Shown: positions 1-64,000 of the stretch, piece after piece | Layout of the letters: each line of letters opens with the position of its first letter | How positions within the stretch are numbered: position 1 is the stretch's first letter | NCBI RefSeq assembly: GCF_030866785.1 | Contig: NZ_CP133018.1 | Location: forward strand, 2,542,001-2,606,000 | DNA: 64,000 nt | Source of the DNA: Agromyces protaetiae | Lineage (GTDB): Bacteria; Actinomycetota; Actinomycetes; Actinomycetales; Microbacteriaceae | Direction of reading: 5' to 3' | Position numbers and translations under genes: made by a program | The notes under the pieces: model-generated | The model's database searches: none | What the model was told of the DNA's origin: nothing | What the model saw: the letters and a program-made list of their open reading frames with translations, nothing else

Positions 1-459
1 AAGGCCGCCGGCGATGTGCTCTTCCACGCGAAGGCCGAGATCGATGCGCAGGAAGACGAGGCCTACCGCGCCAATCTGGAGCAGAAGCTCGCCCTGCTGA
101 CCGAGGCCGAACCGCTGCTCACGGCGACCGACCCGGGTGCCGCGCGAACCACCCTGAGCCGGATCCAGCGGCAGTGGGACGAGATCGGCCGGGTCCCCCG
201 CGACCAGGTCCGCCCGGTCGAGGACCGCTTGCGGAAGATCGAGCAGCACGTGCGCTCGCTCGAGGACGAGCGCTGGCAGCGCGAGGATCCCGAGAAGAAG
301 GCCCGCTCGGAGGGGCTCGCCGGGCAGCTGCAGGACGCCATCGAGAAGCTCGAGTCGGAGCTCTCCGACGCCGAGGCGAGCGGGGATGCGAACGCGGCGG
401 CCACCGCGCGGGAGGCGCTCGAGGCGCGTCGCGCGTGGCTCAAGGCCGTCGGCGGCTGA
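1..459 (+). CDS. DUF349 domain protein, 3' part (5' end outside window)
   Basis: The frame is open from base 1, so the gene starts upstream; 152 C-terminal residues are visible. The protein is strongly charged and helical, with Asp/Glu, Lys/Arg and Ala predominating. The spacing of aromatic residues (RIQRQWDEIGRVP, LRKIEQHVR, ERWQREDPEKKAR) matches the repeated helical DUF349 domain found in actinobacterial proteins beside relA. The last 60 residues look like a coiled coil (EKLESELSDAEASGD). The molecular role of DUF349 proteins is not established, so no function is assigned. It is convergent with relA across one small gene. Confidence 0.8.
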   Translation, partial: KAAGDVLFHAKAEIDAQEDEAYRANLEQKLALLTEAEPLLTATDPGAARTTLSRIQRQWDEIGRVPRDQVRPVEDRLRKIEQHVRSLEDERWQREDPEKKARSEGLAGQLQDAIEKLESELSDAEASGDANAAATAREALEARRAWLKAVGG

Positions 460-559
460 CTCCGCCTGCGCGGTCCTCCACAGCGCACCGGCGAACGGAC
501 TCTCCACAGCTTCCTCGCGGATCGCGAGCCGTCGGCGCGCCGTGCCTCACGATGGACGG

Positions 560-1126
560 ATGACCCGGATCCCGAGTGTGCTCGGCACTGACGACCTCTC
601 CCTCGCCGAGCTCTGCGCGGCACGGATCGACGGCGATGTCGGCGCCATGCACGGCGTGTTCGTCCCGGTCGATGAGCCGGACCTGCCGGCGCTCCGGGCT
701 GCGGCACTCGCGGTCGGCATCGACCGGTCGCTCATCCTCGACCGCCGCTCGGCAGCCTGGGTGCACGGCGCGCTCCCGGTGCCGCCGCACGAGCTCCAGC
801 TGTGCCGGTCGTCGACCGCACGGAGCACCGCGCACCCGGGCGAGCCCCGCATCCGCGAGCTCGTCATCGCCGAAGACGAGCTCGTCGAGTATCTGGGCGT
901 GCGCTGCACCTCGCCGGCGCGGACCGCCTTCGACCTGCTCCGCGACCCGGAGGAACCATCCCATGAGGTCGAGCAGATCGTCGGGCGCCTGCTGGCGACC
1001 CACGGCGACGTCGAACGCGAGCTCCGGGCGCGTCTGGTGACCTCAGCGAGGTTGCCGTACCGCGCCCTCGCCGTCGGCCGCCTCGCGCGTGCGCTCGACG
1101 CGGCTCACCCGTCGGCGACTCGATAG
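560..1126 (+). CDS. AbiEi antitoxin-like / conserved hypothetical protein
   Basis: 188 residues. I chose the ATG at 560 because the upstream part of the frame has the composition of non-coding sequence. The core contains the phrase SPARTAFDLLR preceded by a short beta-rich stretch (ELVIAEDELVEYLGVRCT). Many actinobacterial proteins annotated as type IV AbiEi-family antitoxin or DUF559-associated carry this phrase. No cognate AbiEii nucleotidyltransferase toxin is next to it, so it is an orphan if the family call is right. Its last 22 bases overlap the 3' end of the convergent relA gene. The coding call is moderately firm; the function is not. Confidence 0.6.
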   Translation: MTRIPSVLGTDDLSLAELCAARIDGDVGAMHGVFVPVDEPDLPALRAAALAVGIDRSLILDRRSAAWVHGALPVPPHELQLCRSSTARSTAHPGEPRIRELVIAEDELVEYLGVRCTSPARTAFDLLRDPEEPSHEVEQIVGRLLATHGDVERELRARLVTSARLPYRALAVGRLARALDAAHPSATR

Positions 1127-3354
1127 ACGTCGTACACGGCATCGATGCGGCGAACGGCGTTCAGGACCCGGTCGAGATGGGTCGTGTCGCCCATCTCAAA
1201 GACGAACTTGCTCAGTGCCAGTCGATCGGTCGACGTCGAGACGTTTGCGGAGAGGATGTTGACGTGGTGCTCCGACAGCACCCGGGTGACGTCGGAGAGC
1301 AGGCCGGCGCGGTCGAGCGCTTCGATCTGGATCTGCACCAGGAAGACGCTCTTCGAGCTCGGCGCCCATTCCACGTCGATCATGCGCTCGGGCTCGCGCA
1401 GCAGCGACTGCACGTTGTGGCAGCTCGCCTGATGCACCGAGACGCCTGCGCCGCGCGTGACGAAGCCGACGATCTCGTCGCCCGGCACCGGCGTGCAACA
1501 CCGCGCGAGCTTGACGAGGATGTCGGGTGCGCCGCGAACGAGGACGCCCGAGTCGCTCCGCGGCAGCTGGCGCGGCCTCGCCGAGATCGGCAGACCGGGC
1601 TCGTCGCTCTCGTCGACCTCGCGCACCTGCGCGAGCACCTTCTCGAGCACCGACTGGGTCGACACGTGCCCTTCGCCGACGGCCGCGTACAGCGCGGACA
1701 CGTCGTCGTAGCGCAGCTGCGCGGCGACCTCGGCGAACGACTCCTGGCTCATCAGCTTCTGCAGGGGCAGGTTCTGTTTGCGCATGGCGCGCGCGATCGC
1801 GTCGCGGCCGTGCTCGATCGCCTCGTCGCGGCGCTCCTTCGTGAACCACTGACGGATCTTGTTCCGCGCCCGCGGACTCTTGACGAAGGTGAGCCAGTCT
1901 TTGCTCGGCCCGGAGTCGGGGTTCTTCGAGGTGAACACCTCGACCACGTCACCGCTCGACAGCTCGCTCTCGAGCGGTACGAGCCGGCCGTTCACCTTGG
2001 CGCCCATCGTCCGGTGCCCGACCTCGGTGTGCACGGCGTACGCGAAGTCGATCGGGGTGGCACCGGACGGCAGGCCGATCACACGGCCTTTCGGTGTGAA
2101 GACGTAGACCTCTTTCGCGCCGATCTCGAAGCGGAGCGAGTCGAGGAACTCCCCCGGGTCGGCCGTCTCGGCCTGCCAGTCCGAGATGTGGGCGAGCCAG
2201 GCCATGTCGGTCTCGGTCGCGCCGGCCTTCTCGTCGGTGCGCCCGCCCGCCATGCGCTCTTTGTACTTCCAGTGCGCGGCGACGCCGTACTCGGCCCGCT
2301 GGTGCATGTCGTGGGTGCGGATCTGGATCTCCACCGCCCGGCCCTTCGGGCCGATGACGGTCGTGTGCAGCGACTGATAGAGGTTGAACTTCGGGGTCGC
2401 GATGTAGTCCTTGAAGCGCCCGGGCAGCGGCGTCCAGCGCGCATGGATGGCGCCGAGCACGGCGTAACAGTCGCGGACGCTGTTCACCAGCACCCGGATC
2501 CCGACCAGATCGTAGATCTCGTCGAACTCGCGGCCGCGCACGATCATCTTCTGGTAGATCGAGTAGAACTGCTTCGGCCGCCCCATGACCTTGCCGCGGA
2601 TTCGCGCGGCCTTGAGGTCGTCGCTCACGAGGTCGATGACGTTCTGGACGAACTCCTCGCGCTGCGGGGTGCGCTGTTTCACGAGACTCTCGATCTCGGC
2701 GTAGAGCTTCGGGTAGAGCACCGCGAACGACAGGTCCTCGAGCTCCCACTTGATGGTCTGGATGCCGAGCCGGTGCGCGAGCGGCGCGTAGATCTCGAGC
2801 GTCTCGGTCGCCTTGCGTTCGGCGTTCGCCGCGGGCACGAACCCCCAGGTGCGTGCATTGTGCAGCCGATCGGCGAGCTTGATGATGAGCACGCGGATGT
2901 CTTTGGACATCGCCACGATCATCTTGCGAACGGTCTCGGCCTGCGTGGAGTCGCCGTATTTGACCTTGTCGAGCTTGGTGACGCCGTCGACGAGCATCGC
3001 GATCTCGTCGCCGAAATCAGCGCGGACCTGGTCGAGCGTGTAGGCGGTGTCTTCGACCGTGTCGTGCAGCAGTGCCGCGGCCACCGTCTTCGAGCCGATG
3101 CCGAGGTCGGCGAGGATCTGCGCCACCGCGATCGGGTGCGTGATGTACGGTTCGCCGCTCTTGCGCGTCTGGCCGTCGTGTGCGCGATCGGCCTTCTGAT
3201 ACGCGCGTTCCACGAGCGCGAGATCGGCCTTCGGGTGGTGCATGCGCACCGTCCGGAGCAGGGTGTCGACGGCACCGGTCGATTGCGCCCGCGAGAAGAT
3301 CCGAGGCACGAGACGGCGCAGCGAAGCGGTCTGATTGACCCCGGTCTCCGTCAC
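1105..3354 (-). CDS. relA: bifunctional (p)ppGpp synthetase/hydrolase (Rel)
   Basis: About 749 residues; cytosolic stringent-response enzyme that makes (p)ppGpp from ATP and GTP/GDP and also hydrolyses it. Domains in order: HD hydrolase (THPIAVAQ near residue 75, intact LLHDTVED near 100), synthetase (GRPKQFYSIYQKM near 260, YQSLHTTVIGPKG near 325), TGS (VFTPKGRVIGLPSGATP near 420) and C-terminal ACT (ALDRAGLLSDVTRVL). Because the HD motif is intact, I infer a bifunctional Rel rather than a synthetase-only RelA. I chose the GTG at 3354, since GGAGG sits 5 bases upstream; the in-frame GTG at 3360 would overlap that Shine–Dalgarno sequence. A GATAAT sequence at about 3373–3378 (minus strand) may be the -10 element. 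Confidence 0.95.
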   Translation of the reverse strand: MTETGVNQTASLRRLVPRIFSRAQSTGAVDTLLRTVRMHHPKADLALVERAYQKADRAHDGQTRKSGEPYITHPIAVAQILADLGIGSKTVAAALLHDTVEDTAYTLDQVRADFGDEIAMLVDGVTKLDKVKYGDSTQAETVRKMIVAMSKDIRVLIIKLADRLHNARTWGFVPAANAERKATETLEIYAPLAHRLGIQTIKWELEDLSFAVLYPKLYAEIESLVKQRTPQREEFVQNVIDLVSDDLKAARIRGKVMGRPKQFYSIYQKMIVRGREFDEIYDLVGIRVLVNSVRDCYAVLGAIHARWTPLPGRFKDYIATPKFNLYQSLHTTVIGPKGRAVEIQIRTHDMHQRAEYGVAAHWKYKERMAGGRTDEKAGATETDMAWLAHISDWQAETADPGEFLDSLRFEIGAKEVYVFTPKGRVIGLPSGATPIDFAYAVHTEVGHRTMGAKVNGRLVPLESELSSGDVVEVFTSKNPDSGPSKDWLTFVKSPRARNKIRQWFTKERRDEAIEHGRDAIARAMRKQNLPLQKLMSQESFAEVAAQLRYDDVSALYAAVGEGHVSTQSVLEKVLAQVREVDESDEPGLPISARPRQLPRSDSGVLVRGAPDILVKLARCCTPVPGDEIVGFVTRGAGVSVHQASCHNVQSLLREPERMIDVEWAPSSKSVFLVQIQIEALDRAGLLSDVTRVLSEHHVNILSANVSTSTDRLALSKFVFEMGDTTHLDRVLNAVRRIDAVYDVYRVADG

Positions 3355-3414
3355 GCGCACCTCCAGAGTTCGATTATCGCCGCTTCAGACGGCGTCGCGG
3401 CCGCACGCGGCCAT

Positions 3415-3468
3415 GCTCTGGGCGAACGTCGGGCTCTGGGCGAACGTCGGGCTCGGGGCGACCGTCAT
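3415..3468. repeat. 18-bp tandem repeat, 3 copies
   Basis: Two identical 18-bp units beginning GCTCTGGGCGAACGTC (3415–3432 and 3433–3450) are followed by a degenerate third (3451–3468). The array fills most of the gap between secF and relA and touches the secF stop codon. It is one of four 18-bp-period arrays in this window. Confidence 0.8.
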
Positions 3469-4487
3469 GCCGTGGCGACCGTCGCCGCACCGTCGGCAGC
3501 GCCGGCCCGCGCGCGCTCCTTCAGCACCTTCTCGTCGTGCCGCTTGATCGCGGGCTCACCCTCGCGCAGCTGCGAGTACAGCGGCGCGGCGAGGAAGACG
3601 GTCGACCAGGTGCCGACGAGGATGCCGATGAGCAAGGCGAGCGAGATGTCGCGGAGCGTGTCGGCCCCGAGCACCCCCGCACCGATGAAGAGGATCGCGG
3701 CCACGGGCAGCGCCGCGACGACCGACGTGTTGATCGACCGCACCAGCGTCTGGTTCACGGCGAGGTTCACCGACTCGGCGAACGTGCGTCTGGACTCGCT
3801 GCCGTCTTCCGCCGTGTTCTCGCGGACCTTGTCGAACACCACGACGGTGTCGTACAGCGAGTACGACAGGATCGTCAGGATGCCGATCATGGCGGCGGGG
3901 CTGAGCTCGAACCCGACGGCGGCGTAGATGCCGACCGTCGCGATCAGGTCGGCGACGAGCGCGATCATGGCCGCCACCGACATCTTGATCGTCCTGAAGT
4001 ACAACGCCATGATCACCGCGGCGAGCAGCAGGAATGCGACCAGACCCACCAGCGTCTGTCTGGTGACGTCGGCACCCCAGGTCGGCCCGATGAACGTCGC
4101 CGTGACCTCGGTCTCTGGGACGTCGTACGCCGAGGCCAGGGCGGTCGTCAGTTCGCGGGTCTCTTCTTGCGACAGCTGCTCGGTCTGTACGCGCACACCG
4201 TCGCCGCCGACGATCGCGACCCTCGGCACGGAGCCGGGGACGACCTCCTGCACGGCCGCTTCGGCCGGGCCGGCCGAGGCCTCTTGCACGCCGACGATCT
4301 GGAACTGGGACCCGCCGCGGAACTCGATGGACAGGTTCACGCCGCGGATGAGCGGGATCGCGACGGCCAGGATGAGCACCGCGGCCACGATCACGTACCA
4401 CTTCCGGCGACCGCCGACGAAGTTGAATGAACGCTTGCCGGTGTAGAGGTCGTTGCCGAACCGGGTCAGGCGGCTTGCGTTGGCCAT
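3465..4487 (-). CDS. secF: protein translocase subunit SecF
   Basis: 340 residues, polytopic membrane protein of the SecDF complex that uses the proton-motive force to help pull secretory proteins through SecYEG. Visible: N-terminal NFVGGRRKWY ahead of TM1, the periplasmic-type motif NLSIEFRGGSQF near residue 50, and a conserved block in the TM4–TM5 region (YSLYDTVVVFDKVRENT). Four to five hydrophobic segments follow residue 150. The ATG overlaps the secD stop by one base (TGATG), so translation is probably coupled. The C-terminus is Ala-rich and ends at the 18-bp repeat. Confidence 0.95.
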   Translation of the reverse strand: MANASRLTRFGNDLYTGKRSFNFVGGRRKWYVIVAAVLILAVAIPLIRGVNLSIEFRGGSQFQIVGVQEASAGPAEAAVQEVVPGSVPRVAIVGGDGVRVQTEQLSQEETRELTTALASAYDVPETEVTATFIGPTWGADVTRQTLVGLVAFLLLAAVIMALYFRTIKMSVAAMIALVADLIATVGIYAAVGFELSPAAMIGILTILSYSLYDTVVVFDKVRENTAEDGSESRRTFAESVNLAVNQTLVRSINTSVVAALPVAAILFIGAGVLGADTLRDISLALLIGILVGTWSTVFLAAPLYSQLREGEPAIKRHDEKVLKERARAGAADGAATVATA

Positions 4488-6238
4488 CAGGACTCCTTGC
4501 CTTCGTCGGAGACGGCAACGCTCTCGTCAGAGCGGGCACCGACGCCGACGCCGGCCTTCCGCTCCGCGATCGTCTGCCGCTTCTGCGCTTCCCGCTGGCT
4601 CGCCGCCGTCTTCTTGCCCGCAGCGACGGGTGCGCGGAACTCGGCGCGACCGCGATAGACGGCTCCCAATGCGGTCGGGTCGAGCCCAGACCACGAGTTG
4701 CCCGACGAGAAGAACTTGGTCTGCGCGAGCAGCTGCAGCATCGGGTGCGTGAACAGGATCACGACGATGACGTCGATGATCGTGGTCAGACCGAGCGTGT
4801 AGGCGAAGCCCTTCACGCTGCCGACCGCGAGGATGAACAGCACGACCGCGGCGAGCAGGTTCACGCCCTTCGAGGCGAGGATCGTGCGGAACGCCCGCTT
4901 CCAGCCCGCCTCGACCGCGCCGACCAGCAGGCGGCCGTCACGCAACTCGTCGCGCACACGTTCGAAGTAGATGATGAACGAGTCGGCCGTGAAGCCGATC
5001 GCGACGATCAGACCCGCGATACCGGCCAGCGACAATCGATAGCCCTCGCGCCACGACAGGATCGTGATCATCAGATACGTGATGATGCCGGCGATGATCA
5101 GCGATGCGATGGTCACCGACGCCAAAGCTCGATATTGGAAGAGCGTGTAGACCACGACCAGGATCAGACCGATCAGACCCGCCACGAGGCCCGACTGCAG
5201 CTGCGACGTGCCGAGCGTGGGCGAGATCGTGTCGGACGACTGCACCGTGAAGCTGATCGGCAGCGCGCCGAACTTCAGCTGATCGGCGAGGGCCTTGGAG
5301 GACTCCTGGGTGAACTGGCCGGTGATCTGCGGACGACCGTCGGTGATCACGCCGTTCATCGACGGCGCCGACAGCACCGCACCGTCGAGCACGAAGGCGA
5401 ACTGGTCGCGCGGGGTCTGGCCCTGCAGCCCGTACAGTCGCGTCGAGACCGCCGCGAAGTCTTCGGTGCCCGTGCCGTCGAACACGATGTTGACGGCCCA
5501 CTGACCGGTCTGGCCACCCGTGCTCGTCTGCACCATGCCGTTGGTCGCGTCGACGATGTTCTCGCCCGAGACCTCGACCGGGCCCAGCAGGTACTTCGCC
5601 GTGCGCGACTGGTCGCAGGTCACGAGCGGCTCGGCGGCCGGCGCGACGTTCGTCTCGGTCTCGTCGAGTGCGGCGCAGTCGAACGCGTCGTACTCGGCCT
5701 GGAGGGCCGGCGTGACCCAGTTCAGGTCGCTGCCGTCGGTCGGCTCCACCGTCGGCTCGGTCTCGAGGCCCTCGGCCGGATCGGCGGCGTCGGGCGACTC
5801 CGTCGGGTCGATCTGCTGCGTCGTCGCGGCGCCGGCGAGGAGCACGGGCCGAAGCTCGAGCTTGGCCGAGGATTCGATGCGGGCCCGGGTCTGGTCGTCG
5901 AGCTCGCCCGGGATGCGGACCACGACGTTGTTGCCCTCGGTGTTGATCTCGGCCTCGGCGACGCCGGAGGCGTCGACGCGCTGGCGGATGATCGAGACGG
6001 CCTGATCGAGCTGCTCCTGGGAGGCGCTCTGTCCGTCTTCGAGCTGCGGCGCGAGGATGATCTGCGTGCCGCCCTCGAGGTCGAGCGCGAGCTTCGGCGT
6101 CCAGGACCCGCCGCCCCAGATCACGCCAGCGGCGTTCACCGCGAACAGGCCGACGATGATCACGCCGAGCCAGGTGAGGGATCGCCAGGCCTTGCGGACC
6201 GGCGCGGGGCGGGAGGACCGCTTGGATGGTGCAGCCAC
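4487..6238 (-). CDS. secD: protein translocase subunit SecD
   Basis: About 583 residues; partner of SecF. There is a single N-terminal membrane segment, then LALDLEGGTQIIL (P1 head start) near residue 55, a large extracytoplasmic region and five C-terminal TM helices with the signature AIGFTADSFIIYFERVRDELR near residue 430. I prefer the GTG at 6238 because AGAAGG lies 8 bases upstream; an in-frame GTG at 6274 would add 12 residues but has no clear ribosome site. The insert between residues 150 and 210 is acidic and Thr/Pro-rich (ESPDAADPAEGLETEP) and looks like a lineage-specific linker. Lies downstream of yajC in one transcription direction. Confidence 0.95.
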   Translation of the reverse strand: MAAPSKRSSRPAPVRKAWRSLTWLGVIIVGLFAVNAAGVIWGGGSWTPKLALDLEGGTQIILAPQLEDGQSASQEQLDQAVSIIRQRVDASGVAEAEINTEGNNVVVRIPGELDDQTRARIESSAKLELRPVLLAGAATTQQIDPTESPDAADPAEGLETEPTVEPTDGSDLNWVTPALQAEYDAFDCAALDETETNVAPAAEPLVTCDQSRTAKYLLGPVEVSGENIVDATNGMVQTSTGGQTGQWAVNIVFDGTGTEDFAAVSTRLYGLQGQTPRDQFAFVLDGAVLSAPSMNGVITDGRPQITGQFTQESSKALADQLKFGALPISFTVQSSDTISPTLGTSQLQSGLVAGLIGLILVVVYTLFQYRALASVTIASLIIAGIITYLMITILSWREGYRLSLAGIAGLIVAIGFTADSFIIYFERVRDELRDGRLLVGAVEAGWKRAFRTILASKGVNLLAAVVLFILAVGSVKGFAYTLGLTTIIDVIVVILFTHPMLQLLAQTKFFSSGNSWSGLDPTALGAVYRGRAEFRAPVAAGKKTAASQREAQKRQTIAERKAGVGVGARSDESVAVSDEGKES

Positions 6239-6301
6239 GATGTGAGCCTTCTCTGCAGGCGCCTCCACCGTCACTGGTGCAAGGCGCGGGTGAGGTGAGT
6301 C

Positions 6302-6700
6302 CTAGTCGTCCGACTTCTTCTTGGTGTCGGGCTGCTCGTCGGCCGGGGCGTCGTCGAGACGCTGTCCGAACTCGGGCTCTGCGGTGAGCTCGTCGGGCAC
6401 CGTGTCGGCGACGACCGACTCGCCCCCGGGCTGGACCTCGTCGACCACCCGGGCGACGACCTGGCGGTGCACGGTGACCACGGTGCCCGGGGCGATCTCG
6501 AGTTCGACCTTGTTCTCTTCTTCGTCCATCGAGGTGATCGTGCCGAACATGCCGAAGTTGGTCATGACCGTGGCTCCGGGAACCACCTTCGACTGGAGCT
6601 CACGTGCGTCGGCTTGGCGCTTCCGCGAGTTGCGGAACATGAAGAAGATCAGCACCGCCAGGATGGCGAGCATGATAATAGTGAACGGATCGAAAACCAT
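6302..6700 (-). CDS. yajC: preprotein translocase subunit YajC
   Basis: 132 residues. One N-terminal membrane helix (IIMLAILAVLIFFMF) is followed by the conserved cytosolic core (SKVVPGATVMTNFGMFGTI … VTVHRQVVARVV) and an acidic tail ending in KKKSDD. YajC associates with SecDF; its exact function is unclear. I chose the ATG at 6700, with GAAAGG about 12 bases upstream, over the further upstream in-frame start at 6736. The order yajC–secD–secF suggests one operon fed by the promoter that overlaps the end of ruvB. Confidence 0.93.
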   Translation of the reverse strand: MVFDPFTIIMLAILAVLIFFMFRNSRKRQADARELQSKVVPGATVMTNFGMFGTITSMDEEENKVELEIAPGTVVTVHRQVVARVVDEVQPGGESVVADTVPDELTAEPEFGQRLDDAPADEQPDTKKKSDD

Positions 6701-6767
6701 GGGGTGCGGGAACCTTTCGCGTGCGTGAGCGCACACTTCGAGAGCATGGGGGCCTAAGGCCTCTCAG

Positions 6768-6773
6768 ATTATA
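6768..6773 (-). promoter_or_regulatory. -10 element upstream of yajC–secDF
   Basis: A perfect TATAAT on the minus strand whose TAA overlaps the ruvB stop codon, 68 bases upstream of the yajC start. No convincing -35 hexamer is present at 16–18 bases, so this may be an extended -10 or a chance match. A GGCCTTAGGCC inverted repeat lies just downstream in the leader. Confidence 0.45.
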
Positions 6774-7836
6774 GATCATCAAGCGGAAGCGCCGTTGAAC
6801 TCTCCACAGTCTGGTTCGTGAGACCGAAGTGCCGCCAGGCCGCGGGCGTCGCCACCCGGCCCCGCGGAGTCCGCGTGATGAGCCCGATGCGGACGAGGAA
6901 CGGCTCGACCACGGCCTCGATCGTCTCGGCCTCCTCGCCGGTCGAGACCGCGAGCGTGTTGAGCCCCACCGGCCCGCCACCGAACCGGGTAAGCAGCGTC
7001 TGCATGACGGCGCGGTCGAGGCGGTCGAGCCCGAGCTCGTCGACGTCGTAGAGCTCGAGCGCCGCCTTGACGGCGTCGAGGTCGGCGCCGGTGCCCGGCC
7101 GCCCGGAATCCGATGCGGCGTGCACGAGCGCGTAGTCGCGGACGCGGCGGAGCAGCCGGTTCGCGATCCGCGGCGTTCCGCGGCACCGGCCGGCGATCTC
7201 GGCCACCGCCGCCCGGTCGATGCGGAGCCCGAGCATGGTCGCGGCACGGGCGAGCACCTGCTCGAGCTCAGCCTCGTCGTAGAACTCGAGGTGCGCGGTG
7301 AACCCGAACCGGTCGCGGAGCGGATTGGGCAGCAACCCGGAACGAGTCGTCGCACCGACCAGCGTGAAGGGCGCGAGGTCGAGCGGGACCGATGTGGCAC
7401 CCGCGCCCTTGCCGACCATGATGTCGATGCGGAAGTCCTCCATCGCGAGGTACAGCATCTCTTCGGCCGACCGCGCCATGCGGTGGATCTCGTCGATGAA
7501 GAGCACCTCGCCGGGCACGAGCGAACTCAGGATCGCGGCGAGATCTCCGGCGTGCTGGATCGCCGGGCCGCTCGACATGCGCAGCGGCCGGCCGCTCTCG
7601 TGCGCGACGATCATGGCGAGCGTGGTCTTGCCGAGCCCGGGAGGACCGGCGAGGAGGATGTGATCGGGCGTGCGCTGCTGCAGCGTCGCAGCCGTGAGCA
7701 ACAGCTGCAGCTGCCCGCGCACGCGGCTCTGCCCGACGAACTCCTGCAGGCTCTTCGGACGCAGCGCCCCCTCGAACGCGAGCTCGGCCTCGTTCGCCAG
7801 CTCGGGATCGGTGAGGTCCTCGTCGCGGTCGGTCAT
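6769..7836 (-). CDS. ruvB: Holliday junction branch-migration helicase RuvB
   Basis: 355 residues; AAA+ motor of the RuvAB branch-migration complex in recombinational repair. Visible: [12 protein letters not shown] near residue 25, Walker [12 protein letters not shown] near 65, Walker B FIDEIHR near 115, sensor 1 LVGATTRSG near 160, and the C-terminal winged-helix domain ([16 protein letters not shown]). Length is normal for the family. Its ATG overlaps the ruvA stop by 4 bases, so the two subunits are likely translationally coupled. Confidence 0.97.
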
Positions 7837-8459
7837 CGCGACCTGCCACTCTGCTGTGCGGGGCCGAGCCGCGCCAGGGTGAGCCTGAGCAGCGCGGGCA
7901 CCGATGCCGCATCGGCGTCGGACGCCGCGGCCATCGTCTCCTCGACCGCATCGGAAGCGACCCGCTCGGTCCAGCCGAGGCCGGTCAGCGCGGCGAGCAC
8001 GCTGTCGGCGACGCTCCCCGTGACGACGGCGCCCGCCGGGGCGGCCGCGGTGCGGCCCGTCGAGCGCACCTTGCCGGCGAGCGACACGACGATGAGCTTC
8101 GCCGTCTTCGGGCCGATGCCGCTGACCTTGCGGAACGCCGCGTCGTCTTCACGCTCGACCGCCTGTGCGATCTGTTCGGGCGAGAGCGCCGAGAGCACCC
8201 CGAGCGCGGACTTGGGACCGACGCCCGTGACCCCGATGAGGATCTCGAAGACCTCGAGCTCGTCGCGACCCGCGAACCCGAACAGGGTCAGGGCGTCTTC
8301 ACGGACGATGAGCGAGGTGTGCAGCGCGGCCTCTTCACCTTCACGACTGGCGAGCGCGAGGGCCGGGGTCGTGTTGACGAAGAAGCCGACGCCCCCGACC
8401 TCGAGGACGACGGAGCCGCCGGCTGCCTGGAGCACCCGGCCACGGAGGGAGGAGATCAC
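7833..8459 (-). CDS. ruvA: Holliday junction DNA-binding protein RuvA
   Basis: 208 residues. The N-terminal OB-fold ([22 protein letters not shown]) binds the junction. Two helix-hairpin-helix repeats follow ([14 protein letters not shown] near 75 and [13 protein letters not shown] near 110). A flexible Ala-rich linker precedes the C-terminal domain III that contacts RuvB ([18 protein letters not shown]). It overlaps ruvC and ruvB by 4 bases on each side, forming a ruvC–ruvA–ruvB transcription unit. Confidence 0.97.
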
Positions 8460-9073
8460 GCCTTCAGCCTACGTGCGGCCCCCGACACCGCCGCGGAGCG
8501 TTCGGCGGCGCGCCACGCGCGCTGCGCCGGCGTGAGCCCCGCCGAGTCTTCGTCTGGACGGCGCGTCGACGAGGCATCCGTCACCGCCTGGCCGACCACC
8601 CCGCCGACCCGCCACGCATGGCAGACCGCGAGCGCGAGGGCGTCCGCGGCGTCCGCGGGCTTCGGCACCGCGTCGAGGCCGAGGATCCGAGCGATCATGG
8701 CGCCCACCTGCTTCTTGTCGGCCCGGCCGTACCCGGTGATCGCCGCCTTGACCTCACTCGGCGTGTGCAGCGCGACCGGCAGCGCACGCCGGGCGGCGAT
8801 CAGCATCGCGACGCCCGAGATCTGGGCGGTGCCCATGATCGTCGAGACGTCGCTCCTGGCGAAGACGCGCTCGAGTGCGACCGCCTGCGGCCGGTGCTCC
8901 TCGAAGATCGCCTCGAGTCCCTCGGCGATCCGCGCCAGCCGACGCTCGATGGAGAGGTCGGTGGACGAGCGCAGCACCACGACGTCGACGAGCCGCGCGC
9001 TGCGATTCGGCTCCACGTCGACCACGCCGACGCCGCACCGGGTCAGCCCGGGATCGACGCCGAGCACGCGCAC
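8456..9073 (-). CDS. ruvC: crossover junction endodeoxyribonuclease RuvC
   Basis: 205 residues starting at the GTG at 9073. The frame stays open upstream into yebC, but conserved sequence begins here with [13 protein letters not shown]. RuvC resolves Holliday junctions by paired nicks. The first catalytic Asp is in VDPGL, the acidic LERVFA near residue 67 supplies another, and the C-terminal [12 protein letters not shown] carries the final Asp pair. The tail after residue 165 is longer than in E. coli RuvC, a common actinobacterial feature. The gap to yebC is 11 bases. Confidence 0.95.
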
Positions 9074-9084
9074 GGCCAGACCCC

Positions 9085-9843
9085 CTAGTCCTCGGCCTCG
9101 AGCTCGGCCTGCACCTCGGCGCTGAGGTCGAAGTTGCTGTACACGTTCTGCACGTCGTCGCTGTCTTCGAGCGCGTCGATGAGCCGGAACACCTTGCGCG
9201 CGGTGTCGGCGTCGACCTCGACCTTGAGGTTCGGCACGAACTCGACGTCGGCCGACTCGTAGTCGAGCCCCGCCTCTTGCAGCGCGACGCGCACCGCGAC
9301 CATGTCGGACGGGTCGGTGATGACCTCGAAGCCCTGCGCGTGCGGCTCGATCTCTTCGGCGCCCGCCTCGAGCGCGGCCATCATCACGTCGTCTTCGGTC
9401 GTCCCCTCGCCTGAGACCACGATGACGCCCTTGCGCGAGAAGTTGTAGGCCACCGAACCGGGGTCGGCGAGCGTGCCGTTGTTGCGGTTCAGGCCGGTGC
9501 GCACCTCTGCGGCGGCCCGGTTCTTGTTGTCGGTGAGCACCTCGATCATCATCGCGACGCCCGACGGGCCGTACGCCTCGTACGTGATGCTCTGGTACTC
9601 GACGGCCTCGCCGCCGATGCCCGCACCGCGCTTGATCGCGCGATCGATGTTGTCGTTCGGCACCGACGTCTTCTTGGCCTTCTGCACCGCGTCGTAGAGC
9701 GTCGGGTTGCCGGCCAGGTCGGCGCCGCCCATCTTTGCGGCGACCTCGATGTTCTTGATCAGCTTGGCGAACGACTTGGCGCGCCGTGCGTCGATGACGG
9801 CCTTCTTGTGCTTGGTCGTCGCCCACTTGGAATGCCCGGACAT
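9085..9843 (-). CDS. YebC/PmpR family transcriptional or translational regulator
   Basis: 252 residues, normal family length. Starts with the hallmark [21 protein letters not shown] and has [18 protein letters not shown] near residue 25 and RAIKRGAG near 68. YebC-family proteins have been described as DNA-binding regulators and, more recently, as factors easing ribosome stalling; nothing here separates those roles. It is the first gene of the likely yebC–ruvC–ruvA–ruvB operon. Confidence 0.95.
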
Positions 9844-9926
9844 GCGTCTCCTGAATCGAGTCTCGAGCGGATGCCGCTCAGGCCCCGCGCCTGCCCATTC
9901 TAGCGAGGGGCGTCCGGCGCGGCGCT

Positions 9927-9964
9927 CAGGCGAGCAGGCTGCGTCAGGCGAGCAGGCTGCGTCA
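9927..9964. repeat. 18-bp tandem repeat, 2 copies
   Basis: Two exact copies of CAGGCGAGCAGGCTGCGT (9927–9944 and 9945–9962) run into the stop codon of the DUF1697 gene, in the gap between it and yebC. The period equals that of the array at 3415. Confidence 0.75.
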
Positions 9965-10489
9965 GCCGAGGATCTTGTGCAGCGTGCGCAGATTGCGGTT
10001 GGTCGTCGTCGGCGCGAAGCGCGGCTTGCCGAGCATCTTGCCGAACGGTGTGTGCAGGGTGGTGCCCTTCACCGGGTTCCAATAGAGCACCGAGTCCCCG
10101 GGGCGGATCGGGTCGGCATCGGGGTCGAGGTCGCCCGCGGCCTCGACGAGTTCGTCGATCACCTCGGGCTTCGAGGCGAACACCACGTACGGCTGACGCG
10201 TCGCGTCGTGCTCGTCGAACGGGAACCCATCGACGACCCGCTCGAGCGCATCGCGCGTCACGAGCACGATCCACGCGTCGTACCCGAACCGGTCACCCAG
10301 CGCGGCTTCGATACGGCGCTTGAGCGCTGCGTCATCCTTCACGGATGCCTCGAACCGCACATTCCCACTCGCGAGCACCGTGCGCACCGCGTCGAACCCG
10401 AGCTCCTCGAACACCTCACGCAGCTCGCCGCTCTTGATCGTCACGCCCCCGACGTTCACCCCGCGCAACAGCGCAACATACCCGGTCAT
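9962..10489 (-). CDS. DUF1697 domain-containing protein
   Basis: 175 residues. Typical family opening [12 protein letters not shown], then [25 protein letters not shown] near residue 20 and [11 protein letters not shown] at the C-terminus. DUF1697 proteins are small, widespread and biochemically uncharacterised, so no role is proposed. It appears to be transcribed on its own. The stop codon lies at the edge of an 18-bp tandem repeat, which may have shifted the end of the reading frame during evolution. Confidence 0.9.
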
Positions 10490-10591
10490 GCGTCGAGCGT
10501 ACGCCCGACCCCTCCCCGCAACGGGGACGCACAGGGTCGCTCCGACTGGCTGCGAGCGACGAGATGCGTCCCCACTCGGCTGGTCGGAGAT

Positions 10592-11245
10592 CTACGCGCC
10601 GACGCGCGCTCGCACCTTCTCGAGGAAGTAGGCGTGGAAGCGGTGCTCGCCCGTGATCTCGGGGTGGAAGCTCGTGCCGAGCAGGTCGCCCTGCTCGACC
10701 GCGACGACGCGGCCGTCGGCGAGCGAGGCGAGGGGCGTCGCCCGCTCCCCCACCGACTCGACGACCGGTCCGCGGATGAACGCCGCGTGCACGGGGTCGG
10801 CACCGAGCGCCGGCACGTCGAGGTCGGTCTCGAACGACTGGTTCTGCGAGCCGAACGCGTTGCGCCGGACGACGACATCGAGGCCGCCGAAGGTGCGCTG
10901 GCCTTCGATCGCGTCGAGCAGCGTGTCGGCCAGCATGATGAGCCCGGCACACGTGCCGTAGACCGGCAGGCCCGCGCCGATCGCGGCGCGAAGCGGTTCG
11001 GCGAGCCCGTACGCCCGCGACAGCTTGTCCATGACGGTCGATTCGCCGCCGGGGATCACGAGCCCGTCGATCACGGCGAGCTCCTCCGGCCGCCGGATCA
11101 GCTCGACTTCGGCGCCGAGCGAGCTCAGCACGCGCGCGTGCTCACGGAAGTCGCCCTGGAGGGCGAGCACGCCGACGCGCGGACCTCCGCCCGGAGCATC
11201 CGCCCGCCCGAGCGACTCGCCTCGGAGCGTCACCGCGTTCGTCAC
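10592..11245 (-). CDS. pdxT: pyridoxal 5'-phosphate synthase glutaminase subunit PdxT
   Basis: 217 residues from a GTG that overlaps the pdxS stop (GTGA). PdxT is a class I glutamine amidotransferase that hydrolyses glutamine and channels ammonia to PdxS. Visible: [13 protein letters not shown] near residue 25, IPGGESTVM near 65, the catalytic Cys in YGTCAGLI near 95, and the His/Glu pair in SFHPEITG near 195. The N-terminal 22 residues before VGVLALQG are extra and low-complexity; an internal start would give the usual length. Confidence 0.95.
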
Positions 11246-12132
11246 CAGCCGCGCTCGGCCAGCCGGTGCGGCGCCGCGAGGTCGGCGACGTTGATGCCGA
11301 CCATCGCCTCGCCGAGACCGCGCGAGACCTCGGCGATCACGGACGCGTCGTCGTAGAACGTCGTCGCCTTGACGATCGCGGCCGCGCGCTCGGCCGGGTT
11401 GCCCGACTTGAAGATGCCCGAGCCGACGAACACGCCGTCGGCACCGAGCTGCATCATCATGGCGGCGTCGGCCGGCGTCGCGACGCCGCCGGCGACGAAG
11501 AGCACGACGGGCAGCTTGCCGGTCTCGGCGACCTCGGCGACGAGCTCGTACGGGGCCTGGAGCTCCTTCGCGGCGACGTAGAGCTCGTCCTTGGTCATCG
11601 ACTTCAGCTGGTTGATCTCCGAGCTGATCTTGCGGATGTGCTTGGTCGCCTCCGACACGTCCCCCGTGCCGGCCTCGCCCTTCGAGCGGATCATCGCCGC
11701 GCCCTCGTTGATGCGCCGGAGCGCCTCGCCGAGGTTCGTCGCCCCGCAGACGAACGGCGTGTTGAACGCCCACTTGTCGATGTGGTTGACGTAGTCGGCC
11801 GGCGAGAGCACCTCGGACTCGTCGATGTAGTCGACGTCGAGCGCCTGCAGCACCTGCGCCTCGACGAAGTGCCCGATGCGGGCCTTCGCCATGACGGGGA
11901 TCGAGACCTCGGCGATGATCGCCTCGATGAGATCGGGGTCGCTCATGCGCGCGACGCCGCCCTGTGCGCGGATGTCGGCCGGCACCCGCTCGAGCGCCAT
12001 GACCGCGACCGCACCGGCGTCCTCGGCGATGCGCGCCTGCTCGGCGGTGACGACATCCATGATGACGCCGCCCTTCAGCATCTCGGCGAGGCCCCGCTTG
12101 ACGCGGCTCGAACCAGTCTCGGCAATGCTCAT
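11242..12132 (-). CDS. pdxS: pyridoxal 5'-phosphate synthase lyase subunit PdxS
   Basis: 296 residues, standard length. PdxS builds PLP from ribose 5-phosphate, glyceraldehyde 3-phosphate and ammonia. Visible: [17 protein letters not shown] near residue 10, catalytic-lysine region [14 protein letters not shown] near 80, second lysine region [12 protein letters not shown] near 150 and phosphate site [14 protein letters not shown] near 210. First gene of a pdxS–pdxT operon, divergent from a PdxR-like regulator. This is the DXP-independent route to vitamin B6. Confidence 0.98.
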
Positions 12133-12199
12133 CGGGGCTTCCCTTCATCGGATGACGCGCGTTCGCGCAGACATGCGGCCATGTGGACAACGCGTTCGC

Positions 12200-12213
12200 T
12201 TGACCTAGGCCAA
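12200..12213. promoter_or_regulatory. candidate PdxR operator in the pdxS/pdxR divergent region
   Basis: A near-perfect 14-bp palindrome (TTGACCTAGGCCAA) lies in the 117-base region between pdxS and the MocR-type regulator gene. Related GGTAGC and GGCCTAC half-sites follow at 12216–12236. MocR/PdxR proteins characteristically bind such divergent intergenic regions, so this is the natural operator candidate. I cannot tell which half-sites are used. Confidence 0.45.
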
Positions 12214-12249
12214 AAGGTAGCATGGACCGGGCCTACACTCGAGAGCAGC

Positions 12250-13641
12250 ATGGATCGTGAATTGACCCTCCAGATCGCGGGCCGCTCGGCCGCCGACATC
12301 GCCGCGAGCGTGCGCGAACTGATCGAACGCGGTGCGCTGCTCCCTGGCGACCCGCTCCCGCCCGTGCGCGCCCTCGCCGACGACCTCGGCGTGAACCGCA
12401 ACACCGCGGTCGCGGCGTACCGGCAGCTCACGCAGGCCGGTGTCGTCGTCACCCGCGGCCGCGGCGGCACGCACGTCGCCGACCGGTCCGCGGTGGCGCA
12501 AGAGGGCTTCGCGGCCGACAACGTGCTCCGCGACGTCGCGACCGGCAACCCCGACCCCGACCTCATCCCCGACCCGTCCACCGCGCTCGCGCGCGTCGCG
12601 GGTCGCCCCGTGCTCTACGGCGAGCCGGTCATCGACCCCGGGCTCGAACACTGGGCGCGCGAGTGGATGAGTGCCGACCTGGCACCCGCCGACCTCCGAC
12701 TGACCATCACGAGCGGTGCCGCCGACGCAGTCGAGCGGCTCCTCGCCCAGGCCCTCGTCCGCGACGACGCCGTGGCGCTCGAGGATCCATGCTTCCTCAC
12801 GAGCATCCACACGGTGCGCGTGGGCGGCTACCGGGTCGTCCCGGTCCCCATCGACGACGAGGGCATGACCGTCGAGGGCCTGCGCCACGCGCTCGAGCAG
12901 GGCGTGCGCGCGATCGTGTGCACCCCGCGCGCGCAGAACCCGACTGGCGCGAGCGTCTCGGCGCGCCGGGCCGAGGCGCTGCGGGCGGTGCTTCGCGCGC
13001 ACCCGTACGTGCTCGTCATCGAGGACGACCACTTCTCGATGCTCTCGCGGCAGCCGTTCCACTCCCTGATCGGCCCCGAGCACCGGCGCTGGGCGCTCGT
13101 GCGCTCGGTGTCCAAGTTCCTGGGCCCCGACATGTGCCTCGCGGTGACCGCCTCAGATCCCGACACCGGCGAGCGTCTCGCGATGCGGCTCACGCCGGGG
13201 ACCACCTGGGTGAGTCATCTGCTGCAGCGGCTGACGCTCGCGCTCGTGACCGATCCCGACGTCGCGGCGGGCATCGAGGCGGCCGGCGCGCACTACGCCG
13301 AGCGCAATCGCGCGTTCGCCGCACGGCTGACCGCGCTCGGCGTGCCCGCGACGGCCGGCGACGGCGTCAACCTCTGGGTCGCGCTTCCGGTGCCGGCCCG
13401 TGACGTCTCGGAGCAGCTCATGCGGCGCGGCTGGCTCGCGCGTGCCGGCGACGCCTTCGTGCTCGCCGACGCGCCGGCAGCACGCCGGCTCCGGTTGACC
13501 GTGCACGATCTGAACGACACTGACGCCGACCGCCTCGCCAGCGACATCGCCGCCGCGGTTCGCGCGGCCGGAGGGCGGCTCGTCGCCGCAGACACGACCT
13601 CCCCAGAACAGGCCAGAGACAAGGAAGCACCCGTCCAATGA
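12250..13641 (+). CDS. pdxR: PdxR-like MocR-family transcriptional regulator
   Basis: 463 residues. The N-terminal GntR-type winged helix (PPVRALADDLGVNRNTAVAAYRQL near residues 35–60) is joined to a fold-type I aminotransferase domain (CTPRAQNPTGASVS near 225, IEDDHFSML near 255, SVSKFLGPD near 285 carrying the probable PLP lysine). Proteins of this type sense PLP and control pdxST. The ATG at 12250 follows a possible AGAG; the open frame continues upstream but only antisense to pdxS. Its stop overlaps pdxY (ATGA), so regulator and salvage kinase are co-transcribed and divergent from the biosynthetic operon. Confidence 0.9.
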   Translation: MDRELTLQIAGRSAADIAASVRELIERGALLPGDPLPPVRALADDLGVNRNTAVAAYRQLTQAGVVVTRGRGGTHVADRSAVAQEGFAADNVLRDVATGNPDPDLIPDPSTALARVAGRPVLYGEPVIDPGLEHWAREWMSADLAPADLRLTITSGAADAVERLLAQALVRDDAVALEDPCFLTSIHTVRVGGYRVVPVPIDDEGMTVEGLRHALEQGVRAIVCTPRAQNPTGASVSARRAEALRAVLRAHPYVLVIEDDHFSMLSRQPFHSLIGPEHRRWALVRSVSKFLGPDMCLAVTASDPDTGERLAMRLTPGTTWVSHLLQRLTLALVTDPDVAAGIEAAGAHYAERNRAFAARLTALGVPATAGDGVNLWVALPVPARDVSEQLMRRGWLARAGDAFVLADAPAARRLRLTVHDLNDTDADRLASDIAAAVRAAGGRLVAADTTSPEQARDKEAPVQ

Positions 13642-14489
13642 GAGTCCTCTCCATCCAGTCCGCCGTGGCGTACGGCCACGTCGGCAACTCCGCAGCCGTG
13701 TTCCCGCTGCAGCGCATCGGCGTCGAGGTGATGCCGGTGTACACCGTGAACTTCTCCAACCACACGGGCTACGGGGCGTGGCGCGGCCCGCTGATCGCCC
13801 CCGACGATGTCCGCGACGTCATCACCGGCATCGAGGAGCGCGGTGCGTTCACCGACACGGACGTCGTGCTCTCGGGCTACCAGGGCGGAGAGGGCATCGC
13901 CGACGTCATCCTCGAGACGGTGGCACGGGTCAAGGCGGCGAATCCGGGCGCGATCTACTCCTGCGACCCGGTCATGGGCAACGCCAAGAGCGGATGCTTC
14001 GTGGCGCCCGCGATCCCGATCCTGCTGCGCGACCGCGTCGTGCCCGCGGCCGACCTGATCACGCCGAACCAGTTCGAGCTCGGCTTCCTCACCGACACCG
14101 AGCCCGACACGCTCGAGTCGACGCTGGTCTCGGCCGACCTGATCCGCGCGACCGGCCCGCGCACCGTGTTGGTCACGAGCGTCGAACGGCCCGACCGTCC
14201 CGAGGGCACGATCGAGATGCTCGCGGTCGACGACCGCGGCGCGTGGATCGTGCAGACGCCCATGCTGCCGATGAAGGCGAACGGCTCGGGCGACGTCACG
14301 GCGGCGCTGTTCACGGCGCACTACCGTCGCACCGGTGACGCGGCAGACGCGCTCGCGCGCACCACGTCGAGCGTCTTCGACCTGCTCACGCGCACCTATG
14401 AATCCGGCGCGCGCGAGCTGCAGCTCGTCGAGTCGCAGGAGGCGTACGCGCACCCGAGCATGCAGTTCACGGTCCAGCAGGTGCGCTGA
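13638..14489 (+). CDS. pdxY: pyridoxal kinase PdxY
   Basis: 283 residues, ribokinase-like fold; phosphorylates pyridoxal in the PLP salvage pathway. Visible: VLSIQSAVAYGHVGNSAA at the N-terminus, GYQGGEGIADVI near residue 80, YSCDPVMGN near 110, the conserved DLITPNQFELGFL near 140 and the anion-hole motif KANGSGDVTAAL near 215. Translationally coupled to the regulator upstream and followed directly by a strong bidirectional hairpin. Confidence 0.93.
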   Translation: MRVLSIQSAVAYGHVGNSAAVFPLQRIGVEVMPVYTVNFSNHTGYGAWRGPLIAPDDVRDVITGIEERGAFTDTDVVLSGYQGGEGIADVILETVARVKAANPGAIYSCDPVMGNAKSGCFVAPAIPILLRDRVVPAADLITPNQFELGFLTDTEPDTLESTLVSADLIRATGPRTVLVTSVERPDRPEGTIEMLAVDDRGAWIVQTPMLPMKANGSGDVTAALFTAHYRRTGDAADALARTTSSVFDLLTRTYESGARELQLVESQEAYAHPSMQFTVQQVR

Positions 14490-14503
14490 GCCCGGCCACG
14501 AGC

Positions 14504-14544
14504 GAGCGGATGCCTCGTGCGCGCGCCGCACGAGGCATCCGCTC
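14504..14544. terminator. bidirectional hairpin terminator between pdxY and the HIT gene
   Basis: Perfect 17-bp stem (14504–14520 with 14528–14544) and a 7-base GC loop, between the convergent stops of pdxY and the HIT-family gene. There is no T-tract, so termination would depend on the stem alone. The stem is built from the GGATGCCTCG motif that recurs through the window. Confidence 0.75.
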
Positions 14545-14550
14545 GACTGA

Positions 14551-15117
14551 CTAGCGTTGAGGCCAGGCGTCCGCGATCTCTTGACGGACCTCGCCGAGCA
14601 GGCGCGGCAGCGCCTTGGTGCCCGCGATGATCGGGAAGAAGTTCGAGTCCAGCGCCCAGCGGGGCACGATGTGCTGGTGCAGGTGCTCCGCGATGCCGGC
14701 GCCCGCGATGCGGCCCTGGTTCATGCCGATGTTGAACCCGTCGCACTTCGAGACCTGCTTCAGCACGCGCATCGCGATCTGCGTGAGCTCACCGATCTCG
14801 GCGACCTCCTCTGGGTTCGCCTCGTCGTAGGTCGGGATGTGCCGGTACGGGCACACCAGCACGTGCCCGCTGTTGTACGGGTAGAGGTTCAGCAGCACAT
14901 AGGCGTGCTCGCCTCGCGCGACGATGAGCGACTGCTCGTCGGAGAGCTCGGGCGCCCGGCAGAACGGGCATGCGTGCTCGTCGGGCTGCTGCCCGTGCTG
15001 GATGTAGACCAGTCGGTGCGGCGTCCAGAGACGCTGGAAGGCGTCGGGCACCGCCGCCAGGTCGCTCGAGAGCTGCGTGGGCACGCCCTCGAACTCGTCA
15101 GCGCCGTAGGCCGTCAT
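14551..15117 (-). CDS. HIT family nucleotide hydrolase/transferase
   Basis: 188 residues. The HIT triad is HLHQHIVPR near residue 150; CPFC near residue 50 with a His further on suggests a zinc-binding site, as in actinobacterial Ap4A phosphorylase-like HIT proteins. [18 protein letters not shown] near 75 is also typical of that group. The start ATG overlaps the thrS stop by 4 bases (ATGA), so it is translated with threonyl-tRNA synthetase. The substrate is inferred to be a dinucleoside polyphosphate or nucleotide conjugate. Confidence 0.9.
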
Positions 15118-17099
15118 GCGAACAGGTCGTCCCGCGTCGAGATCTGCCGGTGCTCGTCGATGGCGTCGCGGATCCGCGCGATCGCGTCGGCGACGGGCAC
15201 CCCGTTCTCCTGTGTGCCGTCACGGAACCGGAAGCTCACCGTCTCGGCGCTGCGGTCGTTCTCACCCGCGATGAGCAGGAACGGCACCTTGTCTTTCGTG
15301 TGCGTGCGGATCTTCTTCTGCATGCGGTCGTCGGTCGAGTCGAGCTCGGCGCGCACGCCCGCACCCTTCAGCTGGGTCAGGATGGCGCCGAGGTAGGGCG
15401 CGTACTCGTCGGCGACCGGGATGCCCACGACCTGCACCGGCGCGAGCCAGGCCGGGAAGGCGCCCGCATAGTGCTCGAGCAGGATCGCGAAGAACCGCTC
15501 GACCGAGCCGAGCAGCGCCCGGTGGATCATGGCGGGCTGCTTCTGTGTGCCGTCGGCTGCGGCGTAGCGCAGCTCGAACAGCTCGGGCTGGTTGAAGTCG
15601 AGCTGCACGGTCGACAGCTGCCAGGTCCGGCCGATCGCGTCGCGCGCCTGCACCGAGATCTTCGGTCCGTAGAACGCGGCCCCGCCCGGGTCGTCCACGA
15701 GCTCGAGGCCCGAGTCGACCGCGACCTCGCGGAGGGTCGCCGTCGCCTGCTCCCAGAGCGCGTCGTCGCCGACGTACTTCACCGGGTCCTTGGTCGACAG
15801 CTCGAGGTAGAAGTCGGTCAGCCCGTAGCCACGCAGCGTCTCGAGCACGAACGCAAGCTGGCTGGCGACCTCGTCCTTGATCTGCTCGTCGGTCACATAG
15901 ATGTGCGCGTCGTCCTGCGTGAGACCGCGGACCCGGGTGAGCCCCGAGAGCGTGCCGCTCTTCTCATAGCGATACACGGTGCCGAACTCGGCCAGCCGGA
16001 GCGGCAGCTCGCGGTACGACCGGCCGCGCGCGCGGAACACGAGGTTGTGCATCGGGCAGTTCATGGGCTTCAGGTAGTAGTCCTGCCCCTGCCGGGTGAC
16101 GTTGCCCTCGGCGTCGACCTCTTCGTCGAGGTGCATGGGCGGGAACATGCCGTCGGCGTACCAGTTGAGGTGCTGACTGACCTCGTAGAGGTGCGCCTTG
16201 GTGATGTGCGGGGTGTTGACGAAGTCGTATCCGTTCGCCAGCAGCTGCCGGCGCAGGTACTCCTCCATCTCGTACCGGATGATGCCGCCCTTGGGGTGGA
16301 ACACCGCGAGGCCCGAGCCGATCTCGTCGGGGAAGCTGAACAGGTCGAGCTCGCTGCCGAGCTTGCGGTGGTCGCGCTTCGCGGCCTCCTCGAGGCGGGT
16401 CTGGTACGCGCGGAGCTCGTCTTTCGTCGGCCACGCGGTGCCGTAGATGCGCTGCAGCTGCGGGTTCTTCTCCGACCCGCGCCAGTAGGCCGCGGCGACG
16501 CGCATGAGCGCCCAGCCGTTGCCGATCATGCGCGTGTTCGGCAGGTGCGGGCCGCGGCAGAGGTCCTTCCAGACCACGTCGCCCGTCTTCGGGTCGACAT
16601 TGTCGTAGATCGTCAGCTCGCCGGCGCCCACCTCGACCGACTCGTGGTCGTCGCCGCTCGACTCACCGTGCCCGGCGTGCCCTTTGAGACCGATGAGCTC
16701 GAGCTTGTAGGGCTCGTCCGCGAGCTCGGCGCGCGCCTCGTCGTCGGTGACGACGCGCCGGATGAACCGCTGCCCCGAGCGGACGATGCGCGCCATCTCT
16801 TTGTCGAGCGCCTTGAGGTCTTCGGGGGTGAACGGCTGCGCGACGTCGAAGTCGTAGTAGAAGCCGTCGGTGACGGGCGGCCCGATGCCGAGCTTCGCCT
16901 CGGGATTGATCGTCTGCACGGCCTGCGCGAGCACGTGCGCGGTCGAGTGGCGCAGGATCGAGAGCCCGTCGGGCGAGTCGATCGTCACGGGCTCGACCGT
17001 GTCGGCTTCGGTGACCGTCGTGGCCAGATCCTTGAGCTCGCCGTTGACGCGCATCGCGACAACGGATCGGTCGGTGAAGAGCTCGAAGCCGTCGGCCAC
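15114..17099 (-). CDS. thrS: threonyl-tRNA synthetase
   Basis: About 661 residues. TGS domain at the N-terminus ([27 protein letters not shown]), editing domain with HxxxH-type residues, class II catalytic core ([12 protein letters not shown] near 280, motif 2 [21 protein letters not shown] near 410, motif 3 [19 protein letters not shown] near 540) and C-terminal anticodon-binding domain ([18 protein letters not shown]). I chose the GTG at 17099 (conserved VADGFELF). A TTG 36 bases upstream is in frame but sits inside a plausible -10 (TACAGT at about 17135–17140, minus strand), so it could not be translated from that promoter. Confidence 0.96.
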
Positions 17100-17156
17100 T
17101 GTGGATCCACTTTCTCTCGAAGACGAACCCTTCAACTGTAGTGCGGCGCGGACTCG

Positions 17157-17197
17157 GCCGATGCGGGGAGGGCCGCGCGACCCCGCCCCGCATCGGC
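17157..17197 (-). terminator. hairpin after the sialidase-like gene
   Basis: A 12-bp perfect stem (GCCGATGCGGGG at 17157–17168 pairing with 17186–17197) begins 9 bases beyond the sialidase-like stop codon on the minus strand. It separates that gene from thrS downstream. There is no U-tract. Confidence 0.6.
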
Positions 17198-17205
17198 GCG
17201 CGGAC

Positions 17206-19095
17206 TCACTCGATGGTCACGGTGACGTCGGCGTGCGACTGCGTGACGAGGGTGTACCCACCTGGGGTGTCCGAGAAGCGGATCTTCGCGTAGGGAACGT
17301 CTGCGTCGACCCCGTCGACGGTCACGACGCTCCGGCCGCCGACCGTCGCCTTGCTCACGGTGAATCCGGTGCGCGGCGTCCAGGTGACGCCGTCGGGACT
17401 CGTGTACACCTCGATGTTCGCCGCCGTGATCGCGTTCGACGAGTTGGAGTCGCGCAGGTGGATCGCCCCGATCACCTCGCCGCTGGCGAGCGGGTAGTTC
17501 ACGACGAGACTGCGCCGACGGATGTCCCAGCCGGCGTTGAACCCGAGCTCGTCATCGAAGTTCGCGGCGCGGCGCGTGAGCGGGCGGTCGTCGTAGTCCA
17601 CAAGACCGACCCGCAGCTCGGGGTCGCTGAGCCGCTTCGCACCGACGACCACCACATCGCCTGAGCTCAGCCCGGCCTCCGAGACCGTGCCGGTGAGCGG
17701 CAGCGGGATGCCGCCGTGCGTGAGCGAGATCGATCCCGAGCCGGCCGAGGACAGGCTCAGCGCCGTCGTTCGGAGACTCGCCATGGTGGCGTCGGCTGCG
17801 ACCGTCGTGCGGCGATGCGCGTACGGGTAGTCCCAGTCGGCTGCGCCGGCACGGTCGATGTAGAGGGTCGGGTTGGCCTCGCTGGCCGCGGTGCTCGCGG
17901 CAAGCTCGTTCGCGCATTCGGTGGCGTCGGACTCCTCGAGGATGTTGTACGCGAGCCGGTGGTTGCCCGTGAACAGCACGAACAGCCGGCCGTCCGAGAG
18001 GTACTCGGCGTCGGCGTAGATCGGGTTCGTGACTCCGGTCGGCAGTTGCACGTTGGTGACATTGCCGAACGTCGTGCCGCCGTCATAGGTCGTGTACATC
18101 TTGAGCGCGGAACCTTCGGCGGTCGTGTAGAGCACCTTCGACGCCGCCCCGGGCAAGCCCTCGGAGCAGGAGGTGACGAAGGCTGCCGGGCCGCGCGCGG
18201 CGAGGCCGGTCACGACGGGCTCCGACCAGGTCCGCCCGCCGTCGTCGGAATAGGTGAGGTACCCGGTCCGGTCGAAGATCCGGGAGTCGTACCGCATGCT
18301 CGCCATGAGCCGGCCGTCTCGGAGCTCGACGATCGTGGCCTCGTTCAGGCCGGCGGGCATCCATGCCACGTTGAGCGGGCGGAGCGGCGCATCGAGGAAC
18401 GGGTCGAACGCACTGAACTCGCCCCACGTGAGCCCCGCGTCGGTCGAGCGCAGGACGCCGCTCAGCAGCGGCTCGGGGTTGAGGTTCGCGTAGTCCGTCG
18501 AGGCGGGCGGTTTCGCGCTGCCCCAGATCGGCATGAGCAGCGTGCCATCGGCGAGCTCGACGAGCTCGCCGAACTGGAACGCGCCGTACCAGTCGGGCGT
18601 GACCGTGACCGGCGCATCGTGCCCGGTCCAGGTGATCCCCCCGTCGGCCGAGCGCGCGAGGTAGAGGTCGGTCTCGCGATTGAGATAGTGCTGATGGATC
18701 GTCTGCAGGGTGTAGGGCAACAGCATGGTGCCGTCGTCGAGCGTCGTCGCCGAGCCCGCCGAGATGCGGGACGCGGGATTGCTCGGAGCGATGAACTGCG
18801 ACGGAGTCGTCCAGGTCGCCCCATCGTCCTCCGAACGTGTGGTCATGATTCCGACATCGGCTGCACCGTCGTTCCCGGTGTTGTAGAAGGCGACGAGGTC
18901 GCCGTCATCGGATTTGGCGAGCGTCGAGATCACGACCTGAGCGGTCGCCGATCCCGTGTGGATCACGCCACTGCTCGCGATGTGGATCGCCGGATCGGCC
19001 GCGGCGGCCGGACCGACCGGCGCGCTGAGGGTGAGGATGAGCGCCGCGACGGCGCCGATCGAGATGGTGGTGCGCGGACGGATGGAACGAGTCAC
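17206..19095 (-). CDS. secreted sialidase-like (BNR/Asp-box) glycoside hydrolase
   Basis: About 629 residues. N-terminal signal peptide (basic start, hydrophobic stretch, [11 protein letters not shown]), so exported. At least four Asp-box repeats (SxDxGxTW type) lie within residues 65–310: [32 protein letters not shown]. They mark a six-bladed beta-propeller typical of exo-alpha-sialidases (GH33 and relatives). The C-terminal 200 residues form one or two beta-rich domains that may bind carbohydrate. I did not firmly identify the sialidase arginine triad or nucleophile Tyr/Glu, so the substrate is open. I chose the GTG at 19095 (ACGGAG 6 bases upstream); upstream codons look non-coding. Confidence 0.78.
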
Positions 19096-19105
19096 AGTGG
19101 GCTCC

Positions 19106-19122
19106 GTTTCACTAGTTGAAAC
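19106..19122 (-). promoter_or_regulatory. ROK-type palindromic operator at the sialidase-like gene
   Basis: Inverted repeat GTTTCA–N5–TGAAAC (17 bp) ending 11 bases before the chosen start and abutting the ribosome site. The pattern (AGTTTCAACTAGTGAAAC-like) resembles operators of ROK/NagC-type sugar repressors in actinobacteria. No ROK gene is in the window, so the regulator must be elsewhere. A separate GAGCG–N7–CGCTC palindrome around TTATAA lies at 19218–19234. Confidence 0.55.
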
Positions 19123-19337
19123 TGCGCATTCCGAATTGCTTGCGTGGAACCTACCGGCTGGCGAGCGCGGGGTCAATGACCGGCTCGGTCCGGCCGCGGT
19201 GCTCGCCCGCGCGCCCCGAGCGCTTATAACGCTCCTGCCGCGGCTTCTCAACTCCCTTCCGAGAAGCGCTCGCGAGGTATGTCCTGCGGGAGTCGGCGGG
19301 CATTCGGCTCCTCCGCACGGACCGAGGGGGTCGCACG

Positions 19338-20168
19338 GTGATCGGAACAGCGAGGTCCGCGCGAGCGGAGGCGGTCCGACAGCGCTGGGCAGAGCGCGAG
19401 CAGTGGACCAGGGCCAGGTTCCGGGAACGTGGCGGGCTGAGCGGGCGGCCCCGGCGGCTCGTCGAGGACGAGATCGTGCTCGAGCACCTCGACCTCGTCG
19501 ACGGGCTCGTCCGGCGGCTCGCACCGCGCTATCGCGATCTCGGCGACCTGCGACAGGTCGGCTGTGTCGGGTTGATCAACGCGGTGCACCGGTTCGACCC
19601 GGTGCGAGGTGACGCGTTCGTGCCCTACGCCGTGCCGACCATCAGCGGCGAGGTCAAACGGTATCTTCGCGACCTGGGCTGGTTCGTGCGCCCGCCCCGC
19701 AGCGTGCAGGAGCTCCGGGCCGCCGCCGTACGGGCGATGCCTGATCTGGCACAGCAGTTGCGGCACGAGCCGACCGCCGGCGAGATCGCGGTCTACCTGC
19801 AGACCTCGCGGCAGGCCGTGCAGGAGGCGATCGCGACCCCCACGAGCCTGCATCCGATCTCGCTCGACGAGCGCGGCGACGACGAGTCGAGCGCGGACGC
19901 CATGCTCGGCGCGGTCGACGTCGGACTCGAGGGCGCCGACACACGCCTGCTGGTTCGCCGCGCGATCGCGGCCCTGCCGCCGCGCGATCGTCGGATCGTC
20001 TACCTGCGGTTCTTCGAGGAGCGGACGCAGCGTGAGATCGCCGCCGACATCGGGGTGACGCAGATGCAGGTGTCACGGCTGCTCACGAGCATTCTCATCA
20101 GACTGCGGGCGCGCGTGACCGCCGACCCGCATGCGGTCGGCGACCCCGAGGAGCTCGACGCCGGATGA
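19338..20168 (+). CDS. SigB/SigF-type alternative RNA polymerase sigma factor
   Basis: 276 residues starting at a GTG. Region 2 near residues 48–115 contains HLDLVDGLVRRLAPRYRDLGDLRQVGCVGLI and the -10-recognising RFDPVRGDAFVPYAVPTISGEVKRYLRD. Region 3 follows (VRPPRSVQEL), and region 4 with a helix-turn-helix is near 215–260 (ALPPRDRRIVYLRFFEERTQREIAADIGVTQMQVSRLL). This pattern fits the SigB/F/G stress and development subfamily. No anti-sigma or anti-anti-sigma gene is adjacent, which is unusual for the subfamily. Convergent with the first GT9 gene, 17 bases apart. Confidence 0.9.
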   Translation: MIGTARSARAEAVRQRWAEREQWTRARFRERGGLSGRPRRLVEDEIVLEHLDLVDGLVRRLAPRYRDLGDLRQVGCVGLINAVHRFDPVRGDAFVPYAVPTISGEVKRYLRDLGWFVRPPRSVQELRAAAVRAMPDLAQQLRHEPTAGEIAVYLQTSRQAVQEAIATPTSLHPISLDERGDDESSADAMLGAVDVGLEGADTRLLVRRAIAALPPRDRRIVYLRFFEERTQREIAADIGVTQMQVSRLLTSILIRLRARVTADPHAVGDPEELDAG

Positions 20169-20185
20169 GCCGCGACGCACGCGGT

Positions 20186-21142
20186 TCACGCGCCCGCACG
20201 GAGCCGTTCGAGCGCACGCACGACCTCGTCGGCGTGCACCGCGAGGAGTGCCGGGTCTGGCTCATCGGAGAAGGTGTCGCCTCGGCGGAGCTCGGCCCGG
20301 GTCAGCACCACGTGCGGCCCAGGCGGCGGGCCCCACTCGGACGGCGGCGCGGGACCGAAGATCACGACCGAGGGTACCCGGTACGCCGAGGCGAGATGCG
20401 CGGCGCCGGTGTCGACGGACACGAGCAGGCGTGCGGATGCCACGACCGCGGCGAACTCGGCGAGTCCGAGCCGCCCGGCCAGCACCCGATCGGCGCCGAT
20501 TCCCGCCGCGCCGGCGATGGCCACGGCGCGTGCGCGGTCGGCGTCGCCACCGGTGAAGACCACGGTCTCCCCCGCCGCCGCCAGGTTCCGGGCGACCGCG
20601 GCGAACCGCTCGGCCGGCCACCGGCGCGAACCGTAGAACGCCCCGACGTGCACGACCGCAGCGCGGCTGACCACCGGAGGGCCCGCCGGGGTCGAGATGC
20701 GCACCTCGTCGGCGTCGGCCTCGGCGCCGAACGCCCGCACGAGCCGGGCCCAGCGCTCGCGCTCGAGCATCCCGTCGACCCAGCGAGGCCCGTCTGGCGC
20801 GTCGGGCCGGTGGGCGATGAGCGCACGCGGACGCAGTGCCGCGAGGAGTTCGGCGCTCTCCGGGCCGCAGCCGTGCAGGTTCACGGCCACATCGACCTCC
20901 CGCCCACCGACGTCGATGGGTCGCGACAGGCCCGGGGTCGGCACGAGCTCGTCGACGGCGCCCACGAGGTCGACAATGGGCTCGAGCCAACCCGTCGTCG
21001 CGAGCACGATCCGATGCCGCGGATACGCGCGTCGCAGTGCGGCGAGCGCGGGCACCGCGACGAGCAGGTCTCCGAGCTTGAGCGCCCGCAGCACGAGCAT
21101 GATCGGCCGCGGGTCGTGCCGGCGATCCGCGCGAACGACCAC
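20186..21142 (-). CDS. glycosyltransferase family 9 (heptosyltransferase-type) protein 1
   Basis: About 318 residues from a GTG with GGAAGG 8 bases upstream; an internal ATG 14 codons in (MLVLRALKLGDLL) is an alternative start. GT9 hallmarks: LRALKLGDLLVAVPALAALRRAYP at the N-terminus, VNLHGCGPES near 100, VHVGAFYGSRRWPAERFAAV near 180 and the C-terminal nucleotide-sugar site SVDTGAAHLASAYRVPSVVIFGP near 255. Known GT9 enzymes transfer ADP-activated heptose to LPS core. The neighbouring ADP-heptose genes support a heptose donor here. Divergent from the GmhB-like gene, with a 96-base shared control region. Confidence 0.85.
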   Translation of the reverse strand: MVVRADRRHDPRPIMLVLRALKLGDLLVAVPALAALRRAYPRHRIVLATTGWLEPIVDLVGAVDELVPTPGLSRPIDVGGREVDVAVNLHGCGPESAELLAALRPRALIAHRPDAPDGPRWVDGMLERERWARLVRAFGAEADADEVRISTPAGPPVVSRAAVVHVGAFYGSRRWPAERFAAVARNLAAAGETVVFTGGDADRARAVAIAGAAGIGADRVLAGRLGLAEFAAVVASARLLVSVDTGAAHLASAYRVPSVVIFGPAPPSEWGPPPGPHVVLTRAELRRGDTFSDEPDPALLAVHADEVVRALERLRAGA

Positions 21143-21238
21143 GCCACCACCCTTCCAGGCGGGACCGCGCGGCGGAAGGGCTCCGCCTTCGGGAACCGGC
21201 GACGTTTGACGCCCGCTCCCGATGGGAAGTACTCCAGC

Positions 21239-21796
21239 ATGACCCTGGTCACTGCTTCGAGCGCCGTGGGGGCACCCGCGGCCGTGCTGTTCGACCGCGA
21301 CGGCACGCTCGTGAGAGACGTGCCCTATAACGGGGATCCCGAGCAGGTCATGGTCATGCCGACGGCCCGCGCCGCCCTCGGCCTGCTCAGGGCGCGAGGC
21401 ATCCGCATCGGCGTGGTGACCAATCAGTCCGGAGTCGCACGCGGACTCATCACGCCGATGCAGGTGGCGGCGGTGAACGCGCGGGTCGACGCTCTGCTCG
21501 GGCCGTTCGAGGTCTGGGCGGTGTGCGAGCACGGCCCCGGCGACGGCTGCGACTGCCGGAAGCCGGCGCCCGGGCTGGTCCTGCGCGCGGCACGTGAGCT
21601 CGGGGTCGCTGCGTCGTCGGTGGTCGTAATCGGGGACATCGGCGCGGATGTCTCGGCGGCACTCGCGGCGGGAGCGCGAGCCGTGCTCGTCCCGACGCCG
21701 GAGACCCGGCCCGAGGAGGTGGGCGCCGCCCCCGTGGTGGCGCGGACGCTCCTCGCCGCGGTGTCAGCGGCCCTCGGCTCGGAGGTGCCGGCATGA
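21239..21796 (+). CDS. gmhB: HAD-IIIA phosphatase, D-glycero-D-manno-heptose 1,7-bisphosphate phosphatase-like (GmhB)
   Basis: 185 residues. HAD motif I VLFDRDGTLV near residue 18, motif II VVTNQSGVARG near 62, the zinc-loop signature CEHGPGDGCDCRKPAPG near 100 (C-x-H … C-x-C, diagnostic of GmhB/HisB-type phosphatases) and motif IV VIGDIGADV near 130. It would remove the C7 phosphate of heptose 1,7-bisphosphate before nucleotidyl transfer. I chose the ATG at 21239, preceded by GGGAAG. It overlaps the next gene by 4 bases and is the first gene of a tightly packed plus-strand operon running to about 27.9 kb. Confidence 0.85.
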   Translation: MTLVTASSAVGAPAAVLFDRDGTLVRDVPYNGDPEQVMVMPTARAALGLLRARGIRIGVVTNQSGVARGLITPMQVAAVNARVDALLGPFEVWAVCEHGPGDGCDCRKPAPGLVLRAARELGVAASSVVVIGDIGADVSAALAAGARAVLVPTPETRPEEVGAAPVVARTLLAAVSAALGSEVPA

Positions 21797-22842
21797 CCGG
21801 CACGGTGCTGGTCGCGCGCCTCGACAGCGCGGGCGACGTGCTGCTCGCCGGCCCGGCCATCCGGGCCGTCGCCGCACGCGCACGCGTCGAGCTGCTGTGC
21901 GGTCCGAACGGCGCGGAGGCCGGCTCCCTGCTCCCCGGGGTCCACCAGACCGAGGTGTGGGCGGCGCCGTGGATCGTCGAGCCGGCGCCCGCGGCGACGC
22001 CCCGACACGTCGACCGGCTGATCGAGCTGGTGTGCGGGCTCGATCCCGACGAGGCGATCGTGCTCACGTCGTTCCACCAGAGCCCGCTCCCGCTCGCGCT
22101 GCTGCTGCGCCTCGCCGGGGTCCCGAGGATCACGGGCGCGAGCGTCGACTACGCGGGCACGCTGCTCGACGTGCGACTCCGGCCCGGTGAGGACTTCGCC
22201 GAGGAGCAGTCGGAGGTCACCCGCGCGCTCGGCATCGCCGCGGCGGCCGGTTATGTGCTTCCCGCGGACGATGACGGGCGGCTCGCGGTGGCCCCGCCGC
22301 CGGACACCGCAGCGCTGACCGGGTCCCGACCGTACGTGGTCGTGCATCCCGGAGCCGCGGTGCCGGCCAGGACCTGGCCGGCCGGACATCACCGTGCGGC
22401 CGTGCAGCGGCTGCGCGACGCCGGCCTCGGCGTGGTCGTGACCGGCTCGGCGCGCGAGCGCGAGTTGACGGCGTGGGTCGCGGGCGAGGCGGGGCTCGAT
22501 CTCGGCGGCCGCACGGACCTCAGGCAGCTGTCCGGGGTGCTCGCCGGCGCGGCGGCGGTCGTGGTCGGCAACACCGGTGCCGCACATCTCGCGGCCGCGG
22601 TCGGCAGCCCCGTGGTGAGCCTGTTCTCGCCGGTCGTCTCCGAACGGTGCTGGCGTCCGTTCGGGGTTCCCGTGGTCGTGCTCGGACGGACGGACACCGC
22701 ATGCGCCGGAAGCCGGGCTCGGGTGTGCCCCGTGCCGGGCCATCCATGCCTGGCCGACGTGACCCCTGCGACGGTGGTGGAGGCCGTGCTGGGTGTCGCA
22801 CGCACGCCGTCGGCTGCCCAGGTCGAGGTGATCGCGACATGA
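21793..22842 (+). CDS. glycosyltransferase family 9 (heptosyltransferase-type) protein 2
   Basis: 349 residues. VLVARLDSAGDVLLAGPAIRAVA at the N-terminus, VVHPGAAVPARTWPAGHH near 175 and GNTGAAHLAAAVGSPVVSLFSP near 260 give a clear GT9 two-domain GT-B fold. A Cys-containing segment (CAGSRARVCPVPGHPC) near residue 300 is present in several actinobacterial members. Overlaps gmhB and the following gene by 4 bases each (ATGA). The donor is probably ADP-heptose and the acceptor is unknown. Confidence 0.85.
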   Translation: MTGTVLVARLDSAGDVLLAGPAIRAVAARARVELLCGPNGAEAGSLLPGVHQTEVWAAPWIVEPAPAATPRHVDRLIELVCGLDPDEAIVLTSFHQSPLPLALLLRLAGVPRITGASVDYAGTLLDVRLRPGEDFAEEQSEVTRALGIAAAAGYVLPADDDGRLAVAPPPDTAALTGSRPYVVVHPGAAVPARTWPAGHHRAAVQRLRDAGLGVVVTGSARERELTAWVAGEAGLDLGGRTDLRQLSGVLAGAAAVVVGNTGAAHLAAAVGSPVVSLFSPVVSERCWRPFGVPVVVLGRTDTACAGSRARVCPVPGHPCLADVTPATVVEAVLGVARTPSAAQVEVIAT

Positions 22843-23906
22843 GGATCCTCATCTGGCATGTGCACGGCGGGTGGATGGACGGCTTCGTGCAGGGTCGCCA
22901 TACCTACCTCCTGCCGACCGACCCGAGCCACGGGCCATGGGGGCTCGGGCGCGGCGGTCGTCCGTGGCCGGTCAGCGCGATCGAGGTCGACCCCGGCGCC
23001 CTGCACGACGAGGAGATCGACGTCGTCGTCCTCCAGCGGCCCGACGAGCTCAGCGCGGTCGAGCAGCTCACGGGACGACGACCCGGCAGGGACCTGGCGG
23101 CCGTCTTCCTCGAACACAACACGCCCAAGCGGGAACCGGTGACGGAACGGCATGCGCTCGCCGACCGCGACGACATCCCCATCGTGCACGTGACGCAGTT
23201 CAACCGGGTGGTGTGGGACTCCGGGCGCGCACCCACCGTCGTGATCGAGCACGGGGTGCCGGATCCGGGGCTGCACTACACCGGCCGTCTGGAACGGCTC
23301 GCCTTCGTGGCGAACGAGCCGGTGCGCCGGCGGCGCGTCGTGGGCGCCGACCTGCTGGCGAGCTTCGGCAGCGCCGGCGGCATCGACGCCTACGGCATGG
23401 GCGTCACCGAGCTCCCCGCCGCGCTCGGACTCGACGAAGCACGGCTCCGCCCGGTCGGCGATCTGGCGCCGGCCGACCTGCACGCGTCGATGGCGGACCG
23501 CCGCGCCTACCTGCACCTCGCGCGCTGGACCTCGCTCGGGCTGTCGCTGCTCGAAGCCATGGCGCTCGGCATGCCCGTGATCGTGCTCGGCACCACCGAG
23601 GCGGTCCGGGCCGTGCCGCCCGGCGCCGGCGTCCTCTCGACGAGTGTCGACACGCTGGTGGCTGCCGCACGTTCGCTGATCGAGGACCCCGTCGAGGCCG
23701 CGCGGCTCGGTGCCGCTGGACGCCGGGCGGCGCTCGATCGCTATGGCCTCGGCCGGTTCCTGGGCGAGTGGGATGCCCTGCTCGCCGACGTCGTCGAACG
23801 GACCAGCCGCCGGAGCGGCGCCGCCACGAGCCGCACCGCGCACGTCGCGGCGTCGGGTGAGACCTCGGCACGAGAACGGAAAGGGACGACATGCGAATCG
23901 CGATGA
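22839..23906 (+). CDS. GT4-like glycosyltransferase
   Basis: 355 residues from the ATG at 22839, which overlaps the preceding stop. The N-terminus [16 protein letters not shown] is followed by [12 protein letters not shown] near 90. The C-terminal half has the GT-B retaining-transferase signature [21 protein letters not shown] near 230–250 (an E-x7-E-like pattern). It lacks the long N-terminal acceptor domain of the next gene. The sugar donor cannot be told from sequence. The cluster context suggests extension of a heptose-containing glycan. The last five codons overlap the start of the next gene. Confidence 0.75.
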
Positions 23907-25189
23907 TCTCCGAACACGCCAGCCCACTGGCCACCCTCGGCGGGGTCGACGCCGGCGGACAGAACGTCCATGTGGCGGCCCTGTCGACCGCGCTCGCCCG
24001 ACGCGGGCACCAGGTTCGGGTCTACACCCGACGTGACGATCCCGACCTTCCGCCGAGGGTCGGCTTCGCCGACGGGGTCGATGTCGTGCACCTCGACGCC
24101 GGCCCACCGGCACCGGTGTCGAAGGATCTGCTGCTGCCGTTCATCCCGGATCTCGCGGCCGGTGCACGTGCGGACTGGGAGCGCTTCCGCCCCGACCTGG
24201 TGCACAGCCATTTCTGGATGTCGGGCGTGGCCGCGCTCACGGCCGCGGATGACTGGGCCGTCGCGAACGCGCCCATGCCCGTGGTGCACACGTTCCATGC
24301 GCTCGGCGTCGTCAAGCGCCGCCATCAGGGCGCACTGGACACGAGCCCACCCGAACGGGAATGGCTCGAGCCGGACGTCGGCCGCCGGGCCGATGGGATC
24401 GTCGCGACGTGTTCGGATGAGGCGTTCGAGCTCCGCAACCTCGGCGTGGACCGCCGCAGCATCACCGTCATCCCCTGCGGCGTCGACCTCGATCACTTCA
24501 CCCCGGATGGACCGGCTGACCCGCGACGGGCGCGCTACCGCGTGCTGAGCGTGGGGCGTCTCGTGCCACGGAAGGGCGTAGGCACGGTGATCGAGGCCGT
24601 CGCCGCGCTCGCGCAGCAGGGCGTCGATCTCGAGCTGATCGTGGTCGGCGGCGGCGCCGAGGCCGACGACCGCACAGATCCCGAGCTCGAGCGGCTCCGC
24701 GGCATCGCCGAGCGTTCGGGCGCGGCGGCGCGCATCGAGCTGCGCGGCCGGCTTCCCCAGGCGGAGCTGCCGACCCTGTATCGATCGGCCGACCTCGTGC
24801 TGTGCACGCCCTGGTACGAGCCGTTCGGCATCGTGCCCCTGGAGGCGATGGCGTGCGGCGTCCCGGTGGTGGCCTCGTCGGTCGGTGGCCTCATCGACAG
24901 CGTCGTGGACGGCCGGACCGGGCGCCACGTCCCGCCGCGCGACGTGGAGGCGATCGCGTCGGTCGTCCAAAGCCTGCTCGACGACGAGACCGAGCGCGAC
25001 CGGCTCGGCGCGAACGGCCGCCGGCGCATGCTGAGCCGGTACTCGTGGGACCGGGTCGCGGCCGACACGGAGCGCTGCTACCGCTCGGTCGTCGCCCGTG
25101 TGCGAGGTGCGGGTGCCGGCGTCGCGCGCGCGGCCGCCGAGCCGGATGACGGCGCGACGACGATCCGGCGAAGCGAGGCCCGGCGGTGA
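23891..25189 (+). CDS. GT4 family glycosyltransferase
   Basis: 432 residues. The N-terminal [31 protein letters not shown] and [13 protein letters not shown] near 100 place it with MshA/sucrose-synthase-like GT4 enzymes. The C-terminal donor site is [25 protein letters not shown] near 315–340, and the phosphate-binding [16 protein letters not shown] is near 220. It probably acts at the cytosolic membrane face using an NDP-sugar. It overlaps the phosphoheptose isomerase by 4 bases (GTGA), so it belongs to the same transcript. Confidence 0.85.
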
Positions 25190-25797
25190 TCGTCCGGCAG
25201 GCGGCTCCGGCGACCGCCGCACCCCGGCTGGCGCGATCGATCGCCGCGCACACGCGCGGTCTCCGGCCGGTCTTGGACGCGCTCGAGCTCGAGGCGCCTC
25301 GACTCGCGGCGTGGGCGATGCACCTCGCGACCCGGCTCGGGTCCGGGTCCCGCCTGCTCGTGGCCGGCAACGGCGGCTCGGCCGCCGAGGCACAGCATCT
25401 CGCCGCCGAGTTCGTGGGGCGCTTCCGCGAGGACCGCCGCCCGTTCGCCGCGATCGCGCTGAACACGGACTCGTCGGCGGTGACGGCGATCGCCAACGAC
25501 TACGGCTTCGAGCAGGTCTTCGCACGCCAGGTGCTCGCCCACGCCAGACCGGGCGACGTCCTGCTGCTGCTCTCGACGAGCGGGGCGAGCGCCAATCTGC
25601 TGGCGGCGGCCGACGCCGCACGCCGCGCGGGAGCCAGGCGGTGGGCGATCACCGGTCCGGCGCCGAACCCGCTCGCGACCGTGTGCGACGAGGCGATCAC
25701 CCTGCCGGGCACGGCGGCGAACGTCCAGGAGGCCGAGCTCGTGGCGGTGCACGCCCTGTGTGTCGCGTTCGACGCGGCGATCGGTGGCGCGGGATGA
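25186..25797 (+). CDS. gmhA: SIS-domain phosphoheptose isomerase (GmhA-like)
   Basis: 203 residues from a GTG. GmhA converts sedoheptulose 7-phosphate to D-glycero-D-manno-heptose 7-phosphate, the first step of ADP-heptose synthesis. Visible: [24 protein letters not shown] near 60–80 with the His/Glu metal ligands, [24 protein letters not shown] near 95–120, and SIS core [14 protein letters not shown] near 130. These match GmhA over generic SIS proteins. Overlaps the following HldE-type gene (ATGA). Confidence 0.88.
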
Positions 25798-27152
25798 GGA
25801 TCGCGGTGGTCGGCGACAGCCTCCTCGACGTGGACCTCGACGGCGGCGCCACCCGGCTGAGTCCCGACGCGCCCGTCCCCGTCGTCGATGTCGTGCACGC
25901 CACGGATCGAGCCGGCGGCGCCGGTCTGGTGGCGACGCTGCTCGCGCGTGACGGCGTCGAGGTCACGCTGATCACCGCGCTCGCCGACGACGCCGCGGCA
26001 GACCGGCTGCGCGCGGCGCTCGTCGGCATCCAGCTCGTGGCCGGGCGTCTGCTCGGACCGACCCCCGTGAAGACGCGCGTGCGCGCCGACGGGCATGCAG
26101 TGGCCCGCCTCGACGAGGCATGCCGGGATGTGCCCGCGCTGACGCTCGCCCACGAGGCCGCCGCCGTGCTCGCTTCGGCCGACGCGGTCGTCGTCGCCGA
26201 CTACGGGCGCGGCGTCCTCGCCGACCCCGGCCTTCGTCGAACGCTCCGCCGGGCCGCAGCGGACCGGCCGATCGTATGGGACCCGCACCCGCGAGGCTCA
26301 CGGCCGATCGCGGGCCTGAGCCTCGTCACACCGAATGCCGCGGAGGCGTCGGGCGCCACCGGCCGTCGCATCGCGAACGTCGCCGAGGCGGTGCCCGCCG
26401 CGGCGAGTCTGCGGCAGATCTGGCGGGCTGCGGCGGTCGGTGTGACGCTCGGTCCGCTCGGTGCGGTGCTCGCCGACGGCCGGCACCTGCCGGCCGTGCT
26501 GCCGGTGTCGGCGGTGCACGGCATCGACCCCTGCGGCGCCGGCGATCGGCTCGCGGCTGAGGCCGCCACCGCGCTCGCGCGCGGCGCGGACGCGCACGAG
26601 GCGATGCGGCTCGGCGTGGACCGCGCCGCCGAGTTCCTGCGTGCGGGCGGCGTCGCCACACTCGACGCCGGCACGCCACCGGTGCCGGTCCACGGGCGCT
26701 CGGACGCGCTCGGAGTCGTGTCGACCACGCGCGCGACCGGCGGCACCGTCGTCGCGACCGGTGGCTGCTTCGATCTGCTCCATGCGGGGCACGTCCGCAC
26801 CCTGCAGGCCGCACGCGCGATGGGCGATTGCCTCATCGTCTGCCTGAACTCCGATGCCTCGGTGCGGCGTCTCAAGGGGCACGGCCGGCCGATCATCGCC
26901 GAGCCCGACCGGGTGGACTTGTTGCTCGCCCTCGCCTGCGTCGACGCGGTCCTCGTGTTCGAGGAGGACACCCCGGTCGGCGCACTGCGCCGGCTGGCCC
27001 CCGACCTCTGGGTCAAAGGCGGTGACTACCGCGACACCGAGATCCCCGAGACCGGCGTGCTCGCCGAATGGGGCGGCAGGGCGGTCTCCGTGCCGCAGCA
27101 TCCCGCCCGCTCGTCTTCCGCACTCGCCGCCGCGCTGGCCGCGGTCGGGTGA
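25794..27152 (+). CDS. HldE-like bifunctional heptose kinase/adenylyltransferase, copy 1
   Basis: 452 residues. The PfkB-type kinase domain (about 1–300) has VVGDSLLDVDLDGGATRLSPDAPVP, TPVKTRVRADGH near 85 and catalytic GIDPCGAGDRLA near 250. The nucleotidyltransferase domain (about 315–452) has GGCFDLLHAGHVRTLQAARAMGD with the HxGH motif, SDASVRRLKGHGRPI, and WVKGGDY near 410. Together they would phosphorylate heptose 7-phosphate at C1 and adenylate it. The segment after RAGGAG differs from the GGAANVA-type motif of copy 2 and typical HldE proteins (no Asn), so substrate preference may differ or kinase activity may be reduced. Confidence 0.85.
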   Translation: MRIAVVGDSLLDVDLDGGATRLSPDAPVPVVDVVHATDRAGGAGLVATLLARDGVEVTLITALADDAAADRLRAALVGIQLVAGRLLGPTPVKTRVRADGHAVARLDEACRDVPALTLAHEAAAVLASADAVVVADYGRGVLADPGLRRTLRRAAADRPIVWDPHPRGSRPIAGLSLVTPNAAEASGATGRRIANVAEAVPAAASLRQIWRAAAVGVTLGPLGAVLADGRHLPAVLPVSAVHGIDPCGAGDRLAAEAATALARGADAHEAMRLGVDRAAEFLRAGGVATLDAGTPPVPVHGRSDALGVVSTTRATGGTVVATGGCFDLLHAGHVRTLQAARAMGDCLIVCLNSDASVRRLKGHGRPIIAEPDRVDLLLALACVDAVLVFEEDTPVGALRRLAPDLWVKGGDYRDTEIPETGVLAEWGGRAVSVPQHPARSSSALAAALAAVG

Positions 27153-27184
27153 ATCCACGCCATCGACCGAAAGGAACCACCAGC

Positions 27185-27883
27185 ATGCCGGACCCCACAG
27201 CTCTCGGACGCATCGTGATCACCGGCGGCAGTGCCGGGCTGGGCGCGGCGATCGCCGACGCCATCGCCGACGGCGGCGGCACGCCCATCGTGCTCGACCG
27301 CATCGTGCCGGCCGACGCCCGACACGAGACGCACCAGGCGGATGTCTCGGACGCCCGCCGGCTCGAGCACGTCATCGAGGAGATCGCGACGAACGACGGC
27401 GGCCTCGACGGGCTCGTCACCGCCGCGGGCATCGATCGCCCCGGTCGCCTCGACCGCATCGACCCCGTCGAGTGGGAGCGCGTGATCGCGGTGAACCTGC
27501 TCGGCACGGTCGCCGCGGTGCGCGCCGCACTCCCCCATCTCGAAGCATCCGCCGGTCGCGTGGTGACCGTGGCCTCCACGCTGGCGCTCTCCGCCGTCTC
27601 GGACGCGACGGCCTACTGCGCATCGAAGTTCGGCGTGCTCGGGTTCTCGCGCGCGCTCGCCGCGGAGACGAAGGGGCGGGTGGGGGTCACGACGCTGATC
27701 CCGGGCGGTATGCGCACGCACTTCTTCGACGACCGCGACGAGCAGTATCGCCCGGGCCCGGACGCGAAGCTCAGCGATCCCGCCGACGTCGCCGCCGCGG
27801 TGGTGTTCGCCCTCAGCCGGCCACCGGGCTCCGAGATTCGTGAGCTGCTCGTGTGCCACGCCGAAGAGAGCTCATGGCCATGA
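27185..27883 (+). CDS. short-chain dehydrogenase/reductase (classical SDR)
   Basis: 232 residues; the ATG at 27185 has AAAGGA about 10 bases upstream. NAD(P)-binding TGGSAGLGAAIADAI near residue 12, VTAAGIDRPG near 75, catalytic Ser region VASTLALSA near 125 and YCASKFG near 140. It ends the plus-strand heptose operon. It is too short, and of the wrong subfamily, to be the extended-SDR epimerase HldD, so it may reduce or oxidise a sugar intermediate. The product is not identified. Its last 71 bases overlap the convergent GT9 gene. Confidence 0.85.
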   Translation: MPDPTALGRIVITGGSAGLGAAIADAIADGGGTPIVLDRIVPADARHETHQADVSDARRLEHVIEEIATNDGGLDGLVTAAGIDRPGRLDRIDPVEWERVIAVNLLGTVAAVRAALPHLEASAGRVVTVASTLALSAVSDATAYCASKFGVLGFSRALAAETKGRVGVTTLIPGGMRTHFFDDRDEQYRPGPDAKLSDPADVAAAVVFALSRPPGSEIRELLVCHAEESSWP

Positions 27884-28982
27884 GCTGACGGGCGTCGGCG
27901 AGCACGGGTGCTACCGCCACATCGGCCACGAACGAGACGTCGTGCTCGCAGCGCGGCGCGGTCCATCCGACCTGTGTGACATCGGCGTCGCACACCGGGC
28001 AGCGCACCGTGAACGCGAGGTGCACCCGGTGCCTCGCCCGAGCGAAGGGCGCGGCGTTCACGACGTTCCCGAACCAGAAGACGCCGACCGTCGACGCCCC
28101 GACGGCCTGGGCCAGATGACGCGGGCCGCTGTCGTTCGCGATCATGACGGCCGACGACGCGGCGAGCGCGGCGGTCTCACCGATCGCGAGGCGGCCCGCG
28201 AGCACCGAGATCCGGCCGTCGATGTCGGTGTCGCAGAGGTCGCGGGCCTCGTCGGCGACCCGGTCCGCCAGCTCGGCGTCCGCGGCATCGCCGACGAGGC
28301 GCACGTGCGCGCCGTCGTCGAGCAGTGCGGCGGCGACCTGCGCGAAGCGACCGGGCGGCCAGCGCCGTCGCGGGTCGCCGGCTCCGGCGTGGATGACGGC
28401 GAGCGGCGCGCCGTCGGCGGGCACATGGGCCGCGACCGCGGCGAACTCCGCCTCGGTCAGCCGGATGCGGGGCTCGAGCGTCACGGGCGGCGCGCCGGCG
28501 AGCGCCGCGACCTCGAGCCACCGCATGATCTCGTGCTGGTAGTACACGTACGGCAGCGTGCGGTCGAGCCGCTCGGCGTCGTCGGTCGCGAGTCCCACCG
28601 TGCGCCGCGGCGCGAGCGTGCGGAGGAACGGGTTCGAGTACCGGCCTCCCCCGTGCAGCTGCACTCCGAGGTCGAACCCGCCGACGTGCGCGAGGCGCGC
28701 ACGGAAGGCCGTGGCGCTCTCGGCCGGTTCGCCGGGCGCCTCCTCCCGGATCCCGGGCAGCGCCGGCAGCGCCTCGACCCGTGAGACCGACGACGGCCGG
28801 CCGCGCAGCAGTGCGGCGTGCAGCGGACTGCCCAGCAGGACGAGCTCGGCGTCCGGGTACACCGCGGCGAGCGCGTCGATGGCGGGCATCGCGAGGAGGA
28901 GGTCGCCGAGCCCGCCCCCGCGGAGCACCGCGATGCGACGGACGTCTGGGAAAGGACGTTCGTCGACGGTCACGACGGGCAT
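27813..28982 (-). CDS. glycosyltransferase family 9 (heptosyltransferase-type) protein 3
   Basis: 389 residues from the ATG at 28982 (GAGGAGG 4–5 bases upstream). IAVLRGGGLGDLLLAMPAIDAL near residue 18, VQLHGGGRYSNPFLR near 105, VIHAGAGDPRRRWPPGRFAQ near 205 and IANDSGPRHLAQAVGASTVGVFW near 280. Near the C-terminus, CPVC followed after 14 residues by a further Cys and a His (CEHD) looks like a small metal-binding knuckle not found in standard LPS heptosyltransferases. Convergent with, and overlapping, the SDR gene by 71 bases. Divergent from HldE copy 2. Confidence 0.85.
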   Translation of the reverse strand: MPVVTVDERPFPDVRRIAVLRGGGLGDLLLAMPAIDALAAVYPDAELVLLGSPLHAALLRGRPSSVSRVEALPALPGIREEAPGEPAESATAFRARLAHVGGFDLGVQLHGGGRYSNPFLRTLAPRRTVGLATDDAERLDRTLPYVYYQHEIMRWLEVAALAGAPPVTLEPRIRLTEAEFAAVAAHVPADGAPLAVIHAGAGDPRRRWPPGRFAQVAAALLDDGAHVRLVGDAADAELADRVADEARDLCDTDIDGRISVLAGRLAIGETAALAASSAVMIANDSGPRHLAQAVGASTVGVFWFGNVVNAAPFARARHRVHLAFTVRCPVCDADVTQVGWTAPRCEHDVSFVADVAVAPVLADARQLMAMSSLRRGTRAAHESRSPVAG

Positions 28983-29132
28983 GTGTCCTCCTCGAATACG
29001 CGGGCGCACATGAGCCGCCGCGGCTGCGGCGACGGCCGCCGCTGCCCGGGCGGCGTCCGGCTCTCCTGGGACTCTGCCCGATCGCGGCCGGCGTGAAACC
29101 TTCGTCGAACCTCGAATGCGCTGAGGGCGCGC

Positions 29133-30644
29133 ATGACTCACGCCGGCAACGGGTACGTCCCGGCCATGAGCACCTTCGAGACCATCCCCGCACGCATGGT
29201 GGCACTCGCTCCTCTGGTGGTCGTGGCCGGTGACGCCATCCTCGACCGGTGGTGGAGCGGCACCAGCGCACGGCTCAGCCGGGAGGCGCCGGTGCCGGTC
29301 GTCGAGGTCGCCGAGCGTCGGTCGGCGGCGGGCGGCGCGGCGAACGCGGCGGCGAATGCGGCGGCGTTGGGCGCTCGGGTCAGGTTCGTCGGCGTCGTGG
29401 GGGCGGATGCGGCGGGCGACGAGGTGGTGCGGCTGCTGCGTGCCGCGGGCGTGGACTGCGCCGGCGTGCTCCGACGCGGCGGCATGGTCACGCCGGTGAA
29501 GACCCGGATCGTCGCCGACGACCAGGTGCTCGTGCGCGCCGACGAGACGGCTCGTCCCGCCGATGAGGGGGTGGACCCCGCGGAGCTCGCTCCGGCGCTC
29601 GCCGCGGTGCTGAGCGCGTCGATCGACGGTGCGGCCGCGCTGCTCGTGAGCGACTACGGCGGCGAGTCGCTCACCGCGGCGGTCACGTGCGCGCTCGAGG
29701 ACCGGCGGCCTCCGCACGTCGTGGTCGACGCCCACGACCCGGCGCGCTGGCGAGACATCCGCCCCGATGTCGTCGTGCCGAACGCACTCGAGGCCGCCGC
29801 GCTCGTCGATCAGGTCTGGCGCGCCGGCCGGGAACGCATCGACGCCGTGATCGCCGCGGAGGACCAGCTGCTCGACGCCGCGGGCGCCGACCGCATGGTG
29901 GTGACCCTCGACCGGGACGGAACGGTCGCGCTGCAGCGCGGCGAGGCGCCCACGACGACGATCGCGCATCCCGTGGCCGAACGGTTCGCGTCGGGCGCCG
30001 GCGACACGTTCGCGGCGGCACTGACGACCGCGCTCGCGGTCGGCGGGCGACTCGACGACGCCGCCACCGTCGCGCAGCGGGCCGCCGACGTCGTCGTACG
30101 AGCCCTCGGCACGAGCGTCTGCTCGGCGGCGGACCTCGCCGCCGAGCTCGGCGCGGCCCGTCCGGCGATCCTGCCCGCCGAGGAACTGGCCCGGGTCATC
30201 GCCGGGGACCGAGAAGCCGGGCTGCGCATCGTGTTCACGAACGGATGCTTCGACGTGCTGCATCTCGGCCACACGACGTATCTCCGGGAGGCGAAACGGC
30301 TCGGCGACCGCCTGATCGTCGCGGTGAACGCCGACGCCTCGGTGCGCCGGCTCAAAGGCCCCGGCCGGCCGGTGAACGACGAGACCGACCGTGCGGGCGT
30401 GCTCGCGGCCCTGGAGTGCGTGGACTACGTCACGCTGTTCGACGCGGACACGCCGGTCGCGCTGCTCGAGGCACTCCGTCCGGACGTCTACGTCAAGGGC
30501 GGGGACTACACGCCCGACATGCTCGAGGAGACCCCCACGGTGCGCGCCTACGGGGGCGAGGTGCGGACCGTGGGCTACGTCGCGGCGCACTCGACGAGCG
30601 CGGTCGTCGAGCGGATCCGAGCGCAGACCGGGGAACCCACCTGA
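29133..30644 (+). CDS. hldE: HldE-like bifunctional heptose kinase/adenylyltransferase, copy 2
   Basis: 503 residues. Kinase domain (about 25–335): VVAGDAILDRWWSGTSARLSREAPVPVVE, SAAGGAANAAANAAALGA, TPVKTRIVADDQVLVRAD, and ASGAGDTFAAAL near 290. Adenylyltransferase domain (about 365–500): FTNGCFDVLHLGHTTYLREAKRLGD with HxGH, ADASVRRLKGPGRPV, YVKGGDYTPDML. Both active sites look intact and closely follow proteobacterial HldE, so this is the more canonical of the two copies. Start: ATG at 29133 with GAGGG upstream; ATG 29166 is an alternative. Not in the main operon; divergent from GT9 copy 3. Confidence 0.88.
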   Translation: MTHAGNGYVPAMSTFETIPARMVALAPLVVVAGDAILDRWWSGTSARLSREAPVPVVEVAERRSAAGGAANAAANAAALGARVRFVGVVGADAAGDEVVRLLRAAGVDCAGVLRRGGMVTPVKTRIVADDQVLVRADETARPADEGVDPAELAPALAAVLSASIDGAAALLVSDYGGESLTAAVTCALEDRRPPHVVVDAHDPARWRDIRPDVVVPNALEAAALVDQVWRAGRERIDAVIAAEDQLLDAAGADRMVVTLDRDGTVALQRGEAPTTTIAHPVAERFASGAGDTFAAALTTALAVGGRLDDAATVAQRAADVVVRALGTSVCSAADLAAELGAARPAILPAEELARVIAGDREAGLRIVFTNGCFDVLHLGHTTYLREAKRLGDRLIVAVNADASVRRLKGPGRPVNDETDRAGVLAALECVDYVTLFDADTPVALLEALRPDVYVKGGDYTPDMLEETPTVRAYGGEVRTVGYVAAHSTSAVVERIRAQTGEPT

Positions 30645-30697
30645 CGCGGCCGGGGTGAGGGATCCCGTCGCTCAGCCGCCCTGCACCTGCCCTGGCG

Positions 30698-31447
30698 TCA
30701 CCGGATCCCGCCGGTCACGTCGATGATGCTGCCGGTGACGTACCCCGCGTCACCCGAGACCAGCCACTCCACGGCCGCCGCGATCTCGTCCGGGTCCCCG
30801 GGGCGCCCCAGCGGCGTGCGCGCGCCGACCTCGGCGGCGCGGTCGGGCCGGCCGGCGCGCGCGTGGATGGTCGTCGCGGTCGTTCCCGGGCTGACCCCGT
30901 TGACACGGATACGCCGAGGGGCGACCTCGTTGGCCAGCCCGACCGTGAGCGCTTCCACGCCGGCCTTCGATGCGGCGTACCAGACGTACTCGCCCGGCGC
31001 GCCCGTGCGCGCAGCGATAGACGAGACGTTCACGATACTGCGGTCGTCGCGGACTGCCCGGGACTCCCAGCGGCCGACGACCTCACGGCACAGCCGTAAC
31101 GTCGCCCCGAGGTTGACGTCCAGCACCCGTGCGATCGTCGCATCGGTGACCGTACGCAGTGGCCCGATCGGGCCGGTCACCCCGGCGTTGTTGACCAGGA
31201 CGGTCAGCTCCCCCAGCTCGTCGGCGGCGTCGGCGAGGCGCGCCGGAGCGTCCGCCGCGGTGATGTCGCCGCGCAGCGCGCGCACGGTGGCGCCGCTCTC
31301 GGCCGCCTCCGTCAGAACGTCGTCGGCGCCCCGCTCGTCGGTCGTGTAGGTGAACACCACGGCATGGCCGCGGCGGGTCAGGCGCCGCAGGACGGCACGG
31401 CCGATGCCGCGGCTGCCTCCGGTGACGATGGCGACGGTGCCGGTCAT
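30698..31447 (-). CDS. SDR family oxidoreductase (FabG-like)
   Basis: 249 residues. Cofactor motif TGGSRGIGRAVLRRL near residue 9, NNAGVTG near 87, active-site Ser near 140 (SIVNVSSIA), WYAASKAGVEAL near 155 and C-terminal GYVTGSIIDVTGG typical of FabG-like 3-oxoacyl reductases and sugar-alcohol dehydrogenases. Followed on the same strand by the promoter-proximal genes of a three-gene minus-strand group (oxidoreductase–thioesterase–SDR). A GGAAGGAAG ribosome site precedes the ATG, and a phased 10-bp repeat array lies just upstream. Confidence 0.88.
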   Translation of the reverse strand: MTGTVAIVTGGSRGIGRAVLRRLTRRGHAVVFTYTTDERGADDVLTEAAESGATVRALRGDITAADAPARLADAADELGELTVLVNNAGVTGPIGPLRTVTDATIARVLDVNLGATLRLCREVVGRWESRAVRDDRSIVNVSSIAARTGAPGEYVWYAASKAGVEALTVGLANEVAPRRIRVNGVSPGTTATTIHARAGRPDRAAEVGARTPLGRPGDPDEIAAAVEWLVSGDAGYVTGSIIDVTGGIR

Positions 31448-31470
31448 ACGAGGTTCACTTCCTTCCGTCC

Positions 31471-31520
31471 GTTCCAGCGCTTTCCAGCGCCTTCCAGCGC
31501 TCTCCAGCGCTTTCCAGCCT
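31471..31520. repeat. 10-bp tandem repeat array (5 copies) upstream of the SDR gene
   Basis: Five consecutive 10-base units of the form KYTCCAGCGC (31471–31520), the last degenerate. On the minus strand each reads GCGCTGGAAR, so the leader of the SDR gene contains a series of purine-rich, Shine–Dalgarno-like patches at exact 10-base spacing. It begins 24 bases upstream of the SDR start codon. Confidence 0.8.
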
Positions 31521-31588
31521 GGCGTGCGCCCGGCCGTCGCGCCAGGTCCACCGCGCCGAACTGGACCGGCGCCGCAGCCTCGGACAAC

Positions 31589-32098
31589 TCACGAGCGGGC
31601 GCGCGGCCCGGACCGGTCGGCGGCGTCGCCGCGGAGCGTGATGATCGAGCTGTCGGCGACGGCGACCGGGCGATCGTCGTCGTCGCGGATCTCGCACCGA
31701 TAGTGGCTGATGGTCCGGCCGGCCGATGCCGCCGACGCCACTGCGGTGAGCGTGGTCTGCCAGACGGGGCGGAGGAAGCGAACGGTCAACTCGATGGTGG
31801 CGAACGACTCGCCCTCGCCGATCACCGTGGAGTGCGCCGTACCGATCGCCGCATCGGCGAGCTCGGCGATCGTCCCGCCGTGCACGGTGCCCTGCTGATT
31901 GCCGTGGACCGCGGGCGTCACATCCATGCTGAGCGTCGCGGAGCGTTCACCGGCATCGATGACCCGGATCCCCAGCAACCCGGAGACCGGTGTCGGATAC
32001 CGCAGCCACGTCGAGTCCTCTGGCCGGAGCCGGCCCGAGACCTGCCGCTGGAGGTAGTCGAGCACGCTGAGCGGCGTGGCGGCGCCGTCGGCGCTCAT
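31589..32098 (-). CDS. PaaI family hotdog-fold thioesterase
   Basis: 169 residues. The hotdog signature VHGNQQGTVHGGTIAELADAAIGTAHST near residues 65–90 has the conserved HGG and catalytic Asp (as in PaaI/YbgC-type acyl-CoA thioesterases). LTVRFLRPV near 110 and a beta-rich C-terminus complete the domain. It likely hydrolyses a small or aromatic acyl-CoA; the substrate is not known. Overlaps the dehydrogenase gene upstream by 4 bases (ATGA). Confidence 0.88.
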   Translation of the reverse strand: MSADGAATPLSVLDYLQRQVSGRLRPEDSTWLRYPTPVSGLLGIRVIDAGERSATLSMDVTPAVHGNQQGTVHGGTIAELADAAIGTAHSTVIGEGESFATIELTVRFLRPVWQTTLTAVASAASAGRTISHYRCEIRDDDDRPVAVADSSIITLRGDAADRSGPRARS

Positions 32099-32985
32099 GA
32101 CGCGCTCGTCTCGGCGCGCAGCTGCGCGGTGCGGGCCCGATAGGCCGAGATGACCGCGGCCATGTCGTCACCGTCGTGCCCGAGCGCCAGCGCCTCGGCG
32201 TACAGCTCGGCGCACGTCGTCATGAGCGAGGCCGCCGTCGCATGTTCACGGGCGGACGTGACGACGAGGTTCGCGTTCTTCAGCACATCCGGGATCGCCG
32301 CCTGCGGTGTGAAGTCGCCCGAGACGATCGCGGCGGCCTTCGCGCGCGACACGAACGACGCCATGGGTCCGGCGCCCAGGATCTCTGCCAGCAGGCCGGC
32401 GTCGAGCCCGTGCGTCTCGGCGAAGTGGAAGGACTCGGCGAGGCCGGTGACGACGGTGATGAGGAATGTGTTCACGGCGAGCTTCATGCGCATCGCCTGC
32501 GGCGGCGCACCGCAGCGGACGACGGTCGCGCAGACCGGCTCGAGCAACGGTGCCACCTCGTCGACCACGTCGTCGTCCCCGGCGAGCATGCCGATGAGCC
32601 GGCCGTCGAGAGCGGGCTGTCGTGACCCGGAGACCGGCGCTTCGACGTACCGTCCGCCGGCCTCGGCGACTCGGCGCGCGAGCGACTCGGAGTAGCCGGG
32701 CGGCACGGTGCTCATCTGCACCAGCGTCGTGTCCGCGAGGTGGCGCCCGACCGTGCCGAGCAGGTCGTCGAGCGCCCGCTCGTCGCTCACCATGACGAAC
32801 ACCGTGCGCGAGGTCGCGAACACCTCAGCGGCCGAGCCGGCGACGACTGCGCCGGCTTCCGCGAGCGGCACCGATGCGGCGGGCGTGCGGTTCCAGACGG
32901 TCAACGGATGCCTCGTCAGCAGGCGTGCGGCGATCGCGGAGCCCATCAGCCCGAGTCCGATGAACCCATGGGGAGTTGTCGTCAT
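32095..32985 (-). CDS. 3-hydroxyisobutyrate dehydrogenase-like NAD(P)-dependent oxidoreductase
   Basis: 296 residues from ATG 32985. Rossmann motif GFIGLGLMGSAIAARLL at the N-terminus, substrate site EAPVSGSRQPALDG near 120, and the catalytic-lysine block AMRMKLAVNTFLI near 170 define the beta-hydroxyacid dehydrogenase family. Typical substrates are 3-hydroxyisobutyrate, tartronate semialdehyde or succinic semialdehyde; none can be assigned here. First gene of the minus-strand group and divergent from a MocR regulator, the likely controller. Confidence 0.9.
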   Translation of the reverse strand: MTTTPHGFIGLGLMGSAIAARLLTRHPLTVWNRTPAASVPLAEAGAVVAGSAAEVFATSRTVFVMVSDERALDDLLGTVGRHLADTTLVQMSTVPPGYSESLARRVAEAGGRYVEAPVSGSRQPALDGRLIGMLAGDDDVVDEVAPLLEPVCATVVRCGAPPQAMRMKLAVNTFLITVVTGLAESFHFAETHGLDAGLLAEILGAGPMASFVSRAKAAAIVSGDFTPQAAIPDVLKNANLVVTSAREHATAASLMTTCAELYAEALALGHDGDDMAAVISAYRARTAQLRAETSAS

Positions 32986-33059
32986 GTGCCACATCCGCCT
33001 TCCGCCGCGCACTTCCTGCCGAGTTCCGAGCCAATCACACCGAGGAGTTGGCCAGCGCG

Positions 33060-33080
33060 GTCCAGTTGCCCATGCTGGAC
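33060..33080. promoter_or_regulatory. candidate MocR operator
   Basis: Inverted repeat GTCCAG–N9–CTGGAC placed 2 bases before the MocR gene start, within the 97-base divergent region shared with the dehydrogenase gene. The half-site GTCCA/TGGAC is common in operators of MocR-type regulators. Placement over the start region suggests autorepression. Confidence 0.5.
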
Positions 33081-33082
33081 TC

Positions 33083-34501
33083 ATGGCCGCATCCGGAGCC
33101 CGAATGTCCGCTCGTGCGCTGCTGTCCATGACCGGCGACCTCGGCGTCGAGGCGGTCGCGTACAGCGAACTCGCCGGGCGCATCCGCGTGCTCATCGCCG
33201 ACGGACGCATCCCGGTCGACACCCGGCTCCCGTCGGAGCGCGAGCTCGCGGCGGGCGCCGGACGCAGCCGTACGACGATCGTCGCGACGTACCAGGCGCT
33301 CCGCGAGAGCGGACACCTCGTCAGCCGCCGGGGTTCGGGCAGCCGGGCGAGCCTGCCGCATCTCGCCGAGGTGTCCAAGCGACCGGGTCGCGCGGTGGAC
33401 TTCGCCGGCTCGGTGCCGCCGCCGGTCGACGGCCTCAGCGAGCTCATCGCCGAGACCGTTGCCGCGCTCCCGGACATCACCGCGTTCCCGGGCTTCGACC
33501 TGCTCGGCCAGGACGCCCTCCGCGAAGCGATCGCCGACCGCTACACCGATCGCGGCCTGCCGACCTCGCCCGATCAGATCATCGTGACGACCGGCGGACA
33601 GCATGCGATCTCGCTCACCGCGCACACGCTCATCCGCCGTTCCGATGTCGCCCTCGTCGAATCGCCCACCTATCCGCACGCGTACGAGGCGCTCCAGCGG
33701 GCGGGCGCGCGGCTGGTCGCCTCGCCCGTCACCGCGGAGGGGTGGGATGTGCCCCATCTGCTCGGGCTCATCGCCCAGACCCGCCCGAGAGCGGCGTACC
33801 TGATCCCCGACTTCCACAACCCGACCGCGGCCTCCATGGACCCGGAAGACCGAGCTCGGCTGGCGCACGCGGCACGCGCCGTCGGCACGACGCTCGTCGT
33901 CGACGAGGCGACGGTCGACCTCGACATCGACCGGCCGTGGGATAACGGGCCGTTCGCGCGTCACGCGCTCCCCCACACCGCCGACGGGCCGGGGGTCATC
34001 ACCCTGGGGTCGTTGTCGAAGTCGATCTGGAGCGGTCTGCGCATCGGCTGGATCCGAGCGGACGCGGCCGTCGTCCGCCGGCTCGTACAAGCCCGCCCCG
34101 CGGGCGACCTCGGGACGCCGCCCATCGAGCAGCTCATCGGCGAGCGGGTCGTCCGACGACTCGATGAGCTGGTGCCCGCGCGCCGCCGGCTGCTGCGCGA
34201 GCATCGCGCCGTGCTCGGCGAGGCGTTGCACCGCCGCCTCCCGCAGTGGACGATGCCGTGGCCCGATGGCGGGCTGTCCATGTGGGTACAGCTCGACCGG
34301 CCCGCGAGCTCCGCACTCGCCGCGGCGTGCCGGGCGCGCGGGATCTCGCTCATGGCCGGGCCGAAGTTCAGCATCGACGGCTCGCTCGAGCGCTTCCTCC
34401 GTCTGCCCTTCACCTCCCCCACGGCCGACCTCGACGCGGGCGTCGCCATCCTCGCCGACGCCTGGGCCGAGCTCGGTGATGTGCGGCTCGCTGCTCGGTG
34501 A
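33083..34501 (+). CDS. MocR-family PLP-dependent transcriptional regulator
   Basis: About 472 residues. GntR winged helix near residues 30–75 (LPSERELAAGAGRSRTTIVATYQALRESGHLVSRRGSGS) followed by an aminotransferase-like domain: VTTGGQHAISL near 175, PDFHNPTAASM near 245, and SLSKSIWSGLRIGW near 305 with the PLP-binding lysine. The architecture matches the PdxR-like gene at 12.2 kb but the sequences are clearly different. The target is probably the divergent dehydrogenase–thioesterase–SDR group. Start ATG 33083; ATG 33104 is an alternative. Confidence 0.88.
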   Translation: MAASGARMSARALLSMTGDLGVEAVAYSELAGRIRVLIADGRIPVDTRLPSERELAAGAGRSRTTIVATYQALRESGHLVSRRGSGSRASLPHLAEVSKRPGRAVDFAGSVPPPVDGLSELIAETVAALPDITAFPGFDLLGQDALREAIADRYTDRGLPTSPDQIIVTTGGQHAISLTAHTLIRRSDVALVESPTYPHAYEALQRAGARLVASPVTAEGWDVPHLLGLIAQTRPRAAYLIPDFHNPTAASMDPEDRARLAHAARAVGTTLVVDEATVDLDIDRPWDNGPFARHALPHTADGPGVITLGSLSKSIWSGLRIGWIRADAAVVRRLVQARPAGDLGTPPIEQLIGERVVRRLDELVPARRRLLREHRAVLGEALHRRLPQWTMPWPDGGLSMWVQLDRPASSALAAACRARGISLMAGPKFSIDGSLERFLRLPFTSPTADLDAGVAILADAWAELGDVRLAAR

Positions 34502-34514
34502 CGGACTCGGCGCT

Positions 34515-35492
34515 TCACCAGGCGTAATACTCGGGCGCCTCACCGGCCGGCGGGAAGATCCGGTCCAGCTCGTCGAGCTGGTCGTCGTCGAGCCTGAGCG
34601 TCAGCGCACGCACCGCGGACTCGAGCTGCTCCGGGGTGCGCGGCCCGATCACCGGCCCGTGCACCCCGGGTCGGTGCAGCAGCCATGCGAGCGCAAGCTC
34701 CGCGGGCGGATGTCCGGCCTCCGCGCTGAACCGCTCGAATCGCTCGAGCCCTGCGGCGACCTCCGGCCGACGCTCGGCGGCGCGGCCCGCAAGCCGGCGC
34801 ACCCCGTCGGGACCGCCCGCGAGCAGGCCGTCCTGCAGCGGACTCCAGGCGATGACGCCGAGTCCGAAGCGCTGCGCCGCCGGGAGCACCTCGCGCTCCG
34901 CCTCGCGCCGGACCAGGTTGTAGAACGCCTGCTCCGAGACGAGGCCGAGGCGGCCGTGCCGCTCGCGGACGGTCTGCGCCTCCGCGATGTTCCAGCCGGC
35001 GAAGTTCGACGAGCCCGTGTAGACGATCTTGCCCCGGTCGACGAGCACGTCCACCGCCTGCCAGACCTCCGGCCAGCTCGTCGCACGGTCGATGTGATGG
35101 AACTGATAGAGGTCGATGTGATCGGTGCGGAGGCGGCGAAGCGAGGCATCCGCCTCCCGGCGGATCGCCAGCGCCGAGTACCCGCCGTCGCCCGGCAGGC
35201 CAGGACTCACCGGGGCGAAGACCTTGGTGGCCAGGACGACCCGGTCACGGACTCCGGGTCGCGCGTCGAACCAGCGGCCGATGATCTCCTCGGTGAGGCC
35301 CTTGTGGTCGGCGGTGCCGTAGCTGTTCGCGGTGTCGATGAAGGTGACGCCCAGGTCGACGGCGAGGTCGAGGATGCGGAACGAGTCCCGCTCATCGAGC
35401 ACCCGGCCGAGATTCATCGTGCCGAGGACGAGTCGTGAGACCCGCAGCCCGGACCGCCCGAGCTGCGCGGCGGCGCGCTCGTCCCCGGTCAC
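34515..35492 (-). CDS. aldo/keto reductase
   Basis: 325 residues from a GTG, 3 bases after the metQ stop. Tetrad residues visible: Asp and Tyr in FIDTANSYG near 50, Lys in VVLATKVF near 85, His in YQFHHID near 125. LVLGTMNLGR near 22 and the C-terminal GPRTPEQLESAVRAL are typical of AKR family 11/12-like bacterial enzymes with NADPH preference. Co-transcription with metQ suggests a link to the sulfur-compound locus, but the substrate is unknown. Confidence 0.9.
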   Translation of the reverse strand: MTGDERAAAQLGRSGLRVSRLVLGTMNLGRVLDERDSFRILDLAVDLGVTFIDTANSYGTADHKGLTEEIIGRWFDARPGVRDRVVLATKVFAPVSPGLPGDGGYSALAIRREADASLRRLRTDHIDLYQFHHIDRATSWPEVWQAVDVLVDRGKIVYTGSSNFAGWNIAEAQTVRERHGRLGLVSEQAFYNLVRREAEREVLPAAQRFGLGVIAWSPLQDGLLAGGPDGVRRLAGRAAERRPEVAAGLERFERFSAEAGHPPAELALAWLLHRPGVHGPVIGPRTPEQLESAVRALTLRLDDDQLDELDRIFPPAGEAPEYYAW

Positions 35493-35495
35493 GGC

Positions 35496-36410
35496 TCAGC
35501 CCTCGGCCCGTGCAGCGTCCTCGAGTTCCGCCAACACCTCGCGCAACTCCTCCAGCGGCACGATCGCCTGGATGTTCGTGCCCTGGCTCTTCTCCTCGAT
35601 GTACGCCGCGAGGCTCGCATCCTGGAACAGCTCCGCGACCCGCTGGAGCGTGGGGTCGTCGGCGCGTCCCTCGCGTGCGGCGACGACGAGCACGTAGGGC
35701 AGGTTGAACGCCGCGTCGGGGTCGGTGGTGGCCAGGGCCTCGTCGACCGGCACGTCCGCGTTCGACAGACCGAAGGTGCCGCCGGCGACGAGGTCGACGT
35801 CCGGGTAGGTGAAGGGCAGCTGCTCGCCGGCCACCAGGGTGAACTGGAGGTTCTTGGGGTTGCGCGCGATGTCATCCGGAGTGGGGAACAGTCCGGCGTC
35901 GTCGCCGAGCTCGATCAGGCCCTCGCTCTCGATGAGGCGGAGCGCGCGGCCGAGGTTCGCCGCATCCTGCGGGATCGACACGCTCGCGCCGTCCGGCAAC
36001 GCGTCAAGGCTGTCGTACCGCGACGAGAAGAGGCCGTCGAGCGAGAGCCGAACCGACCCGAGCGGCACGATGTCTCCGTCGTTGGCGACGTTGAACTGGC
36101 TGAGGAACGCGGCGTGCTGGAAGACGTTCAGATCGATCTCGTCGTTCTGCACCGACGTGTTCGGCAGCACCCAGTCGGTGAACGTCGTGTACTCGAGGTC
36201 GATGCCCTCTTCGGCCGCGAGCTCCTCCACGCGATCCCAGATGGGCACCCCGCCCTCGACGATCGCGATCGTGACCGTCTCGCGCGCCTCGGCGTCGCCC
36301 GTGTCGGCGCCGTCGGCTCCGGCCGGCTGCGCGGCGCATCCGGCGAGCGCGATCGCAGCGACCGCGGCGACGGCGAGCAGGGGGGTCGTGATCTTGCGTG
36401 TCCGGGGCAT
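35496..36410 (-). CDS. metQ: MetQ/NlpA family substrate-binding lipoprotein
   Basis: 304 residues. Lipoprotein signal with lipobox ALAGCAAQ near residue 24. NlpA-family body: WDRVEELAAEEGIDLEYTTFTDWVLPN, NDEIDLNVFQHAAFL near 95, VSIPQDAANLGRALRLIE near 145 and the conserved DVDLVAGGTFGLSNADV near 205. It delivers methionine or a related sulfur compound to MetNI. It is encoded divergently from metN–metI instead of beside them. GGAGG lies about 11 bases from the ATG. Confidence 0.9.
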   Translation of the reverse strand: MPRTRKITTPLLAVAAVAAIALAGCAAQPAGADGADTGDAEARETVTIAIVEGGVPIWDRVEELAAEEGIDLEYTTFTDWVLPNTSVQNDEIDLNVFQHAAFLSQFNVANDGDIVPLGSVRLSLDGLFSSRYDSLDALPDGASVSIPQDAANLGRALRLIESEGLIELGDDAGLFPTPDDIARNPKNLQFTLVAGEQLPFTYPDVDLVAGGTFGLSNADVPVDEALATTDPDAAFNLPYVLVVAAREGRADDPTLQRVAELFQDASLAAYIEEKSQGTNIQAIVPLEELREVLAELEDAARAEG

Positions 36411-36466
36411 GAGTCGGTGGTCCTCCGTGTGTCGGTTGCAGGGTCGGCGCGGAGGCAGGTCCTTCG

Positions 36467-36486
36467 CACGGAGACCATGCTCCGTG
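36467..36486. promoter_or_regulatory. palindrome in the metQ/metN divergent region
   Basis: CACGGAG–ACCATG–CTCCGTG, a 7-bp perfect inverted repeat with a 6-base spacer. It lies 57 bases upstream of metQ and 212 bases upstream of metN in the 287-base divergent gap. A TetR-like or similar dimeric repressor could bind it. GTGACC direct repeats lie at about 36521–36536. Confidence 0.4.
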
Positions 36487-36697
36487 AGATTCCAGACGGG
36501 CCGCGTCCGGTTGACCTCTCGTGACCGACGGTGACCTCCGATGTCGCCGTGTGTCGGCGGGTGACGAGCGCCGGCGGGTCGGCGACGGGTGATTCCTATC
36601 CTGCTGAGGCGGGCACACGTGGGCTCGACGGCTTCGCCCGACCCGGGTGGCTTCCGCGCACGGCGTCACGCGCCAACGTTCCCGATCGAGGAGAGTC

Positions 36698-37744
36698 ATG
36701 TCCAACGCCGACCCGGCGCGCACCGGCGAGCCGGTGATCCGCTTCGACCAGGTGAGCAAGGACTTCCGCGGTCGTCGCGACCGCGGCCCGCTCCTCGCGG
36801 TCGACGACGTCAGCCTGAGCGTCGAGCAGGGTGACATCTACGGCATCGTCGGCTTCAGCGGAGCAGGCAAGAGCACGCTCCTGCGCCTGGTCAACGGCCT
36901 CGAACGCCCGAGTTCCGGACGAGTCGTCGTCGAGGGCGTCGAGCTGGCGTCGCTGCGCGGTCGGGAACTCCGCCGGCTCAGGCGGCGCATCGGGATGATC
37001 CACCAGCAGTTCAACCTCATGGCGTCGCGCACCGTGTTCCGCAATGTGGCGTTCCCGCTGACGCTCGCCCGTACGCCACGCGACGAGATCCGCGAGCGGG
37101 TCGCCGAGGTCCTCGACTACGTGGGACTCGCCGACAAGGCCCGCGCGTTCCCGGACCAGCTCTCGGGCGGGCAGAAGCAGCGCGTCGGCATCGCACGGGC
37201 GCTCGCCGCCAGGCCGGACATCCTCATCTCCGACGAGGCGACCTCGGCGCTCGACCCGCAGACCACGGACGAGGTGCTCGAGCTCCTCGAGCGGGCGAAC
37301 CGCGACTACGGACTCACCGTGCTCCTGATCACTCACGAGATGGACGTCGTGCGGAAGGTCTGCAACCGGGTCGCCGTCATGCAGGACGGGCGGATCGTCG
37401 AGGAGGGCACGACGTTCGAGCTGTTCTCCGCCCCGCAGACGGACACGGCCCGGCGGTTCGTCGGCTCGGCGGTGCGCGACGGGCCATCCCCCGCTCTGCT
37501 CGAACGCGCTCGCCGACGCGCGCGTGGCGTGCTCGCGGAGCTGCCGCTCGGCGAACCGGACCCGACCTTCTCCGCACGCCTGCGGGAGACCGGCGTGGAC
37601 TTCCTCGTCCACTACGGAAGCCTCGAAGAAGTCCGCGACCGGACGTTCGGCCGGCTCCTGGTCGAGCTCGTCGGCCCGCCGGCCGCGGTCCAGGGCCTCA
37701 TCGCCGAATTCGGGCTCCGCACGATCCCGGAGCACGCCTCGTGA
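36698..37744 (+). CDS. metN: methionine-type ABC transporter ATP-binding protein MetN
   Basis: 348 residues from ATG 36698 with AGGAGA close upstream. Walker A GFSGAGKSTLLR near 52, Q-loop MIHQQFNLM near 100, ABC signature LSGGQKQR near 155, Walker B ILISDEATSALD near 175, and a C-terminal NIL/ACT-like regulatory domain (LVHYGSLEEVRDRTFGRL near 295) that marks MetN rather than other importers. Overlaps metI by 4 bases (GTGA). It starts a four-gene operon that continues with two flavin-dependent monooxygenases. Confidence 0.93.
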   Translation: MSNADPARTGEPVIRFDQVSKDFRGRRDRGPLLAVDDVSLSVEQGDIYGIVGFSGAGKSTLLRLVNGLERPSSGRVVVEGVELASLRGRELRRLRRRIGMIHQQFNLMASRTVFRNVAFPLTLARTPRDEIRERVAEVLDYVGLADKARAFPDQLSGGQKQRVGIARALAARPDILISDEATSALDPQTTDEVLELLERANRDYGLTVLLITHEMDVVRKVCNRVAVMQDGRIVEEGTTFELFSAPQTDTARRFVGSAVRDGPSPALLERARRRARGVLAELPLGEPDPTFSARLRETGVDFLVHYGSLEEVRDRTFGRLLVELVGPPAAVQGLIAEFGLRTIPEHAS

Positions 37745-38403
37745 GCACCGACTGGACCACCATGTGGCCGAAGATCCTGCAGGCGACGGCCGAGACGCTG
37801 TACCTCGTGACGGCGACCCTGTTCTTCGCGTCGATCGCGGGCCTGCTGCTCGGGTTGCTGCTCTACGCGACGCGACCCGGCAACGTGCTGCAGAGCCGTG
37901 CCGTGCATCTCGGGCTCAACCTCGTCATCAACGTGGTCCGTCCCATCCCGTTCATCATCTTCATCGTGGCCCTCACGCCGGTGACGCGCGCGGTGATCGG
38001 CACGTCGATCGGTCCCAATGCCGCGATCTTCGCCATGACGATCGCGGCCGCGCTCAGCGTCGCCCGGATCGTCGAGAACAACCTCGTCGCCGTGCCGGTC
38101 GGGGTGGTCGAAGCCGCCGCGGCGATGGGGGCGTCGCCGTTCACGATCCTCGTCCGCGTGGTGGTGCCCGAGGCGCTCGGACCGCTGATCCTCGGGCTCA
38201 CCTACATCCTCGTCGCGCTCATCGACTTCTCCGCCATGGCGGGCGTCGTCGGTGGTGGCGGCCTCGGCTCGCTCGCCATGGTGTACGGCTATCAGCGTTT
38301 CGAGATCGAGGTGATGCTCATCACCATCGTCATCCTCGTGCTGCTCGTCCAGCTGGCGCAGCTGCTCGGCAACAAGCTCACCCGCATCATCATGCGCCGC
38401 TGA
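37741..38403 (+). CDS. metI: methionine-type ABC transporter permease MetI
   Basis: 220 residues with five hydrophobic segments. The conserved cytoplasmic coupling loop is EAAAAMGASPFTILVRVVVPEALGPLI near residues 122–148. Starts GTG 37741, coupled to metN. RPIPFIIFIVALTPVTR near 68 is characteristic of MetI. Inner-membrane channel for the MetQ-bound substrate. Confidence 0.93.
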   Translation: MSTDWTTMWPKILQATAETLYLVTATLFFASIAGLLLGLLLYATRPGNVLQSRAVHLGLNLVINVVRPIPFIIFIVALTPVTRAVIGTSIGPNAAIFAMTIAAALSVARIVENNLVAVPVGVVEAAAAMGASPFTILVRVVVPEALGPLILGLTYILVALIDFSAMAGVVGGGGLGSLAMVYGYQRFEIEVMLITIVILVLLVQLAQLLGNKLTRIIMRR

Positions 38404-38418
38404 CCGGAAGGACCCGCT

Positions 38419-39675
38419 GTGACCATCCCCTCATTGCTCCGCTTCGCCGATCCGGGAGCGTCCGTGCGTTCCCGCTTCGCCGACGCGGTGACGGCCGTGG
38501 CCGACCACTTGCGACCGGACGCGGTGCAGCGCGAGATCGCGGGCGCCGATCCGCACGACGAGATCGACCTGTTGCGCCGATTCGGGCTGCTGAGCGCACC
38601 CGTGCCCGCGGCGTTCGGAGGAGGCGGCATCGAGCTCGAGGAGGTGGTGGAGGCCGTGCGCCTCATCGCCCGCGTCGACGGCTCGGTCGCGGCGCTCCTC
38701 GGCTACCACTACCAGCGCGTGCACAGCATCGCGGACGCCGCCGGTGGCGGCGACCCGCAGATCGAGACGCGCCGCGCCCGGCTGCTGACCGACACGGCGC
38801 GCGAGGGCTGGTACTGGGCAGCGACGGGAAGCGCACAGGACGCGGAGTTCACCCTCGAGCCGCACGTCGACGGCGGCTATCTCGTCAGCGGGCGCAAGGG
38901 CTTCGCGACGGGCGCGTCGGTCGCCGACCGGCTGGTGAGCGCCGGCAGCCTCGGCGACCAAGGCCGTGTGCTGCGCTTCGCCATCGACCCGTCCCGTCCC
39001 GGCATCCGCTTCGCGGGCGATTGGGACAACATCGGCCAGCGACTCACCGCGAGCGGCGGCATCGAGCTCGACGGGTATCACGTCCAGGAGGAGGACGTGT
39101 TCGGCTCGTTCCCGCGCTTCAGCGGAGAGGCCGGGGAGTCGTTCGCCCGGGATCCGCAGGCTTCGCTCATCGTGCCGGCGTTCCAGCTGCTGTTCGTGCA
39201 CCTCTACCTCGGTCTCGCGGAGGGCGCCCTCGGCGAGGCATCCGGCTATGTGCGGGCGCAGAGCCGGCCGTGGGTGCACGCCGTCGCCGACTCGCCCGCC
39301 GACGACCCCTATGTGCTGCGGCACGTCGGGGAGTCGGCGGTGCAGCTGAGCGCAGCATCCGCGCTCGCGGATCAGGCGACCGCCGAGCTCGCGTACGGTC
39401 GCGCGCGCGGCGCGGCGCTCACCTACGACGAGCGTTCGCGCATCGCGGTGCGGATCGCGGCGGCGAAGGTCGCGAGTACGCAGGTCGCACTCGCGACCAC
39501 CGCGCGCGTGTTCGAGGCGACGGGCGCCCGCTCGACTCAGCGTGCGGTGGGTCTCGACCGGTTCTGGCGGGAGGCGCGCACGCATACGCTCCACGACCCG
39601 GTGGAGTACAAGATCCGCGAGGTCGGCGACGCGGTCCTGAACGGCCGCTCGCCCGAACCCTCGCACTACCGGTGA
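38419..39675 (+). CDS. DszC/SfnC-like flavin-dependent monooxygenase (acyl-CoA dehydrogenase fold)
   Basis: 418 residues. The acyl-CoA dehydrogenase fold begins with DLLRRFGLLSAPVPAAFGG near 40. The C-terminal RTHTLHDPVEYKIREVGDAVLNG near 388 is characteristic of the DszC/SfnC/IBAH monooxygenase subgroup rather than true fatty acyl dehydrogenases. The usual catalytic Glu of acyl-CoA dehydrogenases is not evident. Such enzymes oxygenate sulfides or amines using FMNH2 from a separate reductase. The position between metNI and an NtaA/DszA-type gene suggests oxidation of the imported sulfur compound. Confidence 0.85.
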   Translation: MTIPSLLRFADPGASVRSRFADAVTAVADHLRPDAVQREIAGADPHDEIDLLRRFGLLSAPVPAAFGGGGIELEEVVEAVRLIARVDGSVAALLGYHYQRVHSIADAAGGGDPQIETRRARLLTDTAREGWYWAATGSAQDAEFTLEPHVDGGYLVSGRKGFATGASVADRLVSAGSLGDQGRVLRFAIDPSRPGIRFAGDWDNIGQRLTASGGIELDGYHVQEEDVFGSFPRFSGEAGESFARDPQASLIVPAFQLLFVHLYLGLAEGALGEASGYVRAQSRPWVHAVADSPADDPYVLRHVGESAVQLSAASALADQATAELAYGRARGAALTYDERSRIAVRIAAAKVASTQVALATTARVFEATGARSTQRAVGLDRFWREARTHTLHDPVEYKIREVGDAVLNGRSPEPSHYR

Positions 39676-39686
39676 GGGGTACGGGC

Positions 39687-41054
39687 ATGACGAGACGGCT
39701 GGCGTTCAATCTGTTCGACATGACGACGACCGGGCACCTCGCCCAGGGGCTCTGGCGGCATCCGGACACCGAGCGGCTCCAGGTGCACACGCTCGCGTTC
39801 TGGACCGCGCAGGCCCGACGAGCGGAGACCGGACTCTTCGACGCGCTGTTCCTCGCCGACGTGCTCGGCGTCTACGAGGGGTACCGCGGCACCCGGGACA
39901 CGGCCGTGCGCGAGGGAGTCCAGGTGCCCAACTACGACCCGCTGCTGCTGGTCCCGGCGATGGCGGCGGTCACGGACCACCTCGGGTTCGTGGTCACGGC
40001 GAGCACGAGCTACGAACCGCCGTTCGCGTTCGCGCGACGCGCGAGCACGCTCGACCATCTCACGGACGGCCGGGTGGGATGGAACGTGGTCACCTCGTAC
40101 CTCCCGAACGCCGCCCGCAACTTCGGGCACCGCGAGGAGATCCCGCACGGCGAGCGGTACCAAATCGCCGAGGAGTACCTCGAGGTGCTCTACAAGCTGT
40201 GGGAGGGCTCGTGGGACGACGACGCGGTCCGGCACGACACCGCCGGCGGCGTCTTCAGCGACCCCGCGAAGGTGCACGCGATCGACCACTCGGGCGAGCA
40301 CTTCCGGGTCGCCGGCCCGCATCTCGTGGATCCGTCACCCCAGCGCACCCCGGTGCTCTACCAGGCGGGCGCATCGCCGACCGGTCTCGCCTTCGCCGGG
40401 CGGCACGCCGAAGCCGTCTTCGTGGGCGGGTCGACCGCCGAGATCGTCGCCCGCGGCGTGCGTGCGATCCGCGAGGCCGCCGAGCAGGCCGGGCGCGACC
40501 CGCAGGCGGTGAAGGTCTTCGCCGAGTTGGGCGTCGTGACCGCCGAGAGCACGCCCGCGGCGCGTGAGAAGCTCGCAGCGCTCGACGCCTTCGCGAGCAT
40601 CGAGGGCTATCTCGCGAAGACCGCAGGCGGCGGTCCCGACCTGCTCGCGTACGAGCCCGATGAACTCGTCGAGCGGCTGCACGAACGCGGGGCCTCCGGA
40701 GCCGCAGGCTACAACCGATTCCCACCGGGCACGACGGTCGGACAGGCGATCGACAGTCTGCGGTCGGTCGGCCAGGGAGCGTTCTTCGCGGTGGGTTCGG
40801 GCGCTGAGGTGGCGGACCGCATCGAGGAATGGGCCGCGCAGACCGGACTCGACGGCTTCAATCTCCGGCAGGCGATCACTCCGGGTTCCGTCGATGACTT
40901 CATCGCGCACGTCGTCCCCGAACTCCAGGCGCGTGGGCGCTATCGCACGTCGTACGAGGAGACCGTCCTGCGGGAGCGTGTCGCGGGCTCCGGCCCGCGG
41001 CTCGCCGCGTCGCATCCCGGTGCGCGGTTCCGCGGCGCGTTCGCCGAACGCTGA
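39687..41054 (+). CDS. NtaA/SnaA/DszA-type FMN-dependent monooxygenase (bacterial luciferase family)
   Basis: 455 residues from ATG 39687. LAFNLFDMTTTGHLAQGLWRHPD at the N-terminus, GLFDALFLADVLGVY near 50, RVGWNVVTSYLPNAARNFGH near 125 and PVLYQAGASPTGLAFAGRHAEAVFVGG near 220 are hallmark blocks of the nitrilotriacetate/sulfone monooxygenase group. DszA and SfnG cleave C–S bonds of sulfones with FMNH2. With the upstream DszC/SfnC-like gene it forms a probable two-step oxidative desulfurisation or dealkylation module. No flavin reductase is in the window. Ends 22 bases from the convergent permease gene. Confidence 0.9.
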   Translation: MTRRLAFNLFDMTTTGHLAQGLWRHPDTERLQVHTLAFWTAQARRAETGLFDALFLADVLGVYEGYRGTRDTAVREGVQVPNYDPLLLVPAMAAVTDHLGFVVTASTSYEPPFAFARRASTLDHLTDGRVGWNVVTSYLPNAARNFGHREEIPHGERYQIAEEYLEVLYKLWEGSWDDDAVRHDTAGGVFSDPAKVHAIDHSGEHFRVAGPHLVDPSPQRTPVLYQAGASPTGLAFAGRHAEAVFVGGSTAEIVARGVRAIREAAEQAGRDPQAVKVFAELGVVTAESTPAAREKLAALDAFASIEGYLAKTAGGGPDLLAYEPDELVERLHERGASGAAGYNRFPPGTTVGQAIDSLRSVGQGAFFAVGSGAEVADRIEEWAAQTGLDGFNLRQAITPGSVDDFIAHVVPELQARGRYRTSYEETVLRERVAGSGPRLAASHPGARFRGAFAER

Positions 41055-41076
41055 CGGCCGCCTCCTCCGCCCGAGA

Positions 41077-42255
41077 CTAGGACGTGCGTTCCGGCATCGC
41101 CGTGCGGCGTTGCTCCCTCGACGTCGCGCCGATGAGGAGGCCTGCGGCGAGGACAGCCTGGGCGAGCAGTCCGAGGTACCAGCTCGCCGCGGTGCGGTCG
41201 ACGAGGGCGGGCACGGTCGTCGCCTCGTGCTGGCCGTCGATCGTGCAGGCGTCGAGGATCTCGGTCGTCTCGCCCGCGACCTGTGCCTGACGGACACCGG
41301 AGGTCACCATGCCGAACAGGTCAGCGGGGCTCTGCATGCTGCCCTGCCAGGTCAGCGGAGTCGCGTCGGCGACGAGCACGAAGGGGTTCGCGGCGAGCAC
41401 CCACCAGGCGAGGTCGAGCCTGGCTCGCTCGGAAGTCGTCCGCTGCCACGCCTCGCACGTGGTCACGCCCTCGCCGTCGGCGTCCTCGACACAGTCGCTG
41501 GCGCCCTCGGCGAACGCCTCGTCGCAGTCGGCGACGAGCTCGGTCGACGACCAGCTGACCCCGCGGTTCTCAGTCACGACCTCGTGCCGCGCGAGATTGC
41601 CGACGAACGCGAACACCAGGATGGTGCCGATCGTCAGGCCCGCGACCACGGCGTAGGCCACGGCCACGGACCTGCCGGGGCGGGCCACCAGTCCGCTCAC
41701 GCCCACGGCGATCGCGCCGAGCACCAGGACCTCCGCGATGAGGATGCCGAGCGAGCCGATGACGACGTGCGCGGCGACGCCGCCGGCCACGGCAGCGACG
41801 AGCAGCACCGGGACGGCGATGCCGACGAACACGAGGCTGGTCACCCACTCGGCGAGCAGCGCCCCGAAGACGCGAGCCGCTGGACTCGACGCGGTCGCCT
41901 CGTCGGACGACGAGTGTTCGGCCGAGCGCCCGACCAGTGCCGACACATTGAGCGCACGCCCCTGCACAGCCGGTCCCGCAACGATCGCGAGCAGCAGCAC
42001 CCAGAAGACCACTGACGAGTAGATGAGCGGGCCGGTGTCGCCGCCGCCCGAGAGCGCGGAGAGTGCCCAGGCCACGACCGCCGACACCACCGTGAGCACG
42101 AGCAGGACGACGGCGTAGACGCCGAGCAGGATCAGGAACCGACGGCTCGCGAAGCGGCGCCGCAGCCGGTCACCGGCGACCGAGCCCGCGCCTTTCTGGC
42201 GCGGGGTCGCGCCGGCGGTCTCGCGTCGGTCGTCTCGGAGGTTCCTGGTGTCCAT
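41077..42255 (-). CDS. ABC-2-type permease-like membrane protein
   Basis: 392 residues. Six or seven hydrophobic segments: residues about 40–65, 78–98, 135–160, 165–190, 200–220 and one near 365–385. A large extracytoplasmic loop between about 225 and 360 contains four Cys (DCDEAFAEGASDC, TTCEAW, LDACTI). The layout is like ABC-2 permeases or a Gram-positive multi-TM exporter subunit, but no ATPase gene is adjacent. Function not assigned. Confidence 0.65.
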   Translation of the reverse strand: MDTRNLRDDRRETAGATPRQKGAGSVAGDRLRRRFASRRFLILLGVYAVVLLVLTVVSAVVAWALSALSGGGDTGPLIYSSVVFWVLLLAIVAGPAVQGRALNVSALVGRSAEHSSSDEATASSPAARVFGALLAEWVTSLVFVGIAVPVLLVAAVAGGVAAHVVIGSLGILIAEVLVLGAIAVGVSGLVARPGRSVAVAYAVVAGLTIGTILVFAFVGNLARHEVVTENRGVSWSSTELVADCDEAFAEGASDCVEDADGEGVTTCEAWQRTTSERARLDLAWWVLAANPFVLVADATPLTWQGSMQSPADLFGMVTSGVRQAQVAGETTEILDACTIDGQHEATTVPALVDRTAASWYLGLLAQAVLAAGLLIGATSREQRRTAMPERTS

Positions 42256-42342
42256 GCCGTCACCTTAGGGCGCGGGATGCCTCGAGCTCGCGCCACGGCG
42301 TAGAACTACCTAGTCGTGCTCGACGTGGTCGCCGGGAAGGCG

Positions 42343-42368
42343 AAAACCCCCGGCGAGCCGGGGGTTTT
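42343..42368 (-). terminator. strong intrinsic terminator of the tRNA operon
   Basis: Stem of 11 bp (AAAACCCCCGG with CCGGGGGTTTT) and a 4-base loop, flanked by an A-run and a T-run. It lies immediately downstream of tRNA-Val(GAC) on the minus strand, and the symmetric tracts mean it could also work for the opposite direction. Confidence 0.9.
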
Positions 42369-42372
42369 CAGT

Positions 42373-42447
42373 TGGTGGGCGATACTGGGATCGAACCAGT
42401 GACCTCTTCCGTGTCAGGGAAGCGCGCTACCGCTGCGCCAATCGCCC
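42373..42447 (-). tRNA. tRNA-Val (anticodon GAC)
   Basis: Cloverleaf with 7-bp acceptor stem GGGCGAT/ATCGCCC, D-arm GCGC…GCGC, anticodon stem CTTCC/GGAAG with loop CTGACAC (anticodon GAC), T-loop TTCGATC and discriminator A. The 3' CCA is encoded. Third and last tRNA of a minus-strand set. Confidence 0.97.
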
Positions 42448-42468
42448 AAGTCGAGGAGAACCTCGTCT

Positions 42469-42542
42469 TGGAGGTGGATACGGGATTCGAACCCGTGTAT
42501 ACGGCTTTGCAGGCCGCTGCCTCGCCTCTCGGCCAATCCACC
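42469..42542 (-). tRNA. tRNA-Cys (anticodon GCA)
   Basis: Acceptor stem GGTGGAT/ATCCACC, anticodon stem CGGCC/AGCCG-type pairing around loop CTGCAAA (anticodon GCA), T-loop TTCGAAT, discriminator U, encoded CCA. Lies between tRNA-Gly and tRNA-Val on the same strand. Confidence 0.97.
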
Positions 42543-42596
42543 GTGTATGGGTTCACCACCAGAAGAACAGCCTGGGAGTGAACCCGGGCTGATCAG

Positions 42597-42668
42597 AGCG
42601 GATGACGAGATTCGAACTCGCGACCCTCACCTTGGCAAGGTGATGCGCTACCACTGCGCCACATCCGC
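42597..42668 (-). tRNA. tRNA-Gly (anticodon GCC)
   Basis: Acceptor stem GCGGATG pairing with the CATCCGC end, anticodon stem TCACC/GGTGA with loop TTGCCAA (anticodon GCC), T-loop TTCGAAT, discriminator U. CCA is not encoded, unlike the two tRNAs downstream. Confidence 0.97.
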
Positions 42669-42696
42669 GTTGCCCGCATTTCTGCGTGCAGAGAGA

Positions 42697-42725
42697 CTCT
42701 AACCGATGATGTGAACGAATCACAA
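42697..42725 (-). promoter_or_regulatory. promoter of the tRNA-Gly–Cys–Val operon
   Basis: TTGTGA (-35, 42720–42725) and TTAGAG (-10, 42697–42702) on the minus strand with a 17-base spacer, placing the start of transcription about 20 bases before tRNA-Gly. The rest of 42669–42949 shows no gene; a TACTAT at 42892–42897 may be the -10 for the plus-strand tRNA-Val. Confidence 0.55.
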
Positions 42726-42949
42726 ACCGAGGGCGTCACACCAGGATTCCGACCCGGTCGCGCCCCGATTCGAGGTCCTATCCCGGGCGTGTCCGCCAGC
42801 CTACGGTCCGCCCATGAGGCCACGGAGACGCGGCGACGACCTCGGGAGGGAGTTCCCCGCCCTCGATGTGCAATCGCCCCCTCGCGTCGGCTACTATCGA
42901 AGACGCGGCCGCTCGCCGGCCGCACCATCCTGTGGGCACCTGCCCTCAT

Positions 42950-43022
42950 GGGCGATTGGCGCAGCTGGTAGCGCGCTTCCTTCACACGGAAGAGGTCGTC
43001 GGTTCGAGCCCGGCATCGCCCA
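42950..43022 (+). tRNA. tRNA-Val (anticodon CAC)
   Basis: Acceptor stem GGGCGAT/ATCGCCC as in the Val(GAC) gene, anticodon stem CTTCC/GGAAG with loop TTCACAC (anticodon CAC), T-loop TTCGAGC, discriminator A; CCA not encoded. Transcribed opposite to the other three tRNAs. With Val(GAC) it covers GUC, GUU and GUG codons; a UAC isoacceptor is not in the window. Confidence 0.97.
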
Positions 43023-43062
43023 CTGACTACGTCGTTCGCCACGCACGCGCGGGGCATCCAGG

Positions 43063-43824
43063 TCAGGTTTCGTCCACGACCGCGATCGGGCTGAACGCCT
43101 GCGGCTCCCCCTCGACCGGAGTCTCAATCGTCTCGACGTCGTCGTCACGCCCGGTGAGGCGATCGACAGCGGCCGCGAACTGGCGGCGGAGCGCATCTTC
43201 CGCCATGGCCGCATCGCCGTCGCGCAGGGCGGTCATGAGTTCGCGATACGTCGGCGAGACCGTCCGGCGCACGGAGTAGCCGTTCTTCTCGGACAGACTC
43301 GCGATGCGCGTCTCGATCGCGAGCGTCGCCATGGCCTTCGACAGGCGGGGGCTGCCGACGGTGTCGACGAGCAGCCGGTGGAACGCGAGGTCGGCATCGC
43401 CGATGGCCCGGGCGTCGTCACCTTCGCTCACGGTCTCGAGCGCGGCGAGCGCCCGATCGAGCGCCTCGAGGTCGAACGCCGCTGGGGCGGCGGCGATCAT
43501 GCGCGCCGCCTGGGACTCGATCGCCATCCGTGCGTCGTAGACGTCGGCGATCTGATCGGGACCGATGGTGGTGACCCGCAGCCCGCGACCGGGCGACGCC
43601 GTCAGCAAGCCCTCTTCCACGAGACGTTGCGCCGCCTCGCGGAGCGGACCGCGGCTGACTCCCAGCTGGCTCGACATCTCCACCTCGCCGATCGGGCTTC
43701 CGACCGGGAGCGCGCCGGTGAAGATCGCCGTACGCAGCTCAGCAGCGATGAGGTCGACGGTGGATGGCCTCGCCACGCGGAGCACCGAAGCCGCCGAAGC
43801 CGGACGCGTCGGATGTGCAGCCAT
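43063..43824 (-). CDS. GntR/FadR-family transcriptional regulator of the ehu operon
   Basis: 253 residues from ATG 43824. N-terminal winged helix (LRTAIFTGALPVGSPIGEVEMSSQLGVSRGPLREAAQRLVEEGLL near residues 30–75) and an all-helical FCD effector domain (DLAFHRLLVDTVGSPRL near 150 and MTALRDGDAAMAEDALRRQF near 205, with the usual Asp/His metal-type residues). Divergent from ehuB with a 241-base shared region carrying TTGTCAACAA-type palindromes, so it is the probable ectoine-responsive controller. It is not the EnuR (MocR-type) regulator known from proteobacteria. Confidence 0.9.
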   Translation of the reverse strand: MAAHPTRPASAASVLRVARPSTVDLIAAELRTAIFTGALPVGSPIGEVEMSSQLGVSRGPLREAAQRLVEEGLLTASPGRGLRVTTIGPDQIADVYDARMAIESQAARMIAAAPAAFDLEALDRALAALETVSEGDDARAIGDADLAFHRLLVDTVGSPRLSKAMATLAIETRIASLSEKNGYSVRRTVSPTYRELMTALRDGDAAMAEDALRRQFAAAVDRLTGRDDDVETIETPVEGEPQAFSPIAVVDET

Positions 43825-43924
43825 CCCGTGCCCCCTCTCTGATCTCCCGCTCGTGGCGGCCCTTTGCATCGTCGACGCCCAGCGCACGGCACCCGGTCGT
43901 CGCCGCCTGTCTCGAGTCTGCCCG

Positions 43925-43986
43925 AGCATAACGATTTTGTACAGTTGTCAACAATCTGCGGATCCGACTGTACTTACGTTGACAGT
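43925..43986. promoter_or_regulatory. gntR promoter and operator region upstream of ehuB
   Basis: On the minus strand TTGACA (43946–43951) and TATGCT (43925–43930) with a 15-base spacer make a promoter for the regulator. The -35 lies inside the palindrome TTGTCAACAA (43945–43954), beside TGTACA (43938–43943). This matches the TNGTNNNACNA pattern of FadR-type operators, suggesting autorepression. A further ACTGT–N10–ACAGT repeat (43967–43986) and a plus-strand TTGACA (43979–43984) face ehuB. Confidence 0.6.
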
Positions 43987-44065
43987 CTCTCTACAGTGGG
44001 CAACCGTGTCGAAACGCGGGCGCTCACGAGCGCCCATCTCTGTATACGGAACTCGAGGAATGACG

Positions 44066-44962
44066 ATGACGACGAAGACCACCCGTACCGGCCTCTCGGC
44101 CGTCGCGATCGGCGCCCTGACGCTCGGCGCACTCGCCGGCTGCGCGAATGACGATGCCACCGAGGCGGGCGGCAGCACGCTCGAGCAGCTCCGCGCCGAC
44201 GGCTCGATCACCGTCGCGATCGCCGACGAACGCCCCTACTCGTGGAAGGAGGGCGACGAGGCGAAGGGCGCGACGATCGCCATGCACGAGCAGATCTTCG
44301 CCGAGATGGGCATCGACCAGGTCGAGGTCGTCGAGGTCGACTGGAACTCGCTCATCCCCGGTCTGAACGCCGGCAGGTTCGACGCGATCAGCGCGGGCAT
44401 GTCCATCATGCCGGACCGTTGCGCCGAAGCGGCGTTCAGCGATCCCGAGATCATGTACACGACGACGCTCATGGTGCCCGAGGGCAACCCGCAGGGGCTC
44501 ACCGACCTCGACTCCGTCGCGGACTCGGGCGGCGACGTCACCCTCGCCGTCCTCTCGGGCGGCATCGAGGCCGGCTACGCCGAAGACCTCGGCATCGGGA
44601 ACACGGTGTCGGTCGACAACGCCCAGAGCGGCATGGACCTCGTGTCGAACGGGCGCGCTGACGCGTTCGCGATGACGGCGATCTCGCTCAACTGGATGGC
44701 CGACAACTCCCCCGACGCCGGCGTCGAGACGACCGACGCCTTCGTTCAGGAGCTCGACGGCGTCGAACAGATCGGCGCGGGCGCCACGGTCTTCCGTCAG
44801 GACGACACCGAGCTGCTCGAGGCCTACAACGAGGCGCTCGCGGGCATCACGGGCGACGCCGAGACCTACCTGTCGCTTGTGGGCGAGTACGGGTTCACCG
44901 AAGAGAACCTGCCGCCGTCGGATCTCACCACCGAGCAGCTCTGCGCCGGTGACCTGAGCTGA
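44066..44962 (+). CDS. ehuB: ectoine/hydroxyectoine ABC transporter substrate-binding protein EhuB
   Basis: 298 residues. Lipobox LAGCAND near residue 26. The family 3 binding fold includes ITVAIADERPYSWKEGDEAKG near 45, GLNAGRFDAISAGMSIMPDRCA near 105 and the EhuB-like EYGFTEENLPP near 277. Two ATGs are in frame; I chose 44066 because GAGGA abuts the first one (44060) with no spacing. Captures the osmolytes ectoine and hydroxyectoine outside the cell. First gene of ehuBCDA. Confidence 0.88.
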   Translation: MTTKTTRTGLSAVAIGALTLGALAGCANDDATEAGGSTLEQLRADGSITVAIADERPYSWKEGDEAKGATIAMHEQIFAEMGIDQVEVVEVDWNSLIPGLNAGRFDAISAGMSIMPDRCAEAAFSDPEIMYTTTLMVPEGNPQGLTDLDSVADSGGDVTLAVLSGGIEAGYAEDLGIGNTVSVDNAQSGMDLVSNGRADAFAMTAISLNWMADNSPDAGVETTDAFVQELDGVEQIGAGATVFRQDDTELLEAYNEALAGITGDAETYLSLVGEYGFTEENLPPSDLTTEQLCAGDLS

Positions 44963-44964
44963 CG

Positions 44965-45675
44965 TTGGCCGACAACCTCGAAGCGCTGGGCGCGGCGCTC
45001 CCGCAGGTGTGGCAGGGGGTGCTCATCACCCTCCAGCTCACCGTCGGGGGCGCCCTCCTGGCGTTCGTGCTGGCGGTCGCGCTCGGGCTCATGGCCCGGG
45101 CAGACCGCACGTTCGTGCGTGGCATCGCGCGCGTGGTGATCGAGTTCTTCCGCGGGACATCCCTCGTCGTCCAGCTGTTCTTCCTGTTCTTCGTCCTCCC
45201 CCAGCTCGGCGTCGAACTGCCGCCGATGCTCGTCGGCATCCTCGGGCTCGGGCTGAACTACGGCGCCTACGGCGCCGAGGTCGTGCGCGGATCGATCAAC
45301 GCCGTGCCGGCCGGGCAGTGGGAGGCCACGACCGCGCTGAGCATGGGCCCGGTCCAGCGGATGACCCGCGTCATCTTCCCGCAGGCATGGGCGCTCATGC
45401 TGCCCTCGCTGAACAACCTGCTCGTCCTGCTGCTGAAGGGCACGGCGATCGTGAGCTTCATCACAATGGCCGACCTGACGTTCGAGCTCGGCAAGCTCCG
45501 GCAGAGCACAGACACGTTCTTCGCCTACACCGTGGGGCTCGTGATCTACTTCGTCATCGCGTACGCGCTGACGCTCGTCATGAACGCGCTGGAGATCCGC
45601 GCCAAGCACCGGCTCGGCGTCGGTGACTCGCTGCGGGCCGTGCTCCGCCCGAAGACCCCGGAGAAGACCGTATGA
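44965..45675 (+). CDS. ehuC: ectoine/hydroxyectoine ABC transporter permease EhuC
   Basis: 236 residues starting with TTG two bases after the ehuB stop. Polar amino acid transporter-type permease (His/Glu/Gln/Arg/opine family): VWQGVLITLQLTVGG at TM1, FFRGTSLVVQLFFLFFVLP near 58 and coupling loop EATTALSMGPVQRMTRVIFPQAW near 120. Five predicted TM helices. Overlaps ehuD by 4 bases. Confidence 0.88.
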   Translation: MADNLEALGAALPQVWQGVLITLQLTVGGALLAFVLAVALGLMARADRTFVRGIARVVIEFFRGTSLVVQLFFLFFVLPQLGVELPPMLVGILGLGLNYGAYGAEVVRGSINAVPAGQWEATTALSMGPVQRMTRVIFPQAWALMLPSLNNLLVLLLKGTAIVSFITMADLTFELGKLRQSTDTFFAYTVGLVIYFVIAYALTLVMNALEIRAKHRLGVGDSLRAVLRPKTPEKTV

Positions 45676-46325
45676 ACGACCTCTGGAGCTGGAGCACCGC
45701 GTGGGAGGCGCTTCCACAGCTGTTGGAGGCGTTCGTCCGGGTCACGCTCCTCGTCACCGTGCTCGGCAGCGCCATCGCCGCCGTCCTCGGACTGCTGCTG
45801 GCGATCGCCCGGCGCTCCCTGCCGAGGCCGCTCTCGGCGATCCTCGGCTTCGCGATGAACTTCGTCCGGATGACGCCGATCGTCGTCCAGCTGCTGTTCG
45901 TCTACTACCTGTTCCTCTCGGTGGACCCGGTGGTGCTCGGCATCGTAATCTTCGGCGTCCACTACGCCACCTACATGGCCGAGGCGTACCGCGCGGGCAT
46001 CGATTCGATTCCCGCGGGCCAGTGGGAGGCGACCACGGCGCTGTCCATGTCACGCCGCCGGGCCTGGACGGCGGTCATCATCCCGCAGGCGGTCCGAGCC
46101 ACCGCACCGGCGCTCGGCAACTACGTGATCTCGATGCTGAAGGACACCCCGTTCCTCATCGCGATCACCGTCGTCGAACTCGTCCGCGCCGCCCTCATCA
46201 TCGGCGGCAACACGTTCCGGTACGTCGAGGTGTTCACGCTCGCCGGCATCATCTTCCTGCTCGCCAGCTACCCGACGTCGTTGCTCGTCGGCCGATTGGA
46301 GAAACGCCTTGCCTACACCTCCTGA
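45672..46325 (+). CDS. ehuD: ectoine/hydroxyectoine ABC transporter permease EhuD
   Basis: 217 residues, same permease family as EhuC: FVRMTPIVVQLLFVYYLF near 68 and EATTALSMSRRRAWTAVIIPQAVRATAPALGNY near 120. Five predicted TM helices. Shares a 4-base overlap with ehuC and a 17-base overlap with ehuA. Pairs with EhuC to form the membrane channel. Confidence 0.88.
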   Translation: MNDLWSWSTAWEALPQLLEAFVRVTLLVTVLGSAIAAVLGLLLAIARRSLPRPLSAILGFAMNFVRMTPIVVQLLFVYYLFLSVDPVVLGIVIFGVHYATYMAEAYRAGIDSIPAGQWEATTALSMSRRRAWTAVIIPQAVRATAPALGNYVISMLKDTPFLIAITVVELVRAALIIGGNTFRYVEVFTLAGIIFLLASYPTSLLVGRLEKRLAYTS

Positions 46326-47121
46326 CCCGAAGGAACGCCCCGAAGCCACGAAGCCTGGGGCCCCAGCGATCCGATTCGCCGGCGTACAGAAGCGGTTCGG
46401 CGGCCACACGGTGCTCGACGACCTCGAGTTCACGGTCGCCAAGGGTGATCGGGTCACCCTGATCGGGCCGAGCGGATCGGGGAAGACCACCATCCTCCGC
46501 CTCGTGATGACCCTCGAGGAGGCCGATGGCGGCTACATCTTCATCGATGGCGAGCCGCTCACGCATCGCGAGGTCGACGGGCGGCGGGTCGAGCTCAAGG
46601 AGAAGCACAAGAACCGGATGCGCCAGCGCATCGGGATGGTCTTCCAGCAGTTCAACCTCTTCCCGAACATGACCGTCATGGAGAACCTCATCGAGGCCCC
46701 CGTACACGTGCTCGGCATCCCGAAGAAGGCCGCGATGGAGAAGGCGCGGGATCTGCTCGACCGGGTGGGCCTCGCCGACAAGGCGGATGCGCACCCGCTC
46801 GAGCTGTCGGGTGGGCAGCAGCAGCGGGTCGCGATCGCACGGGCGCTCGCCATGGATCCGGAGATCCTGCTGCTCGACGAGGTCACGAGCGCGCTCGACC
46901 CCGAGATCGTCGGTGACGTGCTCAACATCCTCCGTGACATCGCGCAGACGACGGACATCACGATGCTCATCGTCACGCACGAGATGCAGTTCGCGCGCGA
47001 CGTGTCCAACCGCGTCCTCATGTTCGATCACGGGTCGATCGTGGAGGAGGGCAGCCCCGAGCAGATCTTCACCGAACCGCGCGAGCATCGAACCAGGGAG
47101 TTCCTCTCCGCCGTACTCTGA
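46309..47121 (+). CDS. ehuA: ectoine/hydroxyectoine ABC transporter ATP-binding protein EhuA
   Basis: 270 residues from a TTG. Walker A GPSGSGKTTILR near 55, Q-loop VFQQFNLFPNMTV near 107, signature LSGGQQQR near 162, Walker B ILLLDEVTSALD near 183, H-loop VTHEMQFARD near 220. The order B–C–D–A matches ehu operons. No ectoine degradation genes (eutABCDE/doe) are present, so uptake here may serve osmoprotection rather than catabolism. Confidence 0.88.
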   Translation: MPTPPDPKERPEATKPGAPAIRFAGVQKRFGGHTVLDDLEFTVAKGDRVTLIGPSGSGKTTILRLVMTLEEADGGYIFIDGEPLTHREVDGRRVELKEKHKNRMRQRIGMVFQQFNLFPNMTVMENLIEAPVHVLGIPKKAAMEKARDLLDRVGLADKADAHPLELSGGQQQRVAIARALAMDPEILLLDEVTSALDPEIVGDVLNILRDIAQTTDITMLIVTHEMQFARDVSNRVLMFDHGSIVEEGSPEQIFTEPREHRTREFLSAVL

Positions 47122-47279
47122 CCGCCGGCGGGGATCCCGGCACGCGTCCCGACGTGCGAGCACGTCGACAGAATCGGAGTGACCGCTAGCATTTGGTGCA
47201 GTGCGCCAGCGTCGGGCACGGCCCTCGGGGCATCCGGCCGGCGTTTCGACCCGTGACCGTCCCGACGAACCGGAGACCC

Positions 47280-48125
47280 ATGCGTAAGCGCGGCCTCATC
47301 ATCCTCGGCGCCGGCGTCGGCGTGCTCGCCCTCGTCGTCGGCGGCGCCTACTGGGCAGGGCGCTCGCTCTTCCACGAGCCCACGGCGCGCGGCGTCGACT
47401 CCGTGATCGGAGAACTCGGCGGTGAGCGGGTGCTGGGCGTGTTCGCCCACCCCGACGACGAGCAGACCGTCAACGGATTGTTCTGGCGGGCGTCGGAGCG
47501 CGACGGCGCCTACACGGCCATGATCACCGCGACTCGGGGCGAAGCGGGCGAGCAGTCGCCCACCGTCGGGCGCCAGGTGGACCTCGGGACGATCCGCGAG
47601 GCGGAAGCGCTCATGAACAGCTTCAATCTCGGGGTCGACCGGCACGTCGTGTGGGACTACCCCGACGGCGGAGTACCGGAGGCTGACGAGCAGGAGCTCG
47701 TCGATCGCGTCGCCGACGAGATGCGCCTGGTCAAGCCCGACGTCGTCGTCGCGTTCTGGCCGGAATCGGGCGCGACCGGGCACAAGGACCACATGGAGAT
47801 GGGCTCGGCCACCGAGCAGGCCATCGCGCAGGTCGCGGCGGCGGACGACACCTACGCCGGCCCGCGATGGATCGTCTACACGATCAGCCCGACCTCGGCG
47901 CTCGCCGCCTTCGGCGGCGAGCAGGGCGCGTTCGTCGTCGAGAATCAACCGGATCCCGACTACGCGATGCCCGCCGAGGTGCAGAAGAAGCACGAGGGAT
48001 GGGCGATCCACCGATCGCAGGAGAACTACATGCAGGAGTCGTACATCCTGCCGACCTGGCTGATCTACGCACTGTGGGATCAGGAGTTCTACCACGTCCG
48101 CGATCTCCAGGCCGACCCGCTCTGA
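47280..48125 (+). CDS. membrane-anchored PIG-L family deacetylase
   Basis: 281 residues from ATG 47280 with GGAG 5 bases upstream. Single N-terminal hydrophobic helix (LIILGAGVGVLALVVGG), likely a signal anchor placing the domain outside. Zinc-site motif AHPDDEQTVNGLFW near 60 (AHPDDE) and the third ligand region ATGHKDHMEMG near 165. Family members (MshB, BshB, GPI-type) de-N-acetylate GlcNAc-like sugars; an exported member may act on a cell-wall or secreted glycoconjugate. A GTG at 47253 is an alternative start. Confidence 0.85.
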   Translation: MRKRGLIILGAGVGVLALVVGGAYWAGRSLFHEPTARGVDSVIGELGGERVLGVFAHPDDEQTVNGLFWRASERDGAYTAMITATRGEAGEQSPTVGRQVDLGTIREAEALMNSFNLGVDRHVVWDYPDGGVPEADEQELVDRVADEMRLVKPDVVVAFWPESGATGHKDHMEMGSATEQAIAQVAAADDTYAGPRWIVYTISPTSALAAFGGEQGAFVVENQPDPDYAMPAEVQKKHEGWAIHRSQENYMQESYILPTWLIYALWDQEFYHVRDLQADPL

Positions 48126-48157
48126 CGCAGCGACGACCGCGAGTCACCGGGCGGATC

Positions 48158-49108
48158 TCAGGCCGTCTCGACCACGCCCGGGCACGCGAACGGCAGCCCG
48201 ATCGTGATCTCGGACTCGTACGTGTTCACGTCGACGAGTCCGCGCAGTACGATCTCGCCCGCGGGCGACGCGTCCGCGGAGCCCGCATGCACGGTCGCCT
48301 CCCCGCTGAACGCGTCGCCGGGTTCGAGCGGCATGAGCGGCGGTTCGCTCGCGGTCGCGTACGCGTCGGTCATCGCCTGCAGGAACCGGTCGCCGTGCTG
48401 GAGCAGGTGAAGGTTCACCGAGGAGCTGTCGTCTGCGCTCACGGCGTAGCCGTCACCCGATCGGAGCAGCGAGACCTGACCCTGACCGCCGAGGTTCGCG
48501 TCCGTATCGAAGTACACGCTCACGATGAGATCGCCCGTCGACGTCGACCGCATGCACTGCGTGGTCGCGACCCAACCCGGTGCGGCTCCGGGCAGGCCGC
48601 CGCCCTCCAGGGTGAGGTCGCCGCGCGAGACGGGCGCCACGGTCGCGGTGCACGCGGAACCGCCGTCCATCGCAGCGAAGGCCAATGCGTCGCCGCGCTG
48701 CAGCAGCTCGCCGGCCACGCCGCCGAAGCCGGACAGCATCGCCAGCGCCTCGGCGCCGAGGGCGCCGAAGGACAGCCGGTCGACGGTGCGCCACTCCCCG
48801 GCGGCGAGCATGGCCGAGAGGTCGTCGCATGAACGGCTGCTGGCGAGCATGAGCGACGATTCCCCCGCCGCGACCAGCGCCACATCGGCCGTGACGTACA
48901 GGCCGCGGAACGCACTCATCACTCCGCCGTCGGCCTCGGGCACCGTCGGCGACGGTGCACCGGCACCGGCTGACGGGCGATCGGAGGCGGCGCTGCCGGC
49001 GCCGGCGCCTGTGTCGGCGGTGTCGGTGTCGGTGCAGGCCGTGAGCCCCACCGCGCTGACCAGCGCAGCGGCCAGCACCAGCGCGGTTGAGAACCTAGAG
49101 CGCGTCAT
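48158..49108 (-). CDS. lipoprotein of unknown function (small partner)
   Basis: 316 residues. Lipobox VGLTACTDT near residue 24, then a 35-residue Ala/Gly/Ser/Thr/Asp linker. The rest is beta-rich with two Cys pairs (RSCDDL, SACTAT, TTQCMRS, FACPG). No recognisable catalytic motif. It overlaps the 3' end of the larger lipoprotein gene by 14 bases, so the two are co-transcribed. I do not recognise the family. Confidence 0.75.
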   Translation of the reverse strand: MTRSRFSTALVLAAALVSAVGLTACTDTDTADTGAGAGSAASDRPSAGAGAPSPTVPEADGGVMSAFRGLYVTADVALVAAGESSLMLASSRSCDDLSAMLAAGEWRTVDRLSFGALGAEALAMLSGFGGVAGELLQRGDALAFAAMDGGSACTATVAPVSRGDLTLEGGGLPGAAPGWVATTQCMRSTSTGDLIVSVYFDTDANLGGQGQVSLLRSGDGYAVSADDSSSVNLHLLQHGDRFLQAMTDAYATASEPPLMPLEPGDAFSGEATVHAGSADASPAGEIVLRGLVDVNTYESEITIGLPFACPGVVETA

Positions 49109-51125
49109 AGAAGTAGCTCACCTTCGGGCATCGTGGATCCTCCTTGACCCGGACGATAGGCCAGCTGAGATCGCTGAACGGGAAGCTGCTCCCCCCGAGC
49201 AGAATCTCGACCTCACCGACCGGGCGACCGACCCGGCCGTCCGCGAGGATCTCGGCGCGCGCATTCAGGAACGGGAAGAACGTGAGCCGGCCGTCCAGGA
49301 ACTGTGCTCCGCCCTCGCCCGTCATGATGAAGAACGGGTTCGGTCCTTCGCGGTCGTTCGTCAAGACGCTGATCGGGTTGTCCTGGCCGGCGAAGTCGCT
49401 CGGCACCGGAACCCCGGTGATCCCACCGGCAGCCTGCAGCATGCCGCTGCTGGTCGCGCCGTCGTAGCCCGCACTGCCCTTGAACGGGCCGGCCACGCCG
49501 GCGCAACTCACGAGGTCGACGTAGACCCTCGGCAGCTTCGCGAGGATGAGGTTCACCTCGTTCTCGCCCTGGGCGACGATGATGTCCACACCGTGGTACG
49601 CGACCTCGAGCACGATGCTCTGCGACGGGAGCCCCGCCTTCACGAGCACGTCCTTGAGCAGGTCGAACGTCTTGCCGACCGCGAAACCCACCGCATTCGC
49701 CAGGAACCCGTACGCATCGCCGAGCTCGAAGGGGAATTTCTCTTTGTCGAGCGACGCGATGAAGGTCGCCTTCCCTTTCAGCTGCTCGCCCTCGCCCGAC
49801 GGGTCCTCGACGGGCGGCTTCACCTCGAGCGTCGCCGTGCCGTCGGCGCCCGTCTTCGAACCCCCGTCCATCTTCACGCTGTCGGCCGAGATCGCCTTCA
49901 GGAGCTGCGCCCCACCGTGCTGGAGTCCGCCGACCTGGGGCTGCTGGCTGCTCCAGCGCACCGTCATGTCCTTCATCGGCCCGGGCTTCGGCACCTCCAT
50001 GCCGGCGAGCGAGTAGCACTCGATCGTCTCGAGCGCGACCTTCGGATCGAACCGCGCGGTCGCCGTGAGCGTGATGTGCTCATCGCGCGTGCCCGCCCTG
50101 TGTTTGAAATGCGTGGACGTCTTGTCCGCGGAGAGATCGAGCCGGGTGGCGAGCAGCAGCATGATCGCGCTGGCTGCGGCGCCTGCCTTCCCCCACGCCT
50201 CGTTCGCCTTGTCGAAGGCCTCCTTGCCGCCCTCGGTGAGAAACTCCTTCGCCAGCCGGTCTTTGAGCTCGCCCTTGAGGAAGTCGCTGTGCGCTTTCAC
50301 GGCCGGGTCGTCGGGGCTCGCGAAGATCGACGCGAACTCGCCGCAGGCCCCGGCCGGTGCCGCGTGCGCGACACCGACCCCGAGGATGGCGTCGATGAAC
50401 CCCGGCCCGCTCGCTTCGGGCACCGGTCCCCCGGCGCCGGCGGCGACCTCGCCGAAGCGGCTCGTCGCGTGCCCGAGCAGCAGCGTCGTCTGCAGCGGGT
50501 CGAAGAAGACCTCGGCCGGATCGGCGCCGGCGTACAGCACCTGCTGACGCTGACCCGCGAGCGCACGCACGCCCGCCGCCGCGCTCGCGAAGATCGCGTG
50601 GTCGCCCGGTTCCTTCGCCCAGCCGCCGATGGCGGCGGCGACCTGAACGGGTGCCGCGTCCTGGTCGGTCAGCCCGACGGCGGTCAACAGCGTCGCGAAC
50701 TGCTCGATGGAGTACCAGTCGCCGGATCGCGTCGCCTCGGCGAGCATGGGCACGAGCTCCGCGTAGACGGGCGCATCGATCATCGCGAGGTGGTCGGGAG
50801 CCGCGACCACCGACCCGTCGACGGACACGATGGCGTGCCCGGATCGTCGCAACAGCTCGGCGGTCGCGGCAGCCGAACGCGCGTCGTCGTCCGCCAGGAT
50901 CTCGGCGACGAGCTGTTCGGCCGCCGTCACGGGGTCATTGGGCAGATCGGTCGCGATCGCCTCGATCGCCGTGGCATCGACCGGGTCGGCCCCACCGCCC
51001 GGTTCATCGCCACCGGGCGTGCACGCCGTGGTGACCAGCGCCGCACAGATCGCCGTCGCGACGGTCGCGGTCCACCGCGCGCGGGCGGCGCGTCGTCGTG
51101 GCCGGTGGGCTGATGCTCGATTCAC
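49095..51125 (-). CDS. large lipoprotein of unknown function
   Basis: 676 residues from a GTG. Twin-arginine-rich N-terminus ([12 protein letters not shown]) then a hydrophobic segment ending TTACTPGGDEPGGG, a probable lipobox. The N-terminal half is helical and Ala-rich. The C-terminal half (about 330–676) contains repeated beta segments (HITLTATARFDPK, GADGTATLEVKPPVED, IVLEVAYHGVDIIV), suggestive of Ig-like or bacterial surface-domain folds. Near the end FFPFLNARAEILADGRVG is followed by CPKVSYFYDAL. Function unknown. Upstream partner of the smaller lipoprotein. Confidence 0.75.
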   Translation of the reverse strand: MNRASAHRPRRRAARARWTATVATAICAALVTTACTPGGDEPGGGADPVDATAIEAIATDLPNDPVTAAEQLVAEILADDDARSAAATAELLRRSGHAIVSVDGSVVAAPDHLAMIDAPVYAELVPMLAEATRSGDWYSIEQFATLLTAVGLTDQDAAPVQVAAAIGGWAKEPGDHAIFASAAAGVRALAGQRQQVLYAGADPAEVFFDPLQTTLLLGHATSRFGEVAAGAGGPVPEASGPGFIDAILGVGVAHAAPAGACGEFASIFASPDDPAVKAHSDFLKGELKDRLAKEFLTEGGKEAFDKANEAWGKAGAAASAIMLLLATRLDLSADKTSTHFKHRAGTRDEHITLTATARFDPKVALETIECYSLAGMEVPKPGPMKDMTVRWSSQQPQVGGLQHGGAQLLKAISADSVKMDGGSKTGADGTATLEVKPPVEDPSGEGEQLKGKATFIASLDKEKFPFELGDAYGFLANAVGFAVGKTFDLLKDVLVKAGLPSQSIVLEVAYHGVDIIVAQGENEVNLILAKLPRVYVDLVSCAGVAGPFKGSAGYDGATSSGMLQAAGGITGVPVPSDFAGQDNPISVLTNDREGPNPFFIMTGEGGAQFLDGRLTFFPFLNARAEILADGRVGRPVGEVEILLGGSSFPFSDLSWPIVRVKEDPRCPKVSYFYDAL

Positions 51126-51243
51126 GCGGATCAGTCAAGCGCCCGCGACGGCCCAGGCAGCTAGGGGCGGATGTCCCGAATCGGCGCCGACCCGGATCAG
51201 GACCGGCACGGATCACCACCGGCGCGGATCCGCCCGGCCCGGA

Positions 51244-51837
51244 TCAGCGCCAGCCGTGCCGGGCCGCCAGCGCCGCGGTGAGCCGGTCGTACGGCGCACG
51301 GTCGAGCGTGGCGCCCTCGCGTCGCATGCCAGCCGTGCGCACCCGGTACACGCGGTCGATGCGCGCCCAGCTGGGGCGGCCCTCCGCGTCCCACCCGCCG
51401 GCGCCCAGTGCCACGTACCGGTCGGGGTCGTCGTGCGGCTTGCTCGTGAGCTGCACCGCGAGGTACTCCCCGGGTGCGCCCGCGGCCACGATCGCGACGG
51501 GCCGGTCCTTGCCCCGGCCGTCGCGCTCCTCGTACGGCACCCACGTCCAGACGACCTCGCCCGGGTCGGGCTCGCCGTCGTGCTCGGGCGCGTACGCGAA
51601 CCGCACCCGGCCCACGCGCCGCGGATCGAGCTCGATGGTCGCGGACGCCCCGGAGGCACCGGGCGACGGCGCACCCGCCGTGCGCGACCCCACCGAGGCA
51701 TCCGACCCCACCGAGGCATCCGCCCGCACCGAGCCAGTCGCCCGCATAGAGCCGGTCGCCCGCCCACGCGCGCCGCGCGCGCGACCCGCACCCAGGACAC
51801 GCCGAAGGGCGGTGAGGAAGCGACCGGTGCCTGACAC
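51244..51837 (-). CDS. PemK/MazF-like protein with repeat-containing N-terminus
   Basis: 197 residues from a GTG. The last 125 residues match actinobacterial PemK-like proteins: DPGEVVWTWVPYEERDGRGKDRPVAIVA near 90, LTSKPHDDP near 130, RIDRVYRV near 160 and the end LTAALAARHGWR. No antitoxin gene is adjacent, so a toxin role is doubtful. Residues about 27–51 are six-residue repeats (ATGSMR, ATGSVR, ADASVG, SDASVG) that correspond to an in-frame 18-bp DNA tandem repeat. The region between this gene and the large lipoprotein is short and empty. Confidence 0.75.
   Translation of the reverse strand: MSGTGRFLTALRRVLGAGRARGARGRATGSMRATGSVRADASVGSDASVGSRTAGAPSPGASGASATIELDPRRVGRVRFAYAPEHDGEPDPGEVVWTWVPYEERDGRGKDRPVAIVAAGAPGEYLAVQLTSKPHDDPDRYVALGAGGWDAEGRPSWARIDRVYRVRTAGMRREGATLDRAPYDRLTAALAARHGWR
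51686..51757. repeat. 18-bp tandem repeat inside the PemK-like gene, 4 units
   Basis: Two near-identical units containing ACCGAGGCATCCG (51686–51721) and two containing GCCCGCACCGAGCC-like sequence (51722–51757) run in the same 18-bp register. Because 18 is a multiple of 3, they encode four six-residue repeats without breaking the reading frame. Confidence 0.75.
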
Positions 51838-51891
51838 ACCCGCACACTACCCCACCGCCCTCGCGGTGATTCAGCGAGTCACACGCGTGAC

Positions 51892-53112
51892 TCAGACCGT
51901 CTCGAACTTGTAGGCCTCGCTGCCGTGCACCGAGGTGTCGATGCCCGCGAGCTCGTCCTCGTTCTTGACCCGGAAGCCGATCGTCTTCTCGATGGCGAAG
52001 CCGAGGATCCAGGCGACGACGAACGAGTAGACCATCACGCCCACCGCGGCGATCGTCTGCACCGCGAGCTGGCCGAGGTCACCGCCCGTGAAGAGACCGG
52101 TGTCGATGGCGAAGAAGCCGAGGTAGAGCGTGCCGATGAGGCCACCGACGAGGTGGATGCCGACCACGTCGAGCGAGTCGTCGAAGCCCATCTTGAACTT
52201 CAGCTCGATCGCGAGGGCGCAGATCGCACCCGTGACGATGCCGAGGAGGAGCGCCCAGCCGGGCTCGAGGTTGGCACACGCCGGGGTGATCGCGACCAGA
52301 CCGGCCACGGCGCCCGAGGCGGCGCCGACCGCGGTCGGCTTGCCGTCCTTGATCTTCTCCACGATCAGCCAGCCGATGATGGCCGCGGCGGTCGCGCCGA
52401 TGGTGTTGATCGCGATGAGGCCGACGCCGGCGAGCTCGTTGGAGAACTCGGCGCCCGCGTTGAACCCGAACCAGCCGAACCACAGCACGGCCGCGCCGAG
52501 CAGCGTCAGCGGCACGTTGTGCGGCTTGTCGATGCCCTTCTGGAAGCCGACGCGCTTGCCGAGCACCAGGGCCAGGGCGAGCGCCGCAGCACCGGCGTTG
52601 ATGTGCACCGCGGTGCCGCCGGCGTAGTCGATGACCTCGGGCAGCCCCAGGGTCTCGCCGAGGTTGAGGATCCAGCCGCCGCCCCAGACCCAGGCCGCGA
52701 CCGGGAAGTACACGACGGTGGCCCAGATGCCCGCGAAGATCATCCAGGAGCCGAACTTCGCGCGGTCGGCGATCGCACCGGAGATCAGCGCGACGGTGAT
52801 GATCGCGAAGGTCGACCCGAAGGCGACGCCGATCAGGTCGGTGTTGGCCGACTCACCCGTCGCGAGCTGTCCGAGCCCGAAGTCGGAGAACGGGTTGCCA
52901 GCGAAGTCCCAGACCCCGCCGACTGCGCTCATGTTGTAGCCGTAGAGCACCCAGAGCACGGCGACGAGACCGAGCGCGCCGAAGCTCATCATCATCATGC
53001 TCACGACGCTCTTCGCCTTGACGAGGCCGCCGTAGAAGAACGCGACGCCCGGGGTCATGAAGAGCACGAGGGCGGTTGCGGTGATCGCCCATGCAATGCT
53101 TCCCGTATCCAT
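51892..53112 (-). CDS. amtB: ammonium transporter (Amt/MEP family)
   Basis: 406 residues with about 11 TM helices. ALVLFMTPGVAFFYGGLVKAKSVVSMMMMSF near 15–45, first pore His in VHINAGAAALALALVLG near 168, GFQKGIDKPHNVPLTLLGAAVLWFGWFGFNAG near 190–220 and second pore His in VVGIHLVGGLIGTLYLG near 318. Moves ammonium across the membrane during nitrogen limitation. No PII (glnK) or glnD follows on either side, although these often accompany amtB in actinobacteria. Preceded by a GlnR-like operator region. Confidence 0.96.
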   Translation of the reverse strand: MDTGSIAWAITATALVLFMTPGVAFFYGGLVKAKSVVSMMMMSFGALGLVAVLWVLYGYNMSAVGGVWDFAGNPFSDFGLGQLATGESANTDLIGVAFGSTFAIITVALISGAIADRAKFGSWMIFAGIWATVVYFPVAAWVWGGGWILNLGETLGLPEVIDYAGGTAVHINAGAAALALALVLGKRVGFQKGIDKPHNVPLTLLGAAVLWFGWFGFNAGAEFSNELAGVGLIAINTIGATAAAIIGWLIVEKIKDGKPTAVGAASGAVAGLVAITPACANLEPGWALLLGIVTGAICALAIELKFKMGFDDSLDVVGIHLVGGLIGTLYLGFFAIDTGLFTGGDLGQLAVQTIAAVGVMVYSFVVAWILGFAIEKTIGFRVKNEDELAGIDTSVHGSEAYKFETV

Positions 53113-53208
53113 TGGAATTCCTCACCAGTCAAAGTTGCAGGGATGTACCGCGAGGAATCGAGGAGCTGCGAAAGGTCTCGGGTACGTCCCTCAGACTGGT
53201 GCTGGCAC

Positions 53209-53278
53209 GTTTCGACCAGAGGACATGACTCGTTTCGGGTCGGTTACGAAGAACGCGCTCAGGTAACAGGCATGTTTC
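53209..53278 (-). promoter_or_regulatory. GlnR-like binding region upstream of amtB
   Basis: On the minus strand GTAAC–N6–GAAAC (plus-strand 53232–53247) matches the GlnR a-site GTnAC–N6–GaAAC exactly. Further half-sites lie at 11-base steps or nearly so (GTTTC at 53209–53213, a weaker one at 53220–53224, GTAAC at 53263–53267, GTTTC at 53274–53278). The run covers about 70 bases, 97–166 bases upstream of the amtB start, consistent with nitrogen-limited activation by several GlnR dimers. Confidence 0.6.
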
Positions 53279-53319
53279 GCGAGGCCACAGATCGGCCGGG
53301 AGTCGGCGAAGGACGGTTG

Positions 53320-53391
53320 CGGATGCCCCGCCTGGCGCCGAAGCCTCGGGTGGGACGGATGCCCCGCCTGGCGCGGATGCCTCGTGGGTCC
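53320..53391. repeat. 18-bp tandem repeat, 4 units, upstream of amtB
   Basis: Four 18-base units beginning CGGATGCC, CCGAAGCC, CGGATGCC, CGGATGCC; units 1 and 3 (53320–53337 and 53356–53373) are identical. The array ends at the zapE stop codon and lies 42 bases beyond the GlnR-like region on the far side from amtB. Otherwise 53113–53395 holds no gene. Confidence 0.8.
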
Positions 53392-53395
53392 GCCG

Positions 53396-54469
53396 TCAGT
53401 CGTGCGGCGGCAGCTCGCCCGTGGTGAGGGCCGTCATGCGGCTCATCGCTCGGAGGTACTTCTTGCGGTACCCGCCCGCCATCATGTCGTCGTCGAAGAC
53501 ACGGTCGAGCGGCACGCCACTCGACACGATCGGCACCTCGGCGTCGTACACCCGGTCGATGAACGCGACGAGCCGCAGCGCGGCGCTCTGGTCGTGCAAC
53601 TCGTGCACGCCGCGCAGGCCGATGATCTCGACGCCGTCGATGAGCTTGATGTACTTCGACGGGTGCACGGTCGCGAGATGGGCCATGAGGGCGTCGAAGT
53701 CGTCGACCGAGACCCGGTGTCCGCGTTCGGCGAGCGCGCCCGCGGTGCGGTCGACCTGCGCGTCGTCGCTGAGCGTCTCGGCGCCGCCGCTGACGTCGCG
53801 CCGACGGAAGTCGAGCCCGTCGATGCGCAGCGTCTCGAAGTTCGAGGCGAGGCCCTGGATCTCGCGGAGGAAGTCGGCGGCCGCGAAGCGGCCCTCGCCG
53901 AGCGCGTTCGGCGGCGTGTTGCTCGTGGCGGCGACCCGGGTGCCGGTCGCCATGAGCTCGCCGAGGAACCGCGTCATGAGCATCGTGTCGCCCGGGTCGT
54001 CGAGCTCGAACTCGTCGATGCAGATCAGCTTCGCGCCCGTGAGCAGTTTCACGGCAGGTGCGTAGCCGAGCGCGCCGACGAGCGCGGTGTACTCGATGAA
54101 CGTGCCGAAGTACTTGGGCCCGTGCGCGACGTGCCAGAGCGCGGCGAGCAGGTGCGTCTTGCCGACGCCGAACCCGCCGTCGAGGTAGACGCCCGGCAGC
54201 TCGATCCGAGCCGGTCGCTTGCGCGAGAAGAAGCCGCCCGGCCGCTGCGCCGCACGCCACGCGCCCGCGAACTCCTTGAGCCGGTCGAGTGCGGCCTGCT
54301 GCGACGGGAAGTCGGGGTCGGGCCGATACGAGTCGAAGCTCGCGTGCTCGAACTGCGGCGGCGGCACGAGATCGCTCGCGATCTCGGCACCCGAGATGAC
54401 CGGGTTGCGCTCGACGAGCCGGAGCATCTCTGACGAATGGTCGTGGCCGGAGGAGAGGTCCGAGGACAT
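53396..54469 (-). CDS. zapE: cell division protein ZapE (AFG1-like ATPase)
   Basis: 357 residues. Walker A GGFGVGKTHLLAALW near 105, Walker B LICIDEFELDDPGDT near 168, sensor ATSNTPPNALGEG near 207 and arginine-rich DFLREIQ near 225. The N-terminal PPPQFEHASFDSYRPDP is typical. ZapE binds FtsZ and alters its polymers during constriction in proteobacteria; its role in actinobacteria is inferred from homology. Divergent from the sulfurtransferase gene over 158 bases. Confidence 0.93.
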   Translation of the reverse strand: MSSDLSSGHDHSSEMLRLVERNPVISGAEIASDLVPPPQFEHASFDSYRPDPDFPSQQAALDRLKEFAGAWRAAQRPGGFFSRKRPARIELPGVYLDGGFGVGKTHLLAALWHVAHGPKYFGTFIEYTALVGALGYAPAVKLLTGAKLICIDEFELDDPGDTMLMTRFLGELMATGTRVAATSNTPPNALGEGRFAAADFLREIQGLASNFETLRIDGLDFRRRDVSGGAETLSDDAQVDRTAGALAERGHRVSVDDFDALMAHLATVHPSKYIKLIDGVEIIGLRGVHELHDQSAALRLVAFIDRVYDAEVPIVSSGVPLDRVFDDDMMAGGYRKKYLRAMSRMTALTTGELPPHD

Positions 54470-54627
54470 GTGGCGTGGCTCCCGTATTGCACCTGATGAC
54501 GGGCCCGTGACTTCGGCAGGCGGAGCCGCGTAGATTCGAGGGTGGACAGCTCAACAGCCTAGTCCGCGCCCACCGCTCCCCCGTCCGCACTGCGCCGCAG
54601 TCCGCACGGGGACATCCTGGAGGTCTC

Positions 54628-55527
54628 ATGTCCGTCGAGTTCGACTCCGCCGAGAAGTTCGCGTCGTACGCGCACCCCGAGCGTCTGGTGAGCACCGAGT
54701 GGCTCGCCGAACGGCTGGGCCGCCCCGGGCTCGTGGTCGTCGAGTCCGACGAGGACGTGCTGCTCTACGAGACGGGCCACATCCCCGGTGCGGTGAAGAT
54801 CGACTGGCACCTCGACCTCAACGACCCCGTCGTGCGCGACTACGTCGACCCGGAACAGTTCGCGGCGCTCCTGGGCTCGAAGGGCATCGCCCGCGACACC
54901 ACCGTCGTGATCTACGGCGACAAGAACAACTGGTGGGCCGCCTACGCACTGTGGGTGTTCACGCTGTTCGGGCACGAGGATGTGCGTCTGCTCGACGGCG
55001 GCCGCGACCTCTGGATCGCCGAGGGCCGTCCGATCACGACCGAGCCGGCCGAGGTGACGCCGGTCGAGTACCCGGTCGTCGAGCGCGACGACGCGACCAT
55101 CCGAGCCTTCAAGGAGGACGTGCTCGCGCATCTCGGAAATCCCCTGATCGACGTGCGCTCGCCCGAGGAGTACTCCGGCGAGCGCACGACCGCGCCCGCG
55201 TATCCCGAGGAGGGCGCGCTTCGCGCGGGTCACATTCCGACCGCGGCATCCGTGCCCTGGGGCCGCGCCGCGGCCGCCGACGGCACCTTCAAGACGCGCG
55301 AGGAGCTGGACGCGATCTACCGCGGTGAAGCCGGCCTCGCCGACGGCGACGACATCATCGCGTACTGCCGCATCGGCGAACGCTCGAGCCACACCTGGTT
55401 CGTGCTCACCCATCTGCTCGGGTTCGACGGCGTCCGCAACTACGACGGCTCCTGGACCGAGTGGGGCAGCGCGGTGCGCGTGCCGATCACCACCGGGCCC
55501 GAGCGCGGCGAGCTTCCCGCGCGCTGA
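54628..55527 (+). CDS. sseA: thiosulfate/3-mercaptopyruvate sulfurtransferase (two-domain rhodanese)
   Basis: 299 residues. Inactive N-terminal rhodanese domain ([26 protein letters not shown]) and catalytic C-terminal domain with the persulfide Cys in [15 protein letters not shown] near 250. The CRIGERS loop is of the actinobacterial thiosulfate sulfurtransferase type. A downstream SufE gene suggests sulfur transfer for Fe–S or thiol metabolism. The ATG at 54628 follows GGAGGTCTC. Confidence 0.93.
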
Positions 55528-55604
55528 GCCGGCGCCGGCGTACAGCGCGGCGCGGCGCGGGCGCGCAGGCCGGCTCGTCCGGCCCGCTCCCAGAGGCACG
55601 TGCG

Positions 55605-56051
55605 ATGATCGAGACGATGGATGCCACGCTGCCCGCCCGTCTCGCCGAGACCCGTGACGACTTCCTCGCCCTCGGTGTGCGCGACCGCCTGCAACTCCTG
55701 CTCGACTTCGCGAACGAGCTGCCCGAGCTGCCCGAGCACCTCCGCGACCACCCCGATCTGCTCGAACGGGTCGAGGAGTGCCAGTCGCCGGTGTACATCT
55801 TCGTCGAGGTCGACGGCGGCGTGGTGCACCTGCACGCGACGGCGCCGGCCGAGTCGCCGACGACCCGCGGGTTCGCGTCGATCCTCGTGCAGGGCCTCGA
55901 CGGGCTGACCGTCGACGAGGTGCTCGCACTTCCCGCCGACTATCCGCAGTCGCTCGGGCTCGGCGAGGCGGTCTCGCCGCTGCGTGTCCGCGGAATGACC
56001 GGGATGCTCGCGCGCATCACGCGTCAGGTCCGCGACCGGCAGGCCGTCTGA
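55605..56051 (+). CDS. sufE: SufE family sulfur-acceptor protein
   Basis: 148 residues from ATG 55605 with AGAGG upstream; ATG 55617 is an alternative. Conserved Cys in RVEECQSPVYIFVEV near 58 accepts sulfane sulfur from a SufS-type desulfurase. C-terminal SPLRVRGMTGMLARITRQVRD near 125 is typical of the family. Located 77 bases after a rhodanese; a desulfurase is not in the window. Confidence 0.92.
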   Translation: MIETMDATLPARLAETRDDFLALGVRDRLQLLLDFANELPELPEHLRDHPDLLERVEECQSPVYIFVEVDGGVVHLHATAPAESPTTRGFASILVQGLDGLTVDEVLALPADYPQSLGLGEAVSPLRVRGMTGMLARITRQVRDRQAV

Positions 56052-56079
56052 GGCATCCGCTGCCCGGGCGCTGCGAGCG

Positions 56080-57300
56080 TCAGCCCGCGATCTGGTCCTC
56101 GTCGTGGTCGATCGCGCCGTCGACCGCGCGACGGGCGAGCCATCCCTCGATGAGACGCGTCCACCGCTCCGGGTCGTGATTCCACAGCTTCACGTGGCGT
56201 GCACCCGTGAAGACCTCGAACTGGACCAGATCGGGGCGCGCCGCGGCGAACCGGCGGGCGCCCTCGATCGGCACGAAGCCGTCGTCCTCGCTCGCCAGCA
56301 GCAGGATCGGCACGTCGAACTCCTCGGCGCGCGCGACCGCGTCGAGGCTGTGCAGGTCGATGGGCGCGGCGATGCCGGTCACGGTCACCGCGAGCGGCGC
56401 GCTCAGCAGCCGTGTGACCATCGAGCTCACCTCAGCCGGCAGGCCGTAGAGCGTGCCCTGGAAGTGCAGGATGTCGACCCAGTCGATCGCGGGCGACTCG
56501 AGGATGAGCCCGACCAGGTTCTCCCGGACCGCCGCCGACCGCAGCACCGCCTGCAACGTGATCGCGCCGCCCATCGACCAGCCCATGATCACGATCTCCT
56601 CGGCGCCGCGCTCGCGCGCGAAGCGCACCGCCGCCTCGACGTCCTCCCACTCGGTGCCGCCGAGGCCGTACCGCCGGTCCACGCTCGCGGGAGCCTCCCC
56701 GTCGTTCCGGTAGGAGATGACGAGCGAGTCCCACCCGCGGTCGTACGCCGCAGGCAACGCCCGCAGGGTCTCGCCGCGCTTCGCGCCGCGTCCGTGCACC
56801 TGGATCACCCAGCGCGAGGTCGGTGTCTCGCTCGGCACATACCAGGCCGGGGCGGGGCCGAGCGGCGTCGTGACCACGACGTTCTCGTAGCTGCGTCCGA
56901 ACTCCCACGGGCCGAGGTAGAACCACCCGTCGAGGCGACCACGACGCGCCCGGTCGAGCCGGCCGAAGTCCACGCCCTCGATGCGACGCCTGGCCGAACG
57001 CGATCCGACCGCGACCACCTCCCCGATGCGCGCGTGGCCCGAATCGCGCTCGAACCACAGCCCGTACCTGCCCGCGAGGTCGACCTCGTCGCCGTACAGC
57101 TCGACCTCGCCGCCCGCCAGGTCGACGCGTCCGATGCCGAGGTCCTCCTCGCGCCGGCCGACCGGCGTGACGACCTTGCGCGCGAAGAACACGGCGATCG
57201 CGGCCACCACGCTCGCCGCGATCCCGCCAAGGAGGACGATCGACCCGAGCAGGATCGCGGCGGTCGACCGCGTCGTGCGCCCTCGCCGAACCATCAGCAC
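56080..57300 (-). CDS. membrane-anchored alpha/beta hydrolase
   Basis: 406 residues. N-terminal hydrophobic helix (AAILLGSIVLLGGIAASVVAAIAVFF) after an Arg-rich start, so the bulk is probably extracytoplasmic. A beta-rich stretch of about 110 residues precedes an alpha/beta-hydrolase domain: VIQVHGRGAKRGETL near 168, nucleophile elbow IMGWSMGGAITL near 240, Asp in ILLLASEDDGFVP near 340 and His in GARHVKLWNHDP near 375. The catalytic triad is therefore complete. Substrate unknown; it resembles peptidase-S9-like or lipase-like exported hydrolases. Confidence 0.85.
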   Translation of the reverse strand: MLMVRRGRTTRSTAAILLGSIVLLGGIAASVVAAIAVFFARKVVTPVGRREEDLGIGRVDLAGGEVELYGDEVDLAGRYGLWFERDSGHARIGEVVAVGSRSARRRIEGVDFGRLDRARRGRLDGWFYLGPWEFGRSYENVVVTTPLGPAPAWYVPSETPTSRWVIQVHGRGAKRGETLRALPAAYDRGWDSLVISYRNDGEAPASVDRRYGLGGTEWEDVEAAVRFARERGAEEIVIMGWSMGGAITLQAVLRSAAVRENLVGLILESPAIDWVDILHFQGTLYGLPAEVSSMVTRLLSAPLAVTVTGIAAPIDLHSLDAVARAEEFDVPILLLASEDDGFVPIEGARRFAAARPDLVQFEVFTGARHVKLWNHDPERWTRLIEGWLARRAVDGAIDHDEDQIAG

Positions 57301-57385
57301 CCCTTCACCCCGCCGAACGCATCGGCTCGATCACGTCGCGGCGTGCCGTCGACGCCCGCTCAGATGCAGACTCTAGTCTGCGAAC

Positions 57386-57973
57386 GTGTCCGACCCAGAG
57401 CCTCCTGCACCGCCCGAGTTCGAAGCCGCGCTGGCGTCGATGCGAGCCGCGGTGCACCGCGACGAGCTCCGGGTCACCGAGATCCCGGCGCCCGGATCCC
57501 TCGCGCCGTACGCCGCCGCGCTCGCGGCGGACGTCGAGCCGAGCCGGCACGCGGCCGACTCGGACCTCGGCACCGGCCGGTTCGTGCTGCTCTACGACCC
57601 CGAGGAGCCCGAAGCCTGGGGCGGGCGATTCCGGGTCGTGTGCTTCGCGCAGGCGCCGCTGGAGACGGACATCGGCCTCGACCCGTTCGTCGCCGACGTC
57701 GCCTGGTCATGGCTCGTCGACGCCCTCGACGGGCTCGGCGCCGCCTACGTGTCGGCGAGCGGCACGGCGACGAAGGTGCTCTCGACCGGGTACGGCGAAC
57801 TCGCTCACCGCGGCGACGGCGCGCAGCTCGAGCTGCGCGCGTCGTGGACCCCGCTCGACGCCCGCATCACGCCGCATGTGGAAGGCTGGGGCGAGCTGTT
57901 GTGCATGCTGGCCGGGCTCCCTCCCCGTTCGGAAGGGGTGGCGACCCTGCCCCGTCGGAGGAACCGTGACTGA
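57386..57973 (+). CDS. DUF3000 domain-containing protein
   Basis: 195 residues from the GTG at 57386. The acidic N-terminus PEPPAPPEFEAALASMR is followed by LAPYAAALAADV near 35 and FVLLYDPEEPEAWGGRFRVVCFAQAPLE near 72, the DUF3000 core found almost only in Actinobacteria. It overlaps the RNase D-like gene by 8 bases, a neighbour relation that is conserved in this phylum. Function unknown. Confidence 0.93.
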   Translation: MSDPEPPAPPEFEAALASMRAAVHRDELRVTEIPAPGSLAPYAAALAADVEPSRHAADSDLGTGRFVLLYDPEEPEAWGGRFRVVCFAQAPLETDIGLDPFVADVAWSWLVDALDGLGAAYVSASGTATKVLSTGYGELAHRGDGAQLELRASWTPLDARITPHVEGWGELLCMLAGLPPRSEGVATLPRRRNRD

Positions 57974-59162
57974 TTTCCGGGTGATCGAGACGCCCGAGGC
58001 GTACGAGGACGCCGTCTCCCAGCTCGCCGCAGGCGACGGCCCGATCGCGGTCGACGCCGAGCGTGCGAGCGGGTTCCGGTACTCCCAGCGCGCGTACCTG
58101 ATCCAGATGTACCGTCGCGGCGCCGGCACGTTCCTCTTCGACCCCACGACGGTCCCCGAGTTCTCACGGCTCGAATCCGAGATCCGGGACGTCGAGTGGG
58201 TGCTGCACGCCGCCAGTCAAGACCTGGCGTGCCTGCGCGAGGTCGGCCTCGACCCGGCCCGCATCTTCGACACCGAGCTCGCGGCACGGCTCCTCGGCAT
58301 GCCCAGGGTCGGACTCGCCTCGGTCGTCGAGGAACTGCTGGGCGTCAAGCTCGCGAAGGAGCACTCCGCGGCCGACTGGTCGACGCGCCCGCTGCCCGAC
58401 TCGTGGCTCACGTACGCCGCCCTCGATGTGGAGCTCCTCGTCGATGTGCGCGATGCGCTCACCGACCGACTCGCGGAGGCCGGCAAGCAGGCACTCGCCG
58501 CCGAGGAGTTCGAGGCCGTGCGCACGAAGGAGGCGAAGCCGCCGGCCGCCGAGCCGTGGCGTCGGCTCTCCGGCATCCACGCGATCCGGCACGGCAGGAA
58601 CCTCGCCGTCGCGCGCTCGCTCTGGCACACCCGCGACGCCCGCGCGTCGGAGCTCGACGTCGCGCCCGGCCGGCTGGTGCCCGACGCCTCCCTCGTCGCC
58701 GCCGCCCGGATCCTGCCGCGCACCAAACGTGCGCTCGCCGAGCTCAAGGAGTTCACGGGGCGCGCAAGCCGATCCGAGCTCGACCGCTGGTGGGCGGCGA
58801 TCGAAGCCGGGCTCGCCGACACCGAGCTGCCCGCGGTCCGCGTGCCGAGCGACGCTCCCCCGCCCCCGCGTGCGTGGGCGGCCAGGCACCCCGACGCCGA
58901 CGCCCGGCTCCGACTGGCGAAGGCGGCCGTCACGGAGGTCGCCGAAACCCTGCAGATGCCGACGGAGAACCTGCTGACACCGGATCACCTGCGCCGCGTC
59001 GCCTGGCAGCCACCGGCGGATGCCTCGGCCCACGGCATCGGCGAGGCACTCCAGGCGCTCGGCGCACGTGCGTGGCAGATTGACGCGACCGCACAGAGAA
59101 TCGCCGACGCGTTTGTAGAAGCGGCACAGTCGCTCGAAGACGCCTCCGCATCCAATTCGTAG
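57966..59162 (+). CDS. rnd: HRDC domain-containing ribonuclease D-like exonuclease
   Basis: 398 residues from GTG 57966. DEDD exonuclease domain: IAVDAERASGFRYSQRAYLIQM near 28 (Asp-x-Glu motif), VLHAASQDLACLREVGL near 80 and YAALDVELLVDV near 150. An HRDC domain follows near 205–290 (LSGIHAIRHGRNLAVARSLWHTRDARA). RNase D trims 3' ends of tRNAs and other structured RNAs. Translationally linked to the DUF3000 gene. Confidence 0.92.
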   Translation: MTDFRVIETPEAYEDAVSQLAAGDGPIAVDAERASGFRYSQRAYLIQMYRRGAGTFLFDPTTVPEFSRLESEIRDVEWVLHAASQDLACLREVGLDPARIFDTELAARLLGMPRVGLASVVEELLGVKLAKEHSAADWSTRPLPDSWLTYAALDVELLVDVRDALTDRLAEAGKQALAAEEFEAVRTKEAKPPAAEPWRRLSGIHAIRHGRNLAVARSLWHTRDARASELDVAPGRLVPDASLVAAARILPRTKRALAELKEFTGRASRSELDRWWAAIEAGLADTELPAVRVPSDAPPPPRAWAARHPDADARLRLAKAAVTEVAETLQMPTENLLTPDHLRRVAWQPPADASAHGIGEALQALGARAWQIDATAQRIADAFVEAAQSLEDASASNS

Positions 59163-59238
59163 GAACCGTCAAGCGATTCCCCGGCGCTCAGCGGCATTCA
59201 TAGGATCGAATCAATCCTGATCGAAACGGAGCTGCAGC

Positions 59239-60444
59239 GTGGCTGAACGAACTGACGTCGTGTTCGTCGACGGGGTACGCACCCCGTTCGGCCGAGCCGG
59301 CGAAAAGGGCATGTACTGGAACACCCGGGCCGACGACCTCGCGGTGAAGACCATCGCAGGGCTCCTCGAACGCAACCCCAACCTCCCCGGAGCGCGCGTC
59401 GACGACGTCGCGATCGCGGCGACCACCCAGACGGGTGACCAGGGCCTGACCCTCGGCCGGACCGCGGCCATCCTGGCTGGACTGCCGACGAGCGTGCCGG
59501 GCTTCGCGATCGACCGCATGTGCGCGGGCGCGATGACCGCCGTCACCACGACGGGTTCGGGCATCGGCTTCGGCCAGTACGACGTCGTCATCGCAGGCGG
59601 CGTCGAGCACATGGGCCGCCACCCCATGGGGGGCGACTCCGATCCGAACCCCCGCTTCCTCACGGAGAAGCTCGTCGCCGGCGACGCGCTCAACATGGGC
59701 AGCACGGCCGAGCGGCTGCACGACCGGTTCCCCGGCCTCACCAAGGAGCGCAGCGACCGGTTCGGCATGCGCAGCCAGCACAAGGTGCAGGCCGCGTACG
59801 ACGCCGGGCAGCTGCAGCCCGACCTCGTGCCCGTCGCGATCCGTACCGACGCCGGCTGGGGGCTCGCGACCGAGGACGAGGGGCGCCGGCCCGAGACCTC
59901 GATGGAGGGCCTCGCCAACCTGCGCACGCCGTTCCGCCCGCACGGGCGGGTCACGGCCGGCAACTCGTCGCCGCTCACCGACGGCGCCACCGCGGCCATC
60001 CTCGCCAGTTCGGACGCCGTGAAGGAGCTCGGCCTCACGACGAAGATGCGCATGGTGAGCTTCGGGTTCGCCGGCGTGCAGCCCGAGGTCATGGGCATCG
60101 GCCCCATCCCCTCGACCGAGAAGGCCTTGAAGCGGGCCGGCCTGAAGATCGACGACATCGGACTCTTCGAGCTCAACGAGGCGTTCGCGGTCCAGGTGCT
60201 GAGCTTCCTCGACCACTTCGGCATCGACGATGAAGACCCGCGCGTGAACCAGTGGGGCGGCGCGATCGCCATCGGGCACCCGCTCGCCGCCTCCGGCGTG
60301 CGGCTCATGACGCAGCTCGCGCGGCAGTTCGAGCAGCACCCCGAGGTGCGCTACGGCCTGACCGCCATGTGCGTCGGCCTGGGCCAGGGCGGCAGCGTCA
60401 TCTGGGAGAACCCGCACCACAAGCGCTACGGAAAGGGCCGTTGA
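59239..60444 (+). CDS. fadA: acetyl-CoA C-acyltransferase (thiolase)
   Basis: 401 residues from a GTG (ACGGAG upstream). Nucleophile Cys in IDRMCAGAMTAV near 95, FELNEAFAVQ near 315, active-site His in AIAIGHPLAASGVR near 345 and second Cys in AMCVGLGQGGSVIWE near 380. Performs the last thiolytic step of fatty acid beta-oxidation. The leader has GATCGAA direct repeats at 59204 and 59219 and an AGGAT–N7–ATCCT repeat. Followed 5 bases later by the multifunctional protein gene. Confidence 0.95.
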   Translation: MAERTDVVFVDGVRTPFGRAGEKGMYWNTRADDLAVKTIAGLLERNPNLPGARVDDVAIAATTQTGDQGLTLGRTAAILAGLPTSVPGFAIDRMCAGAMTAVTTTGSGIGFGQYDVVIAGGVEHMGRHPMGGDSDPNPRFLTEKLVAGDALNMGSTAERLHDRFPGLTKERSDRFGMRSQHKVQAAYDAGQLQPDLVPVAIRTDAGWGLATEDEGRRPETSMEGLANLRTPFRPHGRVTAGNSSPLTDGATAAILASSDAVKELGLTTKMRMVSFGFAGVQPEVMGIGPIPSTEKALKRAGLKIDDIGLFELNEAFAVQVLSFLDHFGIDDEDPRVNQWGGAIAIGHPLAASGVRLMTQLARQFEQHPEVRYGLTAMCVGLGQGGSVIWENPHHKRYGKGR

Positions 60445-60449
60445 GCGAC

Positions 60450-62594
60450 ATGACCGACTACTCGAAGATCGACTTCTCCGAGCTGACGGCCGCATTCCAG
60501 GACGACGAGGTGGTGACGCACTCGTATGTGCGAGACATCCGCCTGCCCTCTGGGAACGTGCTGGCCCTCATCACGCTCGACAACGGGCGCGACCACACGC
60601 GACCGTCGACCCTGGGTCCGGTGACGATGCTCGAGCTCGGCGAGCGGCTCGACGAGCTTGCGACGCGGGCGTCCGCCGGCGAGATCGACGCCGTCGCCAT
60701 CACGGGCAAGCCGTACTTCCTCGCCGCCGGCGCCGACCTGTCGAAGGTCGGTGAGCTGACGAGCCGTGAGATCGCGCTCAAGATGGGCCAGCTCGGCCAC
60801 TACGTCTACGGCAAGCTCGGCGAGCTGGGCGTGCCCTCGTTCTGTTTCGTCAACGGACTCGCACTCGGCGGCGGCACCGAGATCGCGCTGAACTGCGACT
60901 ACCGCACCGTCGACGCCTCGGCGCCCGCCATCGCACTGCCCGAGGTCTTCCTCGGCCTCGTCCCGGGCTGGGGCGGCGCCTACCTGCTGCCGAACCTGAT
61001 CGGCATCGAGAACGCGCTGCGCGTGATCATCGAGAACCCGCTGAAGAACAACCGCATGCTCAAGGCGAAGGACGCCTACGAGCTCGGCATGGCCGACGCG
61101 ATGTTCCCGACGGTGAACTTCCTCGAGGACTCGCTCACGTGGGCCGACGGCGTGCTCACCGGCTCGGTCGCCGTGAAGCGGCCGAACGCCCCGGGCAAGC
61201 TCGAGAAGCTCGCCAAGTGGGATGTGGCGATCAGCATCGCGCGGAAGAGCCTCGAGGGGAAGATCGGCACGGTCGCGAAGGCGCCCTATCGGGCGCTCGA
61301 CCTGCTGAAGGCCGCCAAGAGCGGCACCAAGGCCGAGGCGTTCGAGCGCGAGGACGAGGTCCTCGCCGACCTCATCTCGGGTGACCAGTTCCACGCCTCG
61401 ATCTACGCCTTCAACCTCGTGCAGAAGCGCGCGAAGAAGCCGGCCGGCGCGCCCGACAAGGAGCTCGCCCGCAAGGTGACGAAGGTCGGCATCATCGGTG
61501 CAGGCCTCATGGCCAGCCAGTTCGCGCTCCTATTCGTGCGCCGCCTGCAGGTGCCCGTCGTGATCACCGACCTCGACCAGGCCCGCGTCGACAAGGGCCT
61601 CGCGTACATCCGCGACGAGATCGGCACGCTCGAGCAGAAGGGCCGCATCGACGGCGACGAGGCGAACCGGCTGCGTGCGCTCGTCTCCGGCACGACCGAC
61701 AAGGCCGACTTCGCCGACTGCGATTGGGTGATCGAGGCGGTGTTCGAGGACCTCGCGGTCAAACAGCAGGTGTTCGCCGAGGTCGAGCCGCACCTCGCCG
61801 AGACCGCGATCCTCGCGACGAACACCTCGTCGCTCTCGGTCGAGCAGATCGGCGCGAAGCTCGCCCACCCCGAGCGCGTCGTGGGCTTCCACTTCTTCAA
61901 CCCGGTCGCCGTCATGCCGCTGCTCGAGATCGTGAAGGCGCCCACGACGGACGACGAGACGCTCGCGACGGCGTTCGCGGTCGCGGCCAAGCTGAAGAAG
62001 AGTGCGGTGCTGACGGCGGATGCCCCGGGCTTCGTGGTGAACCGGCTGCTGGCGAAGGTCATGGGCGAGGCGGCGCGTGCGGTCGACGAAGGCACGCCCG
62101 TACCGGTCGTCGAGCAGGCGCTGGCGCCGATCGGCCTGCCGATGGGGCCCTTCGAGCTCATCGACCTCGTGGGCTGGGCGGTCGCCGCGCATGTGCAGGA
62201 CACCATGGTGCGCGAGTTCCCGGCACGGTTCTACAGCTCGGAGAACCTGCATGCGCTGGCCGGGCTCACCGGCCCCGTCGTCGAGAAGGACAAGCACGGC
62301 AAGGTGACCGAGTTCACCAAGGAGGCCAAGAAGGCCATCACGGTCGGCAGGGCACCGGTCGACCCGTCGGTGATCCTGCAGCGCGTCGAGGACGAACTCG
62401 CCCGCGAGATCAAGCTGATGCTCGACGAGGGCGTCGTCGCGGCGGCCGAGGACATCGACCTCTGCCTCATCCTCGGGGCGGGGTGGCCCTTCCAGGCGGG
62501 CGGCGCCACGCCGTACCTCGACCGGGTGGGCGCGTCTGAACGCGCCTTCGGCGACACGTTCCACCACCCGCCGATCCGCGGCGTGCAGGCGTAG
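60450..62594 (+). CDS. fadB: multifunctional beta-oxidation protein: enoyl-CoA hydratase / 3-hydroxyacyl-CoA dehydrogenase
   Basis: 714 residues. Crotonase domain (about 25–250): AITGKPYFLAAGADLSKV and the oxyanion loop GLALGGGTEIALNCDYRTV near 140, LVPGWGGAYLLPNL near 178. 3-Hydroxyacyl-CoA dehydrogenase domain from about 345: GIIGAGLMASQFALLFVRR, ATNTSSLSVEQI near 465, FHFFNPVAVMPLLEIVKAP near 488 and DAPGFVVNRLLAKVMGEAAR near 527, then the C-terminal helical domain. Forms the fadAB unit. A TTG at 60441 overlapping the thiolase stop (TTGA) is an alternative start. Confidence 0.95.
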   Translation: MTDYSKIDFSELTAAFQDDEVVTHSYVRDIRLPSGNVLALITLDNGRDHTRPSTLGPVTMLELGERLDELATRASAGEIDAVAITGKPYFLAAGADLSKVGELTSREIALKMGQLGHYVYGKLGELGVPSFCFVNGLALGGGTEIALNCDYRTVDASAPAIALPEVFLGLVPGWGGAYLLPNLIGIENALRVIIENPLKNNRMLKAKDAYELGMADAMFPTVNFLEDSLTWADGVLTGSVAVKRPNAPGKLEKLAKWDVAISIARKSLEGKIGTVAKAPYRALDLLKAAKSGTKAEAFEREDEVLADLISGDQFHASIYAFNLVQKRAKKPAGAPDKELARKVTKVGIIGAGLMASQFALLFVRRLQVPVVITDLDQARVDKGLAYIRDEIGTLEQKGRIDGDEANRLRALVSGTTDKADFADCDWVIEAVFEDLAVKQQVFAEVEPHLAETAILATNTSSLSVEQIGAKLAHPERVVGFHFFNPVAVMPLLEIVKAPTTDDETLATAFAVAAKLKKSAVLTADAPGFVVNRLLAKVMGEAARAVDEGTPVPVVEQALAPIGLPMGPFELIDLVGWAVAAHVQDTMVREFPARFYSSENLHALAGLTGPVVEKDKHGKVTEFTKEAKKAITVGRAPVDPSVILQRVEDELAREIKLMLDEGVVAAAEDIDLCLILGAGWPFQAGGATPYLDRVGASERAFGDTFHHPPIRGVQA

Positions 62595-62607
62595 CCCAAG
62601 ACCCCGG

Positions 62608-62674
62608 CTCTGCGCCACTTCGCGCAGCTCCGCGCCAGCAGGACTGGCGCTGAGCACACAGAAGTGGCGCAGAG
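62608..62674. terminator. nested inverted repeat between fadB and dxs
   Basis: Outer arms CTCTGCGCCACTTC (62608–62621) and 62661–62674 are perfect 14-base complements. Within them GCGCCAG (62632–62638) pairs with 62644–62650. It sits between the convergent stops and so could end both transcripts. The repeated GTGGCGC/ATGGCGC core continues to 62703, like a REP-type palindromic element. No U-tract. Confidence 0.55.
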
Positions 62675-62711
62675 GCGGGGAACGCTCGCGGAAATGGCGC
62701 GGAACGGGACC

Positions 62712-64000
62712 TCAGAGACGCGGGTGCGAACCGGTGTCGCTCGACACGGTCTCGAGGCCGGCACCGCGCGCACGAGGGAGCTTGCTGCCGAGCACCATGG
62801 CCGTGACGTCGCGGGCGATCTGCTGCGGCGTGAGCCCGACCCGCTCGAGGATGTCGGAGCGCGAGCCGTGATCGAGGAACTCATCGGGGAGGCCGAGCTC
62901 CGTGACGGCCGTGTCGACGCCGGCCTCGCGCAGATCTTGACGGAGCCGGGTACCGACCCCACCCACCCGGATGCCGTCTTCGAGGCTCACGACGATGCGG
63001 TACTCGGCCGCGAGCTCGACGACGCTCTTCGGCACCGGCACCACCCAGCGCGGGTCGACGACCGTCGCACCGATGCCCTGGGCCTCGAGCCGTCGCGCGA
63101 CGTCGAGCCCGATGCCGGCCATCGGGCCGACCGTCACGATGAGGACGTCTTTGCGCGCGGCCTCCACGAGCACGTCGACGCCGTCAGGCGTGCGGCGCTC
63201 GGCGGTGTACTCGACGCCGACGCTGCCCTTCGGGAACCGCAGCACGGTGGGACCGTCGTCGACCGCCACGGCTTCGGCGAGCTCCTCCGCGAGACGCACC
63301 GAGTCGCGCGGCGCCGCGATGCGCACGCCGGGTACCACCTGCAGGATCGAGAGATCCCAGACGCCATGGTGGCTCGGACCGTCGGGACCGGTCACGCCCG
63401 CCCGGTCGAGCACGAACGTCACGCCCGCCTTGTGCAGCGCGACGTCCATCAAGACCTGGTCGAACGCCCGGTTCATGAACGTCGCGTACACGGCGACGAC
63501 GGGATGCAGGCCGCCGAAGGCGAGCCCCGCCGCCGAGGTGACGGCGTGCTGCTCGGCGATGCCCACGTCGAACACGCGCGTCGGGAATCGCTCGGCCATG
63601 CGGTGCAGGCCGGTCGGCCGCAGCATCGCCGCCGTGATGCCCACCAGCCGCTCGTCGCGCTCGGCGAGCGCCACGAGCTCGTCGGCGAACACGCCGGTCC
63701 AGGACGGGGCGGCCGAGGTGTCGAGCGACTCCCCCGTCTCGGGGTCGATCTGCCCCACCGCGTGGAACTGGTCCGCGACGTCGCGCAGCGCGGGCTCGTA
63801 CCCGCGGCCCTTCTCGGTGATCGCGTGCACGATCACGGGGGCGCCGTAGTGCTTCGCCTGCTGCAGCGCCTCTTCCATGGCCCGGAGGTCGTGACCGTCG
63901 ACCGGGCCGACGTACTTGATGTCGAGGTTGGAGTACAGCGCCGCGTTGTTCGTGAACCTCGCGAGGAAGCCGTGCAGGCCACCACGCACGCCACGGTAGA
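62712..64000 (-). CDS. dxs: 1-deoxy-D-xylulose-5-phosphate synthase, C-terminal part (5' end outside window)
   Basis: 429 C-terminal residues are visible and the frame remains open to the window edge. The protein condenses pyruvate and glyceraldehyde 3-phosphate with ThDP as cofactor, the first step of the MEP isoprenoid pathway. Visible: YVGPVDGHD near the start, transketolase pyrimidine domain with [35 protein letters not shown] and the C-terminal domain ending in [13 protein letters not shown]. Convergent with fadB across the nested inverted repeat. Confidence 0.96.

Follow-up and report, generated by a model that had tools for sequence, protein, structure and literature searches.

A probable cwg-type heptose-glycan gene cluster beside a SigB/SigF-type sigma factor gene in Agromyces protaetiae

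The Gram-negative ADP-heptose pathway comprises GmhA, HldE, GmhB and HldD, with WaaC and WaaF as heptosyltransferases. Genes of the same enzyme families, carrying the same motifs, are grouped in a 64-kb stretch of Agromyces protaetiae DNA that was analysed as a whole (the window), thereby raising the question of what such a gene set makes, and under which control, in an actinobacterium without LPS. A first-pass annotation assigned the heptose to an acceptor other than LPS and suggested that the combination may define an unreported actinobacterial heptoglycan. In this study, the cluster was compared with its relatives, with the cwg operon of Streptomyces coelicolor and with other known systems.

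Enzyme families and gene layout

All named cluster enzymes (20186-30644; Table 1) gave Pfam matches exceeding the curated cut-offs, thereby confirming the first-pass inventory of GmhA, GmhB, two HldE-type, three GT9 and two GT4 proteins. Seven consecutive plus-strand genes, from gmhB to SDR1, follow each other almost without gaps, with overlaps of 4, 4, 16, 4 and 4 nt and a single gap of 32 nt 5′ of SDR1, and the earlier description of overlapping or nearly touching genes holds. GT9A, GT9B and GT9C are the sole GT9 matches in the 4.18-Mb genome, and HldE1 and HldE2 are 37% identical. The ThrS sequence assigns the host to Agromyces.

Table 1 Features of the sigma factor gene and heptose cluster region (window coordinates)
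Feature	Position	Strand	Assignment	Evidence or remark
Segment between thrS and the tRNA array	17143..42331	.	~25.2-kb segment	Missing from sibling genome G481
Sigma factor	19338..20168	+	SigB/SigF-type sigma-70 factor	Pfam sigma r2, r3 and r4 over cut-off
GT9A	20186..21100	-	Heptosyltransferase-family, cwgJ-like	PF01075, 82.8 bits; 50% identity to the GT9 after hldE in L109
Putative promoter	21204..21228	+	SigB-type, GTTT-N16-GGGAA	35 nt 5′ of gmhB ATG
GmhB	21239..21796	+	GmhB-like HAD phosphatase, zinc loop	PF00702 + PF13242
GT9B	21793..22842	+	Heptosyltransferase-family, cwgE-like	PF01075; nearest solved structure 1psw WaaF
GT4A	22839..23906	+	Glycosyltransferase	PF00534, 35.9 bits
GT4B	23891..25189	+	MshA/sucrose-phosphate-synthase-like	PF00534, 137 bits; best solved structures 6kih, MshA 3c4q
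GmhA	25186..25797	+	GmhA-like sedoheptulose-7-phosphate isomerase	PF13580
HldE1	25794..27152	+	Fused heptose-7-phosphate kinase / heptose-1-phosphate nucleotidyltransferase	PF00294 + PF01467
SDR1	27185..27883	+	Classical short-chain dehydrogenase	PF00106, 130.5 bits
GT9C	27813..28982	-	Heptosyltransferase-family with C-x2-C-x13-C-x-H	PF01075, 76.2 bits
HldE2	29166..30644	+	Second fused kinase / nucleotidyltransferase	PF00294 + PF01467; alternative start possible at 29196

The four pathway activities (isomerase, kinase, phosphatase and nucleotidyltransferase) are all represented by family in Pfam, with their catalytic residues. The GAGD, HxGH, DxD and C-x-H...C-x-C motifs of the NDP-D,D-manno-heptose enzyme set are kept in the relatives, where HldE1 conserves GAGD, HxGH and Arg439. 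The GmhB zinc loop recognised in the first-pass annotation is present, and 78 of 78 relatives keep all of its three cysteines and one histidine. The closest solved structures to GmhB are GmhB-type, and the 15 solved-structure matches of GmhA consist of 13 named phosphoheptose isomerase and two DiaA. Only the HldE2 nucleotidyltransferase domain (rfaE domain II) passed an NCBIfam equivalog-type cut-off. GmhA, GmhB, HldE1 and all three GT9 proteins scored under the heptose-specific cut-offs (for GmhB, 102.5 bits against a cut-off of 178 for the HBP phosphatase model PRK08942), with the heptose models still ranking first or near first, and the GT9 proteins fell far under the LPS heptosyltransferase cut-offs.

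The cluster differs here from the Gram-negative pathway. A profile search of the genome gave no match to LpxC, and no genomic match exceeded the TIGR02197 cut-off for HldD (best 113.5 vs 274.6 bits); on these results and the low GT9 scores, a function in LPS core was rejected. The view that NDP-heptose and heptosyltransferase-family genes occur here in an LPS-less actinobacterium is borne out by the lack of LpxC and by the families and residues kept. Because LpxC and an HldD above cut-off are lacking, the cluster probably yields a D,D-heptose that is attached to an acceptor other than LPS.

Two 2024 commentaries report in vitro synthesis of NDP-heptose by enzymes of the GmhA/HldE/GmhB kind that come from several kingdoms, and describe an arginine as the hallmark of NTP promiscuity (PMC10948575, PMC11573728). 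HldE1 of the window has this arginine, as does HldE1 in 79 of 80 relatives, and the corresponding HldE2 position is split among His (37), Arg (21) and other residues (6; n = 64); the idea that the two HldE proteins serve two nucleotides was not upheld. Tang et al. (2022) are cited for tridomain NDP-heptose synthetases of actinobacteria (PMC10948575, PMC11573728). Isomerase, kinase and nucleotidyltransferase adjoin in the window too, but as separate overlapping genes. The reading frames of GmhA and HldE1 differ in the window, as they do in 80 of 80 relatives, and a fused GmhA-HldE chain, found in none of the 80 loci, was rejected; of 13 stretches belonging to other families, 2 have GmhA and HldE in frame without a stop.

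Correspondence with the cwg operon and conservation among relatives

The cwg operon was reportedly described by Hong et al. in 2002 as a putative cell wall glycan operon. Passages of four papers present SCO6179-6190 of S. coelicolor under this heading, as an operon induced by vancomycin and other wall antibiotics and controlled by sigma-E (PMC5839063, PMC6767563, PMC5882110, PMC13011467). No structure of its product was found in the literature searched. In one of the compared loci, L109, the sigma-E promoter published for cwg of S. coelicolor is present with 2 mismatches in 29 positions and is followed 3′ by genes for an epimerase, a carbamoyltransferase, GT2, GmhB, GT9B, GT4A, GT4B, GmhA, HldE, GT9A and GT2, a series that agrees with the SCO618x annotations. 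The window shares the GmhB-GT9-GT4-GT4-GmhA-HldE order and a further GT9 with the cwg type, and its heptose core is 50-63% identical to that of L109, the bearer of the near-exact cwg promoter. The reading as an unreported operon was dropped because the cwg operon was found, to which the core corresponds gene for gene; the suggestion of an unreported heptoglycan combination fails on the same ground, the core being shared in order with S. coelicolor.

The two systems also differ. Neither the cluster genes of the window nor the neighbouring genes that were examined include a recognised counterpart of the epimerase, carbamoyltransferase and GT2 of L109, whereas SDR, GT9C and HldE2 are extras of the window and GT9A is inverted and placed upstream. 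The window has a SigB-type promoter and an adjacent sigma gene instead of sigma-E, and no AAC-N15-18-CGTC sigma-E element occurs in 20950-21260.

The first-pass annotation had proposed surveying related genomes for conservation of the cluster, and this was done with loci collected by an HldE1 search, in which the presence of HldE1 is by construction. All seven core genes occur in 76 of the 80 named loci and are collinear on one strand in 74; two of the four loci without the full core end truncated at gmhA. Judging from these loci, which are not independent of each other, the seven-gene grouping exceeds chance. SDR1 is present at at least 40% identity in 78 of the 80 relatives and HldE2 in 66. 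An aldehyde dehydrogenase gene lies directly 5′ of HldE2 in 48 of the 66, and a search of the Agromyces genome found no close homologue of it (best 36% identity). The HldE1 type was detected in 75 of 296 sampled genomes of the class, i.e. a quarter; of 21 genomes sampled from the organism's own family, 2 have both the sigma gene and HldE1 and 19 have neither.

Sigma factor gene, promoter element and genomic island

The sigma gene, its matching promoter and the genomic-island setting were overlooked in the first-pass annotation. The sigma factor contains regions 2, 3 and 4 in Pfam and lacks the ECF layout; NCBIfam SigBFG is its best model, although at 213.6 bits it stays slightly under the cut-off of 234.35. 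A genome-wide search for sigma region 3 gave just two matches, one of them this gene, which is also the sole genomic match of a 13-sequence profile (A2) and the only sigma gene of SigB/SigF type found in the genome. The promoter element resembles those of Gram-positive SigB/SigF regulons, fitting the SigB consensus quoted in a passage of PMC8346170. The window differs from such regulons in that the sigma gene sits beside one glycan cluster and has no recognised anti-sigma gene as a neighbour; a stand-alone HATPase_c_2 protein is encoded elsewhere.

When both strands of the window were searched for GTTT-N14-18-GGG[AT]A, the element 5′ of gmhB was the only match. A SigB-type element also precedes gmhB in 50 of 78 relatives, with a 16-nt spacer in 44 of the 50, against a mean of 1.78 and a maximum of 5 in 100 shuffles searched with a slightly looser pattern. 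The sigma gene lies 0.2-3.0 kb away from gmhB in 54 relatives. Among 77 related loci, 48 have sigma gene and promoter, 21 neither, six the sigma gene only and two the promoter only; Curtobacterium-type clusters have neither, and one genome (G452) has the sigma gene without the cluster. The proposed SigB/SigF-linked regulation of such a cluster looks new. The whole genome holds 15 promoter-pattern sites vs 2 for the reversed pattern. A wider SigB regulon was considered and rejected, ten reading frames by eight of the 14 other sites showing no shared theme.

The cluster and the sigma gene both lie within the ~25-kb segment that the sibling species is without, 98 bp occupying the corresponding site in its genome. 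In our reading, the cluster, with its own stress-type sigma, may be a variant of the cwg heptose core that has become mobile.

Proposed product and alternative explanations

We consider it reasonably probable that the locus is the Micrococcales version of a cwg-type heptose-glycan cluster of actinobacteria, sigma-switched and island-acquired. The HldE kinase domain would form the 1,7-bisphosphate, GmhB would strip the 7-phosphate and the HldE transferase domain would yield NDP-heptose, which would remain in the D,D form because HldD is lacking. GT9A, GT9B and GT9C would put heptose on an envelope glycan, to which GT4A and GT4B would contribute other sugars. The SigB/SigF-type sigma would activate the main operon via GTTT-N16-GGGAA before gmhB, probably under stress or in stationary phase, and the unit would have been gained as part of the genomic island. 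None of the cluster genes was recognised as coding for a membrane protein, flippase, polymerase or lipid-carrier enzyme, and therefore the envelope destination is inferred from the precedent of cwg, which is no more than putative itself.

The product could instead be a soluble heptose oligosaccharide or glycoside, such as a stress solute, with GT4B starting on a phosphorylated small acceptor in the manner of MshA and sucrose-phosphate synthase, and with the remaining transferases lengthening the product in the cytosol. SigB-type control would suit a stress solute, and in a crude hydropathy scan the cluster proteins lacked any strong membrane segment. The closest solved structure to GT4B is that of Tll1590, a sucrose-phosphate synthase, and MshA is also close; 78 of 78 relatives keep Lys78 and Arg156 of GT4B, which align with MshA Lys78 and Arg154, residues that presumably bind phosphate. 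GT4B retains residues known from enzymes whose acceptors are soluble and phosphorylated, which speaks against an envelope glycan. A soluble product is nevertheless unlikely in our view, since in cwg-type clusters the heptose core is accompanied by GT2, epimerase and carbamoyltransferase genes that are specific to the lineage, as is more usual for surface glycans, and the passages on cwg describe induction by cell-wall antibiotics (PMC5839063, PMC6767563, PMC5882110, PMC13011467).

It seems very improbable that GT9C or another GT9 heptosylates proteins in the manner of autotransporter heptosyltransferases. In its favour, the Cys and His residues of the C-x2-C-x13-C-x-H site of GT9C do not vary in any of the 60 aligned relatives, and TibC-type enzymes carry a metal finger; against it, C-terminal cysteines occur in many GT9 proteins. 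With E up to 10, the GT9C profile picked up WaaF, WaaC and 3tov; no structure of the TibC type was among its matches, and a TibC-type assignment was rejected. Alternatively, the substrates of the GmhA-, HldE- and GmhB-like proteins might be different sugar phosphates and the GT9 proteins might transfer different sugars, with no manno-heptose made. This would agree with the failure to reach most heptose-specific cut-offs and with Asn260 of GT9B, which 78 of 78 relatives share in place of the Asp of WaaC and WaaF. The co-occurrence of four activities with the only three GT9 proteins of the genome, the catalytic and zinc residues kept and the in vitro precedent for NDP-heptose (PMC10948575, PMC11573728) make these other substrates decidedly improbable. 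The sigma factor, finally, might be an island passenger, with another sigma reading the cluster and the promoter-like element coincidental or meant for a different regulator; the sigma gene without a cluster in G452, the two loci with the motif alone and sigma-E control of the homologous Streptomyces operon, as given in the passages cited (PMC5839063, PMC6767563, PMC5882110, PMC13011467), are in its favour. We regard a passenger role as quite unlikely in view of the co-occurrence across loci, the largely fixed spacer, the single match in the window and the fit to the quoted SigB consensus (PMC8346170).

Beyond the preferred reading as an island-acquired cwg-type variant, we tentatively suggest that the locus may be a mobile cassette with its own promoter specificity, in which a dedicated SigB/SigF-type sigma moves with one heptose-glycan operon to new hosts and confers a stress-switched heptose surface polymer; this would be a second, independent wiring of the cwg-type core, by SigB/F and not sigma-E. 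If so, a lineage without such a sigma would gain the polymer at one stroke. The HldE1-type core occurs in one in four of the class genomes sampled, and a SigB/F-linked version in easily grown Micrococcales offers a direct handle on the product of cwg-type operons, namely inducing or deleting one sigma gene. NDP-heptose is an agonist of the vertebrate sensor ALPK1 (PMC10948575, PMC11573728), and if Gram-positive actinobacteria commonly carry heptose glycans, it would not be a Gram-negative signature.

Gene content and chromosomal setting

The host genome is one contig of 4,181,720 bases, within which the window lies. Its ThrS indicates the genus Agromyces, with 97% to A. aerolatus and 90–93% to other species. 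The heptose cluster proposed in the first-pass annotation was found to be real, and its genes occur in the following order: GT9A (−); GmhB, GT9B, GT4A, GT4B, GmhA, HldE1 and SDR1 (+); GT9C (−); and HldE2 (+). HldE denotes a fused heptose-7-phosphate kinase/heptose-1-phosphate nucleotidyltransferase, and SDR1, a short-chain dehydrogenase, is the last gene of the plus-strand run, which overlaps or nearly touches as claimed (overlaps of 4–16 nt and a single 32-nt gap). GT9A, GT9B and GT9C are the only GT9 matches genome-wide. There were zero LpxC matches in the genome. No protein of the genome exceeded the cut-off of the heptose epimerase model TIGR02197 (best 113.5 vs 274.6 bits); thus, the heptose, if produced, should be in the D,D form.

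The distance from thrS to the tRNA array (Val/Cys/Gly, at the segment end) was 25.2 kb in the window vs 98 bp in the sibling genome G481, which lacks this segment, and about 7 kb in genome G081; this interval looks like a variable site. The G+C content was 0.73–0.76 in the cluster vs 0.68 in thrS, and six further Agromyces genomes all lacked HldE1. No integrase was detected among the island genes with Pfam matches; five of ten frames in one test were matchless and may have been chosen wrongly. Metagenome contigs of two lengths, 16281 and 16431, occurred among both the ThrS and the HldE1 matches listed, which suggests that near relatives carry the cluster at the same site. Leftmost in the segment, adjoining the sigma gene, is the gene for a BNR-repeat sialidase-like protein.

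Coordinates of features in the window and in loci from other genomes
Feature	Sequence	Position	Strand
thrS–tRNA array interval	window	17143-42331	
BNR-repeat sialidase-like protein	window	17206-19071	-
SigB/SigF-type sigma gene	window	19338-20168	+
Heptose cluster	window	20186-30644	
SigB-type promoter GTTT-N16-GGGAA, 35 nt before gmhB ATG	window	21204-21228	
GT4B	window	23891-25189	+
GT9C	window	27816-28982	-
Cluster-type sigma gene (genome G452)	L098	9001-9840	
Motif before cluster gene, other family of class	L112	3326	-
Motif before cluster gene, other family of class	L117	72	+
Motif before cluster gene, other family of class	L119	3466	+
Motif before cluster gene, other family of class	L121	2965	-

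Conservation and catalytic residues

At least 7994 homologues of HldE1 were found among the 7997 scored candidates listed. Counts for relatives in this and the following section refer to the best 80 of 342 loci from one scan of named genomes, belonging to Microbacteriaceae, Micrococcaceae, Nocardioidaceae and Pseudonocardiaceae. The cluster is conserved among them: all seven core genes were present in 76/80 loci and kept a common order and strand in 74/80, and GT9A, GT9C and HldE2 were present in 62, 61 and 66 loci, respectively. HldE2 was directly preceded by an aldehyde dehydrogenase gene in 48 of its 66 loci and directly followed by a GT2 gene in 30; the window HldE2 has neither neighbour. 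In a class-wide sample, an HldE1-type match (E ≤ 1e-40) occurred in 75 of 296 genomes. Stretches from 13 of these genomes were examined, and GT9B and GT4B were present in 12, and GmhB, GT4A and GT9A in 11 each. One stretch (L111) held the GmhA–HldE pair alone, with no other core genes, and in L111 and L113 GmhA and HldE lay in one frame with no stop between.

For the comparison of key residues, each relative was aligned through its best match that did not overlap another. In HldE1, the aspartate of GAGD and the two HxGH histidines were kept in 80/80 proteins; in HldE2, the aspartate was kept in 66/66 and the histidines in 64/65 and 65/65. Three Cys and one His of GmhB were invariant (78/78), and the GT9-site Asp and His were kept in GT9A and GT9C (60/60 each). 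Asn replaced this Asp in GT9B of all 78 relatives, and GT9B may therefore depart from the standard GT9 mechanism or donor. The cluster proteins missed the majority of heptose-specific NCBIfam cut-offs, which counts against heptose-enzyme identity. The motif (F/L)xxGRSTT is described as the hallmark of NTP-promiscuous enzymes in two commentaries (PMC11461863, PMC11573728). Its arginine was found in 79/80 HldE1 relatives and in the window HldE1, but the latter has SSS in place of STT; HldE2 had His in 37, Arg in 21 and other residues in 6 (n = 64). GT9C carries C-x2-C-x13-C-x-H near its C-terminus, invariant in 60/60 aligned relatives and likely a metal site.

The sigma gene and the promoter upstream of gmhB

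The sigma gene adjoins GT9A and encodes regions 2, 3 and 4; its best model was SigBFG, at 213.6 bits, under the 234.35 cut-off. Region 3 was matched by two proteins of the genome, the cluster sigma factor and one other, presumably SigA, and the cluster sigma factor was the sole match to the sigma-family profile at E ≤ 1e-35. GTTT-N14-18-GGG[AT]A occurred once in the window, both strands counted together, as the element before gmhB, which agrees with the SigB consensus quoted in PMC8346170. The GGGAA form occurred at 15 sites genome-wide vs 2 for the reversed pattern. Among relatives, the motif lay upstream of gmhB in 50/78, with a 16-nt spacer in 44 of the 50; 100 letter shuffles, scored with a slightly looser form, gave a mean of 1.78 and a maximum of 5. 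It preceded GT9C in 14/60 relatives and each remaining cluster gene in 0 or 1. Purine-rich GAAGAAG/GGAGGAG repeats surround this promoter in many loci, among them those of Arthrobacter (examples are L080 and L054), possibly as a further regulatory site.

The sigma gene lay 0.2–3.0 kb from gmhB in 54 relatives. After two loci without gmhB and one with too short a flank were set aside, 77 were judged: 48 had sigma gene and motif, 21 neither, 6 the sigma gene only and 2 the motif only (Fisher p 1.5e-11, overstated as related loci are non-independent). Curtobacterium alone made up many of the 21. When GGGCA was also allowed, the counts were 53, 19, 1 and 4, respectively. In an order-wide sample of 248 genomes, all eight HldE1 matches with E < 1e-190 lay no more than 8 kb from a sigma match of E < 1e-88, thresholds chosen after the table was seen; the next HldE1 match (1e-186), in G493 of another family, had no sigma match in this search. 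Genome G452 held a cluster-type sigma gene alone, with no heptose-cluster gene in the 20 kb around. Within the own family, sigma gene and HldE1 occurred together in 2/21 genomes and neither in 19/21. Of the 13 class-wide stretches, 4 had the motif 38–76 nt ahead of a cluster gene, where motif density alone would give 1.3; one of them, L117, also contained a sigma match (44% identical). According to PMC5563000, salt stress in Frankia CcI6 raises both a SigF-domain sigma factor and a protein annotated as ADP-heptose:LPS heptosyltransferase, the latter found only in salt-tolerant strains.

Relation to the cwg operon and the proposed product

The suggestion that this combination was unreported did not hold, since the core is already described as the cwg operon of Streptomyces coelicolor (SCO6179-6190), a putative cell-wall glycan operon. 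In published accounts, cwgH (SCO6186) encodes a putative phosphoheptose isomerase, cwgI (SCO6187) a synthase/transferase with two functions, and cwgG and cwgJ transferases (PMC5839063); cwgE is a putative heptosyl transferase within a vancomycin-induced operon (PMC5882110); the 12 cwg genes depend in part on sigma-E, and their promoter has been mapped (PMC6767563); and salt raises cwgA (PMC13011467). The cwg promoter was found with 2/29 mismatches in locus L109 of G116, from which we infer that this genome is a Streptomyces relative. Downstream lie genes for an epimerase, a carbamoyltransferase, GT2, GmhB, GT9B, GT4A, GT4B, GmhA, HldE1, GT9A and GT2, a series that fits the cwg annotations. Identities between the window and L109 were 63% (GmhB), 59% (GT9B), 51% (GT4A), 53% (GT4B), 60% (GmhA), 51% (HldE1) and 50% (GT9A). 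Layout, promoter and identities together show that the window core and the cwg heptose core are the same.

NDP-heptose would be made by established pathway steps, and the GT9 and GT4 proteins, judged by their families, would transfer sugars. Among known structures, GT4B resembles a sucrose-phosphate synthase as well as MshA, and its invariant Lys78 and Arg156 align with the two residues by which MshA holds the acceptor phosphate; the acceptor may therefore be a phosphorylated small molecule. An envelope glycan is favoured as the product because the core joins different decorating genes in different lineages, like surface glycans, and because cwg responds to wall antibiotics. Searches of an open-access library listed no paper that gives the structure of the product or links SigB/SigF to the control of a cluster of this kind. 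The cluster is real and conserved, and its core is known as cwg; what is new is the variant that is linked to SigB/F, lies on an island and includes HldE2 and GT9C.
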